Source of the DNA: Begonia masoniana
Lineage: Eukaryota; Streptophyta; Magnoliopsida; Cucurbitales; Begoniaceae
Assembly: GCA_022432975.1 (NCBI GenBank)
Contig: CM039512.1
Coordinates: 30,231,574 to 30,295,573 of the forward strand
Length of the DNA: 64,000 bases
Reading direction: 5' to 3'
Shown here: positions 1-64,000 of the stretch, piece after piece
Numbering within the stretch: the stretch's first letter is position 1
How the letters are laid out: every line of letters starts with the position of its first letter
The notes under the pieces: generated by a model
Databases searched by the model: none
Told to the model about the DNA's origin: nothing
The model's input: only the letters and a program-made list of their open reading frames with translations
Made by a program: the position numbers and the translations under genes

Positions 1-876
1 TAGATAAAAGCCTTTGAGCACACGTGTGGCTTTGTATCTTCATTTTCTACTTCTTGAATTTCATCTTTAAGTTTATATATCCATTTCCACAATATAGTTT
101 TATGAGATGCCGGTATGTTTACCAAGGTCCAGGTTTTATTTTTATTGAATGACTCCTTTTCATCTTACACTGCCTTCATCCACATTTAATTGTAACTCAT
201 AGACATTACTTATCAGTATTTACTTGTTCAAAATTATTCAAGTTTGATGATACCAGAAGAGAACGTGCAATTATTTGAGTGTATCGAACCTTTGAACTGG
301 TTTTAGAGTTCTTCTGATTCCACCCCTTGCTAGTTGATAATCAATGGATTGTTCATCTTCTGATGGATATGTCTCAATAGTCATTTGATTTTCAAAATGT
401 GACTGACTTTCTTGAGCTAGTAAATCATAATCCTCTTTCTTGTACTCCACCTCAAACTTTATTCATGGCTCTTAAGTTTATTGTTTTTTGAGTATTTGTT
501 CAGCTGTATTTTTCAATGGAATTTGTTTTCATTGAAGGACACATCTTAACTCTGATATTGTTAGTCTTTACCCTTTCATTCTTCCAGATATCTAAGAATA
601 ATACCAGTCTCAGCTCGGGGGTTGAAGCTTATTTTGCTTAATATGTGCTTATGCAACACACCAAAAGGCCTTTAACTCATCATATATTGCATGATGTCCA
701 TGCTAGAGTTGAAATGGTGTTTTAAGACCAAGGCCAAAGATGGACAAAAGTTAATTAGATAGTTGTCTTCATTCCCTCTTCAATAGTCTTGGCAATCTAA
801 ATATAATAAGCATGGATTAAACTCTCTCTAGATATGAGCGATTCAAAAGTTCTAACAAATTAATTTGTTGGAGAAT
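1..876 (-). pseudogene. Copia-1 piece 4: integrase C-terminus to RT N-terminus
   Basis: Broken Ty1/copia polyprotein read on the minus strand. Around 600-700 the minus strand gives a KAFGCVAYAH-like stretch followed by KLQPRAETG, the integrase C-terminal signature seen in plant copia elements. Around 20-130 it gives NKTW and then KWIYKLK, the start of the RT domain. Stops and frameshifts are frequent, so no protein is made. The element continues to the left of the window. Its upstream part resumes at 11974, after the Gypsy-2 insertion. Seen: the motifs. Known: domain order gag-PR-IN-RT-RH in copia. Inferred: all Copia-1 pieces are one interrupted element, because domain order is kept across each insertion. 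Confidence 0.75.
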
Positions 877-2048
877 TGACACGATGGCCCTAGAGAAGAA
901 ACCGTGTATAAACCCACAAAATAGACAATGTGCTCAGGTGGTAGTGTGAAGCTCAAAACCAAAGAGAAATGGAAGCGACGAAGATGAAAATGCAACTACA
1001 AATACAAGGTGATTAGTGTGTGAAGTGGCCGAGAATGACAAGGGTAGAAATGCATAAATGGTAAGACAAAATGGAGCAAGAAATCGGGTGTTGGTGTGTG
1101 CACAAAACCGTGTAGAATAAGTGAAGAAAATGGAGATGAAGATGTTAACAAAAATAAAGTGAAGTGTGTGATGATGATGGCCGAATATAAAGATGAAAAT
1201 AAAGTGAAGTGAATAGGAAAATGGTAATACCCTTGGCGGATCCGGGAGCTATCTTACGTGTGCTCTCGAGTGCACATTTTCTCAACGGAAAACAACCACC
1301 GTTAGGCCTAGTTTTTCGTCCTCAAACCTTTGAAACTCTCAAAGAGAGAGGTGAGGGAAAGATAAGAGTTCACATAGCAACCCGAGGGCTAGGGGAACAA
1401 TGAAGGGCTACTCCACTCGATTGAGAAATCGAGGAATCTCGTAGGCCTTCTAACACTTCGGTTAGGGAAATAGTAATTTCATAAAAATGGAAAAAAGTTG
1501 CTACAATGTAATACCCGGCTTGTACGGAATATTAATATTATATTATATGATGACATTTTTGTAAATATGTCAAATCATGTTTTTTTAAGAAAAGAAAGCG
1601 TCATTAGAATCCTAACGATTAATAGGAATTTACGGGATTTTTCGGAGTAATAACGCTATATTTCGAGTAATTAAGTTTCTCGTAATATAATAGATATTTC
1701 AGTAAAAATAGTAAATGGGGTCCAATTTGCGAACGGACAGTTTTAATAAATCCCAAATAATAAGTTGGACCTATTGGTGAGATAAGGAAATTTGGAGAAA
1801 CTAAATCGTTAGCCAATTAACGAAACGAACGACGAAACTAATAGAAAACAAGGGAAGGGCAAAATGGTAAATTGCCAAGTTAAATTTTAATTAAAAACCA
1901 ATGTTTTTCTCTTCTTCTCAACGCAATTCCTCTTCTCCTTTGAAAAACTTCTCCTCCGGCGATCCTCACGGCGATTCCTTCATTTCCAACGATCGAGCTT
2001 TCCGTTTGTCTCGATCCTTCACGTTTCTTCCTCCTCTCGTAACCCTAG

Positions 2049-3083
2049 GTAAGATTCTATGCTTTTGGAGAGTTATAGTTCAGTTTTCACGAAGTTTAAC
2101 GTTTAGGGTTTCGTATAGATTTTCGTTAAAACGTGATTTAGGGTTCGTAATGGATAGGTTAGCCGTAGTTTTGAATATAATGAACGTATTAAACGTTATT
2201 GGATAAAGTTAATCGATTTAGGACGAATGTTAGAGATTTGACAATTTCCGAGTTTTGGGGAAAAACTCGTCAATGTTGATTTTGAGGTGTTGAACGTTAT
2301 TTGATGGATGAAAATGCCTCATGGAGCTAAGTTAGAATTTTAAGAGAATTTCCTTAGTTAAGGTTTCGTCAAATTTGGATGTTTAATAGTTTAAACTCGT
2401 TTTAACGATAATTTGGTGAAATTTCCTAGGTGAATGCTCGTGGACGGAGCTTGGATTGCAGCGTGCACGAGGTAAGTTCTCGTGATCTTTTCTGGCCGAT
2501 TGGCCTACACCGTACATCGACATCGTCTCGAGGAGTTTTGGAGATGTGTATTGTTTAATTTTTTTTGGTTTGGGTAGTTAGGGTTAGTTGTTTCGTATGT
2601 TGTTTGTTTATCGTCCTGATGGTACATATGTGTTTGTTTATCGTCTTAAGGGTATATATATGGTTGTTTACTTTAAGATATAAAATGTTCACGCATCACG
2701 TGTTTTAAAGAAAAGCATGAAAATGAATTTCCGCACGATGTTTTAAAGATAATGCAAAGAATAACAGCCGTGAGGCATACAGTTTACAGGCCGCAAGGCA
2801 TACAGTTTACAGGCCGCAAGGCATACAGTTTACAGGTCACGCGAGGTGGGGCTCAGGCACGGCTGTACGTGTTGTAAGCGTGCACCCCCTCCTCTAGCCG
2901 GAAAGAGTAGTCCGCCCGCTGGATGAGCTCTCTCCGGTTAGGGGGATAGGATCTCGGTGATACCTACAGTGCATATTAAAGTAAAGAAAATGACGCATGG
3001 TTTACGAGCTCACACGCACAACATGCATTTACATTTACGAGTCTTACTGAGATTTTTATCTCATAGTGTGTTGTATGGTGTAG
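2049..3083 (+). other. Predicted two-intron leader module in LTR Q1
   Basis: Intron 1 runs 2049-2429 (CCCTAG|GTAAGATT ... TTTCCTAG|GTGAATG). The mini-exon is 2430-2471 (42 nt). Intron 2 runs 2472-3083 (CACGAG|GTAAGTTC ... GGTGTAG|GTGATT), with a branch-like CTTACTGA at 3043-3050. The hairpin GGCC-GATT-GGCC is at 2494-2505. Supported by the same layout in nine other LTRs here; no transcript has been seen. Confidence 0.6.
2768..2836 (+). repeat. 23-bp tandem repeat, about 3 copies, inside intron 2 of Q1
   Basis: Unit contains GGCATACAGTTTACAGGCC, repeated with few changes. It lies in the predicted second leader intron. Confidence 0.85.
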
Positions 3084-4927
3084 GTGATTACGAGGAAACA
3101 GGGGAGGACGAGATTCCTCCTCCTGAGGCATGAGTCCAGTTGACGAAGGATGGTTGCGGTGGTGTGCTGGCGCAATCGACGCTTACCTGACTCGTGGGAA
3201 AAGTATGTATAGGTTTTGGGGTTATTGGGATCGTTTGGGTGGATGGTTGTATAGACATTTTAGGGTGCTTGGTTCTGATTAGTTGATAGGTTTACTTTTG
3301 AGTTCTTAAACCTTTTGGAAATGTATTTTGTAACTGTGTGGTATTAGGCAAATGTTTAGTTTTTAAACTTATGCACGCGATTTGTTTTCAAGAAAGTTTA
3401 CTTTGTTTTAATAAGTTTGAAATATTTGGTACGATATGTTGAGCGAAATTGTTATAGGCGAGGTTTAAGTGTTAGAAGTTGAAGAAATTTAAAGGTGAGA
3501 AGTTTAGAGATTGTGTAATGATAGTGTTGTTATGTTGATGTATTAAGGGTGGTGTGCCGGGAAGTCGATGGAAGAAAGAAAGGAAGAAGAAAAAGGGTAG
3601 GCTTTCGGACGCCTAAGAAGTGGTGTTCGAGCGCAGAACTCTCTGGAATTCCAGAGAAGTTGGCGACTGGTCGCGAAAAGAGGGCCAAACGGTCGGTTTG
3701 CAGGACGGGTTACGCGTTCTGAAAACAGAACGTGAACCGACCGAGTGCCAAACATTTGGCGCCCGATCGGTTCAGCAGGGGCTGCCCGGTCAGCTGTTGA
3801 GTAGTCGATCGAGCGCCCCTTTGTTTCTTTGGTTTTTGACGCTTCTGCCCTCCTGTTCTATGGCCGATTGTTTTAATATGTTTTTAACTTATTTATTTAA
3901 TTGATTTAATTGTTTTAAATTGTTTTAATTTCAATTTGTTTTAGTATTTGTTTTAAACGATTTACTAAACGAATTCTGGTTCCGATTTCGATTTTGATTC
4001 CAACTTTGGTTCAAATTCCGCCTAGAGTCATTTAAAGTTATAATAATAATAAAAAATATGTACGGAAAATTGGGTACAGTATTAGGGTCGTCACATACAA
4101 TCACCAATGAAATTACTTAAATAGAAAATCCGAAGGTGAATGATTAGGGTTTGGCAAAAGAAGAGTGGATTGGAGCCATTGGATTTGAAGGAGCAATCAG
4201 TGGCTAAGACAAGGCATCCGTGCGCGCACCCCATCAACAGACCAGGTGCAATTCTGCGCGCACCATCCAGCGGCTACGATGGCGATCTGTGCGCGCATCA
4301 TCCGACGATCTAGAGGCAGCTCGTGTGCAACTTGATCAATGGTCCGATGCAGCCTCGCTCGCCTAGTGATGCTGCTGCCCGCACACGCCAGATCAGCGCA
4401 CCAAGTTGATCCGAGCCCTTGCTTGATCAATGGCTGAATTTTTGCCAAGTCTTTGATCCTTGATGCCACTAACAATTGTACCTGCAAAATTCATACCTTA
4501 AATCTGGGCTCTCCTTTGGGCCAAGTCTTCGTTTGAGTCCATTTTGTTGGTGAGATTTTCTTCTTTGTTGGCTAAGTCTTTAACCCATTATCCACCAACA
4601 TGCATCTAATCCTAAACCCTTAATCTAATGCATGATACAATGTAAATAGTTCGTACAAGAAGGCTAGAGTTTACCACAAAAGTTTTAAACAAAAATTACA
4701 TAATTTATGGGCCAGGAAGAAAAATTCCCATTGGGCCAATCGAGTAGTCCATTTGAGTGCTCCAAGTGAAGAGGTGCATGAGTTGATCCATATCTTCTTA
4801 ATTGGGCTTCCAAGTGATGTCAACAATAGGATCTATTCCTGCAAGAAAAGCAAACTCATTAGTAAAAAAGTTAAGTAAGTTATGGGCCTTACTCTGCGAT
4901 CTAGTTATGGGCCTCTTTGGCATGTCA

Positions 4928-4940
4928 TCCCCTCAGGGTG
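4928..4940 (-). promoter_or_regulatory. Polypurine tract of Gypsy-2
   Basis: The minus strand reads CCCTGAGGGGA directly before the 3' LTR start TGACATGCC. This is the plus-strand primer site expected next to a 3' LTR. Confidence 0.75.
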
Positions 4941-6317
4941 GCTGAGGATTTGACCTCAAATCCAAAGATTCAGTCTCCTCTTCATGATTCACAACTCCAA
5001 CGTAAGGGGACAAATCTTAGACATTAAAGGTGGATGACATTCCATATTCGCCAGGTAATTCCAATTTGTAAGCATTGCTATTTATTTGCTCAAGAATCTT
5101 GAAAGGATCTTCGGCTCTTGGAAGTAGTTTGGAACGTCTCTTAGTAGGAAATCTTTCCTTGCGGAGATGTAACCAAACCAAATCTCCTTCGTTGAATATT
5201 ACTTCTTTTCTCCCTTTATTGGCATGCTTAGCATAATTGACATTATTCTTTCAATGGTCTTGCAAACCTTCTCATGCAACCTTTTTATTTGCTCTGCTTT
5301 ACTGGCTCCCGAAGGGTTTACAAGGTCCTGGGTAGGAATGAGAATAAGGTTTAGTGGTGAGTGCGGATTAAATCCATAGGCTACCTCAAAGAGCGTTTGC
5401 TGGGTGGTGGAGTGAAGACTTTTGTTGTAACAGAATTCAATTTGGGGTAGCACTATGTCCCAATTTGTTAAGTTCTTACCCACAACACTGCGTAGAAGAG
5501 TTCCCAAGGTCCTGTTGACCACTTCCGTTTGGCCGTCCGTTTGGGGTTGAAATGAAGTACTAAAACACAATTTAGTCCCCAATTTCTTTCATAAAGTCTT
5601 CCAAAAAGTGCTTAAAAATTTGGTATCACGATCCGACACTATCGATTGAGGCACTCCATGGAGTCTAACTATTTCCTTAAAGAAAAGGCCGGCTATAGCG
5701 GCAGAGTCATCAGTTTTGGTGCATGCAATAAAATGCGTCATTTTGGAGAAACGGTTCACGACTACCATAATGGAGTCTTTATTGCGGCCAGTCCGTGGTA
5801 ACCCTAAGACGAAGTCCATGCTAATCTCTACCCAAGGATGAGTAGGAACGGGTAAAGGTAGATAAAGTCCTTGAGGAAGGACTTTACTCTTGGCCTCCTT
5901 ACACATGATGCACTGCTCAAGAGAGTGGTGTACATCTTTCATCATATGTGGCCAGTAGAATCGTTCTTTCAATAGCTCAAAGGTTTTCTTTTCTCCAAAA
6001 TATCCGAACAATCCTCTACTATGAGCTTCTGTGATAAGGCATTGTCTCATACTACAGTCAGGTATACACAATTTACCTCCTTTCATTAAAAATCCATCTA
6101 TGATGTTATACCCTCCTTCTACCTTATCTTGGAAATTTAGGTACGGCGTCTCAAAGTCTTTGTCGGATTCATAAGTATTCTTTATCCAATCAAATCTGAA
6201 GAATCTAACTCCTAATTCCGTCAAGAGGATTTTTTTACAGGACAATGCATCAGCAATAGTATTATCCGATCCTTTCAAGTACTTCAAAATGTATGGAAAT
6301 CTTTCCAAGAATTCCAC
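4941..6317 (-). pseudogene. Gypsy-2 RNase H C-terminus and integrase (broken)
   Basis: The open part 5589-6317 starts in the RNase H tail (ADALS) and runs into integrase, with a zinc-binding region whose second histidine is changed (GYFG where GHFG is usual) and Cys pairs in CIMC. The catalytic core follows: MDFVLGL (first Asp), VSDRDTKF (second Asp). Glu lies in the next segment, 5199-5582, at QTDGQTEVVNRT. The two segments are split by one TGA nonsense codon at 5587-5589, where Trp is expected. Beyond 5198 the integrase C-terminus reads on through several stops ([18 protein letters not shown]) almost to the polypurine tract. Not functional. Confidence 0.85.
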
Positions 6318-7832
6318 CCATTTTGCGTGTCTTTTATTCAGTTTGTGCTGACTCTTGATGTGTTAAAGGGATTGATGGTCAGAATAAATCACAAACTCCT
6401 TGGAGAAGAAATAATATTGCTAGTGCTCAATGGCTAGTGTAACTGCATAAAACTCCTTGTCATAGGTGGAGTAGTTAAGTGCAGCTCCATTTAGTTTTTC
6501 ACTGAAATATGCAAGAGGCTTGTCTTCTTGTATCAATACAACTTCAATGTCAACTCCAAAGGCATCACTTTTGATCTCAAACACTTTATTGAAATCAGGT
6601 AGTGCCAACACCAGGGATTGACAAAGTTTTTCTTTTATCAAGTCGAAGCTACTTTGATAGGAAGGTGTCCAAACAAAATCTACTCCTTTCTTTGTAAGGT
6701 CGGTGATGGGAGCTACCAATGAGCTAAAGTCTTTGATAAACTTCTTATAAAAAGAGGCTAATCCATGAAAACTTCGGACTTCAGTTATACTATTAGGTGT
6801 GGGCCAATTCTTAATGGCCTTGACTTTGTCCTCATCAACTTCTAACTATCTTTCGAAATTATAAACCCTAAGAAATAAACCTTTTCTTGGCCGAAGGAGT
6901 ATTTACTCAAATTTTCAAATAATTTAGCTTTCCGGAGGGTTTGAAAAAGCATCCCGAAGTGGTTAAGGTGTTGGGGAAGGTCGAGGCTGTACACCAAGAT
7001 GTCATTGAAGTAAACGACAACAAACTTTCCTAGGAAGTCCTTAAGAACATGATGCATCAACGTCATGAAGGTACTCGGGGCATGAGTAAGTTCGAATGGC
7101 ATAACCATCCACTCAAACAATTCGTGCTTGGTCTTGAAGGCGATTTTCCACTCATCACCCTCTTTCATACGTATTTGGTGATAACCACTCTTTAAATCTA
7201 CTTTGGAAAATATAGAAGCTCCACTTAGTTCATCTAGCATATCCTCGAGCCTAGGAATCAGAAATCTATACTTGATAGTGATTTGATTAATAGCACGACT
7301 ATCGACGCACATCCTCATGCTGCCATCTTTCTTAGGTACGAGTAATGTAGGCACAGCACAAAGACTCATGATTCCCTAATGTATCATTTTCCTAATAGCT
7401 CTTGAACTTGCTCTTGTAATTTCTTGGCCTCTTCAGGTCTCATCCTATAGGCCGTTCTATTGGGAAGTATAGCTCCAGGTTGGAGGTCTATTTGATGTTC
7501 AATACCTCGAATAGGTGGTAAGCCCGATGGAAGTTCCTCAGGAAAGACGTCTTGGTAGGATTTAAGTAGGTTTTGGACCGATAGAGGTATCTCTCTAAGT
7601 TATATAATGCGGTCCCTAAATAAGACTAATATCAACATCTCTCCTTCGGTGACTGCAGCTCTCAATCCATGCTTTGATAAGAAAAGATTTTCCTTTATCT
7701 TCTCTTCCTTTCGCCTGCTTCATCACGTGCCACTTGTTTGAGAGTCATAGATAATAAATTGATTGTCCTACCTCCAAATTTTAAAGTATAGTAGTTGCAG
7801 AATCCATCATGGTGTACTTTTCCATCATATTG
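6318..7832 (-). pseudogene. Gypsy-2 reverse transcriptase and RNase H (broken)
   Basis: RT lies at 6842-7369: [18 protein letters not shown], then [13 protein letters not shown], then [14 protein letters not shown]. The catalytic box reads [10 protein letters not shown], so the first of the two metal-binding aspartates (YFDD/YVDD) is replaced by Asn. RNase H begins at 6420-6719 ([15 protein letters not shown]). Separate stops interrupt the region at 6420 (TAG where Trp is usual) and near 6363-6366 (TAA). The 7370-7832 part is the protease-RT linker and has several stops. Inactive on two grounds: nonsense codons and the catalytic change. Confidence 0.85.
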
Positions 7833-9536
7833 TCATGGTCGTCCTAATAGAAGATGACTAGCATTCATCGGGACACCGTTGCAAAGAACCGAGTCTTTAT
7901 ACTTACCAATGGTGAAATCCATGATTACTTGCTTGGTTACCTTAATGTCATATCTATCGTCTAACCATCTCAATTTATATGGCTTAGGGTGGTTAGTGGT
8001 CTCCAACCCTAGTTTACTTACAATCTCTTGAGAAGCTACATTAACGCAACTTCCACCGTCAATAATAATTGAGCAAACCTTGTCCTTGACTGCACAACGA
8101 CTTTGAAAAATATTCTCACGTTGACAGTCTTCTTTAACATTCTTAGAAATCAAGGCTCGTCTTATGACCATCAGTAAAGGACCCTCTTGAGCCGTACAAT
8201 CATTGGTCTCTTGCTCACTCTCTTCTGCTACCTCTTCTTCTTCTTCCTTATCGTTGTATTGTCTTTCGTCATTCTCACTTTCCCATTCTCCAGTCGATTC
8301 CTTGATTACCATCACACGACAGTTAGAGAATTCATTAGTATAGTGTTCTTTGCCTAGACATTTGTAACATTGAACATCTCGTGCTCTTTGTCCGTTAGAT
8401 GAGTTTGCTTGAGTTTTGTTCGTTGGAGGGGGTTTGTTGGTGTTAATTGGTGCTTTCGGGGGCCAATTACAGTTAATTTGCCTCTTTTCTTCATTTTTCC
8501 AGGGAGGCTTTGGTTTGTCTTGATCTAAATTTCGAGGTGGAAATTTTCTAGGAAAATTGGTCTTACATTTTCTCTTTAATTGTTTTTCCAACGTGAGTGC
8601 TAACTGCACGACCAAGTCCATGGCCTCTAATTGTTGCATCTCAACTGTGTCTCCAATATCGCGATTTAATCCACGAATGAATCTCGTGATGAGTTGTTCC
8701 TTGGGCTCTTCAATAACACAATGCATATTGAGTGTTTCAAACTCAGTGAGGTATTCATCAATAGTGAGGCTATTTTATCTTAAGTTGTGGAGTTGATGGA
8801 AAAGCTCGTGCTTGTAGTGTCGAGGAACGAACCTCTTGTGCATGAGGTCCTTCATGGAACTCCATGTGGTGACAGGGTATCCTTTGGTTTGCATACGTGG
8901 GGCTCTAAGGTTGGACCACCAGAGTGCTGCATGGCCCGTGAGTTCTAATGAGGTGAGTTGAATCTTTACTCTTTCAGAATAATCATGACAGTCGAAGACT
9001 CATTCTACCTTATCTACCCAATCCAAGAAGGTATAACCGTCATATGTTCCATTGAATGGGGGAATGGTGATCTTAACATTTCGAAGGTCATTGTTGTCCT
9101 TACGACAATTTGGGCGATATTGCTCTTCTTCATCTAAAGCCCAATCCTCATCCTCTGAATCATAATATCAAGGCCTTCTTCTTTGGGGCTCGGCCCATTC
9201 ATCTTCCTCTAAGGGTCTTTGGATAGGGGTTCTACGTCTAGGACGTTCGGGTCTAATCCTTGAGGAGGTTTCATGTCAGGGGTCTCTTTCGTTTGATTCT
9301 CTACGGGGATTGTTTACCATGTGCTCTCTAAGTTGTGTCATTTCAAGGGATACGTCCTTGAGTTGTTGTGCGAGGGTGTCAACCAATCCCGTTAAGGCAT
9401 TGAGTTGACCTTGCATGCCACCTTGCATGTTTGATTCACCCTCTTGGCGTGTGTGCTCGGGAAGAGGTGTTTCCCTAGTTCGGTTAGGTTCTTGATTGTG
9501 TGGTAGGTCACGTAAAAATCCACTCCCATTGGTCAT
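7833..9536 (-). pseudogene. Gypsy-2 gag and protease (broken)
   Basis: The likely start is Met at 9536. The first segment ends at a TGA at 9276-9278. The region 9275-8727 reads on with stops through a retrotransposon gag core (GHAALWWSNLRAPR, KRFVPRHYKHELF). The segment 7833-8726 holds the rest of gag, a zinc knuckle CYKCLGKEHYTNEF whose last Cys is Phe, an acidic Glu-rich linker, and the protease active site IIDGGSCVNVAS, the DGGS form used by this gypsy lineage. At least two nonsense codons and the zinc-knuckle change show it is dead. Confidence 0.85.
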
Positions 9537-10463
9537 TTCTAAGCTTTAGGCAATTAATTAGGTCCAAGTTTTTAAGTTGATCATTTCAAATTTTAAATCT
9601 TCCTTAAATTCTTTAGCTAAAATTGGTGATGGTGATTATCTAATTAGTGCCTTAAGAAAGTTTTATGCATTTAGGGGTAATTCCCAGCTAAGATAAAAAT
9701 TAGTGGAAAACACAATCAACACTTAGCAAATTTTAACTTGTAGGCATAAAAACAGCTTAGGAATTTTAACAAACACTTAGCAAACTCCTTGAAAAAACAG
9801 TTTTGTAATATGCTTTTCTATTACCACAAATCCAATCAAATCCAAACAAATTTCACAACTTTAAGCAAGATTCAATCAATATAATCTTAATACAAATTTT
9901 ATAACTCAAAAACAGCAAGATCCACTAATAAAAACACACGATTACTCAAGTTTAACATGCTGAAATTTTCGGTTATGGAGCAGAATTTTCTGGTTTGTCA
10001 TTTAGCCGATTCTAGCAATATTTTGACATCCACTTGCAAACCGATTTTGTATACTAATATGCTAGCATATTTGAGAGGATTCAAATGACATAACTTGATG
10101 CAAAAGTAGATTCAAACATAACAAAAATAAGCTGAAAAAATCGAGAAGAACTAACACAAATAACCAAAGCAAAAAAATGATGTAAAGTTTGGTGCTCACC
10201 TTGGCCGATTTTTGTGCTATGTGTGCAACATCTAATACTGATTTTTAACTTAGTGTTTCTCCTAGGATTGAAGGCTACAAAATGATAAGAAAACATGGTT
10301 CAATATCATGATAAACATAGCTAAAATTCAGCAACAAAAAAGAATCGGAAATTACTACAAAAGGGAGCGGCTAACCCGGTTTTTGTGCTAAGTTTTTGAC
10401 TCATTAAATCTAGTGCAATGTTTGAGTCAAATGCATCAAAAATGCTCTTGGGAAGCACCTTGT
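9537..10463 (-). other. Gypsy-2 untranslated leader, no gene seen
   Basis: AT-rich sequence between the primer-binding site and gag. Short open frames here do not resemble any protein I know. Confidence 0.6.
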
Positions 10464-10475
10464 GCTTTGATACCA
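10464..10475 (-). promoter_or_regulatory. Primer-binding site of Gypsy-2
   Basis: The minus strand reads TGGTATCAAAGC, one mismatch from the initiator tRNA-Met site TGGTATCAGAGC. It lies 2 nt inside the 5' LTR. Confidence 0.85.
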
Positions 10476-10477
10476 CT

Positions 10478-11973
10478 TGACACGGTGGCCCTAGAGAAGG
10501 AACCGTGTATAAACCCATAAAATAGACAACATGCTCGGGTGGTAGTGTGAAGCTCAAAACCGAAGAAAAATTGAAGGGATGAAGATGAAAATGCAACTAC
10601 AAATACAAGGTGATTAGTGTGTGAAGTGGATGAGAATGACAAGGGTAGAAATGCATAAATGGTAAGACAAAATGGAGCAAGAAATCGGGTGTTGGTGTGT
10701 GCACAAAACCGTAAAGAATAAGTGAAGAAAATGGAGATGAAGATGTTAACAAAAATAAAGTGAAGTGTGTGATGATGATGGCTGAATATAAAGATGAAAA
10801 TAAGACATGAAATGAATAGGAAAATGATAATACCCTTGGCGGACCCGGGAGCTATCTAACGTGTGCTCTCGGGTGCATGTTTTCTCAGGAGAAAACGACC
10901 ACCGTTAGGCCTAGGTTTTTCGTCCTCAAACATTTGAAACTCTCAAAGAGAGAGGTGAGAGAAAGATAAGAGTTCACCTACTCCACTCTTATCTTTCTTT
11001 GAGAACAATAGAGGGCTACTCCACTCGATTGAGAAATCGAGGAATCCCGTAGGCCTTCTAACACTTCAGTTAGGGAAATAGTAATTTCATAAAAATGGAA
11101 AAAAGTTGCTACAATCACCAATGCAATGACTTAAATAGAAAATCATAGGGTGGATGATTAGGGTTTAGCAAAGGAAGAGTGGATGGGAGCCATTGGATTT
11201 GAAGGAGCAATCAGCGGCTAGGAGAAGGCATCCGTGCGTGCGCCCCATCAACAAACCAGGTGCAATTCTGCGCACGCCATTCAGCGCCTACGATGGCGAT
11301 CTGTGCGTGCATCATCCGACGATCCAGAGGCAGCTCGCGCGCAACTTGATCAACGGTCTGATGCAGCCTCGCGTGCTTGGTGATGCTGCTACCGGCGCAC
11401 ACCTGACCCGAGCCATATGCTGCTGCCCGCGTGCCAGATCAGCGCATCAAGTTGATTCGAGCCCTTGCTTGATCAATGGCTGAATTTTTGCCAAGTCCTT
11501 GATCCTTGATGCCACTAACAATTTTACCTGCAAAATTCATACCTTAAATTTGGGCTCTTCTTTGGGCCAAGTCTTCATTTGAGTCCATTTTGCTGATGAG
11601 ATTTTCTTCTTTGTCGGCTAAGTCTTCAACCCATCATCCACCAACATACATCTAATCCTAACCAGTCAATCTAATGCATGATGCAATATAAATAGTTCAT
11701 ACAAGAAGGCTAGAGTTTGCCACAAAAGTTTCAAACAAAAAATACATAATTTATGGGCCGGGAAGACAAATTCCCATTGGGCCAATCGAGGAGTCCATTT
11801 GAGTGCTCCAAGTGAGGAGGTGCACGGGTTAATCCATATCTTCTGAATTGGGCTCCCAAGTGATGTCAACAATAGGATCCATTTCTGCAAGAAAAGCAAA
11901 CTCATTAGTAAAAAGGTTAAGTAAATTATGGGTCTTACTCTTCGATCTAGTTATGGGCCTCCTTGGCATGTCA
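10478..11973 (-). repeat. 5' LTR of Gypsy-2
   Basis: TGACACGGTGG...TTGGCATGTCA, about 1496 bp, paired with 877-4927. It is not interrupted. It does not show the two-intron leader module found in the Q, R and S families. Confidence 0.92.
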
Positions 11974-12197
11974 GGAATATAGTTGACTGTATGACGCCGT
12001 AAAGTTTCTTCTTCCTAAGAATATTCATCAAACTTAAATGAATAGTATTCCGTCCCATTATCAATTTCAAGTTTTCTTACTTTCTTACTCGTTTGATTTT
12101 CAACCATAGTTTTCTAGACTTTAAAAGTCTCAAAAACTTGATCTTCTATCTTATGACAACATAGTCAGAGTCTCTTTGAGTAGTCATATATTCTAGA
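11974..12197 (-). pseudogene. Copia-1 piece 3: integrase catalytic core
   Basis: The minus strand reads KKVRKLEIDNGTEYYSFKF, then a stop and RRHTVNY, matching the plant copia integrase core around its second Asp (DNGTE). It is bounded by the right TSD of Gypsy-2 (GGAAT) and the left TSD of Copia-3 (CTAGA, 12193-12197). A stop interrupts the reading frame. Confidence 0.8.
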
Positions 12198-12653
12198 TGT
12201 TGTGATAAAATCAATCACACCACGAGATTTAATTAAAAGAGTGAAAGAAGAAATCAAACCACAAGAATTTATGCGGTTCAAAGCAAATCATCCAACGTTC
12301 ACAGCACAAAACTTTGTAAGCAAATTTTATTAGAGAATCAAGACAACAAGAAATTTTGTAATGCTACAGCAGAGCCCGAAGCATCAAACTCAGATTATAA
12401 GAAAAAAAACGTTTCTCGAGAAATCTCTCTCACACTTTTCTCTCTCTCTCTTGTTTTCTCTCTAGTTTTTCACACTCCAAATCTCATTCACTCTCTTGTT
12501 TTTCCTTGTCCCCATATCAACCCTCTAACTAATTTATTTGAAAACAAATTAATACAAATTTTGAACAAGGATAAAATAAAGGAAAATTTAATTGTAAATC
12601 TAATTCAAAAATTTTTACCAAACCAAATCAAAACGCTGAACCAATAATTAATA
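12198..12653 (-). repeat. 3' LTR of Copia-3
   Basis: Aligns with 20247-20698 over its full length, with many differences and small indels. The inner end is inferred from the alignment and is uncertain by a few bases. Confidence 0.85.
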
Positions 12654-12705
12654 ATCTCCTAATTGGTTCTTGTTTTGAAGATCTTCACACTGCTATTTGG
12701 AGCCT

Positions 12706-12827
12706 GTGCGTCCTCTATTATATACTAGTTTTTCTTCACACCTACCAAGTTCGAACAAAGTTTAAAGTGCATCCTCTATTATATACTAGTTTTTCTCCAC
12801 ACCCACCAAGTTCAAACAAAGTTTAAA
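12706..12827. repeat. 61-bp tandem duplication
   Basis: Two copies, 12706-12766 and 12767-12827, sharing TCCTCTATTATATACTAG and ACCAAGTTC. They lie just inside the 3' LTR of Copia-3. Confidence 0.85.
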
Positions 12828-13310
12828 CTTGACAACTGGAAGAACTTTCATCTTTTGTAATTGAGTCTTCCAGCTTATAGCTCTTCTATAAGTTGTAAAT
12901 ACATATCGAAAAGTAGAACGTGATTAGTCTAAACAACCAGCAAAATCGAAATCAACATAACCAATTACAGATTTTGTCCTGATACTAAAGCCAACACTGC
13001 ACCATTTCTCATATATGTCAATTTCATATCCAATGGATCTGATATGTATCTCATCACCCACTTCAAAACATCAATTACATATAGCAATAGATACAATGCT
13101 ATGACTTTCACATAAACACAACTATCATGTGTCCTTTTCACAAACCCAATGCTACATATAAAAGCATCAAACTTCATATTTCACTTCCTTGGTGACTGCT
13201 TACAGCCATAGAGTGATTTTTTCAGAAGACATACCTAATTCAAATTTCCATTCTCAAACCCCTCCAATTGTTCCATGAAAATGGTTTCCTCTGAAACCCC
13301 ATGTGAGAAC
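12828..13310 (-). pseudogene. Copia-3 RT/RNase H relic
   Basis: The minus strand reads EETIFMEQLEGFENG, SLYGCKQSPRK, then LLLYVIDVLKWVMRYIS. The YVDD catalytic box is changed to YVID and is followed directly by a sequence normally found well downstream, so an internal deletion removed the thumb/connection region. A frameshift precedes the RNase H tail. Confidence 0.75.
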
Positions 13311-14157
13311 TGTTAGTGGATTTTACACTTTTTATGCAAGTGCACGTGTCGCTAACGAAGTAATAAGTAAGTAAAGTATTGATCCCACGAGGATATTCTT
13401 AATTGAATTAATTGCTATAAAGATCTTATAAAAATATTCAAATGATAAATGAAAATCTTAGAGATAAAATCGGAATGACGATGTAATCAAAAGAAAAACA
13501 AAAATAACGAGATAACAAAATAAAATAAGATAAACGAGACAAAATCAATAAAAGGAAGTCTTGGCTAGGATCGATTTCTTCATTACGACAGTTTTACTAC
13601 TGATGCTCCGGTAATGCTCTGCAGCATTGTCTATGAACAGCAAGAATGAAAAATTCTAGGATTCTTTCGAATTGCCTAGGTAAATTCAATTTAGAATTTC
13701 TCTCGACTTTGAAGGAATTTCACTAACATTGAATTTCCTAATTGCCCTATTCTTATTGCCAATCGAATCAATGCTAACTACGTTGTAACAAATTAATCCG
13801 ATTAATTATTCGTGCATCTTAAAATTTATCTTTCGATACAACATAAACATGGATCATCAACCTATCTATCGATATTGTAGCGACCCTTACCTGTATCCTA
13901 ATTTTTACCGTATTATTATTATTTTTTTTTATCCTTACATTTATAAACTTTAATGACGTTCGTGCGGAATCAAAACTGTTTAAACCGAAATCAGAATCGA
14001 AATTAAAACGTTGAAGTTCATTTAGAAAATCACTTAAAACAATTTTTAAAAATCAATTTAATAAAACTTAAAACGATTATAATAAAGCTTAAAATTTATT
14101 AAAAACCATCGGCTATACATGGGAGGGAAAAATCGTCAAGTGCCCGCGGAAAAGAAG

Positions 14158-14275
14158 TAGCGATCGATCGCCAGCATCAGCGATCAATCACGGCGATCGA
14201 TCGCTGCACAGCGAATCGATCGCGGCGATCGATCGCTGCCCATCACAGCGATCGATCGCCCACTTGGGCGATCCC
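14158..14275. repeat. Cluster of GCGATCGATCGC palindromes
   Basis: Perfect or near-perfect copies of this 12-bp palindrome lie at about 14161, 14195, 14226 and 14250, with degenerate copies between. It sits in predicted leader exon 3 of Q2, at the place where LTR Gypsy-7 has its 25-bp minisatellite. Confidence 0.85.
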
Positions 14276-14792
14276 TGCATTCTTCTCTTGCTCGATTCCT
14301 GCTTTCTTCTCTTCCCCATATTTTTACATGCTCTCTGGAATTTGAATTTCCAGAGAGCTTTCCTCTTTCATTTCACCTCCCCTGTACATATCCACTTCTA
14401 CAGAATTAACATTTTCTTCAATACTTCAACCCCATTTTAAACATAGTTAGTTTTCCTAAAAACAAACGCGTTGATATATTTAAAACTATATTTTTTCTCC
14501 TGTTTTAAAATGTCCAAGCAGTTTATAAAAACAGGATTTCAAAACGTTTAAAACATGTAAACATAAACCTATCAACTATCAGTTCTCAAACATCCTAAAA
14601 TGTTCTAACTGTACAATTACTTTTTCTAATCTACCATCAGCCCAAAACGGCCAGATACCCTCAAAACACGTACATACTTCCCCACGGGTCTGGTTAAGCA
14701 TCGACTGCGCAGCACACTGCCGCAAGCCATCCCCCGTCAACTGTATCACTCCTCAGGTGGAGGGATCTCGTCCTCACCTAAGTCAAGATCAC

Positions 14793-15830
14793 CTACACCA
14801 TACAAACAAACTATGAGATAACAATCTCAGCAAGTCTCGTAAATGTAGATGCGTGCAGATGCGTGCAGTGCGTATGTCATTCATAAAACATGCAGATAAC
14901 AGATTCAGATTCATTACGTCGCAGACAGATTGTCACCGAGGCCTAAACTCACCTCGTCGTGACCAGATAATAGATTATGTAGATTTTGTTGGTTCATTTT
15001 ACTTTTTAATTAGGTCGCAGACAGAATGTCACCGAGATCTAAACCACCTCGCCGTGACCAGATAACAGATTACGTAGATTCATTTCGTTCGTTGGTTCAT
15101 TTTACTTTTTAATTAGGTCGCAGACAGAATGTCACCGAGGGCTAAACCACCTCGCCGTGACCAGATAACAGATTACGTAGATTCATTTCGTTCTCTTAAA
15201 CACATGCTTTAACAGACGTGTTGCATGAGCAGTCAAATACATAAAGTAAACAACCAGGATGTGTACCATCAAGACGATAAACAAACATAACCTATAAACG
15301 ACTAACCTAACTACCCAACCAAAACAATTTAAACAAACGCATCACCAAAACTCCTCGAGACGACTTCGACGTACAGTGTAGGCTAATCGGCCAGAGAAGA
15401 TCACGAGAACTTACCTCGTGTCCGTTGCAGCTCAAGCTCCGTCCACGAGCGTCGTTCACCTAAGGCAATTCAGAACGATCGACGTTAAAACGAGTTTAAG
15501 TTACGAAACGTCCAAATTTAACAAAACCTTAACTAAGGGAATTCCCAAAAGTTCTAACTTAACTAATCGAGGCATATCGACGAACAATTTACGATTTATA
15601 CTTTGAAACAACAATTAACGAATTTTTTCCTAAAACCTGAAAATTCTCAAACTTTAACATTCGTCCCAAATCAATTAAATTTGTCCAATACATTCACTAT
15701 ATCCTTAATTATGGAAAACCTATCAATTTTGAACCTTAAATCACGATTTCTAACAAAACCTAAATGAAACCTCAATTGTTTAAACTCCGTAAAAATCGAA
15801 ATAAACTTTCCTAAAACCTTAGAATCGTAC
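14793..15830 (-). other. Predicted two-intron leader module in LTR Q2
   Basis: Minus strand: intron 1 is 15830-15460 (CCTAG|GTACGATT ... CTTAG|GTGAACG), the mini-exon 15459-15415 (45 nt), intron 2 is 15414-14793 (CACGAG|GTAAGTTC ... GGTGTAG|GTGATC). The hairpin GGCC-GATT-AGCC is at 15392-15381. Confidence 0.58.
14918..15190 (-). repeat. Tandem repeat of about 96-103 bp, nearly 3 copies
   Basis: Units start GTCGCAGACAG at 14918, 15014 and 15117 and share TGTCACCGAG and ACCAGATAA. They fall in predicted intron 2 of Q2. Confidence 0.85.
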
Positions 15831-16795
15831 CTAGGATCGGGATTGGGGAAGAAATCGCGAAGAATCGAGACGATCGGAGGACGAATCGGAGGTCGGATGT
15901 TAAGGGAACCGTCGCGGGCAGAGAGGAATCGCAAGGGAGGAAGAGTTTTGGCGTGAAATGGTGGAGGAGGAAGAAGAAGAAGGTTTTTAATATTAATTTG
16001 TCTTGGCAAATTACCATTCTGCCCTTCTTTTGATTTTCTATTTGTTTCGTCCTTCGTTTCGTTAATTATCTAACGATTCGTTTTCTCCAAATCTCCTTAT
16101 TTCGCCAATAATTCCAACTTATTATTTGGAATTTATTAAAACTGTCTGTTCGCCAATCGGACCTCGTTTACTATTTTTTACTAAAACGTCCTTTATATTA
16201 CAAGAAATGAAATTTCTCGAAATATAGCATTATTACTCCGAAAATTCTCGTAATTTTCCTAAAATTCTTATTAATCGTTAGGATTGAAACAAAACTCTCC
16301 GCTTGAGAAACAGACTTGATTTGACATATTTACAAAAATGTCATCATATATTATAATATTAATATCCCGAAAAGCTGGGTATTACAGATATGATCTGAAT
16401 TAAGCAAGGAATATCACAAATAATTGTTCAATAAACAATCGCATAAACAAAACCGAGATCGTAGCAAAATACGTAACGACTACTATCGTCCTAACCAAGT
16501 AGAAAAGTTTAGCTACTAGACATAACTAAAAAAAACTCAAAAATAATATTGTTCGTAAAAAGTAAAAATAAGAGAAGAAGAAAAAGATCAAGAATCGTCG
16601 TTAGTCGTCTTCTCCAGATCAAGAGCTCCTTTCTATGCCAGAATGCTTCTTCTGGAAAAATCTCTCTCTTTTTGTTCTGCGTGTGATTCACAATTCTCTC
16701 TCAGATCCCTAAAATCACGCATTTTTACCTTCTCTCTCCAGTCCCTGGAATCATTCATTTTATATTGTCATTCCAGCTTATGCTACTATTCCAAT

Positions 16796-17110
16796 CGTCC
16801 ACGCTTTCTATTCTTATTTTTCTTTTCAGCCAAGTCCACGCTTCGCAGTCGTCCACGCTTCTTTGTCGTTTAGTCTTTTTATTCGTCCATGCTTCTCAGT
16901 CGTCCACGCTTCTTTGTCATTTAGTGCTTTTTATTCGTCCACGCTTCTCAGTCATCCACGCTTCTGCTTGGTCCAGTAGTCCATTTTCTCTGTTTTTGTC
17001 CATTTTCTTTTATCGTCCACAGTTACTGACCATTTTCTTTATCATCCACGGTTATTGTCCATTTTCTTTGTCGTCCATTTCCTGCTCAGTCGTCCACAGT
17101 TATTGTCCAA
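16796..17110. repeat. Imperfect CGTCCACGCTTCT repeats in solo LTR I
   Basis: Pyrimidine-rich irregular repeats. They keep a frame open for 138 codons on the plus strand, but there is no protein signature. Confidence 0.7.
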
Positions 17111-17486
17111 TTTCTTTTTATTTTTCCTGCCACGTGTGTTGGTTCCAGAGCACTATTATTTTCTTTCAAACTTCTCCGTGATTTTTGCCTCCTATCTCTC
17201 TCTGATCTGATTGATTCTTCAATCATATTCTCCTCCTTTTCCATAATTCTATCCTTTATTTTCCAGCTAGTAAATCTGTGACCAAATAAAATTCAAATAA
17301 GTGCTAATAATATGATTTTTGCTAGAAATAAATATAAAATTAATTAATTTCATAAAATCTTTCAATGTTGCAGCAACCAATAGCAATTCTTATAATTTTA
17401 ACCAATTGTCTTTCATAAACACTTAAATCATACTTGTTATATCAAATAAAACTAGTATAAAATAACTCTAATTTAAGAGTTATCAA

Positions 17487-17880
17487 GAACACTATCTTCT
17501 CATCCATCTGTTATAATTCCAAATTTTGTGTTGTCACAATCGATAAAACTAACCTTATTGAAGTCTTTTTAACAACCGGAGAGAATATTTATTAAAATCT
17601 ATCCCTTCTCTCTGCGTAAAGCCATTGCCAACTAATCTCGCATTGAACCTTGGTTTACCCTTACTGTTAACATCTACCTTTCACTTGAAGATCCACTTAG
17701 AGCCCACCAATTTCTGTTTTCTAGTTTTTCCACCATAACTCATGTGTTGTTCTTCTACAGTGATGTCATTTCTTCATTCATATCATTAATTTAGTCACCT
17801 TTATCATTGCACCTAATAGCCTCCTGTAAGTCACAACTTCCCCATTCTCAAGATCAGCTGAGACTAGAAGGGCATATGCC
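17487..17880 (-). pseudogene. Copia-3 RT N-terminal part
   Basis: The minus strand reads KWIFK, a stop, KVDVNSKGKPRFNARLVG, then GIDFNKYSPVV and SIRLVLSIV, the RT entry region of plant copia elements. It is cut at 17491 by solo LTR I. Confidence 0.8.
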
Positions 17881-19432
17881 TACATCCACATATCTGAGAT
17901 ATTGAGTCGGTTTCACCATTCATTTAGTCTATCCCGTGTGAGTTAATAATTCATCACTCCTCCTTCTTCCATTGAACCTTTTGACCCAAAAGTAACATGT
18001 TCTGTATGTTGATCACTCATCTGAAAAATATTCCTCGATCTACTTTCATCTAGCTCCTTCTAAAGAACAATTTTTCCTTGTTCATTCGACCTGACTTTTG
18101 TCTCTGTAGTCGATTGTAGTTTCAATTGCAGTTTCTTCTCATTGAACACCACATCACATATAAGAATTATTTTCTGCTCACTAGGTTCGATACATCACAA
18201 CTTGGACCCTTTTACTCTGTTTGGATACCACAAGAACATACACTTATTGGCCCGAGGCTTCAGTTTTTCATGTTTTATGTGTGCATAAGCTACACACTTA
18301 AACACCTTCAACCTCTTATAGTTTGTCGATTGCTCGTACCATAACTCATATGGCGTTTTGAACTCCAATGTTGTGGAAGGACATAGATTGATAAGATATT
18401 CAGCGATTTTGACAGTTTCTACCTAGAATGACTAGGGTAAACTCGATGTAAGGAGTATACATCTTACCCTCTCCAAGATTGTTCAATTCATCCTCTCGGC
18501 CAAGCCACTTTGTTAAGGAGTGTGCGTAATTGTTTGGTGTCTCACGATACCCTCCTTTTTACAATAAGCATCAAATTCTAAAGAGCAATACTCCAATCCA
18601 CTATCGGATCTTAACTTCTTCACCCTCCGGTTGGTCTGAGTTTCCACCATGTTTTTTCTTATTTTAAAGTATTAAATATTTGATCCTTTGTCTTCATATA
18701 GCACACGCAGAGCCTCCATAAATAGTCATCAATGATGGACTTAAAATAATGTGCTCCTCCCTTTGAAGAAACCATGATTGGTACCCATAAATCGAAGTGA
18801 ACATAATCCAACACTCCTTTTGATTTATGCATAGTCATGCAAACTTCACTCTTCTGAACTTTCCAAGAACATAGTTCTCACCAAACTCCAACTACGATGT
18901 TGCAACATCACCCAACAACTTCTGTTTCTATAACTAATGAAGCCACATTCACTAATATATCCGAGCCTCAAATGCCACAACCGAGTTTTCTCTTCCACAT
19001 AATTAGCAATATTTATAGACCCCCTAATAATAGTAATACCGTTAGATAATATAAGTCGTTTATCTGAACCCCCTTCATAACAACCATCGACCCTTTAATG
19101 ATTTTCATGCGCCATTTTTCAACTTTCACCATGCAACCAGGATCTTCTAACATGCCGATTGATAGATGGTTACGTCTAAGTTGATTAACATACCTCACAT
19201 TCTAAATTCTCCAAATGCATCCATCGAACATCATAATCTACAGTGAACCAGTGCCTTGTATGGCGCACGACTTGTTGTTACTGAGTATCATCTCTCCACC
19301 TTTGCATGATTGAAAATTTTGAAGTCACTTCTTCCTCATAGTGATATGAAAAGAACACTCTAAATCAAGGACCCATTGATCACTTGAATCCATAGTTGAT
19401 GCAACTAGAACATTTGAAAAGTCAAAACCATC
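17881..19432 (-). pseudogene. Copia-3 protease to integrase relic
   Basis: Recognisable minus-strand pieces are KIIKGSMVVMKG (protease to integrase linker, about 19060-19110), KKLRSDSGLEYCSLEFDAYC (integrase core, about 18545-18620, with DNG changed to DSG) and KPRANKCVFL (about 18250). Stops and frameshifts are scattered. No single open frame exceeds about 70 codons. Confidence 0.75.
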
Positions 19433-20078
19433 TTAGACCACCGAGGCATCACTAGTCTCGATATTCTTCTCGGCAATCCTTCGCTTCCATTCATGGCAAT
19501 TCTTCTTGAAATCTCTTTCTTTGTTGCAAAAGAAACACTTCTTGTCTTGCCTAGATTTTGATCGTGCTTTATTCTTCAATTTCTTCTTATCAAGAGTTTG
19601 GGCTCTCCCCACACCGATAACCTTCACCATCTGAAGCTTCATTATGTCCAACTTTTCGCTAGAACTCCTTCGTATTGAGCGCAACCTTTACCTCTGCCAT
19701 AGTTAGGTTTTGCTTCCCATAGAGCATAGTGTCGACAAAATGATTGTACTGCTTCAGTTGAAAACTCAACAGGATAATAGATTGATCCTCTTTTTCTATC
19801 TTGACACGGATGCTATTCAAGTCTGATATTATTTTGTTGAAATCATCAAAATGTTTATGCGTCTCCTTGGATTCCTCCATCGTTATTGTGTACAACTTCT
19901 TTTTCAAGTGCAGATGATTTGCCAGTGACCTTTGTATGTATAAAGCTTCAAGCTTGGACCATACTAAAATCGTCGAACCTTCTTCAATGACTTCTCTTAG
20001 TACCTCGTCCCCCAAACTCAGCAACATAACACTATGCGCTTTGGACTCCATCTCAGAAGCTCTATCCTCGTCGGACAA
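19433..20078 (-). pseudogene. Copia-3 gag (UBN2-type) with damaged zinc knuckle
   Basis: Two open segments. The first, 20078-19659, is a copia gag of the UBN2/gag-polypeptide type (LWKLE-like motif replaced by VWSKLEALYIQRSL, then LYTITMEESKETHKHFDDFN and FVDTMLYGKQNLTMAEV). The second, 19684-19433, overlaps in another frame and carries the zinc knuckle CFFCNKERDFKKNC, where the usual His is Asp, so zinc binding should be lost. The overlap with a frame change shows a frameshift near 19670. A relic of a related gag lies at 53587-53805. Confidence 0.82.
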
Positions 20079-20246
20079 TTAAACCTTCCCGAACACCTAA
20101 GGATCAATAGCAGCAGGCAACCCTTGATAAAATGAGAAATCCTTCATCTTGACTCACCATAAACTAAAATCATTCTCACCCATGATTTTGTCAGCCTTGA
20201 ATTTTTCCTTAAAATTCGAAAGAAAAAATTCATGTACCGCACCAAT
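20079..20246 (-). other. Copia-3 5' leader and likely primer-binding site
   Basis: Short gag N-terminal/leader sequence. Directly inside the LTR (20246 downward) the minus strand reads ATTGGTGCGGTACATG. TGG starts it as in all plant tRNA primer sites, but it is not the usual initiator-Met site; the tRNA is not identified. Confidence 0.5.
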
Positions 20247-20698
20247 TGTTGTGATAAAATCAATTACACCCCGAGAATTAATTAAGAATTAATTAGAAGA
20301 GTGAAGGAAGAAATTAGGACACAAGAATTTACATGGTTCAAACTAAATTGTCCTACGTTCATGGCACAAAACTACAGCAACGAATTTTATTAGAGAATTA
20401 AGAAATCAAGAATTTTTGTAATGCTACATTATCTCCCTCTCCCGAAGCATCACCACGATATTACAAGAACAATGACGTTACCCTTAAAATCTCTCTACCC
20501 CTTTTTTTTCTTTCTCTCTAGCTCTTCACACACCAGACCTAATTCACTCTTTTGTTTTTTTATCCCCCTATCAACCCTCTAACTCTTCTATTTGAAAATA
20601 GATTAATACTAATTTTGAATAATGATAAAATAATTGCAAATATAATTAAAAAAATTTTTGAATCAAACAAAATCAAAACGTTAAACTAATAGTTGACA
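20247..20698 (-). repeat. 5' LTR of Copia-3
   Basis: TGTTGTGATAAAATC...AGTTGACA, 452 bp, followed by TSD CTAGA. Pairs with 12198-12653. Confidence 0.88.
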
Positions 20699-21245
20699 CT
20701 AGACATCAATTAAAGTGTTCCACCTTTAGATGCAATTTTTTCTTGTCCCCAAATATCGGAGTGGATGTAATCTAGAATCCCATGAGATGTATGAACTACT
20801 TTGCTAAATATTACTCAAACTGCTCTTACCTCATATGAAAAATTCAAATCATTTCACATTGGTGATCTTGTACCCATCCATCAACTTTTTTTTTTGTAGT
20901 AGTTTCATTAAACCTTTTTCACTACCATGGCAAATGCTACAAAATTTGTTTGATCTCCTTGACTATTTTCCACATTTGTATCTTCTTCGAAGATTGTCTA
21001 CCGTGAAGTATATAAAGATCATTTTGTAGATCACTCTTAATTACTTTTAGTATGCCTTTTTAGATCTTCATGGTTCCTTTTTCTACCTTCACTAAGCCTA
21101 CCCTTTTGTCTAGTATTTCGATTGACAAAGGTTTCTTTTCAATTAAAGAACACACATAACATCTTGGATGAATCTAACATCCATCAAATATTTTGATCTG
21201 TATAGATCACTCTCCTTCAACTTGACAAAATTTATTATTTCTTAA
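20699..21245 (-). pseudogene. Copia-1 piece 2: protease end to integrase N-terminus
   Basis: The minus strand starts with NNKFCQVEGE then a stop and SIQIKIFDGC, which continues the protease reading from 53208, across the Copia-4 insertion. Then come RVGLVKVEKGTMKI and, near 20710-20790, GILDYIHSDIWG, the integrase entry motif. Stops and frameshifts throughout. The left end is the CTAGA TSD of Copia-3 and the right end the CTTAA TSD of Copia-4. Confidence 0.78.
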
Positions 21246-21475
21246 TATTAGAGTTCGATGTGACGCGAATTCTAGTTGAGTCGAGTCTGGATTGTACATC
21301 GATATTAGGATTTTATGCTTCCTTTATTTATCGATATTTGAGTCGCAAAACTCAATTGTACCTTAATTTTTAATCATTGAATTTCTCTTCTGTCCATGGT
21401 TTTTTTTTCGTGTAAGGTTTTCCACGTAAATCTTGGTTTCCCTGTTTTTCGATTACTAGCATTCAATTCTCAACA
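21246..21475 (+). repeat. 5' LTR of Copia-4
   Basis: TATTAGAGTTCG (TG changed to TA at the end) to ATTCTCAACA. Aligns with 52961-53207. Confidence 0.88.
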
Positions 21476-21477
21476 AT

Positions 21478-21489
21478 TGGTATCATGGC
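21478..21489 (+). promoter_or_regulatory. Primer-binding site of Copia-4
   Basis: TGGTATCATGGC, two mismatches from the initiator tRNA-Met site, 2 nt inside the 5' LTR. Confidence 0.8.
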
Positions 21490-22538
21490 TTTGGTTCGAG
21501 AGTTCTAATAATTTTTCAACAATTGATATCAGAGCGTCGTTTAAGATTTTTTGAAAATCGGGATTGTATTTATTAGAGGTATCAAATAAACTTGCGTGCA
21601 CCTTTGTTGGAGAAGAAATGAAGACGTCTTTGCTAGAATTTATTGAACGCTGAAGAGAAAAGACGAATCGCCCACTGAATCGGCAACTATCATCGTTCGC
21701 ACAGAGAATTGTCATTGCTCACTGTTCAAAATGAATCGCCAGTCTGTCGTTGTACTCAAAAGCGCCGCCCCATCGCACGAACAACCTCTTAATGTGATCC
21801 AAGGAGCGACCAAGCACAAGCCTAAGAGCAAGGATCAAATTGAGGATATTAGTGGCCCAACGATGCAATCCAGTGTTAAGAAAATGCGTGAAGTCTTGCA
21901 ATGATTGATTTTAGAGATTTGAAAGAGAGAGAAGCTCCAATAACTTGATCCAAAACTATTGAATGTGTTGAGGATTGAAAAGAATCAAGTTGAAGCAAAG
22001 GAGGTTGAAGATCCGTAAAGAATTTGAGAGGGTACGGCGTACATGCTCACGTAATAACTGAACAGGGAGGGAGCGACGCACATGCACATATAAGGACTAA
22101 AAAGGACATGCGTCAAGCACATGCTCATACGAGAATTTCAAAAGTCACATGCACAAGCATATGCAAGTGCATGCAAATCATGCAAATATCGTACGACAGA
22201 TCTCATTCGACCGAATCTATTAAAATCAATTCAAATCATGTTCAAACGAAGTTTAAACATAAGATGACAGACATCTAATAATTTAGATCATCAAATCTTA
22301 CACAATTTTATTAGTTATTTTATCTTTAATTTTGTTTCTTTTAGCCTTTAATTTTAAATAAACGTGTATCCTATTTAAAGGCAAACACTTCTCAATTTAG
22401 AGAACAATTTTGAATTAAAAATTGAGTTTTTAATGGAAGATTTCTCTTTGGTTCTTTGTTAAGAATCTCGATCTTCTTCAAGTCATGCTTGAAGAATCTC
22501 ACTTAATAGCGTTGGTTATTACTAACGAGTTTGGTCTA
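21490..22538 (+). other. Copia-4 leader, no gene; ends in the GTCTA TSD
   Basis: No open frame with a recognisable product. The 22030-22200 part is rich in ACATGC/GCATGC steps with alternating purine-pyrimidine runs. The last 5 bases (22534-22538) are the Gypsy-5 target-site copy GTCTA. Confidence 0.6.
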
Positions 22539-24344
22539 TGTAACGACCCCATTAGGGTCGAGACTGATTCTTAATTTTCATAAATCATTTACACTAAGTT
22601 TACCCTCTGTATTTTTTTTTAATATAACTCAAGGACAATGCCATATCTGACAAAACTGATCCCTTCAAAAACTCGGCTCCCTCATAAAACTATCGACACA
22701 GTCAGTCACAAAGTCGATCGACATGACTCAGACATCGGTTCCATAACGTGTTCGGGCAGAAGGAAAGTTCCCTCGGACCACTCGACTTCATCATTCGCGG
22801 GCTGCATGGATTTGCACACATCTACTGATAGGAACACATTCTCCGAATGTCACGTGCATTCCGCGTGATTCAGTATGTAACACCCAGAAATTTCCTATTA
22901 CGTGCGTAACCTAGGGTATGCTAAGTATGTGAATTAAGGTTTAGAAACAATGTAAAATAAATAAAAGGGTTGACAAGCCAAAAGAACGAAGGAGGAGATT
23001 TGCACATTTCATGGGTTGAAAAGTTAAAATATACATGAACCAATAAGAGACAAGTATAAAGTCAAAATGTGGTGAGAGGGAGAGTTAGATCACGTTGGAC
23101 TCCATGGAAAACAAAATGGAAGAAAAGTGGTTTGACCATTCAAACCAAAGGGTTTGAAAAGTCAAATGTTGTGCAAATCAACCAATAGGAATTTTACATG
23201 AAATAATTGAATGGAAAAAGTGGGAATGAAAAAGAAATCACGTTGGAAGACATAAGGGAAAGTAAAGTGGGGTGAGTTTGTAATTTTAAAAGGTTTGGAG
23301 GAGAAAATTTAAAAGAAAGAAAAGGGGAGGATTTAATGGCTTGAATTTCCTTTCTTTTCTCCCACCTTCTTCCTCACGGTTTTTCTCCCAAGCCCTCATC
23401 CTCCATAGCCGACTTCTCCTCTCCCCATTCTTCCATTTTCAAGGTGTTTTCAAGGTTAGTTTTAGTGGGTTTTTAGTTGTATACCATTAGATGTTAGTTT
23501 GTGGTGTTTTTATGGTAGTTTAGTGAGGTTTGGTTAGGGTTTGGAAAACCCTAACCATGGAATCCGAAAATTGGGTTCCAATGTTGGATTTCTTTCCTAT
23601 TTGGATCATTTAAGTGTTGAATGGATGATTTAGGTTGTTTGGGTGATTAAATTAAGGATTTGATGGAAGTTACACAAAAACCGGTTTAAGAACACTATAG
23701 GGCCGATTCTGTCTTTGGTATTTTCGGGCTGACCAAAGTGTTTTTTTGATTAATTTAGGCATTTCAATGGATAGTAGACGTGTAGAGGTTTCCGAGTTGG
23801 GGTGGCACGTCGAAATCCGTTGAAAAACGAGGGAGTTATGATCGTTTGAAGTTTGACGGTCAAATTGGGTACAAAATCGGGTTTTGTGGTTTTTGGTTTA
23901 ATTGTGGTGTAGTTTTGGTTAGTTTAGGTTTAGAAATTTCTTAGAGTTTATTGGTGACTTATCAATTTAAGTTTTCATCATTTTAGGTTGTTGAGCGGAT
24001 AATTGATCGCTAGAAGTGTGCAACTACAAATTCGAGCGGACAGGTAAGTAGTGGATGTTATTCTTTTGCCTTCGGGCCTACACCAGAGAACGGTAGGGTT
24101 TATTTGTTATTGCTTTTCTTCGTGTTACGTTGAATTAATTATGTTGCTTTGGGATTGCGTGGAGTTGCTTGTCTTGTTGGTTGATTGGTCTTGTGTTGCA
24201 TTGTTTGGCCGTGTGGTGTTATGTGGTCGTGTTGTGTTGTGTCATATTGTTGCGTTTAGTCGTCGTGTTGTGTTGTATTGTGTGGTGTGGTTTGGCCTTG
24301 CTGTTGTGTTGTCGTCGTGTGTGTGTGTGTGTGTGTGTGAAAAA

Positions 24345-25019
24345 TATGGCACTTCAGTGCACAACAAATATGGCACTTCGGTGCACGGCAAATTGGCACT
24401 TCGGTGCACGGCAAATATGGCACTTCGGTGCACGGCAAATTGGCACTTCGGTGCACGGCAAATTGGCACTTCGGTGCACGGCAAATTGGCACTTCGGTGC
24501 ACGGCAAATTGGCACTTCGGTGCACGGCAAATTGGCACTTCGGTGCACGGCAAATATGGCACTTCGGTGCACGGCAAATTGGCACTTCGGTGCACGGCAA
24601 ATTGGCACTTCGGTGCACGGCAAATTGGCACTTCGGTGCACGGCAAATTGGCACTTCGGTGCACGGCAAATTGGCACTTCGGTGCACGGCAAATTGGCAC
24701 TTCGGTGCACGGCAAATATGGCACTTCGGTGCACGGCAAATTGGCACTTCGGTGCACGGCAAATTGGCACTTCGGTGCACGGCAAATATGGCACTTCGGT
24801 GCACGGCAAATTGGCACTTCGGTGCACGGCAAATTGGCACTTCGGTGCACGGCAAATATGGCACTTCGGTGCACGGCAAATTGGCACTTCGGTGCACGGC
24901 AAATATGGCACTTCGGTGCACGGCAAATTGGCACTTCGGTGCACGGCAAATTGGCACTTCGGTGCACGGCAAATTGGCACTTCGGTGCACGGCAAATTGG
25001 CACTTCGGTGCACGGCAAA
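24345..25019 (+). repeat. 23/24-bp minisatellite, array 1 (about 29 units)
   Basis: Unit core GGCACTTCGGTGCACGGC, then AAAT or AAATAT. Each unit encodes GCAC-UUCG-GUGC. The first unit carries TTCA and CAAC variants. The array keeps several frames open, but there is no protein signature. Confidence 0.95.
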
Positions 25020-25288
25020 TATTGGTTGTCGGTGTTGTTTGTTTGTTGGTTATTGCTTTTCTTCGTGTTACGTTGAATTAATTATGTTGCTTTGGGATTG
25101 CGTGGAGTTGCTTGTCTTGTTGGTTGATTGGTCTTGTGTTGCATTGTTTGGCCGTGTGGTGTTATGTGGTCGTGTTGTGTTGTGTCATATTGTTGCGTTT
25201 AGTCGTCGTGTTGTGTTGTATTGTGTGGTGTGGTTTGGCCTTGCTGTTGTGTTGTCGTCGTGTGTGTGTGTGTGTGTGTGTGAAAAAT

Positions 25289-25523
25289 ATGGCACTTCAG
25301 TGCACAACAAATATGGCACTTCGGTGCACGGCAAATATGGCACTTCGGTGCACGGCAAATTGGCACTTCGGTGCACGGCAAATTGGCACTTCGGTGCACG
25401 GCAAATATGGCACTTCGGTGCACGGCAAATTGGCACTTCGGTGCACGGCAAATTGGCACTTCGGTGCACGGCAAATTGGCACTTCGGTGCACGGCAAATA
25501 TGGCACTTCGGTGCACGGCAAAT
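25289..25523 (+). repeat. 23/24-bp minisatellite, array 2 (about 10 units)
   Basis: Same unit as array 1, again starting with the TTCA variant. It sits in the second copy of the segmental duplication. Confidence 0.95.
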
Positions 25524-25761
25524 ATTGGTTGTCGGTGTTGTTTGTTTGTTGGTTATTGCTTGAGTATTGTGTGAGTGTGGTGTGCGTTGTGAATGTTTAT
25601 ATTCGTTCTTCATTACTTGCTAAGCTTAAGCTTACGTGTGTGTGTGTTCTGTGGTGTAGGTGACGACAGGAGTACAGATTAGAGCTACGAGGAAAGCTAG
25701 GATTGGGACGCAGTCGTTGATGTACGATGTATGCCGATGAGGGCAGTTGTCGGGGCGTCTC

Positions 25762-28523
25762 TGTGACGACCCCAAACCCGATCAGGGCCGCCACGGACTT
25801 GCCGTGACATAATCATTTCCTAAGCTCTCGTATTTTTCGCATAAACTTTTTCATTTTTTTACTTTAAACATAACCCAAAACCCTTAAACAAACTAACCCT
25901 AACGTAACCTTAACTTTAAACTCTCGTAACCACGTAAATTTTTCTTTTTATATCACTTATAACGTTTCGACTTCTAAACCATTAAATCGAAGTCTCGGAT
26001 TGTTGAAATCCCTTAAAATCACTCATTCCTCAATCATCAAAACAGTACACTAATCTAACCTACAATTTCGAACAAATTCAAGAAATCGAACTGCGTGGAT
26101 CGCTCTAAAAATCGAGCGTATCCTTACCTGTTTTAAAATAACTAAACAGTTCAAAACACCCAAACAGTTCCAGTATATTCTCCAAAATAAAGACTTCACA
26201 TTCTAAACAATCTACTACCACTACATATACATCAAAACTCAACCTTTCATACGTTTTTCTATCAATTCATCCGATCCACATACTTAAGCATTTTCATACT
26301 CTTACTCAAACAAAACTGAATCAAATCCTCAAACAAACATTAATAATAAAAGTAGAATTTCTTTAAAGCATCACCAAAACGAACACGTCACCAAAACATT
26401 CAAAGCGACTCAACTCCAAGCCTACATCCTATTTACGATTCCTAAACATCAAACTTCTCCACATATTCTAAAATCCCTCACGTTTTTAACATTAAAATAA
26501 GTTTACATCAATTACCCAAAATTGCTCGGAGCACAACCGTGGTCATCGAACCTTGCCAAAACACACCCCGTCGCCACGAGCACCATCCATCGACCGCCTA
26601 CTCTTTGTCATCGAGTTCACACCTGTCACCTACATCATTCAACATATACATTAAGCCTAAGGCTTAGTAAGGGGATGCACTATATGAATTTAAAACATTT
26701 TGCTTAACATATGTAGTTTCTACAGTTTCATCGTACATAATCATTTCGTTTCGTTTCGTCATTCATGTTCGTTTCGTTTCGTTTCATCATTCATAATCGT
26801 TTCGTTTCGTTTCATCATTCATATTCGTTTCGTTTCTATCATACATACATGTAATCCTCTACCAATGGAGGGCGGATTAGTTTCTCCATCTCTAGACGTT
26901 CCACATATAAATCTTTACCTGAAGGGTGAACCACTTCCTTCAGATATCATACATTTTCTAGACGTTCCACAATCTACATCTGAAGGGTGAACCACTTCCC
27001 TCAGACACTTTACATTTTCGTTTTACATCGTTGTCGTTTCTACGTTTAAATCGTGAAATCATATGCTAAAACATTTTCGTACATTTTCTAAAACATGATG
27101 CATGAGGGATCTATATACGACATATCATCAAAACATATCCTCAAACAATTCACAACATACATAGACATATACTATTCTCAACAGACTTCTCAAACAACTA
27201 ACATTCTAAGCTACCCGACTCATTAATCCCCACAATCAGAAAATCATCATCAAAATAGTAAAGCCTAACGTTGCCACGATGTAGGGCCTTAAGGGCCGGA
27301 AACCTAACATCCACTTACCTGGCGTCCTGGTTATGCCGAGCACCGTCCGTAAAGTCGTCTCCACCTAAAGCATTTCACAATTAAGAACATTAAAATCGAT
27401 CCTAATTAAACTAACTTCAAACTTAAACTAATCTCCTAATTAAGGAAATTCTTTCCTAAAACTTCCATTTTCTCATTCGGGCATAACTAAACTCTCATTT
27501 TTGTGAAAACATCTTAAACTACTATTTCTAGCCTAATCCAATTAAAACCTAATTAAATGGGCCACTAATTTGGGTTCGGTAAAAACCGACCTAAAACTCA
27601 AACGCGCGTAACTTTTGCGTCGGTTATCGGAATCGAACGATTCCAGCGGCCACGTACTCCTCTAATAACCTATTTTAATCTGCCAAAATGAATTTTAAAA
27701 CAAACGAACGGAGCTAGGTCAATTTGTCAAAAACCCGATTTTGCCCCTTTTACCTAAAATTTCACTTTTTCAATTTTTCATCAAAACTCTCTCAATTCCT
27801 CACTAATCTATCCTCCTAACATCCAATTAACATAAACTAACCTAAAATCGGAGTTCCAATTCAGCAAAACCCGAGTGCCCTAAATCGGGCTTCACTATTT
27901 TCAGCTCACATTGAGCTCAACACGGTCAATCAACAATAGCCGGCCTTAGAGTTGGCAAACCCACACCGGAAGTGACCGAAAACGGCCGGCGATCGGAGCT
28001 CAATCGAGCTCGCCACCGCCAGCCCCAAACCGAGCTGAAAAAGAGGGAGAAAACCGAGCCATACCGTCGGTTTAGTGCGCAAAAACGGTCGGAGCCTGCA
28101 AGTCGCCGTCATCTGGCCGGAAACCGCCGGCGTTCGTCGATCATCGCCGTTCTCCGCTCCTCGTCTCTCCCCTGTTCTCTCGGCGTCGCGAAGAACTGAA
28201 TGGCGTCGACGCCATTCAGTTATTTTATTTTTATAAAAACAATAATTATAATAATAATAATAATAATAATACTAATAACAATACTCCTATTAATTCCTAT
28301 TAACTCCTTTAATATACCATTTTATTCTTCCGTAAATTTCGTTAAATTTCGTTTTTAATTATGACCCGCGGCTTAATTTCACTGGAAGTGCCCGAATCTA
28401 AATTAATTAACCAATTAGGTTAACCAAAATTATTCACTTTTATTTTAAATTACTTAAAACAATTATTTTATTATTCTTTTACTTTCTCTCCAATTTTCCT
28501 TTTAAAAATTCCTGGGCGTTATA
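25762..28523 (-). mobile_element. Solo LTR S2 (S-like family), nested in S1
   Basis: A 2762-bp sequence starting TGTGACGACCCC and ending GGGCGTTATA, flanked by the exact TSD GTCTC (25757-25761 and 28524-28528). The terminal C to T change (TATA for TACA) is probably a point mutation. It contains TTTCGTTTCGTTTC-type repeats at 26745-26840 and a repeated GAAGGGTGAACCACTTCC at 26920-26999. Confidence 0.9.
26630..27365 (-). other. Predicted mini-exon and intron 2 in LTR S2
   Basis: Minus strand: acceptor CTTTAG|GTGG at 27365, mini-exon 27364-27319 (46 nt), intron 2 from 27318 (CCAG|GTAAGTGG) to 26630 (GATGTAG|GTGAC). Branch-like CTTACTAAG lies at 26671-26663. The hairpin GGCC-CTTAA-GGCC is at 27297-27285. 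The donor of intron 1 is uncertain. Confidence 0.55.
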
Positions 28524-29175
28524 GTCTCGACCATGGTCTTCGGAAAGATGTGGCTGGAACAGTATTTTGGGTCGTGTATAATTTACATTTATTTTGGTGG
28601 TTTGTAGAGTTTGTCTTTTGGTTGATGTTTTGTATAGCTAATTGTAATTGTTGTATATAGTCATAGGTCAGGGTGATATGTTACCCTATATTGGGGGATT
28701 TTCTTTATTTTGGTAGATAGCATTTCTCGACGATATGTTGGTTGTTGGAGATTTCGTAGGTTGGTTAGATAATTAGGAATATTCTGGACTGGTTGAGAAT
28801 TTATTCGTTTGCAGGTACCTAGCATTTTAGAGGCGCCATTTTCAGGCGTTACTTTGCCGAAATCTCGGAAGGACGCCGTGGTGCTTAAAGGTTAAGATTA
28901 AGGGAAATTACGAAGTCTAGACAGCTAGGTATTATATAAGTGGGCGTCGGGAGATTTAGCTTTAAATTCTTATGTGTCAATGTTATTTTAAATTAAGCTT
29001 TAACGTGGGATTGGTTAGCTAAGTAGCGCTCCGAGCCAGGGTGGGTTCGGGGGCGTTACACAGTAGACGTCGCCCAGTAGAAGGCATCATCCGATGGACA
29101 CGAGCGTTTCACGTTACTCATGGACATCGCCCGGTGGAAGGCATCATCCGATCACAAAATGACAAGACTTAATAC

Positions 29176-29545
29176 TCACTTCTTCCGATAGCGAAAACAT
29201 CTACATCTACCGGTTGACATGTGAATCACACGTGACATATTAAGCATCATCCGATAGAAGACCTCTACCGGTGAATAAGAAATTCCTAGCATCTGCCGAT
29301 AGTGATAATCAGCATCTACCGATTGACATGTACATCGCACGTGACATATAAGCATCATCCGATAGAAGACCTCTACCGGTTAATAAGAAATTCCTAGCAT
29401 CTGCCGATAGTGATAATCAGCATCTACCGATTGACATGTGCATCGCACGTGACATATAAGCATCATCCGATAGAAGACCTCTACCGGTTAATAAGAAATT
29501 CCTAGCATCTACCGATAGTGATAATCAGCATCTACCAGTGGCAAC
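29176..29545 (-). repeat. 108-bp tandem repeats with G-box motifs in the Gypsy-5 3' LTR
   Basis: Three units spaced 108-109 bp, marked by GTGACATAT at 29232, 29341 and 29449. The first has CACGTG-containing TCACACGTGACAT; the others have GCACGTGAC. Each also carries ATCTRCCGATAG and TCTACCGGT. A matching, slightly degraded block is in the 5' LTR at about 48535-48880. Confidence 0.85.
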
Positions 29546-29912
29546 ATCTACGAAACGAGACATCCTGACTTTCACAGACCTCAACTTGACTAAAATAAGA
29601 TTGCACAAGTATGAATCATAGACTCATCCAGAATACGTGTAGCGGAAGACTTAAATAGAACATAAATCATTCTATCTTCTCGTGATCATTCTTAAACTTA
29701 GAAATCCAGCCAAACAAATCCCAAAATCTATCGTGTTAAGAAAATCCCTTCCTACTTAATTTCAGTATGTATTATTCTTACTAACATCATGAGAGCAGAA
29801 ACCACGGGTCATTCTCGCCTTTCCAGCCACAATCTGTCACCCTGAACACCATCCAGCAACCAGTCTTAGACATCCTCACTGAATTTGGAATCCTCACTTG
29901 ATAGTTCTTCAC

Positions 29913-30836
29913 CTACATCATAAGGTTTAAACTATAATCATTTCTCATTAGTAAGGAGTGCAATATTAACATGTATACATGAATGCACAGTTGAAAAGAA
30001 CACATTTACATAATCATTTCTCATTACATTCTTGTTCATGTTCTTGTTCATCGTTTACATCATATTCTTGTTCATCATTTACATCATGTGGATTAAGGGA
30101 GGATTTGTCCCGAAAAGGGGGTTGACAGTGAAGGTGTACATAGTCCCTTGCGGGCCGTATTCATGGTCCTCCTTTTGGACAGTGACATATGCCAAACTGC
30201 CCCCAACCCTCTTTTAATCCTTGTTACATAAGTTTCATGTTCATATCTTGATCGTGAAGAAAAACATGCACTTAAAACATTTTCATATGTTCGAAAAGGA
30301 AAACGATCATGAAGCATGAGTATGAGTACTCTCATTTCATCAGACTAAAAGGACAGCTCATTCATTCATCAAAAGATCATACTATCAACTCTAGTATCAT
30401 AACCAAACAGACAATAGCACAGATAACCTTTAAACATTGTAAACATCATCTACCTAGTACCCTTGTGATGTAGGGCCTTAATGGCCAGGAATCTTACTCA
30501 CTCACTTACCTGGTTTCCTTAGCAAACTCGAGCACTTCTTCTCAGACTTCTTTACCTAAAATATTTCACATTACAGAGTTAAACAAAATCCTAAAATTTC
30601 TAACCAAAAGTAATCCTAGAATCTAACATCTATATTTCTAAATCTTCTTGGTCAAGCACCTTGAGTGCGTAGATTAAACTTCCTGAACCTAAAATATCCA
30701 GATTCAACTTAGTAACTAACCACAGATTACAAATGCCACTATTATTACTCGGCCAATGATGAATCCGAAACTACGAGTCTTAGCTGAAAACAGAGCTCTA
30801 AGTAACTAACCAACAACTATATTGTCTAAGTCTTAC
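29913..30836 (-). other. Predicted two-intron leader module, Gypsy-5 3' LTR
   Basis: Minus strand: intron 1 is 30836-30556 (CCAG|GTAAGACT ... TTTAG|GTAAAG), the mini-exon 30555-30510 (46 nt), intron 2 is 30509-29913 (CCAG|GTAAGTGA ... GATGTAG|GTGAAG). The hairpin GGCC-ATTAA-GGCC is at 30486-30474. A TATAAATA box is at 31011-31004, about 160 bp from the LTR start. Confidence 0.6.
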
Positions 30837-31171
30837 CTGGAGCGTGGATTATCGGGGTGGAGACTGAAGAATCGATTGTCGATGGAGGAGTAGCTGGCCG
30901 AGAGAGAGGGAGAGAGGAAGAGCTCTGGAGAAGAGGGAAATCGCCGAGAGAGGAAATGTCGGCTACAGTGGGGTTTAATGAGGTTTAAGGATTTTCCATT
31001 TCTTATTTATACTAATTAAAATTCATCTTAATTACAATTGTGCCACCCAACCTAGTTTCACACTACTTGGAATTCAATAAATCAGGCATTAATTTAAAAC
31101 AAAAAGGTTGATAAAAGGTGGCAGTTAAATCAGTTAAGAAAATCACCTGGCTGAAATTGTCGGGTGTTACA

Positions 31172-31184
31172 CCCACCCCTCCTT
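31172..31184 (-). promoter_or_regulatory. Polypurine tract of Gypsy-5
   Basis: The minus strand reads AAGGAGGGGTGGG directly before the 3' LTR. Confidence 0.85.
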
Positions 31185-32557
31185 AAACAAAATTTTCGTC
31201 CTCAAAAATTGATCAAGCAAAGAGCTCAGGATATTTGACCATCATGTCCTGTTGTCACTCCCATGTGGCTTCTTCAATGCCATGATTCGTCGACAAAACC
31301 TTCACTAATGGGATTTCTTTATTTCGTAGAGTCTTAACTGTAGATTCCATAATTAGAACAGGTTTCTCTTCATACATTAATGTTGGCTCAATTTCGATTT
31401 CCGTTGGCTTAACAACCTGTGTCGGATCACGTATGCATTTTCTTAGCATTGACACATGAAAGACATTATGAACTTTTTCCAGTGATAGAGGCAATTGCAA
31501 CCTATAAGCTGTACTGCCAATCCTTGCCAAGACAGGGAATGAATCAATAAATCGTGGATTAAGCTTTCCCTTCTTGCCAAATCTTAAAACTCCTTCAAAT
31601 GGTGAAACCTTTAAGAAGACCTCATCTCCGATAGCAAACTCAATATCCCTCCTTCTTTGGTCTGCATAGCTTTTCTGTCGGCTCTGTGCTGTCATCATTC
31701 TTTTCCTAATAATGGCGATCTTGTCTGACATCTGCTGCAAAATTTCGGGACCTAGGAGTTTTGCTTCGCCAACTTCATCCCAATATAAGGGTGATCTGCA
31801 TTTCCTGCCATACAGTGCTTCGTATGGTACCATGCCAATGGTGGACTGGTAACTATTATTGTAGGAGAATTCAACCAAGGGCAGGTATCGACTCCAAGAT
31901 GTCTGGAAATCTAGCACACACGCCCTCAACATGTCCTCGAGTGTTTGAATTGTCCGTTCAGACTAGCCATCTGTCTGAGGATGAAATGAAGTGCTGAAGG
32001 ATAACTTTGTACCAAGCGTGCCTTGAAGACTTTGCCAAAACCTTGATGTGAACCTGGGATCACAATCTGAAACAATGAATATCGGAATCCCATGCAATCT
32101 GATAATTTCCTGAACATAGAGATTAGCAAGCTGATCCATCGTGTATGTTGTCTTTACAGGTAGGAAGTGAGCTGATTTCGTCATCCTGTCAATTACAACC
32201 AAAATACTATCATGAGCTTTAGTTGTCTTAGGTAATCCAACAACAAAGTCCATGGCAATGTTTTCCCACTTCCAATCAGAAATCGGTAAGGGTTGAAGGG
32301 TACCGCCAGGACGTTGGTGTTCTGCCTTAACTTGTTGGTATACCAAACACGACTCTACATGCTTGGCAACATCCCTCTTCAGATTTGGCCACCAGTAAAG
32401 TAACTTCAAGTCTCGATACATCTTGGTGCTGCCAGGATGTACAGAAAAGGGAGACGAGTGCGCCTCGGCCAAAATCAACTTACGTAATTCCTCATCACTT
32501 GGAATATACCATCGATTCCTAAATCTCAAAATACCATCCTTGGAGAGACTGAACTCA
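31185..32557 (-). pseudogene. Gypsy-5 integrase with chromodomain-like tail (broken)
   Basis: Segments 32529-31963 and 31932-31255 hold the integrase: zinc-binding His pair, CLVY (the second Cys lost), MDFVVGLPKTT (first Asp), VSDCDPRF (second Asp) and SERTIQTLEDM (Glu). A TAG at 31961-31963, where Gln is usual, precedes the Glu. The C-terminus has GDEVFLKVSPF and FHVSMLRKCI, then RNKEIPLVKVL and HGIEEATWE, the chromodomain-type tail of Tekay-like chromoviruses. A TGA interrupts the tail at 31255. The N-terminal end is cut at 32557 by Gypsy-6. Confidence 0.87.
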
Positions 32558-32939
32558 GAAGATGTAATGACCCGGGAAGGATCGCCACGTAATTCATGAC
32601 TTTACTCACTCCTTTCACTCTTTTATATATTCTTTTTTTTTACTAAGCAGCGGAAATACTAATTCTGTAGTCACGTGTAGGACATGGACAATGAATAAGA
32701 CATTTGGATGGGGGATTTTTAAAAAAAGACATCTGCCGAACTCAACGACAAAACTTCACTCTCATCTGCCGATCACTAAACGACAAGGCAGGAGAGGGCT
32801 CACATCTACTGATAAACCAAAGCTACATCTTCCGGTTATCCCGTGCATTTCACGTGATTCATTAATCACCCATCGGTAGATGTAAGTTCTCACATTAACC
32901 GACAGTCACGTGTATCCCACACAATTCATTAAACGTTCG

Positions 32940-33320
32940 TCGGCAGATATACAACCGCATCTGCCGATGACGTCAGCCGGCAGATAATCAAACCGCGTCT
33001 GCCGATGTCGTCAGCAGGAGGGTATATAAACTACATCTGCCGATGACGTCAGTAGGAGGGTATATAAACTACATCTGCCGATGACGTCAGTAGGAGGATA
33101 AACAAACTGTATCTGCCGATGACGTCAGCAGGAAAAATATACAAACTACATCTACCGATGACTAGGCGACAGGGAAAAAGACTCCTACATCACCCGATAT
33201 AAACACACTGTATCTACCGACAGAAATCTCACTACTTCTACCGATAGCAAAAGAAATCCTGCGTCTACCGATAGAAAACACACCACTCCTACCGGTAGGA
33301 CTAAACAACATCTCCCAATA
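32940..33320 (-). repeat. Array of CATCTGCCGATGACGTCAG and related motifs
   Basis: Five copies of ATCTGCCGATGACGTCAG or close, then looser TCTACCGATAG and TCTACCGACAG copies. At 32959-32985 the arms ATCTGCCG and CGGCAGAT form a perfect 8-bp inverted repeat around TGACGTCA. The same block is in the 5' LTR at 42800-43120. Confidence 0.88.
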
Positions 33321-33663
33321 GACATGATCATAAGCAAGTCTCAAACTTTCCAGACTTAACATTTCTATAAACAGAAATCAATGATTCCCTCAGAGTACCT
33401 ATAGCGGAAGTCTTAAACAAAAGATATTCAATAAATTGTACCATCCTCAATTCAGTAACCAACCAGACAATTTCAAATCCCAGTACCATAACACAACTTC
33501 ATTCCATTTATACTTCTATATTAAAAATCATTACTAACGTTCATAGAGCATAAACCAGAGTTTCCATCACCATCCAGCCACAGACTTGCACCTTGAACAC
33601 CATCCAGCAGCCAGTCCTAAACATCCTCATTGATCTTGAAATCCTCACCTGAATGTTCTTCAC

Positions 33664-34714
33664 CTACATCATAAGGTGTAACTGTAAGCCTAAGGCTTAG
33701 TAAGGAATGCAATACTATCACGAGTGCATGAATGCATAATTCAGAGAAAACATGCTCATAAATCATTTCTGGTTCATGTTCTTGTTCGTATTCATCATTC
33801 ATAATCATAGATCGTATTCATCTTTCATATCATTGTTCATATCGCTGAACCACATTCATCATTCGTATCATAGTTCATATCGCTGAACAATCTTCATCAT
33901 TCATATCATTGTTCATGTTGTGTGGGATGAGAGAGGATTTGTGCCGATAAAGGGGGTTCGACTGTGAGTTTGATCATGGTCCCTACTGCGGGTCGTATTC
34001 TTATGTCCTACTGCAGACTGTGACATATGCCGAACCGCCACCAACCCTCACTCATCCACGTTGTAGGGATTTTATCACCTTATCTTGTTCCTGAGAAAAC
34101 ATGCTTTTAAAACATTTTCGTGTGCATAAATCATTGATAATGCATGAGCATGGGATTCTTTATCTCATCCTAGCTATAGGACAAAACAATCATTCAGTGT
34201 GAAAACTTACCATCGAACTACTCATCAACATAAATGCTAGACAGTAACATGAAAGAACTACTGATCATCGTATGAGTTTCTACCTAGCATCCTTTGATGT
34301 AGGGTCCTATTGACCGGGAAACCTATACATTCACTTACCTGGTCTCCTTAACACTTTGAGCTCTTTCTCTTCAAACTTCTTCACCTAAAACATTCACATT
34401 GCAGTAGTTAAAACAAAGTCCTATAAGTTCTAACCTCAAGTCATCCTAGGGTCTAATAGACAAAGCCATCCTGAATCCTTAGTCTAACGCTCTGTGCAAA
34501 ATCTGAAATCCAAGAACTGAAATAGACAGATTCGACTACCGGTTACTCAGGGTTGATTGTTTTTAAATGTCCAAAACTGATTCGGAATGACATTACCACT
34601 CTCAGATTAACAATGAACTATATTATTACCCTGTTGTTTAAGGATTTGAGTTACGGGTTCAAGCTGAAAACAGAGCTAAACGATTAACTGATAACTACAT
34701 TGTCTAACTCATAC
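33664..34714 (-). other. Predicted two-intron leader module, Gypsy-6 3' LTR
   Basis: Minus strand: intron 1 is 34714-34385 (CTCGAG|GTATGAG ... GTTTTAG|GTGAAG), the mini-exon 34384-34339 (46 nt), intron 2 is 34338-33664 (CCAG|GTAAGTGA ... GATGTAG|GTGAAG), branch-like CTTACTAAG at 33704-33696. The hairpin is GGTC-AATAG-GACC at 34315-34303, a paired change from GGCC...GGCC. Confidence 0.62.
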
Positions 34715-35038
34715 CTCGAGCGTAAGGTAACCGAGAAATAGCAAGGGAACTGGTCGTCGAAGGAAGGATTACAGGCAGGCAGAGGGCGAGAGCTTGCGAG
34801 AGAAGGAATCGCCGAGAATGGAGGATGTCGGCTACAGTGAGTTAATGAGGTTTAAATCATTTCCACTTCCTTTAAATATCGGTCTAAGCCCTCTATTATT
34901 ACAACTTTGCCACTCGGCCTAGTTTAAACCCACATGTAATTAGTTACACTTGTCTTAAAATTCTAAACCGCGAAGATTAAATGTTCATGACCGTTAATAC
35001 AGTTAGGAAAATTACCTAGTCGTAACTCGGGTGTTACA

Positions 35039-36426
35039 TCCACCCCTCCTTAAACAAAATTTTCGTCCTCGAAAATTGCTTAAGCAAATAACTCCGGATA
35101 ATGGTCCAACATGTCCTGTCGCCGCTCCCAAGTGGCTTCTTCAATGCCGTGGTTTGTCCACAAAACTTTCACCAATGGGATTTCCTTGTTCCTTAGAGTT
35201 TTCACTGCAGAATCCTAAATTTGTACCGGTTTCTCCTCATACTCCAAAGTCGGTTCAATTTCGATTTCTAATGGCACCACAACATGCGTTGGATCACGTA
35301 TGCATTTCCTTAGCATTGACACATGAAAAACATTATGAACCTTCTCCAATGAAGGAGGTAATTGTAATCTGTAAGCTGTGTTTCCAACCTTTGCCAAAAC
35401 AAGGAATGGTCCAATGAACCGTGGGTTAAGCTTCCCTTTCTTGCCAAATCTTAGCACCCCTTTAAATGGTGAAATCTTCAGGAAGACTTCATCACCAACA
35501 GCAAACTCGAGGTCTCTCCTCCTTAGGTCTGCATAACTCTTCTGTCGACTTTGTGCAGTCATCATCCTGTTTCTAATAATGGCGATCTTATCTGACATTT
35601 GCTGCAAGATCTCAGGGCCCAAGAGCTTTGCTTCGCCAACCTCATCCCAATACAAGGGTGACCTGCACCTCCTGCCATAAAGCGCTTCATAAGGTGCCAT
35701 ACCAATGGTGGACTGATAACTATTGTTGTAAGAAAATTCAACTAACGGTAGATGTCTATTCCAAGTTGTCTGAAAGTCCAACACACATGCTCTCAACATA
35801 TCCTCAAGTATCTGAATGGTCCTCTCTGATTGGCCATCTGTCTGTGGATGAAATGCAGTACTGAAGGTTAACTTTGTTCCTAACGTGCCTTGCCAACTTT
35901 TCCAAAATCGTGAGGTGAACCTGGGGTCACGATCAGAGACAATGGATACCGGTGTTCCATGTAACCTTAGAATTTCTTGAACATACAAGTTCGCCAGTTG
36001 GTCCATTGTGTAGGTCATCTTTACAGGTAAGAAGTGAGCTGACTTGGTCATTCTGTCAATCACAACCCAAATACTATCATGTCCTTTAGTTGTCTTTGGC
36101 AAACCTACAACAAAATCCATGGCAATGTTTTCCCACTTCCACTCAGGGATAGGTAGAGGCTGAAGGGTTCCTCCAGGGCGTTGATGTTCTGCTTTAACTT
36201 GTTGGCATACCAAACATGATTCTACAAACTTAGCCACATCCCTCTTCATATTTGGCCACCAATAATATAGCCTTAAATCCCGATACATCTTGGTGTTACC
36301 AGGGTGCACAGAGAAAGAAGATGAATGGGCTTCGGCCAGAATTAACTTACGTAACCCTTCATCGCTAGGGACATTGTAACACCCGACATTTCGGCCAGGT
36401 GATTTTCTGACCATTTTCATTGTCAC
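35039..36426 (-). pseudogene. Gypsy-6 integrase and chromodomain tail
   Basis: The open segment 36426-35215 has 403 codons. Its first 18 or so come from solo LTR R, so integrase starts in-frame after the insertion. Zinc-binding residues H34, H41, C71, C74 and catalytic residues D104, D165, E201 (D-x60-D-x35-E) are all present. After GDEVFLKISPF and FHVSMLRKCI a TAG at 35215-35217 stops the frame. Past it the same frame reads VKTLRNKEIPLVKV and HGIEEATWERRQ to a natural stop at PELFA near 35075, the chromodomain-type tail. The polypurine tract GGAGGGGTGGA abuts the LTR. Well-preserved core but not translated from gag-pol any more. Confidence 0.9.
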
Positions 36427-36535
36427 CCTCTTATTTAACCTTTATGATTTAAAATTTAATGTTAAGATAAATTATTACAAGTTAAGTAAAACTAGGTTGG
36501 GTGGCAGTTTTGTAAATTAAAATCGATGGATTTAG

Positions 36536-36543
36536 TATAAATA
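36536..36543 (+). promoter_or_regulatory. TATA box of LTR R
   Basis: TATAAATA, 161 bp into the LTR. The same box lies at 31004-31011 and 50329-50336 (minus) in the Gypsy-5 LTRs. Transcription would start near 36570, so U3 is short and most of the 2.7-kb LTR would be transcribed leader. Confidence 0.65.
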
Positions 36544-36698
36544 GGAAATGGAAACCTTAAATCTCATTTATTGCCACTGTAGCCGACATTCCCTCTGGGC
36601 GATTTCTTCTCTTCCAAGTTCTTGCTCTCGGCTACCAGAACTTTCCTCTGCCGACGACCGGTTTCGAGCTTGCTCTTCTCTGCAAATCCACACCCGAG

Positions 36699-37727
36699 GT
36701 ATGAAATGGACAATGTAGTCATTCATTAGTAAATAGAGCTCTGTTTTCAGCTCGGCACTGAGTTCGGATATTTTTAGCAGTGGCCGAGTAGCTTTAGACT
36801 TTTTAAAATCTGAGAGTAGAAATGTCATCCCGAATCGATTCTGAGCATTTTAAGTAACCAACTCGGATTTAATCAATGGTAAAACCTGTCCACCTAGTTC
36901 CGGATTTCAGACTGCAGTGTGTCAACAGAGGAATCGGAATGACTTTAGCTATTAGATCCTAGGATGGTTTATGATTAGGACTATTAGGACTTTGTTTTAA
37001 CTACTGTAATGTACATGTTTTAGGTGAAGAAGTTTAAAGGAAAGAAGCTCGGATTGCTAAGGAATCCAGGTAAGTGAATGTGTTAAGATTTTCGGCCACT
37101 AGGGCCCTACACCGCAAGGGTATTAGGAAATCACTGAAATGTTAACTTGTTGACTAGGATTTGTTATTTCCACGACATGAAGAAGTTGTGTAAGTAAATG
37201 TAAAGTTACAGGATGTTCTACTTGTCCTTATGGTATGACTTTTCTCTGTGAACCTCATGTCTATGCATTATGCCCACGTTTATGATTAAGTAGAGAACAT
37301 GAAAAGTAAATGTAACCATAATTAAGTGCAGAACGGGGAAAAGACTATGCTATGTATGACTCGCGAATTCTCCCACTGGTGGAGGCCGAGTAATGATATG
37401 TATGACTCGCGAAATCTCCCACTGGTGGAGGCCGAGTTAATGATATGTATGGCTCGCGAATTCTCCCACTGGGGAGGCCGAGTGATGTATCATGATTGCC
37501 GCGATAGGCAAATGATTATGTACGACTGCCGCGATAGGCAAATGACTATGTACCCCAGTCTTCCTCCCTCGTTCCCTGCCTTAATACATGTTATGTAAAG
37601 GATAAAGATGAACATGAATGAAGAATGGTTTATGAACTTATGTCCCTTTAAATTGTGTACTCATGTATATCTGTCAGCATGCATTCCTTACTAAGCATTA
37701 GGCTTATAGTTAAACCTTATGGTGTAG
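36699..37727 (+). other. Predicted two-intron leader module in LTR R
   Basis: Intron 1 is 36699-37023 (CCCGAG|GTATGAAA ... GTTTTAG|GTGAAGAAG), the mini-exon 37024-37069 (46 nt), intron 2 is 37070-37727 (TCCAG|GTAAGTGA ... GGTGTAG|GTGAAGAAG). The branch-like CTTACTAAG at 37687-37695 lies 32 nt from the acceptor. The hairpin GGCC-ACTAG-GGCC is at 37094-37106. Clearest copy of the module. Confidence 0.65.
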
Positions 37728-38090
37728 GTGAAGAAGGTTCAGGTGAGGATGTTATGTTCAAAGAGGATGCTTAAGGCTGGTTGCTGGAGGATGCTCAAGG
37801 TGACAGTGCGGGACTGGAGAGGCGATTTATGACCCCTGGTTAAGACTCTTATGTTACAGTATGTTAAAGAATATGGTAGTTTAAGTAGGATGAGATTATT
37901 TAAAACGTTGAGCTTTGAAACTGTCTAGTGGATCACTGAGTCAGGGAATGATTATATAGATTTATAAATGGTCAGTTGCTTAAGTCTTCCGCTATATGCA
38001 TTTTGAATGAGTTGTGTTTTCTTTCTGTTGGAAGGAGTCATTTGATGATTTAGAGTTCTCTACCGTAAGACGGAAGCTGGAAGAGGTAGT

Positions 38091-38630
38091 CTTCCGGCTG
38101 ACGTCATCGGCAGATGCCGAAGGAATAGTTGTTGATGGTTTAGTCTTCCGGCTGACGTCATCGGCAGATGCCGAGAGTTAATTGTTTGATGGTTTAGTCT
38201 TCCGGCTGACGTCATCGGCAGATGCCGAAGGAATAGTTGTTGATGGTTTAGTCTTCCGGCTGACGTCATCGGCAGATGCCGAGAGTTAATTGTTTGATGG
38301 TTTAGTCTTCCGGCTGACGTCATCGGCAGATGCCGAAGGGTAGTTGTTTGTTGGTTTAGTCTTCCGGCTGACGTCATCGGCAGATGCCGAAGGAATAGTT
38401 GTTGATGGTTTAGTCTTCCGGCTGACGTCATCGGCAGATTGCCGAGAGTTAATTGTTTGATGGTTTAGTCTTCCGGCTGACGTCATCGGCAGATGGCCGA
38501 AGAATAGTTGTATGATGGTTTAGGTCTTCCGGCTGACGTCATCGGCAGATGCCGAAGAATAGTTGTATGATGGTTTAGTCTTCTGGATGACGTCACCGGA
38601 AGATGTAAAATGTGTTTTGTCGCTTAGCGA
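38091..38630 (+). repeat. 54-bp tandem array, about 10 units, with TGACGTCA
   Basis: Units start CTTCCGGC at 38091, 38145, 38199, 38253, 38307, 38361, 38415, then 38470, 38526 and about 38580. Each has TGACGTCA followed by TCGGC-AGAT-GCCGA, a 5-bp stem with a 4-nt loop. Two alternating spacer types (GAGAGTTAATTG and AGGAATAGTTG) suggest a two-unit duplication step. Because 54 is a multiple of 3, one frame stays open on the minus strand, but I see no protein there. Confidence 0.93.
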
Positions 38631-39123
38631 CCGGAAGATGTAAAATGTGTTTTGTCGCTTAGTGACCGAATGATGTTTTAATTTAGCACGCGAGGCCCAC
38701 GTGCCCACCGGAAGATGTCTCCTTTTAGGTGATGATAAGCGAGTCACGCGTAATACACGTGATGACCGGACGACTAAATTTCTGAGGGTTGTCAACGCAT
38801 GCAACCTATGCAGACCCGAGTGGTATTTTGTTAAGAGAATTGAGGGCACTTCCTCTTTTCCCGAAATTGTCAAGAAACCGATGACCGAGTCCAGTCGCTC
38901 GACTCTGTGAAAGTTTGAGCCGACGAGGCGTGGGAAGTTGGGCATGAGAGGGTTCGTCTTCCTTAATGGTTCTGCGTCTCTATTACCAGTTTAGAAAAAA
39001 ATATATATGTAAAATGTGAAAGTCTGTTGAGAGGTAGTAAGTGAATGTAATAATAGCAAAAGTCAAGCAAACGATTAATGAAAGGACATGAACACGTGAC
39101 GGCTCCTGGCCGGGGTCGTTACA

Positions 39124-39333
39124 GACATACCATCTATCTCTAAACTTCAGGATCCCATCCTTGGAGAGACTAAACTCGGAGGTGGCGTCCTTCATCTTGA
39201 TCAATATTCTATTATTCTCCTCTAAGTTCTTCTGTTGTGCTTCTTTGATCTTTTCCAAAATGGTTGGTTGGATAGTTAGAGTAGCAAGTAGACTCGATAG
39301 TTCAGGAACTAACTCCAATTCCAATTTCTGAAT
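39124..39333 (-). pseudogene. Gypsy-6 RNase H to integrase linker
   Basis: The minus strand gives LELVPELSSLLATL and ATSEFSLSKDGILKFRDRWY, the linker before the integrase zinc region. A TAG at about 39331-39333 separates it from RNase H. It stops at the GACAT TSD of solo LTR R. Confidence 0.85.
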
Positions 39334-40050
39334 CTATGTCCTCAAAGGTATAGACACAGCTGATATCGCGGGTTGCATCGTTGTTGACATTCTGCTCAAG
39401 GCATCAGCTACAGCATTAGCCTTGCCTGGATGATACTTAATTTCGAAGTCATAGTCTTTAACAAATTCTAACCAACATCTCTGTCTCATGTTTAATTCTT
39501 TTTGAGTGAAGAGATATTTCAAGCTCTTATGGTCAGAAAATACTTCGCACTGTCGTCCATACAAATAGTGTCTCCAAATCTTTAGTGCAAATACAACTGC
39601 GGCTAATTCCAAATCGTGAGTGGGGTAGTTCTGCTCGTAACTTTTTAGCTGCCTAGAGGCATACGCTATAACTTTGCCTTCTTGCATCAAAACACACCCT
39701 AGTCCGACTTTGGACGCATCACAATAAACACTAAACTTCCCTTCTTCGGTTGGGAGGGTCAATAGTGGAGCTGTCGTTAACTTTAGTTTAAGTGTCAGGA
39801 AGCCATCTTCACAAGCTTTGGTCCAAGAGTATTTGGTGTCCTTCTTTGTCAAATTAGATAAAGGCTTAGCTATCATAGAAAATCCTTTAATAAACTTCCT
39901 ATAATAACCTGCCAAGCCAAGAAAACTACGGACTTCACCGACATTCCTTGGCTATGGCCAGTCCTTAACAGCCTGAATCTTGGTTGGGTCTACTGATATA
40001 CCTTCAGCAGATATGACATGGCCTAAAAAGTTGACCTTACTCAACCAGAA
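39334..40050 (-). pseudogene. Gypsy-6 RNase H
   Basis: Open part 39915-39334 holds RNase [14 protein letters not shown] (first Asp), [16 protein letters not shown] (Glu), [11 protein letters not shown] (Asp), ADALSR at the end. It is split from RT by a TAA at 40048-40050 (after LSKC) and a TAG near 39950. Only single-base changes are involved, so it was intact recently. Confidence 0.9.
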
Positions 40051-42318
40051 TTAACATTTAGATAACTTGGCATACAGTTGATGCTGTTTCAGGGTTGTCA
40101 AAACTATCCTTAAGTGTTCTGCATGGTCAGCTTCTGTCTGCGAGTATATAAGAATATCATCTATAAACACAATTACAAATTTGTCCAAATACTCACGAAA
40201 CACTCGATTCATTAAGTCCATGAAGGCTGCAGGTGCGTTGGTCAACCCGAACGACATCACCAGGAATTCATAATGTCCATAACGGGTGCTAAAAGCTGTC
40301 TTAGGTATGTCACTTTCCTTAACCTTCAGTTGGTAATACCCCGAACGTAAATCTACTTTTGAAAACACTTTTGCTCCTTGCAGTTGGTCAAACAAATCAT
40401 CAATCTGGGGCAAGGGGTACTTGTTCTTAATCGTCAGTTTGTTCAATTCTCTGTAATCTATGCACATCCTCAAAGAACCATCCTTCTTCTTGACAAATAA
40501 GACAGGCGCACCCCAGGGAGAGCTACTAGAGCGTATGAATCCCTTGTCTACTAACTCCTGTAATTGGACTTTTAATTCTTTTAATTCGACAGGTGCCATA
40601 CGGTAATGATTTTTAGACACAGGTAATGCCTCGGGATATGTATCAATTACAAACTCTATTTCCCTATCAGGTGGTAATCCTGGCAAATCGTCCAAGAATG
40701 CTTCAGGGAACTCTCGGACTATATAAATATCTTGTAGCTCTATCTTATTCTTCGCTCGGGTATCCATTACACTAGCTAGATAACAATCACAACCATCTTT
40801 CAATATCCGTTGAGCCTCTAGTGAAGTTATAATTGGCATTTTACTTATTTTTGGGATAGCTTGGAAGGTATAACGATCTCCATTTGGGGGTCGGAACTCT
40901 ACTAATCCAGACCTACAACTTATCGTGGCATAATGCCTGGATAACCAATCAATCCCTAATATCACCTCATACCCCTTCATGTCAATTACAACCAGTTCTA
41001 CATATAGTTTCTTACTTCCTAAGGTCACAACATCACCTTTAACAATTTGTTCAGAATGTAGGGACTTCCCCGATGGTAACATAACATCATATGACCTTTC
41101 GGCTAGTAGAAGTTCTAAGTTGTGTCGGCATACAAACAGAGTTGATATAAACGAGTGTGTAGCTCCCGTATCAATAAGCGTGTAAGCAGAAATACCACAG
41201 ATCATTATTGTACCTGTTATGACCGTATGCTGCATGGTTTCTTCATCTTCCATCATTGCATAGACTCTAGGTGCTACCCTTGCACGGTTTGGGTCTGGCG
41301 GCATGGGGCAATCTCTGGCTATATGTCCAACTTTGTCACACCTGAAGCATCGGCCGGAATGCAGCTTGCACTCACCATGGTGGTTCTTCTGGCAGTTGGG
41401 GCATAGAGGGGCCAATGGTCGTTTTCCCTTCCCTTGGTCATCATTTGGATTGAAGGGTCTCTTTATACCTTGCTGTTGTTGCTGTGGCCCTCTGTTCTGT
41501 TGTGGCTGCCATCCTTTGTTCTGACGGGGTGGCGGCTGAGTTTCCTTCGTGAACTTCCTTGGTTGCTCACGCTGTGCATGTGCTGTCATCTCAGCCTCTT
41601 CCAGCTCCAATGCCTTAGCCGTCACTTCTCCATAAGGTACATTGTGTATCCCAGCAGTCTTTACTTTCACGTACAAACTCGGCTTTAGTCCTTGAACAAA
41701 TTGGTAAATCTTGTCCTCATCATCCACAATCATTCGAGGGGCAAATCGTGACAAGGCATCAAACTTGCATATGTAGTCCGTCACAGAGCCCGTTTGTCGT
41801 AGATTCATGAACTCCTTCTTCTTGTTGGCCCGAACAGTCCTATTAAAGTACTTGTCAAAGAAAGCAACCTTGAACATTTCCCAGGTCATAGCTCCGGCAT
41901 TAGCGGTGTTCTGGATCGAATCCCACCAATGCCTTGCACCCAATTCCAAATGAAAGATAGCGTACGCGACCTTATCTCCTTCATCAACCTTTACATACTT
42001 GAACATATCTTCTATCTTTCGGATCCATTCCTCAGCATAAATGGGATCTGAAACATGTCCATTAAATACCGGGGGTCGAAGCCAGTGAAAACGCTCACCC
42101 CCATGATCATGAGTTGCATTATTACTGGAGTTGCCTTGCTCCTCCTTAGCAGTCATCAGTTGTTCAATCTGGTGAGATTGGCGCATGACCAACTCTGTCA
42201 ACTGAGCAATGGTATTGCTATCTTCATTGGTTTCTCTCTGCTGACCTCTAACCATATTGGGGTTCCTAAACACATAGTTATAGATACATCTTAACTTAGT
42301 GACATTTACTGAAATCAT
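40051..42318 (-). CDS. Gypsy-6 gag-protease-RT open frame (755 codons)
   Basis: Longest retrotransposon frame in the window. The likely start is Met22 (42255), [14 protein letters not shown], as in Gypsy-5 ([14 protein letters not shown]). Domains: gag core at about residues 90-195 ([29 protein letters not shown]); Gln/Pro-rich linker about 250-300; CCHC zinc knuckle C324, C327, H332, C337; protease DTG at 383-385 ([10 protein letters not shown]); RT from about 590 ([32 protein letters not shown]) to the intact metal-binding FIDD at 718-721. The frame ends at a TAA after LSKC where the family has Glu, which removes RNase H and integrase. Translation of gag and protease is conceivable; transposition alone is not. 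Confidence 0.88.
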
Positions 42319-42402
42319 AAATACTTACAGTTGCTGGAGAGTACTCAAGTGACAATCTGTGCTGGGAGGCAGTCTACAGAATCGGATTCAGAACCTGGTT
42401 TA

Positions 42403-42414
42403 GCTCTGATACCA
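42403..42414 (-). promoter_or_regulatory. Primer-binding site of Gypsy-6
   Basis: The minus strand reads TGGTATCAGAGC, a perfect 12-nt match to the initiator tRNA-Met 3' end, 4 nt inside the 5' LTR. Confidence 0.95.
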
Positions 42415-42418
42415 TAAT

Positions 42419-44858
42419 TGTAACGACCCAGGAAGGATCGTCACGTAATTCATGACTTTACTCACTCCTTTCACTCTTTTATATATTCTTTTTTTTTTTA
42501 CTAAGCAGCGGAAATACTAATTCTGTAGTCACGTGTAGGACATGGACAATGAATAAGACATTTGGCTGGGGGATTTTTAAAAAAAGACATCTGCCGAACT
42601 CAACGACAAAACTTCACTCTCATCTGCCGATCACTAAACGACAAGGCAGGAGAGGGTTCACATCTACCGATAAACCAAAGTTACATCTTCCGGTTATCTC
42701 GTGCATTTCACGTGATTCATTAATCACCCATCGGTAGATGTAAGTTCTCACATCAACCGACAGTCACGTGTATCCCACACAATTCATTAAACGTTCGTCA
42801 GCAGATATACAACCGCATCTGCCGATGACGTTAGCCGGCAGATAATCAAACCGCGTCTGCCGATGTCGTCAGCAGGAGGGTATATAAACTACATCTGCCG
42901 ATGACGTCAGCAGGAGGATAAACAAACTGTATCTGCCGATGACGTCAGCAGGAAAAATATACAAACTACATCTACCGATGACTAGGCGACAGGGAAAAAG
43001 ACTCCTACATCACCCGATATAAACACACTGTATCTACCGACAGAAATCTCACTACTTCTACCGATAGCAAAAGAAATCCTGCGTCTACCGATAGAAAACA
43101 CACCACTCCTACCGGTAGGACTAAACAACATCTCCCAATAGACATGATCATAAGCAAGTCTTAAACTTTCCAGACTTAACATTTCTATAAACAGAAATCA
43201 ATGATTCCCTCAGAGTACCTATAGCGGAAGTCTTAAACAAAAGATATTCAATAAATTGTACCATCCTCAATTCAGTAACCAACCAGACAATTTCAAATCC
43301 CAGTACCATAACACAACTTCATTCCATTTATACTTCTATATTAAAAATCATTACTAACGTTCATAGAGCATAAACCAGAGTTTCCATCACCATCCAGCCA
43401 CAGACTTGCACCTTGAACACCATCCAGCAGCCAGTCCTAAACATCCTCATTGATCTTGAAATCCTCACCTGAATGTTCTTCACCTACATCATAAGGTGTA
43501 ACTGTAAGCCTAAGGCTTAGTAAGGAATGCAATACTATCACGAGTGCATGAATGCATAATTCAGAGAAAACATGCTCATAAATCATTTCTGGTTCATGTT
43601 CTTGTTCGTATTCATCATTCATAATCATAGATCGTATTCATCTTTCATATCATTGTTCATATCGCTGAACCACATTCATCATTCGTATCATAGTTCATAT
43701 CGCTGAACCATCTTCATCATTCATATCATTGTTCATGTTGTGTGGGATGAGAGAGGATTTGTGCCGGTAAAGGGGGTTCAACAGTGAGTTTGATCATGGT
43801 CCCTACTGCGGCTCGTATTCTTATGTCCTACTGCGGACTGTGACATACGCCGAACCGCCACCAACCCTCACTCATCCACGTTGTAGGGATTTTATCACCT
43901 TATCTTGTTCCTGAGAAAACATGCTTTTAAAACATTTTCGTGTGCATAAATCATTGATAATGCATGAGCATGGGATTCTTTATCTCATCCTAGCTATAGG
44001 ACAGAGCAATCATTCAGTGTGAAAACTTACCATCGAACTACTCATCAACATAAATGCTAGACAGTAACATGAAAGAACTACTGATCATCGTATGAGTTTC
44101 TACCTAGCATCCTTTGATGTAGGGTCCTATTGACCGGGAAACCTATACATTCACTTACCTGGTCTCCTTAGCACTTTGAGCTCTTTCTCTTCAAACTTCT
44201 TCACCTAAAACATTCACATTACAGTAGTTAAAACAAAGTCCTATAAGTTCTAACCTCAAGTCATCCTAGGGTCTAATAGACAAAGACATCCTGAATCCTT
44301 AGTCTAACGCTCTGTGCAAAATCTGAAATCCAAGAACTGAAATAGACAGATTCGACTACCGGTTACTCAGGGTTGATTGTTTTTAAATGTCCAAAACTGA
44401 TTCGGAATGACATTACCACTCTTAGATTAACAATGAACTATATTATTACCCTGTTGTTTAAGGATTTGAGTTACGGGTTCAAGCTGAAAACAAAGCTAAA
44501 CGATTAACTGATAACTACATTGTCTAACTCATACCTCGAGCGTAAGGTAACCGAGAAATAGCAAGGGAACTGGTCATCGAAGGAAGGATTACAGGCAGGC
44601 AGAGGGCGAGAGCTTGCGAGAGAAGGAATCGCCGAGAATGGAGGATGTCGGCTACAGTGAGTTAATGAGGTTTAAATCATTTCCACTTCCTTTAAATATC
44701 GGTCTAAGCCCTCTATTATTACAACTTTGCCACTCGACCTAGTTTAAACCCACATGTAATTAGTTACACTTGTCTTAAAATTCTAAACCGCGAAGATTAA
44801 ATGTTCATGACCGTTAATACAGTTAGGAAAATTACCTAGTCGTAACTCGGGTGTTACA
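42419..44858 (-). repeat. 5' LTR of Gypsy-6
   Basis: TGTAACGACCCAGG...GGGTGTTACA, 2440 bp; pairs with 32563-35038. Confidence 0.95.
43484..44534 (-). other. Predicted two-intron leader module, Gypsy-6 5' LTR
   Basis: Minus strand: intron 1 is 44534-44205, the mini-exon 44204-44159 (46 nt), intron 2 is 44158-43484. All splice-site bases are the same as in its 3' LTR. Confidence 0.62.
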
Positions 44859-44863
44859 GAAGA

Positions 44864-46495
44864 GGCGTCCTTCAACTTACTCATCATGCTATTGTTTTCC
44901 TTTGATTCCTTTTGTTGTGCTTCCTTGATTTTATCCAAAATAGTTGGCCGAATAGATAATGCCGAAAGCAATGCTAATAACTCCAGAACTATCTCCAACT
45001 CGAATTTCTGAATCTCAACCTTCAAGGGTAATGACATGGTTGACACCGCAGGTTGCATTGTCTTTGACATTCTGCTTAAAGCATCGGCTACAGCATTAGC
45101 CTTACCCGGGTGATACTTAATTTCAAAGTCATAATCCTTAACAAACTCTAACCAACGTCTTTGTCTCATGTTCAACTTCTTTTGAGTAAAAAGGTATCTC
45201 AGGCTTTTATGGTCAGAAAACACTTCACACTGCTGACCATACAAATAGTGTCTCTAAATCTTTAATGCAAAAACAACTGCGGCTAATTCCAAATCATGAG
45301 TGGGGTAATTCTGTTCATAACTCTTAAGTTGCCTGGAGGCATACGCCACAACCTTGCCTTCTTGCATCAAGACACATCCCAGACCAACTTTGGATGCGTC
45401 ACAATAAACACTAAATCTTCCTTCCTCAGTTGGGAGTGCCAAAAGAGGGGCTGTCGTCAACTTCAGTTTCAAGGTCTGGAAACTCTCTTCACAAGCCTCA
45501 GTCCAAGAGTACTTGGTGTCCTTCTTTGTTAAACTAGTTAAAGGTTTAGCTATCATAGAAAATCTCTTAATAAACTTTCTATAATAACCTGCCAGACCAA
45601 GGAAACTACGGACTTCACTGGCGTTCCTCAGCTGGGGCCAATCTTTTACTACCTGAATTTTGGTTTGATCTACAGATATGCCCTTAGCAGAAATGACATG
45701 GCCTAGAAAGTTGACCTTATCCAACCAGAACTCACATTTGGACAACTTGGCATAAAGTTGCTGCTGTTCAAATGTCGTCAAAACTACTCTTAAGTGTTTT
45801 TCATGGTCTGCTTTGGTCCGTGAATAAATTAGGATATCATCTATAAACACAATCACAAACTTGTCCAAATACTCACGAAACACACGGTTCATCAAGTCCA
45901 TAAAAGTTGCAGGTGCATTCATCAATCCAAACGACATCACCAGAAATTCATAGTGTCCATATCGGGTTCTGAATACTGTCTTTGGTACATCACTCTCCTT
46001 AACCTTTAGTTGGTAATAACCCGAACATAAGTCAATTTTTGAAAATACCTTAGCTCCTTGTAGTTGGTCAAACAAGTCGTCAATTTGGGGTAAGGGATAT
46101 TTATTCTTGATCGTTAACTTGTTCAATTCTCTGTAATCTATGCACATTCTAAGAGAACCGTCTTTCTTCTTAACAAATAGGACAAGTGCACCCCAGGGAG
46201 AACAACTAGGGTGTATAAATCCCTTGTCAACTAGTTCCTGGAGTTGGACTTTTAACTCCTTCAGCTCAACAGGTGCCATGCGGTAAGGGTTCTTAGACAC
46301 AGGTGAAGCCTCGAGATATGTATCGATCACAAATTCAATTTCTCTATCAGGTGGTAACCCGAGAAAGTCATCCAAAAATGCTTTTGGAAACTCTCGGACT
46401 ATAGGAATATCTTGGAGTTCTACCTTATCCTTTACCTAGACATCAATTATGCTAGCTAGAAAACTCTCACAACCACTCTTCAGTAATCGTTGAGT
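44864..46495 (-). pseudogene. Gypsy-5 RT and RNase H (broken)
   Basis: RT at 46375-45254 keeps [32 protein letters not shown] and an intact FIDDILIYS box, and runs into RNase H ([28 protein letters not shown]). A TAG at 45254-45256, where Trp is usual, splits it from the segment 45244 downward ([17 protein letters not shown]). That segment is cut by the GAAGA TSD of Gypsy-6 at 44863. The 46376-46495 part is the PR-RT linker, with further stops. Confidence 0.87.
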
Positions 46496-47144
46496 CTATA
46501 GTGAGGATATAATTGGCATTTTACTTATTTTTGGAATAGCTTGGAAGGAATACCGATCTCCGTTCGGGGGTCGGAACTCAACCAATCCAGACCTACAACT
46601 TATCGTGGCATAATGTCTGAATAGCCAATCCATTCCTAATATGACTTCATATCCCTTCATATCAATTACGATTATCTCTACATATAACTTCTTTTCTCCT
46701 AAAGATACAATATCACCTTTCACTATCTGTTTTGAATGTAAGGACTTCCCTGAAGGTAACATAACACTATTCGACCTCTCGGCTGGCAAGAGTTCTAATA
46801 TATGCTTACATACAAACAGGGTTGATACAAACGAGTGTGTGGCTCCCGTATCTATGTGTATAAGCAGAAATACCACAGATCATAATTGTACCTGTTATGA
46901 CCGTATGCTGCACTTCATCCTCATCTTCCATTAAAGCATAGACCCTAGGCGCTACTCTTGCTCGGTTCGAGTCTGGCGGCATGGGGCAATCTCTGACTAT
47001 GTGTCCAACCTTGTCACATCTATAGCAACGGCCAGAATATAGTTTACATTCGCCATGGTTATTCTTCTGGCAAGTGGAACATAGGGGAGCTAGAGATCGC
47101 TTTCCTTTTCCTTGATCATCATTTGGATTAAAGGGTCTCTTCAC
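46496..47144 (-). pseudogene. Gypsy-5 zinc knuckle and protease (frameshifted)
   Basis: Segment 47144-46806 holds CSTCQKNNHGEC and the CCHC knuckle [14 protein letters not shown]. Segment 46876-46496, in another frame, holds the protease active site [13 protein letters not shown] and [15 protein letters not shown] small deletion near 46855, at the start of the active site, causes the frame change. Confidence 0.87.
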
Positions 47145-47975
47145 ACCTTTCTGCTGTTGCTACGGTCCTCTATTCGGTTGTGGTTGCCAACCTCTGCCCT
47201 GGCGCGGTGGTGGCTGAGTCTCCTTGATAAACTTCCTTGGCGGTTCACGTTGTCCTTGTCCTGTTAACTCAACTTCTTCCAATTCCAAAGCCTTAGCTGC
47301 CACTTCAGAATAGGGTATGTTATGGATCCCCGCAGTCTTCACTCCCTGAAAGAGGCTCGACTTCAGTCCATGGACAAACTGGTGAATCTTGTCTTCCTCA
47401 TCATCCACCAGACGGGGTGCAAACCTGGACAAGGCCTCAAACTTACAGATGTAGTTAGCCACAAAACCGGTTTGGCGCAGCTGCATAAACTCCATCTTTT
47501 TGCTGGCCCGAACCGCTCAGCTAAAATACTTGTCATAAAAGGCCGTCTTGAACCACGCCCAAGTCATAGTTTCCGCATTCGTAGTGCTCTGAATTGAGTC
47601 CCACCAATGCCTTACACCCAATGCAAGATGAAAAACAGCACAAGTGACCTTGTCCCCTTCATCGACCTTGGCATACTTGAACATGTCCTCAATTGTCCGA
47701 ATCCACTCCTCAGCATAAATAGGATCCGAAACTTGACCATTGAATACAGGAGGTCGAAGGCGATGAAAATGCTCGCTTCCATTGTCGTGAGTCATATTGG
47801 AGCTAGAATTCCCTTGCTTATCCCTAGCAACCACCCACTGCTCAATTTGGCGAGAATGGCAAATAACCAACTCGGTTAGCTGAGCGATGGTGTTACTATC
47901 CTCATTGCTCTCTCTTTGTTGACCTCTTACCATTTTGAGATTCCTAAACAAGTAATCATAAACACATCTTAACAT
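47145..47975 (-). pseudogene. Gypsy-5 gag (broken)
   Basis: Likely start at the internal Met of [10 protein letters not shown] near 47930. Segment 47975-47517 contains [22 protein letters not shown] and FYDKYFS, then a TGA where Arg is usual. Segment 47495-47160 continues with MEFMQLRQTGFVANY, FAPRLVDDEEDKI and a Gln/Pro-rich tail, then a TAG where Gln is usual. Both changes fit C to T transitions. Confidence 0.87.
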
Positions 47976-48079
47976 AATGACATTACTAAAATCATAGACA
48001 CTACAGTTGTTGAAGTGTGCTCATGTGACAATCTATGCTGGAAGGCAGTCTGCAGAATCGATTTTAGAACCCGATTTTG

Positions 48080-48091
48080 CTCGGATACCAT
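48080..48091 (-). promoter_or_regulatory. Primer-binding site of Gypsy-5
   Basis: The minus strand reads TGGTATCCGAGC, one mismatch from the initiator tRNA-Met site, 3 nt inside the 5' LTR. Confidence 0.9.
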
Positions 48092-48094
48092 AAT

Positions 48095-50497
48095 TGTAAC
48101 GACCCCATTAGGATCGAGACTGATTCTTAATTTTTGTAAATAATTTACACTAAGTTTACCCTCTGTATTTTTTTTTAACATAACTCAAGGACAATGCCAT
48201 ATCTCACAAAACTGATCCCTTCAAAAGCTTGGCTCCCTCATAAAACTATCAACACAGTCAGTCACAGAGTCGATCGACATGACTTAGACATCGGTTCCAT
48301 AACGTGTTCGGGCATAAGGAAAGTGCCCTTGGACCACTCGACTTCGTCGTTCGCGGGCTGCATGGATTTACAGACATCTACCGATAGGAACACATTCCCC
48401 GAATGTCACGTGCATTCCGCGTGACTCAGTAGACGTCATCCAGTAGAAGGGATCATCCGATGGACACGACAAAGCATAATTACTGAGATCATCCGATCAC
48501 AAAACGACAAGACTTAATACTCACTTCTTCCAATAGCGAAAACATCTACATCTACCAGTTGACATGTGAATCACACGTGATATATTAAGCATCATCCAAT
48601 AGAAGACCTCTACCGGTGAATAAGAAATTCCTAACATCTGCCGATAGTGATAATAAGTATCTACCGATTGACATGTACATCGCACGTGACATATAAGCAT
48701 CATTCGATAGAAGACCTCTACCGGTTAATAAGAAATTCTTAGCATCTGGCGATGCTGATAAAGCATCTACCGATTGACATGTTCATCGCACTGACATATA
48801 GCATCATCCGATAGAAGACCTCTACCGGGTTAATAAGAAATTCCTAGCATCTACCGATAGTGATAATCAGCATCTACCGGTGACAACATCTACGAAACGA
48901 GACATCCTGACTTTCACAGACCTCAACTTGACTAAAATAAGATTGCACAAGTATGAATCATAGACTCATCCAGAATACATGTAGCGGAAGACTTAAATAG
49001 AACATAAATCATTCTATCTTCTCGTGATCATTCTTAAACTTAGAAATCCAGTCAGACAAATCCCAAAATCTATCATGTTAAAAAAATCCCTTCCTACTTA
49101 ATTTCAGTATGTATAACTCTTACTAACATCATGAGAGCAGAAACCACGGGTCATTCTCGCCTTTCCAGCCACAATCTGTCACCCTAAGCACCATCCAACA
49201 ATCAATCTTAGACATCCTCACTGAATTTGGAATCCTCACCTAATAGTTCTTCACCTACATCATAAGGTTTAAACTATAAGTCTAATGCTTAGTAAGGAGT
49301 GCAATACTAACATGTATGCATGAATGCACAATTGAAAAGAACACATTTACATAATCATTTCTCATTACATTCTTGTTCATCGTTTACATCACGTTCTTGT
49401 TCATCATTTATATCATGTGGATTAAGGGAGGATTTGTGCCGAAAAAAGGGTTGACAGTGAAGGTGTACATAGTCCCTTGCGGGCCGTATTGATGGTCCTC
49501 CTTTTGGACAGTGACATACACCAAACCGCCCCCAACCCTCTCTTAATCCTTTTTACATAAGTTTCATGTTCATATCTTGATCGTGAAGGAAAACATGCAC
49601 TTAAAACATTTTCATATGTTTGAAAAGGAAAACGATCGTGAAGCATGAGTATGAGTACTCTCATTTCATCAGACTAAAAGGACAGCTCATTCATTCATCA
49701 AAAGATCATACTATCAACTCGAGTATCATAACCAAACAGACAATAGCACAGATAACCTTTAAACATTGTAGACATCATCTACCTAGTACCCTTGTGATGT
49801 AGGGCCTTAATGGCCAGGAATCTTACTCACTCACTTACCTGGTTTCCTTAGCAAACTCGAGCACTTCTCCTCAGACTTCTTCACCTAAAACATTTCACAT
49901 TACAGAGTTAAACAAAATCCTAAAAGTTCTAATCAAAAGTCATCATAGAATCTAACATCTATATTTCTAAATCTTCTTAGTCGAACACCTTGAGTGCGTA
50001 GATTAAACTTCCTGAACCTAAAATATCTAGATTCAACTTAGTAACTAACCACAGATTACAAATGCCACTACTATTACTCTGCCAATGATGAATCCGAAAC
50101 TACGAGTCTTAGCTGAAAACAGAGCTCTAAGTAACTAACCAGCAACTACATTGTCTAAGTCTTACCTAGAGCGTGGATTGTCAGGGTGGAGACTGAAGAA
50201 TCTATCGTCGATGGAGTAGCTAGCCGAGAGAGAGGGAGAGAGGAAGAGGTCTAGAGAAGAGGAAAATCGTCGAGAGAGGAAATGTCGGCTACAGTGGGGT
50301 TTAATGAGTTTAAGGATTTTCCATTTCTTATTTATACTAATTAAAATTCATCTTAATTACAATTGTGCCACCCAACCTAGTTTCACACTACTTGGAATTC
50401 AATAAATCAGGCATTAATTTAAAAGCAAAAAGGTCGATAAAAGGTGGCAGTTAAATTAGTTAAGAAAATCACCTGGCCAAAATTGTCGGGTGTTACA
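48095..50497 (-). repeat. 5' LTR of Gypsy-5
   Basis: TGTAACGACCCC...GGGTGTTACA, 2403 bp, uninterrupted. Carries the CACGTG/CCGATAG repeats at about 48535-48880 and the TATAAATA box at 50336-50329. Confidence 0.93.
49255..50165 (-). other. Predicted two-intron leader module, Gypsy-5 5' LTR
   Basis: Minus strand: intron 1 is 50165-49885, the mini-exon 49884-49839 (46 nt), intron 2 is 49838-49255 with branch-like CTTACTAAG at 49296-49288 and hairpin GGCC-ATTAA-GGCC at 49815-49803. Confidence 0.6.
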
Positions 50498-50502
50498 GTC
50501 TA

Positions 50503-51180
50503 GGTCAGGTTCCTATTTTGATAACTACGGTTCCATCGAATTCTTCGATCGGTGTCTAATTCCTTCTTTAATCTTGAATCGAAAAGGCGTTCCTTTAAAT
50601 TATTCTACTTGTTGAAGGGCCTCAGATCTCCTAATATCCGAGGTTCACATCACCTCTATTTAGAGGCTAGCGCCAATCTATCTTCTTCCGCTGTGAAGAA
50701 GATATTATCGACCACAACTGTCTAAATAAGCTATCTGCCGCTCACTACTCTCCAATTTGATCTGTGATTCTCCAACCAACATCTCTACTTCGAAATCCTA
50801 GATTAAAGGAGCTGTTGAAATTATTGTTCAGAATCTGCTGATTTGGGAATGTACTGATATCTTGGTCAAATAGTGAAGAGATTCAAAAGTTGAAATTTTT
50901 TTAATGTTTTTCAATACTAGAAATATTGACTCTGATTTCTAGTTCGGGGGAATATATCTAGGTTAGCTTGAATTTCTTAATTTTCAGGGTTGATTAATTT
51001 ATCGAAAATATTTTATTTGTTGGGCGAATTTATTCTAATATTTTGGAGCAAATTTTATTTGGGATATTGTTTGTTGGGCTTCAAAATTTGGGTCAAATAT
51101 TTTGTTGAAGCCAATTTTTTGATCAATGAGATCGTTTAACTTTGATATCTCGTTATTTGACGGAACACGTGGTTTTAGTT
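50503..51180 (+). other. Copia-4 leader continued, no gene seen
   Basis: Sequence after the second GTCTA copy. AT-rich, with frequent stops in all frames. It joins the leader ending at 22538 once Gypsy-5 is removed. Confidence 0.6.
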
Positions 51181-51775
51181 ATGGCAGGTGAAGATGAGAT
51201 ATGTTTTCACACATATGGATTTAGATGACGCATTGTTAAAGGTCAATCAAATGCCCTTATCCTAGAGTGAAGACGAGAAGATTTGAAAGGATTGGAAAGT
51301 CCTATCTGTCATATGTTTACATTTGTCAAATCAGATTTTATAGGATGTTCTTAACTAGAAAATTGCTGCCGAATTATAGGTAAAATTGGAGTAGATGTGT
51401 ATGAAGAAAACCCTTACTAGTAAGTTGCATTTGAAGCAACAGTTATATGCTCATCAGTTAATGAAAGATAGTGCAGTTAAAAAACACTTGACTGCATTCA
51501 AAGAATTAATTTCAGATTTAGAGACTATAGGATGCAAGTACGATGAGGAGGATTTGAGTTTATTTCTATTATGTTCATTACGTGCTTCATCTGGTTATTT
51601 CAGAGAGACTATTTTGTATAGTCAAGAGACTTTGACTCTGGAAGAGATTTATGGTTCTTTGTTATCAAAGAAGAAGATGAAGTGGATTGTTGTTAAATCC
51701 GAGTCTCGTGGAGAGAGAGTTGTCGTTCAGAGTAGAACAAGTGGGTCAAACAATAAAGCCAATAACAAAGTTTAG
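51181..51775 (+). pseudogene. Copia-4 gag (UBN2-type)
   Basis: A broken N-terminal part (THMDLDDALLKVNQMPL) is followed by an open frame 51395-51775: LTSKLHLKQQLYAHQL, HLTAFKELISDLETIG, then FLLCSLRASSGYFRETIL and LTLEEIYGSLLSKK. This is the copia gag core of the UBN2 type. The N-terminal half has several stops. No zinc knuckle is obvious. Confidence 0.8.
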
Positions 51776-52960
51776 GGTGTGATGGCAGATCAAAGTCAAG
51801 GAATCGAGATTGAACATGTTACTTCAATCAGAAGAATGGGCACGTTCAATCTGATTGCCGAGAATCACAGAATGTTAAAAGAGCTGCTGAGAAGAGAAAA
51901 CAACTAATGATGTTCAGTGAAGCAGATATCGCAAAAGAATAAGATTATAGTGATGGAGAACTTCTAGTTGTGCGAGAGAGAAATTCAAGCCAAACAAGGA
52001 TTGGATTCTGGATTTAGCTTGTTTGTTTCGCATGTGTTACAACCAGAGTTCTTTTTTGACATTTGAGACAATTTCAGAAAGTGTTGTGTTAATGGGTAAT
52101 AACACACATTGTATAGTAGCTGAGATTGGTACCATCAGAATCAGAATGGTTGATAGAGTTGTGAGGACACTGGGTATGTGTGACATGTTCCCGAGTTGAA
52201 GAATAATCTGATCTCATTGAGTACTTTAGATGCGAAAGGGTATAAGTACAGAGTTGTAGGTGGAGTTTTAAAGATCAGTAGGGATGCTCTCGTTATGTTA
52301 AAGGGACACAGGAGGTCTAAAAATTTGTATGTGTTGCAGGGTTCTACAGTTACAAGTAATTAGGCTATTAAGTTTGTGAATTTATTTTCTAAAAGATTGT
52401 TTGAAAAGACTCGGAAGAAGTCAGGTTCTCAGGTGAAGATTCAAGTTGGGATCAGAGTGTACATTAGAGCTAGGGAGTCAGCCTATTACAGATGTTTAGT
52501 CACTAGTTTCAGTTTCACGTCAAAGTGATATCACAAAATGAAGAACAAAGTGGAAGGTTAAAGCTCCGGGGCAATATGGTGAAACTCATTTAGTGGGTTA
52601 TGCGTTGAATGTGTCCGAGGGTAACAATTCTAGTGGGAGTCTTCAACATGTTTACATGCAGTATATTGTGACAAATCTGATTATTTAGTGATACTATGAA
52701 GAAGGAGATGTGATTTCTTCTCGAGTGCGTCTCTCAAGTTTTAGCGAGGCTTAAACTTGATCGGTATCGGTTGTTGAGTTGGTCAATCTGGGGCCTTTGT
52801 GGAAGAGTTATTTTTAATGGAGTTTTGCAGATTCGTTTTCTTCCACTAAAACTTCTTTGAAGTTGGAGATTGTCAAAGTTTAGTTTTATGGATTCACTTT
52901 CGGTTAGGCCGAATAGCATGCGTTGAATCTCTGAGGTGGAACTCGTGTCAAGGTGGAGAT
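51776..52960 (+). pseudogene. Copia-4 protease and linker relic; pol mostly deleted
   Basis: Frame pieces read SVVLMGNNTHC, GTIRIRMVDRVVRTLG and KISRDALVMLKGHRR, the protease to pre-integrase linker. Recognisable integrase, RT and RNase H are missing before the 3' LTR, so about 2.5-3 kb of pol has been lost. A short AAGGTGGAGATTG just before the LTR serves as the polypurine tract. Confidence 0.72.
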
Positions 52961-53207
52961 TGTTAGAGTTCGGTGTGGCCCGAATTCTAATTAGATTGGG
53001 TCGGGCATGTATATCAATATTAGAGATTTATGTTTTCTTTATATATTAATACTTGAATCGCAAAACTTAATTGTACATTGACTTTTAATGAGTGAATTTC
53101 TCCTATGTGAGTGGTTTTTTTTTTTTAAGATTTTCTACGTAAATCTTGGTGTCCTTGTTCTCCGCGTTAATTTTCTTTTTCCAATTATTAGAATTCGATT
53201 CTCAACA
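52961..53207 (+). repeat. 3' LTR of Copia-4
   Basis: TGTTAGAGTTCGG...ATTCTCAACA, 247 bp, followed by TSD CTTAC. Confidence 0.9.
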
Positions 53208-53880
53208 CTTACCAACACCTTGCCTTTGAAGATTTTATGAAAGTTTTTTCGCCATTCATTATGGGGTTCATATGAAATGAACACCTTAACACCTTAAATC
53301 TGATACTCATTGTTCTCTCTAATCAGGGGCTGAAGCAACCAGAATATCTGATGATTCACACCCATCAATGCGATAGAGCCGTCTCCTTTTTAAGATTATC
53401 TTCAATCATTTTCCTCTTGCTTCCATAACAACCCCTTTATAAATGGCCCTCTTAATTGCAGAAAAAAAAAAAAAACACTTCCTGCCTTGCATTTGGACTT
53501 AGAACTTTCTCTTCTTGTGATCGTTATTTTTTAGCCCTCCCTCTGGCAGTCAATCCTTTTCCATGTGAATTTTCCTTTGCATCAGCTCATTTTTGCAATT
53601 CTTTTGAATTGAGTGCTGTCTTAATTTCAAACATAGTTAAAGTTTGTTTCCCATTTAACATTGTGTCCACAGAATGGTCATGAACTTTTTGTAAGGATCT
53701 TATCATAGCTTTATCCTCTTCATCAATTTTTACCCTTATGATGTTAAGATCAAGCATTAAATTATTCGATTTAGATGTTAACTCGTCCACAGTTATTATT
53801 TGCATGTTACACTAACTGTTATTAGAAATTGTGGGTGACTTTCTAGAGTCTTACTCAACTTCATCAAGTTTTGATTGATA
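53208..53880 (-). pseudogene. Copia-1 piece 1: gag to protease
   Basis: The segment 53805-53587 is UBN2-type gag (LMLDLNIIRVKIDEEDKAM, HSVDTMLNGKQTLTMFE, ALNSKELQ), close in wording to the Copia-3 gag. Below it the minus strand shows a damaged zinc-knuckle region and then RCSFHMNPIMNGEKTF, the protease active-site region with DSG lost. Its C-terminal continuation is at 21245. No LTR or TSD is visible at the upper end near 53880, so the element is truncated there or the border is too decayed to see. Confidence 0.75.
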
Positions 53881-53995
53881 TATCCAGTGGCTTGCATAAT
53901 ATATTTTTACTTCATGTGCTAACAAAGTGGATACATAATCTCGATTGAAAAATTAGTAAATTAGTGTGACAACTTGTGTGTTTAAAATTGTGCAG
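53881..53995 (+). other. Putative RLP intron 3' end
   Basis: AT-rich sequence ending TTAAAATTGTGCAG|GT at 53995, a good splice acceptor directly before the leucine-rich-repeat frame. Confidence 0.5.
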
Positions 53996-56162
53996 GTTTG
54001 TGTGGTTTGAAGAATTTGAGAGCATTAAGCCTCCACGGAAACCATCTTGTAGGAACACTTCCATCATGTTTAGGGAATTTGACTTCTCTGAAACTTGCAG
54101 ATTTCTCCAGCAATCTCTTTATTGGAAATATTGCTTCATCCACACTTTCTACCCTTATTTCGCTTCAATTCTTGTCGATTTCTCACAATCTATTCCAAGT
54201 CCCCATTTAATTTACATCATTTTCCAACCATTCCAACCTTAAAATTCTTGTAGCACATGGTAACGATGTTGTTTCTGATAATGTAGTGTCGGTTCCAAAA
54301 TTTCAACTTTTAGCTTTCACTTTGCCAAACATCTATGCTTCCATTAAGGGCCTCCCAAGCTTCCTTCTTCATCAATCTAATTTGAGGATGCTTCGTATAT
54401 TCAACAGTTAATTGGAAATTGATCTTCCCATTAATTGGTTGCTAGAGAACAATACACATTTACAGCTCATAACCCTGAAAAATTGCTCCTTTATCGGTCC
54501 GTTTCGCTTGCCATCTCACTCAAATAAGAACATTCAAATGATCGATCTTTCTTACAATACGATCGAAGGTCCGTTACCGTCAAATATCAGCCTTTCTGCC
54601 CTAGCCTAACAGAGTTTTACATATCGAACAATAATTTCCACGGAAAAATTCCTTCTTTTGGAAATACAAGCAATTTACAAGTTTTGAAAATGTCAAATAA
54701 TCACTTTTTTGGAGAAGTGCCAGAAAATTTAATCACCCCTAACTTATTAGTCTTAAAACTCTCAAATAATGTAGTGTTTTCTAGTTTTCCATCTTTACAA
54801 ATTCTAAGTTTGGATGGTAATAACTTTGTGGGTGAAATTCTTCACTTTTTCTCCAACGCATCAAATCTAATGAATTTGGATATCAGCAACAACAAGCTTC
54901 ATGGAAGAATTCCTGTTTCTATAGGAAATACGTCCTTAGGTTACATTTCTATGTCTAATAATAGCCTTCAAGGCCCTATTCCCATGGAGTTGTGTAAACT
55001 TGAAGCGTCATTACAATATTTTGATGTCTCCCATAATAGTTTGTCCGGTTCTGTCCCATCTTGTTTCGGATCGGATTTTTTGAAACAAGTTCGTCTACAG
55101 GATAACATATTAAGCAGTCGAATGAGCAGTAATTTTAGTAGAAGCACCGGCTTAATAACTTTGGATGTTTCCAATAATGAGTTGGAGGGTTCTTCCAAGT
55201 TGGATCGGAAATCTTTCATCTTTGCGCGTGCTGGTCTTAAAAGGGAATCGGCTAAAGATCTATGTGGATTGAGAGCTCTGAGCATAATAGATCTTTCAAA
55301 AAATCTTCTATCTGGTCCCATCCCTTCTTGCTTTGTCAACATTAGTTTTAGCAAAGAGTAATATTAAGACACAACCAATGACTACTTTCCTTAGAAACTT
55401 TTCAATGGAAGATTCTTACAAGGTTTCATGCCACATGATGTTTTTCCTTCTTTATCTCTTGGTGATGAGGTGCTTAATTTTCTATCTCCTGAGACTTCTG
55501 ACGATTTAAATCCCTTTGATCCACTTCTTGAAGACGTAAAACAGATCAATTTGGCGACAAAAAGAAGCACATATGCTTATAATGGGAAGTTGCTTAACCT
55601 ATTCTCTGCACTTGATCTTTCCTGCAACAACTTTACCGGAATAATCCCACCAGAAATCGGAAGCTTACCCAGAATCCAATCAATTAACCTCTCTTACAAC
55701 AGCTTAGTGGGATCAATCCCGGCGGCACTTTCCCAGTTGAGGAGTGTAGAGAGTTTAGACCTATCGTACAATCACTTGACAGGCGAGATCCCAGGGCAGT
55801 TAGTTCAACTGACGTCATTGACGACATTTAGCGTAGCACACAATAACTTGTCTGGCAAAACACCGGAGAGGAAAGATCAATTCGGCACTTTTGAGGAGAT
55901 GAGCTACGAGGGAAATCCTCTTCTCTGTGGACCTCCCTTGATCAAGAACTGCACTACAAAACCTCGTTCTTCACTGTTTCCCAATTCTTCGGATTCCGGC
56001 AGAGAAGACGACGATGGTTTCATGGACATGGGTGCTTCTTACTTCAGCTTTGGTGTCTCTTACTGCATGTTATTGCTCGGAATAGTAGCATATTTTTACG
56101 TAAATCCGCAATGGCGACGGCTCTGTTTTGTTTCCATTAAAGGAGCAGCTACCAGTTTTTAG
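53996..56162 (+). pseudogene. LRR receptor-like protein (RLP1/RLP14-type), last exon, broken
   Basis: Leucine-rich repeats run from LCGLKNLRALSLHGNHLVG to LDLSYNHLTGEIPGQLVQL, then FSVAHNNLSGKTPERKDQF, a cap region with GNPLLCGPPL, an acidic spacer (GREDDDG), a transmembrane helix (YFSFGVSYCMLLLGIVAYFY) and a short basic tail with no kinase. This is the layout of plant RLPs, cell-surface receptors in immunity or development; the closest style I know is Arabidopsis RLP1/RLP14/RLP15. The signal peptide and N-terminal LRRs lie in earlier exons not seen here. Lesions: TAA at 54208-54210, TAA near 54409-54411, a 1-nt frameshift near 54600, stop at 55359-55361 and a frameshift near 55370-55425. The 3' part, 55428-56162, is open for 244 codons. 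Confidence 0.85.
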
Positions 56163-56463
56163 AGGCCAGTTTGAGTAAATTGTTCAGACCCAGAGAGATG
56201 TAGGTTAAGTAATCTTAATTCTGTGATAAATTAGAATAAAGCTTGAAGTATTTGTAAAAGACATGGATAAAATCCTCTTCAATTACTACCAAAATTAGTG
56301 AATTTAGAGTAATATTGTGTTTCTTTGTAAAATTATTATTTATCTTTATTGACTTGTTAAACATTTCGGGCAATTTACTTAAGCTTAAAAAGCAGTCTCC
56401 CTCGCGGAAGGAAATGCACACAAATATTTATTTCAATTATGGGTAAATTCTAAAAACAACCCT
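56163..56463 (+). other. RLP 3' flank with possible poly(A) signal
   Basis: AT-rich sequence with AATAAA at 56235-56240, about 75 nt past the RLP stop. No gene seen. The last 5 bases, ACCCT, should be the Gypsy-7 target-site copy; the partner is outside the window. Confidence 0.5.
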
Positions 56464-56814
56464 TGTGACGACCCTTACCCGTATCTTAATTTTACCGTAT
56501 AAAAATTTTCTTTTCTCCTTTTCTTTTATCCTAAGTAATCTTAATGACTTAAATTCTGAATTTATAATCATTTAAATCACTTAAAGAAATATATGAAAAC
56601 AGTTGATAACATTTAAAACTTAAAAGCAGCAGAATGCATAAAGGTGTGAAGTCCATAATTCCTCTCGGGTTTCTTCAATGTGAACAGTGGCATAAGACTG
56701 TGTTTCCTCTCGGGTTTCTTCAATGTGAACAGTGACAGAAGACTGTGTGGACGTTGAAAAGACAGAGGCTTCGTGGACATTTAAAAAGACAAAGGCTTCG
56801 TGGACATTTAAAGA

Positions 56815-58457
56815 CTGCGAAGACAGAAGGCATCGTGGACGTCGAAGACAGAAGGCATCGTGGACGTCGAAGACAGAAGGCATCGTGGACGTCGAAGACA
56901 GAAGGCATCGTGGACGTCGAAGACAGAAGGCATCGTGGACGTCGAAGACAGAAGGCATCGTGGACGTCGAAGACAGAAGGCATCGTGGACGTCGAAGACA
57001 GAAGGCATCGTGGACGTCGAAGACAGAAGGCATCGTGGACGTCGAAGACAGAAGGCATCGTGGACGTCGAAGACAGAAGGCATCGTGGACGTCGAAGACA
57101 GAAGGCATCGTGGACGTCGAAGACAGAAGGCATCGTGGACGTCGAAGACAGAAGGCATCGTGGACGTCGAAGACAGAAGGCATCGTGGACGTCGAAGACA
57201 GAAGGCATCGTGGACGTCGAAGACAGAAGGCATCGTGGACGTCGAAGACAGAAGGCATCGTGGACGTCGAAGACAGAAGGCATCGTGGACGTCGAAGACA
57301 GAAGGCATCGTGGACGTCGAAGACAGAAGGCATCGTGGACGTCGAAGACAGAAGGCATCGTGGACGTCGAAGACAGAAGGCATCGTGGACGTCGAAGACA
57401 GAAGGCATCGTGGACGTCGAAGACAGAAGGCATCGTGGACGTCGAAGACAGAAGGCATCGTGGACGTCGAAGACAGAAGGCATCGTGGACGTCGAAGACA
57501 GAAGGCATCGTGGACGTCGAAGACAGAAGGCATCGTGGACGTCGAAGACAGAAGGCATCGTGGACGTCGAAGACAGAAGGCATCGTGGACGTCGAAGACA
57601 GAAGGCATCGTGGACGTCGAAGACAGAAGGCATCGTGGACGTCGAAGACAGAAGGCATCGTGGACGTCGAAGACAGAAGGCATCGTGGACGTCGAAGACA
57701 GAAGGCATCGTGGACGTCGAAGACAGAAGGCATCGTGGACGTCGAAGACAGAAGGCATCGTGGACGTCGAAGACAGAAGGCATCGTGGACGTCGAAGACA
57801 GAAGGCATCGTGGACGTCGAAGACAGAAGGCATCGTGGACGTCGAAGACAGAAGGCATCGTGGACGTCGAAGACAGAAGGCATCGTGGACGTCGAAGACA
57901 GAAGGCATCGTGGACGTCGAAGACAGAAGGCATCGTGGACGTCGAAGACAGAAGGCATCGTGGACGTCGAAGACAGAAGGCATCGTGGACGTCGAAGACA
58001 GAAGGCATCGTGGACGTCGAAGACAGAAGGCATCGTGGACGTCGAAGACAGAAGGCATCGTGGACGTCGAAGACAGAAGGCATCGTGGACGTCGAAGACA
58101 GAAGGCATCGTGGACATTTAAAGACTGAAGGCATAGTGGACGACAAAGCCAGAAGGCATCGTGGACGTCGAAGACAGAAGGCATCGTGGACGTCGAAGAC
58201 AGAAGGCATCGTGGACGTCGAAGACAGAAGGCATCGTGGACGTCGAAGACAGAAGGCATCGTGGACGTCGAAGACAGAAGGCATCGTGGACGACGAAGCC
58301 AGAAGGCATCGTGGACGTCGAAGCCAGAAGGCTCTGTGGACGGCGAAGCTCGCGTCTGTGGTCAATGGAGACCGTGGACAATAGAGACAGAAGGCTTCGT
58401 GGACGACGAAGCCGGAAGGCATCGTGGACGTCGAAGACAGAAGGCATCGTGGACGAT
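56815..58457. repeat. 25-bp minisatellite in the Gypsy-7 LTR
   Basis: Unit contains GGCATCGTGGACGTCGAAG. Fifty-one full units run without a single indel from 56826 to 58100, and appear identical by eye. After a diverged block (58101-58151) come 11 or so further units to 58457, increasingly variant at the right edge (GACGACGAAGCC, GACGGCGAAGCT). It sits in predicted leader exon 3. Six-frame openness over more than 1.2 kb is a property of the unit, not of genes. Confidence 0.96.
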
Positions 58458-59110
58458 GTTTCACAGAACACTTACCAAATTCATAAAATTTCCTGAAGAC
58501 AGAATGGACTACTACCGTGGACGACATCCATAAACTTATAAAATCCCGACTACTTAACAGATTTCCAGAGAGCTTAACTTCCTCTCTGGAATTCGCTTCT
58601 TCTTAACATTTACAGAAACACCAGAAATCCTCAAAACATTTACTCACTTCCTCAACCACCAAATGTATCAACCTGAAACATATCCTATTTCTTCCACAAA
58701 CACCACCCCAAAACCGACTCGAGACATAATTAAAACAAAACACGTTTCCACAAAAACAAACCGCGTGGATAGCTCTAAAACTCGAGCGTATTTCTGCTCA
58801 ACCTAAAACATCTCTAAACACTTCCATATAGATTTCAATAAAAGTTTAACAAAACAATTTATAAAAACAGGTTTACCAAAACATCGAAATATCAAAATAT
58901 AAACCTATCACTATCCAGAACCAAACACCCTAAAATGTTTCTATACAACCATCAGCCCGACAATTCCCAAAAAGCCCTCAAAACACCTAACCATGAGTCC
59001 CACAGGTCAAAATGCGCCTCGACTGCGCCAGCACACTCCCGCAATCATCCTCCGTCAACCGCATCACTCCTCAGGTGGAGGGATCTCGTCCTCACCTATG
59101 TCGAAGTCAC

Positions 59111-60133
59111 CTACACCATACAGACACACTGAGATAAAAATCTCAGTAAGGCTGGTAAATGTAAATGCATGCTGTGCATATGAGTTCATAAATTGTGCAA
59201 ACATTTCTTATCTTTACATCGTGGGTGTCACCGAGATCTCAACCCCCTAACCGGAGAGGGCACGTCCAGCAGTCGGACTACCCTTCCCACCTAGAGGAGG
59301 GGGGTACACGCTTACAACACGTACAGCCGTGCCTGAGCCCCATCTCGCATGACCATAACATACATGAGTTCATATTAGATGCGGTATTGTGACAGACCCG
59401 CAATCGATCTACACAATAGATCAATAGCCCCTCTCTAGGCCGCATTGCCATTTTCTTTAAAACATAGTGCGGAAATTCCTTTTCATGCTCTTTTAAAATA
59501 CGTGATGCGTGAATAATTTATAACATAATTTAAACATGCATCATACGTACCATCAAGATAATAAAAGCAATTAAAGGCATAACCTATAAAACAACTAAAC
59601 CTAACTACCCAACCAAAACAATTTAAACAAACGCGTCACCAAAACTCCTCGAGACAACATCGACGTACGGTGTAGGCCAATAGGCCAGAGAAGATCACGA
59701 AAACTTACCTCGTGTCCGTTGCAGCTCAAGCTCCGTCCACGAGCGTTGTTCACCTAAGTAATTTCACCAAATTGTCGTTAAAACGAGCTTAAACAATTTA
59801 ATGCCCAAACTAACAAAATCCTTAACTAAGGAATTTCTCCTAGAGCTATAACTCAACTAATTGAGGCGTTTCAACAACCAATTCGCGCTCGATACCACGA
59901 AACATCCATTTACGAGCTTTCCCCAAAATCCCCAATTTCTCAAATTTTAACACTTCTCACAATTCGATCTAACTTCATCCAATAACTTTCAATACGCCCT
60001 TTATATCCATAAACACGACATACCTATCAATTTCGAACTCTAAATCACGTTTTTAACGGAAACCCTAAACGAACCCTAACCGTCAAACTCCATGAAAATC
60101 GAAATACAACGTTCCAAAAGCATAGAATCATAC
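59111..60133 (-). other. Predicted two-intron leader module, Gypsy-7 LTR
   Basis: Minus strand: intron 1 is 60133-59754 (CCCTAG|GTATGATT ... ACTTAG|GTGAAC), the mini-exon 59753-59709 (45 nt), intron 2 is 59708-59111 (CACGAG|GTAAGTTT ... GGTGTAG|GTGACT), branch-like CTTACTGAG at 59150-59142, hairpin GGCC-TATT-GGCC at 59686-59675. Confidence 0.6.
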
Positions 60134-60688
60134 CTAGGGTTGGGAGAGGAGGAAGAAATGTGAAGGATTGAGACGATTAGAGAGCTCGATCGTCGGAAAT
60201 GGAGGAATCGCCGTAGAGAAAGGAGAATCGCCGGAGAAGGAGGGGTTCACGCGAAGAAGAAGAAAGTGAGGAAGAAAAGAGAAGAATTTTTGTTTTAATT
60301 AAATTAACTTGGCAATTTACCATTTTGCCCTTCCTTTGTTTTTCTATTTGTTTCGTCCTTTGTTTCGTTAATTAACCAACGATTTGGCTTCTCTAAATTT
60401 TCTTAATTTACCAATGACCCCAACTCATTACCAGGGTTCTTTTAAAACTGTCTGTTTGCAATTCGGACCCCGTTTACTATTTTTACGAAAACATTCTTTA
60501 TATTACGATAAATGAAATTCTCGTATAATTAGCGTTAAACTCCTAAAATTCCAAAAATTTTCTTAAATCCTTATTAACTATTAGGATCGCAATAACGCTA
60601 TCTTTTCGCAAAATAGACTTGATTTGACATAATAACAAAATGCCATTATATGCTGAAATTACAAAATCCCGAAATTCCGGGTGTTACA

Positions 60689-63379
60689 TTTCATCTACCT
60701 TATTGAAAATTTTGTCCTCAAAATTTGACTTAGCCTGTGGTCCTTGGCATTACTATCTCATGTCCTGTGACCTTATACTATGATTTACAATCACTCCGTT
60801 CTTTTCGAGTCTCCATACCTAGGGTTAATCCCTATGGTTCTAAACTAGAATCCCTAAAACCAAATGACGCATTTTTAATCTCCTGACCTAGTCTACTGCA
60901 TTTGATTTGATTAATCAAGCTCTTGGTTATGCACTACGTGCTAGTAATCCTCACGCCTCAATTTGAATAACTCCACTGCATTAATAAGCACGTAGATAAC
61001 TTACACACATGCTAGTTTCCACTTAATCTTCCATAAGTTGAATGTTCCTTACCCGTTTAACTTGGCTTTTTGTCCAGACTTCTTTGATCAAATTCATTTC
61101 CTACGCCAAGTCTCCAAACAAAATTAACTCTAAGGTTTTTCTCAACTACTCCTTTAGATAATAATCATACCAATGCTTCACAACATCAATTGAATGCCTA
61201 AAACTTCTTCCAACTCATGGGCTGTAACCCAAACTTCAACATAATTCTATCGACTCTGTCCGTAGTCGGGATGCACACTAACTGAATTTCTACATTAACC
61301 TCTTAACTATATTCCTTGCTTTCAATTGGCCTAAACACGTCCTCACTTACGCATCGAATCTTACCAAATTTCTCAAGCCCTTAACCAAACGATCTCTAAC
61401 TATGTACTAGACACCTAACGACCCGAGCACGCGTTGATCTATATTTAATCCCTCGAAACGTTAAGCTCTCCAACTCATCAATTGGTCTCTACTAAAGATT
61501 CTTAATCCACGAAATAACGTCAACTTCCCAACGTCATCTGAGTTGACTACCGTTCAAAGATTCCTAACAACACCTGAGTTGCAATCAAAACTCTCCTGTA
61601 TTTTAACTTCAATTCCTTGAATTGAGTTCCATTAGTTTCTAACTTTCTTAATCCCGGGTCTATCGAATACGTACCTAACCACTTCACGCCCTCAAAGCCT
61701 ACTCAAATTACTTACTCCAACGCTAAATCTCAATTACACTACGACCTTATCCACCTATCGGGTATAACAAACTGTAGCGTCCCTATGTAACCAAGATGTT
61801 ATGAACATCATATTTTCTTTTTGAGCTACCTCGATGAATTCTATCGCTTTGTTTTTAACTAACTTACTATACACGTTACGCTCATTTGTTTATCTCAATT
61901 CCTTGTTAACTCCAAGTACAATTGAATCCTCCAGGTCTTGCCATAGATTCGCTCTAACTATCTATTCTAATCTTAAATCATTCACGTGTCCATCGGTCTT
62001 GACCTGATAATTACCAGTCTTTTGGATCTTTTTCGAACTTAATCTCACTCTAAGTCTACTTAAGTGGACTTATTGCACATCATTGATCTTCCTATTCTCT
62101 AAATCGCAATTTCACAAATCGTTTGCCGTGTAACACTGGTCTCAACTTCCAGCCTTAACCCTTTAGTCCAACGATCTCCTTCACTTATCTCAAATGTCAC
62201 ACACGGACTTCTCTCAAGTTACCTGATGGTCTATATCCTTTCGTTTCTTCTAGTCGGGTTCTAATTATTCCTCTCGTCTCTCGTGCAATGACTTATCTAA
62301 CGATCTTCTTGTTTGAAAACTTGTTGTAGATAAGTTTACGTCCTTAATCCGAATTTCTCAAGTTTTCAAACCTTACCTTTTTATTTCCTCATGATTTAGA
62401 ACATTATCTCATCGAGGTTAGCTTTCCTAGCTCCTCGAAAGCTAACACTACTACTTCCATTCTGGAGGTAAACCTTATAGTTGTGGCTCTTAACTTAAAT
62501 TGTATCAAATATAGATGGACAATTTAACTCTTGTATTTTTTTTTTTTTTTATAAACCGGTCAAGCAGCACCAAATGCCTGACATGTCTATAACTCCTTGA
62601 TCATGCTTAATTTCATTAGATCTCCTCCTTATAGTATGTCGGTCGAAATCTTTTCACGAATTAACAATCGTCTTCAATTGACTAGTCTTCTCAGGCGATA
62701 CTTATCTCCTAGAGATTGGCTAAATCTTGTGTCTCGAGTATTATCTGTTGCATAACTTTGACCCTCTTTTATTTAAAAATTCGTTAACCTTCCAATTCCG
62801 AGTAAATACCCTTATACAATAACTCAGATCCTACACCTTCAACATTACATTGTTCCATCACTCCTTAATAAAAGAAGTCGACGCACTGCACACCCCTTCA
62901 ACAATCTACTTAAACTAAACTTTTAAGTGTCCCCATTTGTCTAGATGCTCCCCACTTCTCGTGGATCTAGGTTATTTAAACTTCGATTACCTTTTCTTAC
63001 TTATTTGAATGTACTAACACTACACTACCTCGACAATCTAGAACATTTTCTAGTAAGTCTAACATCTAAACTTCAAATTTCTCCTCGATTGATCGTATTC
63101 TAAACCTTAAGGGTCTGTCAATTAGGATCTAGTTCTCATTTATTTAAATCTTATATCCCATAAATTGTACCTGCCACATGGAAATTGAATTCTAGTTGCT
63201 CAATTCCCACTGTTATGCCGAGTCATGAACTTTAACGCACAACTCCATCCCTTCTATATTCGAAGTCTATGTCATCTCCTCTCTATCTATTATATATTTT
63301 TTTTACGCTTACTTCAACCTATCACACAATTATTTTCTCAAAATTTAAACTCTATACTAAATCCCCACACTAATATTCT
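60689..63379 (-). other. Gypsy-7 internal region, no recognisable pol
   Basis: About 2.7 kb with no long open frame in any phase. On the plus strand it is pyrimidine-rich (many CTTAAC, CTCAACT steps). Apart from the polyprotein-end signature next to the LTR I cannot find RT, RNase H or integrase motifs. It is either very decayed pol or the non-coding filler of a non-autonomous element. Confidence 0.5.
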
Positions 63380-63693
63380 TTATTCCATTAACTGCCGAAC
63401 AACTGAGGGTTGACAGTTATCCTCGTACTTGTTCAGGGCAATTATCCTCAATGTAACCTTTTTCTGATCCCTACCAGGTTTCGGGCACTCCTTGACGTAG
63501 TGGCCAATCACTCCACATCTAAAGCACCTATCTGTGCCTAATCTGCATTCTCCATAATGCTCCTTCTGGCAATTAAGACATAGAGGTCCTCGAAAAGTTC
63601 TTCGTGCGCGCTTCGGTCGGCATCGTTCTACTTCTTTCTTGCCCTTCCTCTTCGTACCGTGGTCATCGGGAGCAACCACCCCTTGGGTCCTAG
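63380..63693 (-). pseudogene. Gypsy-7 gag fragment with zinc knuckle
   Basis: Minus-strand frame 63679-63380 contains CLNCQKEHYGECRLGTDR and the CCHC knuckle CFRCGVIGHYVKEC, the same double-Cys layout as in Gypsy-5 and Gypsy-6 gag. A Lys/Arg-rich stretch precedes it. The frame ends at 63380 before a protease; its N-terminal part is cut by the copia LTR at 63694. Confidence 0.8.
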
Positions 63694-64000
63694 TGTAGGA
63701 TCGAGATTGTCTAAAAGGGGGGTGAATTAGACTTTTTTAAAATTTTCTTAATTACTAAACACAAGCAGTCAATCAATAACAGTAAGAGAGAGAGAAAAAA
63801 AAAAATCAACACCAGATTTTTACGTGGTTCGGCCAAACCTTGCCTACATCCACGCTTCAAGGTTCACCCCTTGAAGATCCTTAACCTTCTCCTCAGTGAG
63901 AAAAACAGATCAGAATTTCGGGCTCCGATCAACTGCCTTTACAATTCAGGATTGAACTCCACGGGCGTCAATCCACTGCCTTATACACAATGTTGAGTTC
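63694..64000. mobile_element. Copia-8: left LTR of a copia-type element, partial
   Basis: Starts TGTAGGATCGAGATTG after a likely TSD CCTAG (63689-63693). It contains TACGTGGTTCGGCCAA and CTTGCCTACATCCACG, a sequence block I know from LTRs of many plant copia elements. The rest lies outside the window, so orientation and completeness are unknown. Confidence 0.7.

Follow-up and report, generated by a model that had tools for sequence, protein, structure and literature searches.

What is the role of a small hairpin that recurs just downstream of a splice donor in the leaders of several plant retrotransposons? The question is raised by a 64-kb stretch of the Begonia masoniana genome (64,000 nucleotides, called the window here), in which nested Ty3/gypsy LTR retrotransposons lie beside a receptor-like LRR gene. 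A sequence-only reading of this DNA had described the hairpin, proposed from a compensatory change that it works as RNA, and compared it with retroviral packaging and dimerisation signals. Our analysis suggests that the hairpin belongs to a larger, long-range fold which likely hides the donor, keeping part of the RNA unspliced as genome, and we give this reading a probability of roughly 0.6.

The elements and their donor-hairpin sites

Domains of gag, protease, reverse transcriptase, RNase H and integrase identify the elements as Ty3/gypsy. Pfam matches above the cut-off were Retrotrans_gag, RVP_2, RVT_1 and Integrase_H2C2 in element G6 and RVT_1 and RT_RNaseH in G5; rve was found only below its cut-off. 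SH3_Tf2-1 was found, and a chromodomain had no match in the pieces scanned. The clade is presumably Tekay/Del (plant chromoviruses), judged by overall likeness. Self-comparison places the G5 LTRs at 50497..48095 and 31171..29053, the latter continuing at 22875..22539 behind an insertion, and those of G6 at 44858..42419 and 35038..32563; element R is inserted at 36375. The insertion in the G5 3' LTR is S1 (22876-29052, with CAGTA on both sides), and S2 lies inside S1 in the opposite orientation, so that insertions are nested several deep. Q1, Q2 and G7 form one family, about 75% alike, and R, G5 and G6 are about 70% alike. The best local alignments of S2 to R, G5 and G6 cover the donor-hairpin module and end after the donor at +41/+42 of S2 (+43 to +45 of the partner). 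For Q1, Q2, G7 and S1, the alignments tested outside their own family were not above the best of 20 shuffles.

Several other features of the window were seen. Tandem repeats in the R and G6 LTRs (38087-38605, 32953-33162 and 42811-42982) have a common TGACGTCA core beside a CATCTGCCGA-type stretch. The LRR gene (54528-56162) consists of two open pieces in one frame, split by 33 bases with stops; its best named relatives are from flowering plants, and for the second piece the best relatives listed (Manihot, Populus and others) are about 50-57% identical. Adjoining it, 61 copies of a 25-bp unit (56818-58348) are open in several frames and look like a minisatellite rather than a protein. A search of viral contigs by protein found no relatives of the elements. 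By pattern, one viral-contig site reads as a chance match and 34 genome-contig loci, all with bacterial titles, were taken as chance.

Direct reading of the window confirms all ten donor and hairpin sites that had been claimed in LTR copies. The donor G is at 2472 (Q1), 24044 (S1) and 37070 (R) on the plus strand, and at 15414 (Q2), 27318 (S2), 30509 (G5b), 34338 (G6b), 44158 (G6a), 49838 (G5a) and 59708 (G7) on the minus strand, a and b being the 5' and 3' LTR copies. In each of the ten, a T-rich stretch comes after GTAAGT, then a GGCC-type hairpin (P1) and finally (C)TACAYC. The P1 loops had been given correctly (GATT, TATT, CTTAA, ATTAA, ACTAG and AATAG), as had the variants: GGTC-AATAG-GACC in G6, which is a paired change, GCC-TTCG-GGC in S1, and GGCC-GATT-AGCC, with one mismatch, in Q2. 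Donor plus hairpin patterns match six times in the window against a mean of 0.00-0.01 in dinucleotide shuffles, and a site model based on sequence only retrieves all ten at E<=1.2e-8, with the next match at E=0.4. The pair probability of P1 in its local context ranges from about 0.02 (S1) up to 0.96 (Q1). RNAalifold returned no pair on a first alignment of the ten copies, which had S1 misaligned, and none of 4227 Rfam families matched the window at gathering scores. By analogy the fold described below may work like a donor-sequestering retroviral leader; we claim no RNA-family membership for it.

The compensatory change reported for P1 is weak in the window alone, where one double change (G6) stands against one unpaired change each in Q2 and S1. 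Covariation from the window was therefore rejected and genome counts were needed, and these link both sides strongly. A wider search of the genome had been suggested, and patterns were counted on the assembly that contains the window (795,452,319 bases, 795 Mb). P1 with a 5-letter loop, GGCCN5GGCCNTACA, has 16,756 sites (8481+8275; reversed control 6, 1+5) and the GGTC/GACC double change 1,641 (control 9), about 18,400 P1 sites in total in one plant genome. Among 100 GGTC/GACC places listed the loops include ATTAG, AATAG, TTTAG, ATTAA and CTTAA. The one-sided forms are rarer, with 267 sites for GGTC/GGCC (U.G; control 11) and 347 for GGCC/GACC (C.A; control 5). With independent sides some 200 doubles would be expected, and the observed number gives an odds ratio of 297, which is inflated by common descent. 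Because the two single-change classes are similar in number, P1 itself cannot tell RNA from DNA.

Predicted long-range pairing with a downstream module

There are antisense matches to the CCTACAYC part of the site model about 0.6 kb downstream in 8 of the 10 window copies. In S1 and S2 the 3' partners were sought by pattern; S2 gave three candidates, and the one in the shared context was chosen. The partner reads GRTGTAGG and its R tracks the Y of (C)TACAYC: C is found with G in R, Q1, G7 and S1, T with A in G5, G6 and S2, and T.G in Q2. The outer halves of this predicted helix, P2, vary by family and stay complementary (AAGG/CCTT, TACA/TGTA, AGAAC/GTTCT and CAAC/GTTG). Within 2.5 kb, none of the nine window copies tested offers P2 a better partner, although the margin in G6 is only 0.3 kcal/mol, and the cognate pairing ranks 6 of 40,320 on the window copies alone.

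A second predicted helix, P4, pairs the donor GTAAG and about five following letters with NNNNN-CTTAC, located about 40 nt upstream of the P2 partner. Its extensions are GAATG/CATTC in R and G6, GAGTG/CACTC in G5, GGATG/CATCC in S2, CTCGT/ACGAG in Q1 and GUAAGUAGUG/CAUUACUUGC in S1. In a scan of 1,540 window pairs around both modules, P4 and P2 took the two highest ranks. A further hairpin, P3, sits between the two 3' strands, P4' and P2', giving the order donor/P4-P1-P2 ... P4'-P3-P2'. The order P4-P2-P4'-P2' was read in nine window copies and means that P4 and P2 cross, as do the two helices of an H-type pseudoknot. Their arms do not overlap, so both helices could form. The crossing pairs could represent a pseudoknot with a giant loop, alternating pairings, or pairing between two RNAs. 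When the whole stretch was folded as a single sequence, P2 was in the minimum-energy fold for Q1 only (1 of 9 window copies).

In R, on the plus strand, the donor and next bases form the predicted 5' strand of P4 (37070..37083), complementary to 37679-37691. They are followed by P1 (GGCC-ACTAG-GGCC, 37094..37106) and the predicted 5' strand of P2 (CCTACACC..AAGG, 37106..37119). Downstream are the P4 3' strand or 'anti-donor' (..CATTC CTTAC, 37679..37691), P3 (TAAGC-ATTAG-GCTTA, 37692..37706) and the P2 3' strand (CCTTAT GGTGTAGG, 37715..37728). On the same strand, Q1 has its 5' module (donor/P4, P1 and P2 5' strand) at 2472..2520 and its 3' module (P4', P3 with TGAGAT/ATCTCA, and P2') at 3038..3084, and S1, with P1 as GCC-TTCG-GGC, has them at 24044..24093 and, 1.6 kb downstream, 25611..25660. 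The remaining copies are on the minus strand, with 5' and 3' modules at 15366..15414 (P1 with one mismatch) and 14792..14839 in Q2; at 27269..27318 and 26629..26676 (outer P2 CAAC/GTTG) in S2; at 30459..30509 and 29912..29960 (P3 decayed) in the G5 3' LTR and 49789..49838 and 49254..49301 in its 5' LTR; at 34288..34338 and 33663..33709 in the G6 3' LTR and 44108..44158 and 43483..43529 in its 5' LTR (P1 GGTC-AATAG-GACC in both); and at 59659..59708 and 59110..59155 (P4 weak, -4.8 kcal/mol) in G7. The loop between the S1 modules holds tandem 23-bp repeats (24342-25020, 29 copies; 25285-25525, 10 copies), and the P4, P2 and P3 arms of S1 are still complementary despite these repeats and the 1.6 kb from donor to P2'.

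Two local pairings were discarded. One, in which the exon end and the T-rich stretch would form a stem around the donor, was attractive in Q and G6 but was dropped; cognate versus swapped arms gave 0.038 for 8 copies with sampled permutations and, for 6 families, 83 or 93 of 720. A closing stem of GGTGAAG at the microexon start with TACAYC, present in some folds, was replaced by P2, which has matched changes.

We examined the pairings in 90 copies, made up of the ten window copies and 80 genome copies from the first 100 5-letter-loop matches listed. The genome copies all come from contig C1, below 13.8 Mb, and those with diverse loops were taken first. They were chosen from GGCC/GGCC matches and therefore all carry an intact P1, and the rule used to find 3' modules itself demands P4' before P2'. 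The 3' module is present in 84 of the 90 copies and was not found in L044, L060, L065, L069, L070 and L095; those of L052, L058 and L114 are probably false, because their P3 does not pair. GTAAG is absent in L064, L066, L086, L095, L098 and L106, and 79 copies have both donor and 3' module. L064 and L106 (C1, about 12.04 and 12.11 Mb) have CTTACA in place of GTAAG, with P1 kept, and are possibly from a segmental duplication.

When the 3' sites were chosen blind to pairing (first CTTACT-like word, then GNTGTAG), 74 of the 79 copies gave a site, all in the same place. Cognate arms then paired better than swapped ones, with z -10.2 for P4 and -9.4 for P4 outside GTAAG (56 unique pairs each), -10.7 for P2 (59) and -4.0 for the outer part of P2 (53), and 0 of 20,000 permutations for each of the four measures. 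An earlier choice took the candidate with the best P2, hence leaning to P2, and gave z -10.5 for P4 and -9.5 for P4 outside GTAAG (61 unique pairs each), -10.4 for P2 (64) and -3.6 for outer P2 (58; 3 of 20,000 permutations). Since related copies inflate such tests, 520 window pairs were scanned in the same way as background (52 unique copies of the first 70). The mean z was -0.06 with an sd of 1.86, not 1, and the seven lowest z (-9.2 to -5.2) all overlap P4 or P2. Donor bases are thus complementary to a distant leader sequence, with matched changes.

The individual base pairs also vary in step. At P2 core position 5, the 84 copies (the three doubtful ones included) have T-A in 50, A-T in 13, C-G in 8, G.T in 8 and T.G in 1, with 4 unpaired. 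The P3 arms of the same 84 are TGAGC/GCTCA (30), TAAGC/GCTTA (28), TGAGT/ACTCA (11), TGAGA/TCTCA (3) and others (12); pair 5 is C-G in 60, T-A in 12, A-T in 3, T.G in 4 and unpaired in 5, and pair 2 is G-C in 45, A-T in 35, G.T in 1 and unpaired in 3. On a rough, noisy tree of upstream sequence (76 copies), P2 position 5 changed 18 times, P3 pair 5 14 times and P3 pair 2 three times. G.U pairs are commoner on the sense strand than on the antisense, both in P4 (48/623 vs 9/569) and in P2 (86/946 vs 27/835). For P4 the sense duplex is more stable than the antisense in 55 of 61 cases, and for P2, where site choice favours the sense strand, in 49 of 64; P4 without its GTAAG core is stronger in sense in 31 and weaker in 27 of 61, and G.U pairs are still 41 vs 9. 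This excess is what selection on transcribed RNA would leave. All 74 copies have 33-37 nt between CTTAC and P2', though up to about 75 was allowed, and the donor-to-P2' distance is 474-1609 (median 567.5; 76 copies).

The modules, their order, the narrow spacing of the 3' module and the matched changes are properties of the sequence itself. That the P4 and P2 helices form in RNA is suggested by arms that change in step across families. The case for an RNA structure is therefore stronger than the sequence-only reading had claimed, but its strongest evidence is in P4, P2 and P3, which that reading did not mention.

Predicted splicing anatomy of the leader

In 57 of 79 copies the donor is preceded, within the 38-62 nt range and at 42-57 nt, by an acceptor-like [CT]AG|GT site, from which we predict a microexon. 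In R this is 46 nt, between TTTTAG and GTAAGT by direct reading (37024..37069, plus strand). In G5 and G6 the gag ATG follows an acceptor-like TTTAG|GAA at a distance of 10 nt; the bases from the predicted acceptor up to the ATG are at 42255..42265 in G6 (TTTAG|GAACCCCAAT) and 47933..47943 in G5 (TTTAG|GAATCTCAAA), both on the minus strand. The predicted leader intron is 1895 nt with 90 ATGs in G5 and 1893 nt with 82 ATGs in G6, and it contains P1 along with the 3' module and primer-binding site. The last is at 42404..42414 in G6 (motif TGGTATCAGAG) and, with one mismatch, at 48080..48090 in G5 (minus strand). The microexon and the last 10 nt before gag have no ATG in G5 and G6. Exon 1, measured from a presumed start site 30 nt past a TATA-like box to a donor-like AG|GTA, has none in R and G5 and one in G6. 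With 82-90 ATGs in the intron, unspliced RNA looks an improbable template for scanning translation of gag, and after splicing the RNA would be without the primer-binding site, as this lies within the predicted intron. The claim that the hairpin is kept only in unspliced RNA fits this anatomy in G5 and G6, provided the predicted splice from donor to gag acceptor is used.

G6 and 15 of the 16 additional genome copies (L124-L139) carry a second GTAAGT roughly 60 nt ahead of the gag acceptor, and G5 has GTAGTG at this place; we therefore infer which donor joins the gag acceptor. In G6 and G5 this donor-like site belongs to a short intron-like stretch between the primer-binding site and gag, at 42328-42266 in G6 and 48004-47944 in G5 (minus strand). 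A genome search for the predicted spliced junction gave 78 matches. The 16 inspected (L124-L139) were all unspliced leaders with their own acceptors, TTGCCAG or TTGTCCAG before the same GAA and ending in CCAG, and were rejected as spliced genomic copies. The gag acceptor is thus variable (TTTAG in G5 and G6, TTGCCAG and TTGTCCAG elsewhere), while GAA and the gag start are kept, mostly because the search pattern fixes them.

A fold that may hide the donor

P4 covers GTAAG, which is most of what U1 reads. Bare-duplex estimates put P4 between -13.0 and -15.5 kcal/mol in 9 of the 10 window copies (G7, -4.8) and donor:U1 between -10.4 and -11.8 kcal/mol, so that P4 is predicted to be the stronger in 9 of 10; the -11.8 kcal/mol of donor:U1 is, however, reached by P4 in no more than 42 of 79 copies, among them 33 of the 69 from the genome. 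We propose that P4 would compete with U1 snRNP for the donor. A donor spliced to the acceptor before gag would yield a Gag message that lacks the primer-binding site and has at most a few upstream AUGs. If the downstream module were made and paired before U1 commits, the RNA would stay unspliced and keep that site. As transcription reaches the blocking module only some 0.6 kb past the donor, U1 binding would race against folding and would have the first chance, and P1 may stack on P2 and stabilise the junction. The fold may possibly have a second, putative use as a packaging mark. A more elaborate version, to which we would give somewhat under even odds, is a self-timed switch in which the pseudoknot locks the donor after about 0.6 kb, sorts transcripts into Gag message and genome, and then marks genomes for packaging.

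The sequence-only reading had likened the hairpin to packaging or dimerisation signals. Applied to the whole fold, such a role would have it mark unspliced RNA for Gag, or have P4 and P2 link two RNAs, with donor burial as a side effect. We consider this unlikely as the main role. The fold does lie within the predicted intron together with the primer-binding site, and HIV-1, in the portions of PMC4576207 used here, combines donor burial and packaging in one fold. The P4 and P2 arms could also pair in trans as well as in cis, but the P1 loops are not generally self-complementary and a dimer signal would not obviously require donor bases to be paired. A 4-letter palindrome is present in CTTAA, ATTAA and ACTAG and absent in GATT, TATT, TTCG and AATAG, and a kissing-loop dimer signal is for this reason not supported. 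Control of splicing is the better fit to the anatomy, since the donor would be buried in one of the helices.

The opposite effect on splicing, with P2 and P4 bringing the donor near a 3' splice site TGTAG|GTGA at the end of P2', seems improbable. End-to-end intron pairing promotes splicing in some yeast introns; here P2' ends in TGTAG, then GT in most copies listed, and CTTACTRAG about 35 nt upstream can be read as branch-point-like. Against this, the CTTAC is accounted for by P4 and the RAG by P3, the letters after TGTAGG are not constant (L047, L048 and L057), and donor and AG would both be inside helices, which should block them. U1 at a donor suppresses nearby poly(A) sites, and the modules are in both LTRs of G5 and G6. 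The fold might act mainly in the 3' LTR, hiding the donor from U1 and leaving polyadenylation there unblocked; as the explanation of the fold this is very improbable. It is barely credible that the leader holds DNA-level dyads (protein binding sites) by chance and no RNA structure. P1 is a dyad, with single changes about equal on both sides, but two crossing helices, one of them the splice donor, show matched changes between arms that lie about 0.6 kb from each other, and the G.U excess is on the sense strand.

A fold that hides the donor has a parallel in the HIV-1 5' leader, where the main donor is base-paired in the genome-form RNA (structure of Keane et al., reviewed in PMC4576207). According to the portions of that review used here, the donor likewise pairs with other leader sequence and spliced RNA cannot form the fold. 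In contrast with HIV-1, the element here is a plant Ty3/gypsy one, the partner is about 0.6 kb away in the LTR, and the fold is a predicted one of two crossing helices with one hairpin per module and a putative packaging role. Among plant LTR retrotransposons, barley BARE has two promoters, a 104-nt intron at the end of gag, and separate message and genome RNA pools for translation and replication, with splicing favouring Gag (PMC3735527, from the portions used). BARE is Ty1/copia, whereas the predicted intron here is in the leader and removes the primer-binding site. In the Ty3/gypsy element Ogre of pea and Medicago, partial splicing sets the proteins made, as splicing is predicted to do here, but the intron is between the gag-protease and reverse transcriptase coding parts, outside the leader, and the portions of PMC6317226 used describe no donor-masking fold. 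The palindromic repeat motifs of Sireviruses are also conserved dyads in plant retrotransposon non-coding DNA. They lie upstream of the TATA box, some near the env-like gene, and are likened to transcription elements; unlike the modules here they are repeated, and the portions of PMC2829016 used tie no splice donor or distant partner to them. We found no plant retrotransposon leader fold or donor lock in the open-licence literature searched.

For few plant LTR retrotransposons is it understood how RNA is shared out between protein and genome; in BARE two promoters play a part. If the reading that the fold hides the donor is true, a conserved donor-masking fold would act in cis to solve this problem for a very numerous element group, and would form a parallel to HIV-1 in a distant lineage. 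The question of how the RNA is divided would become testable with ordinary RNA data, and the two short modules in fixed order would serve as a mark for finding such leaders in other plant genomes.
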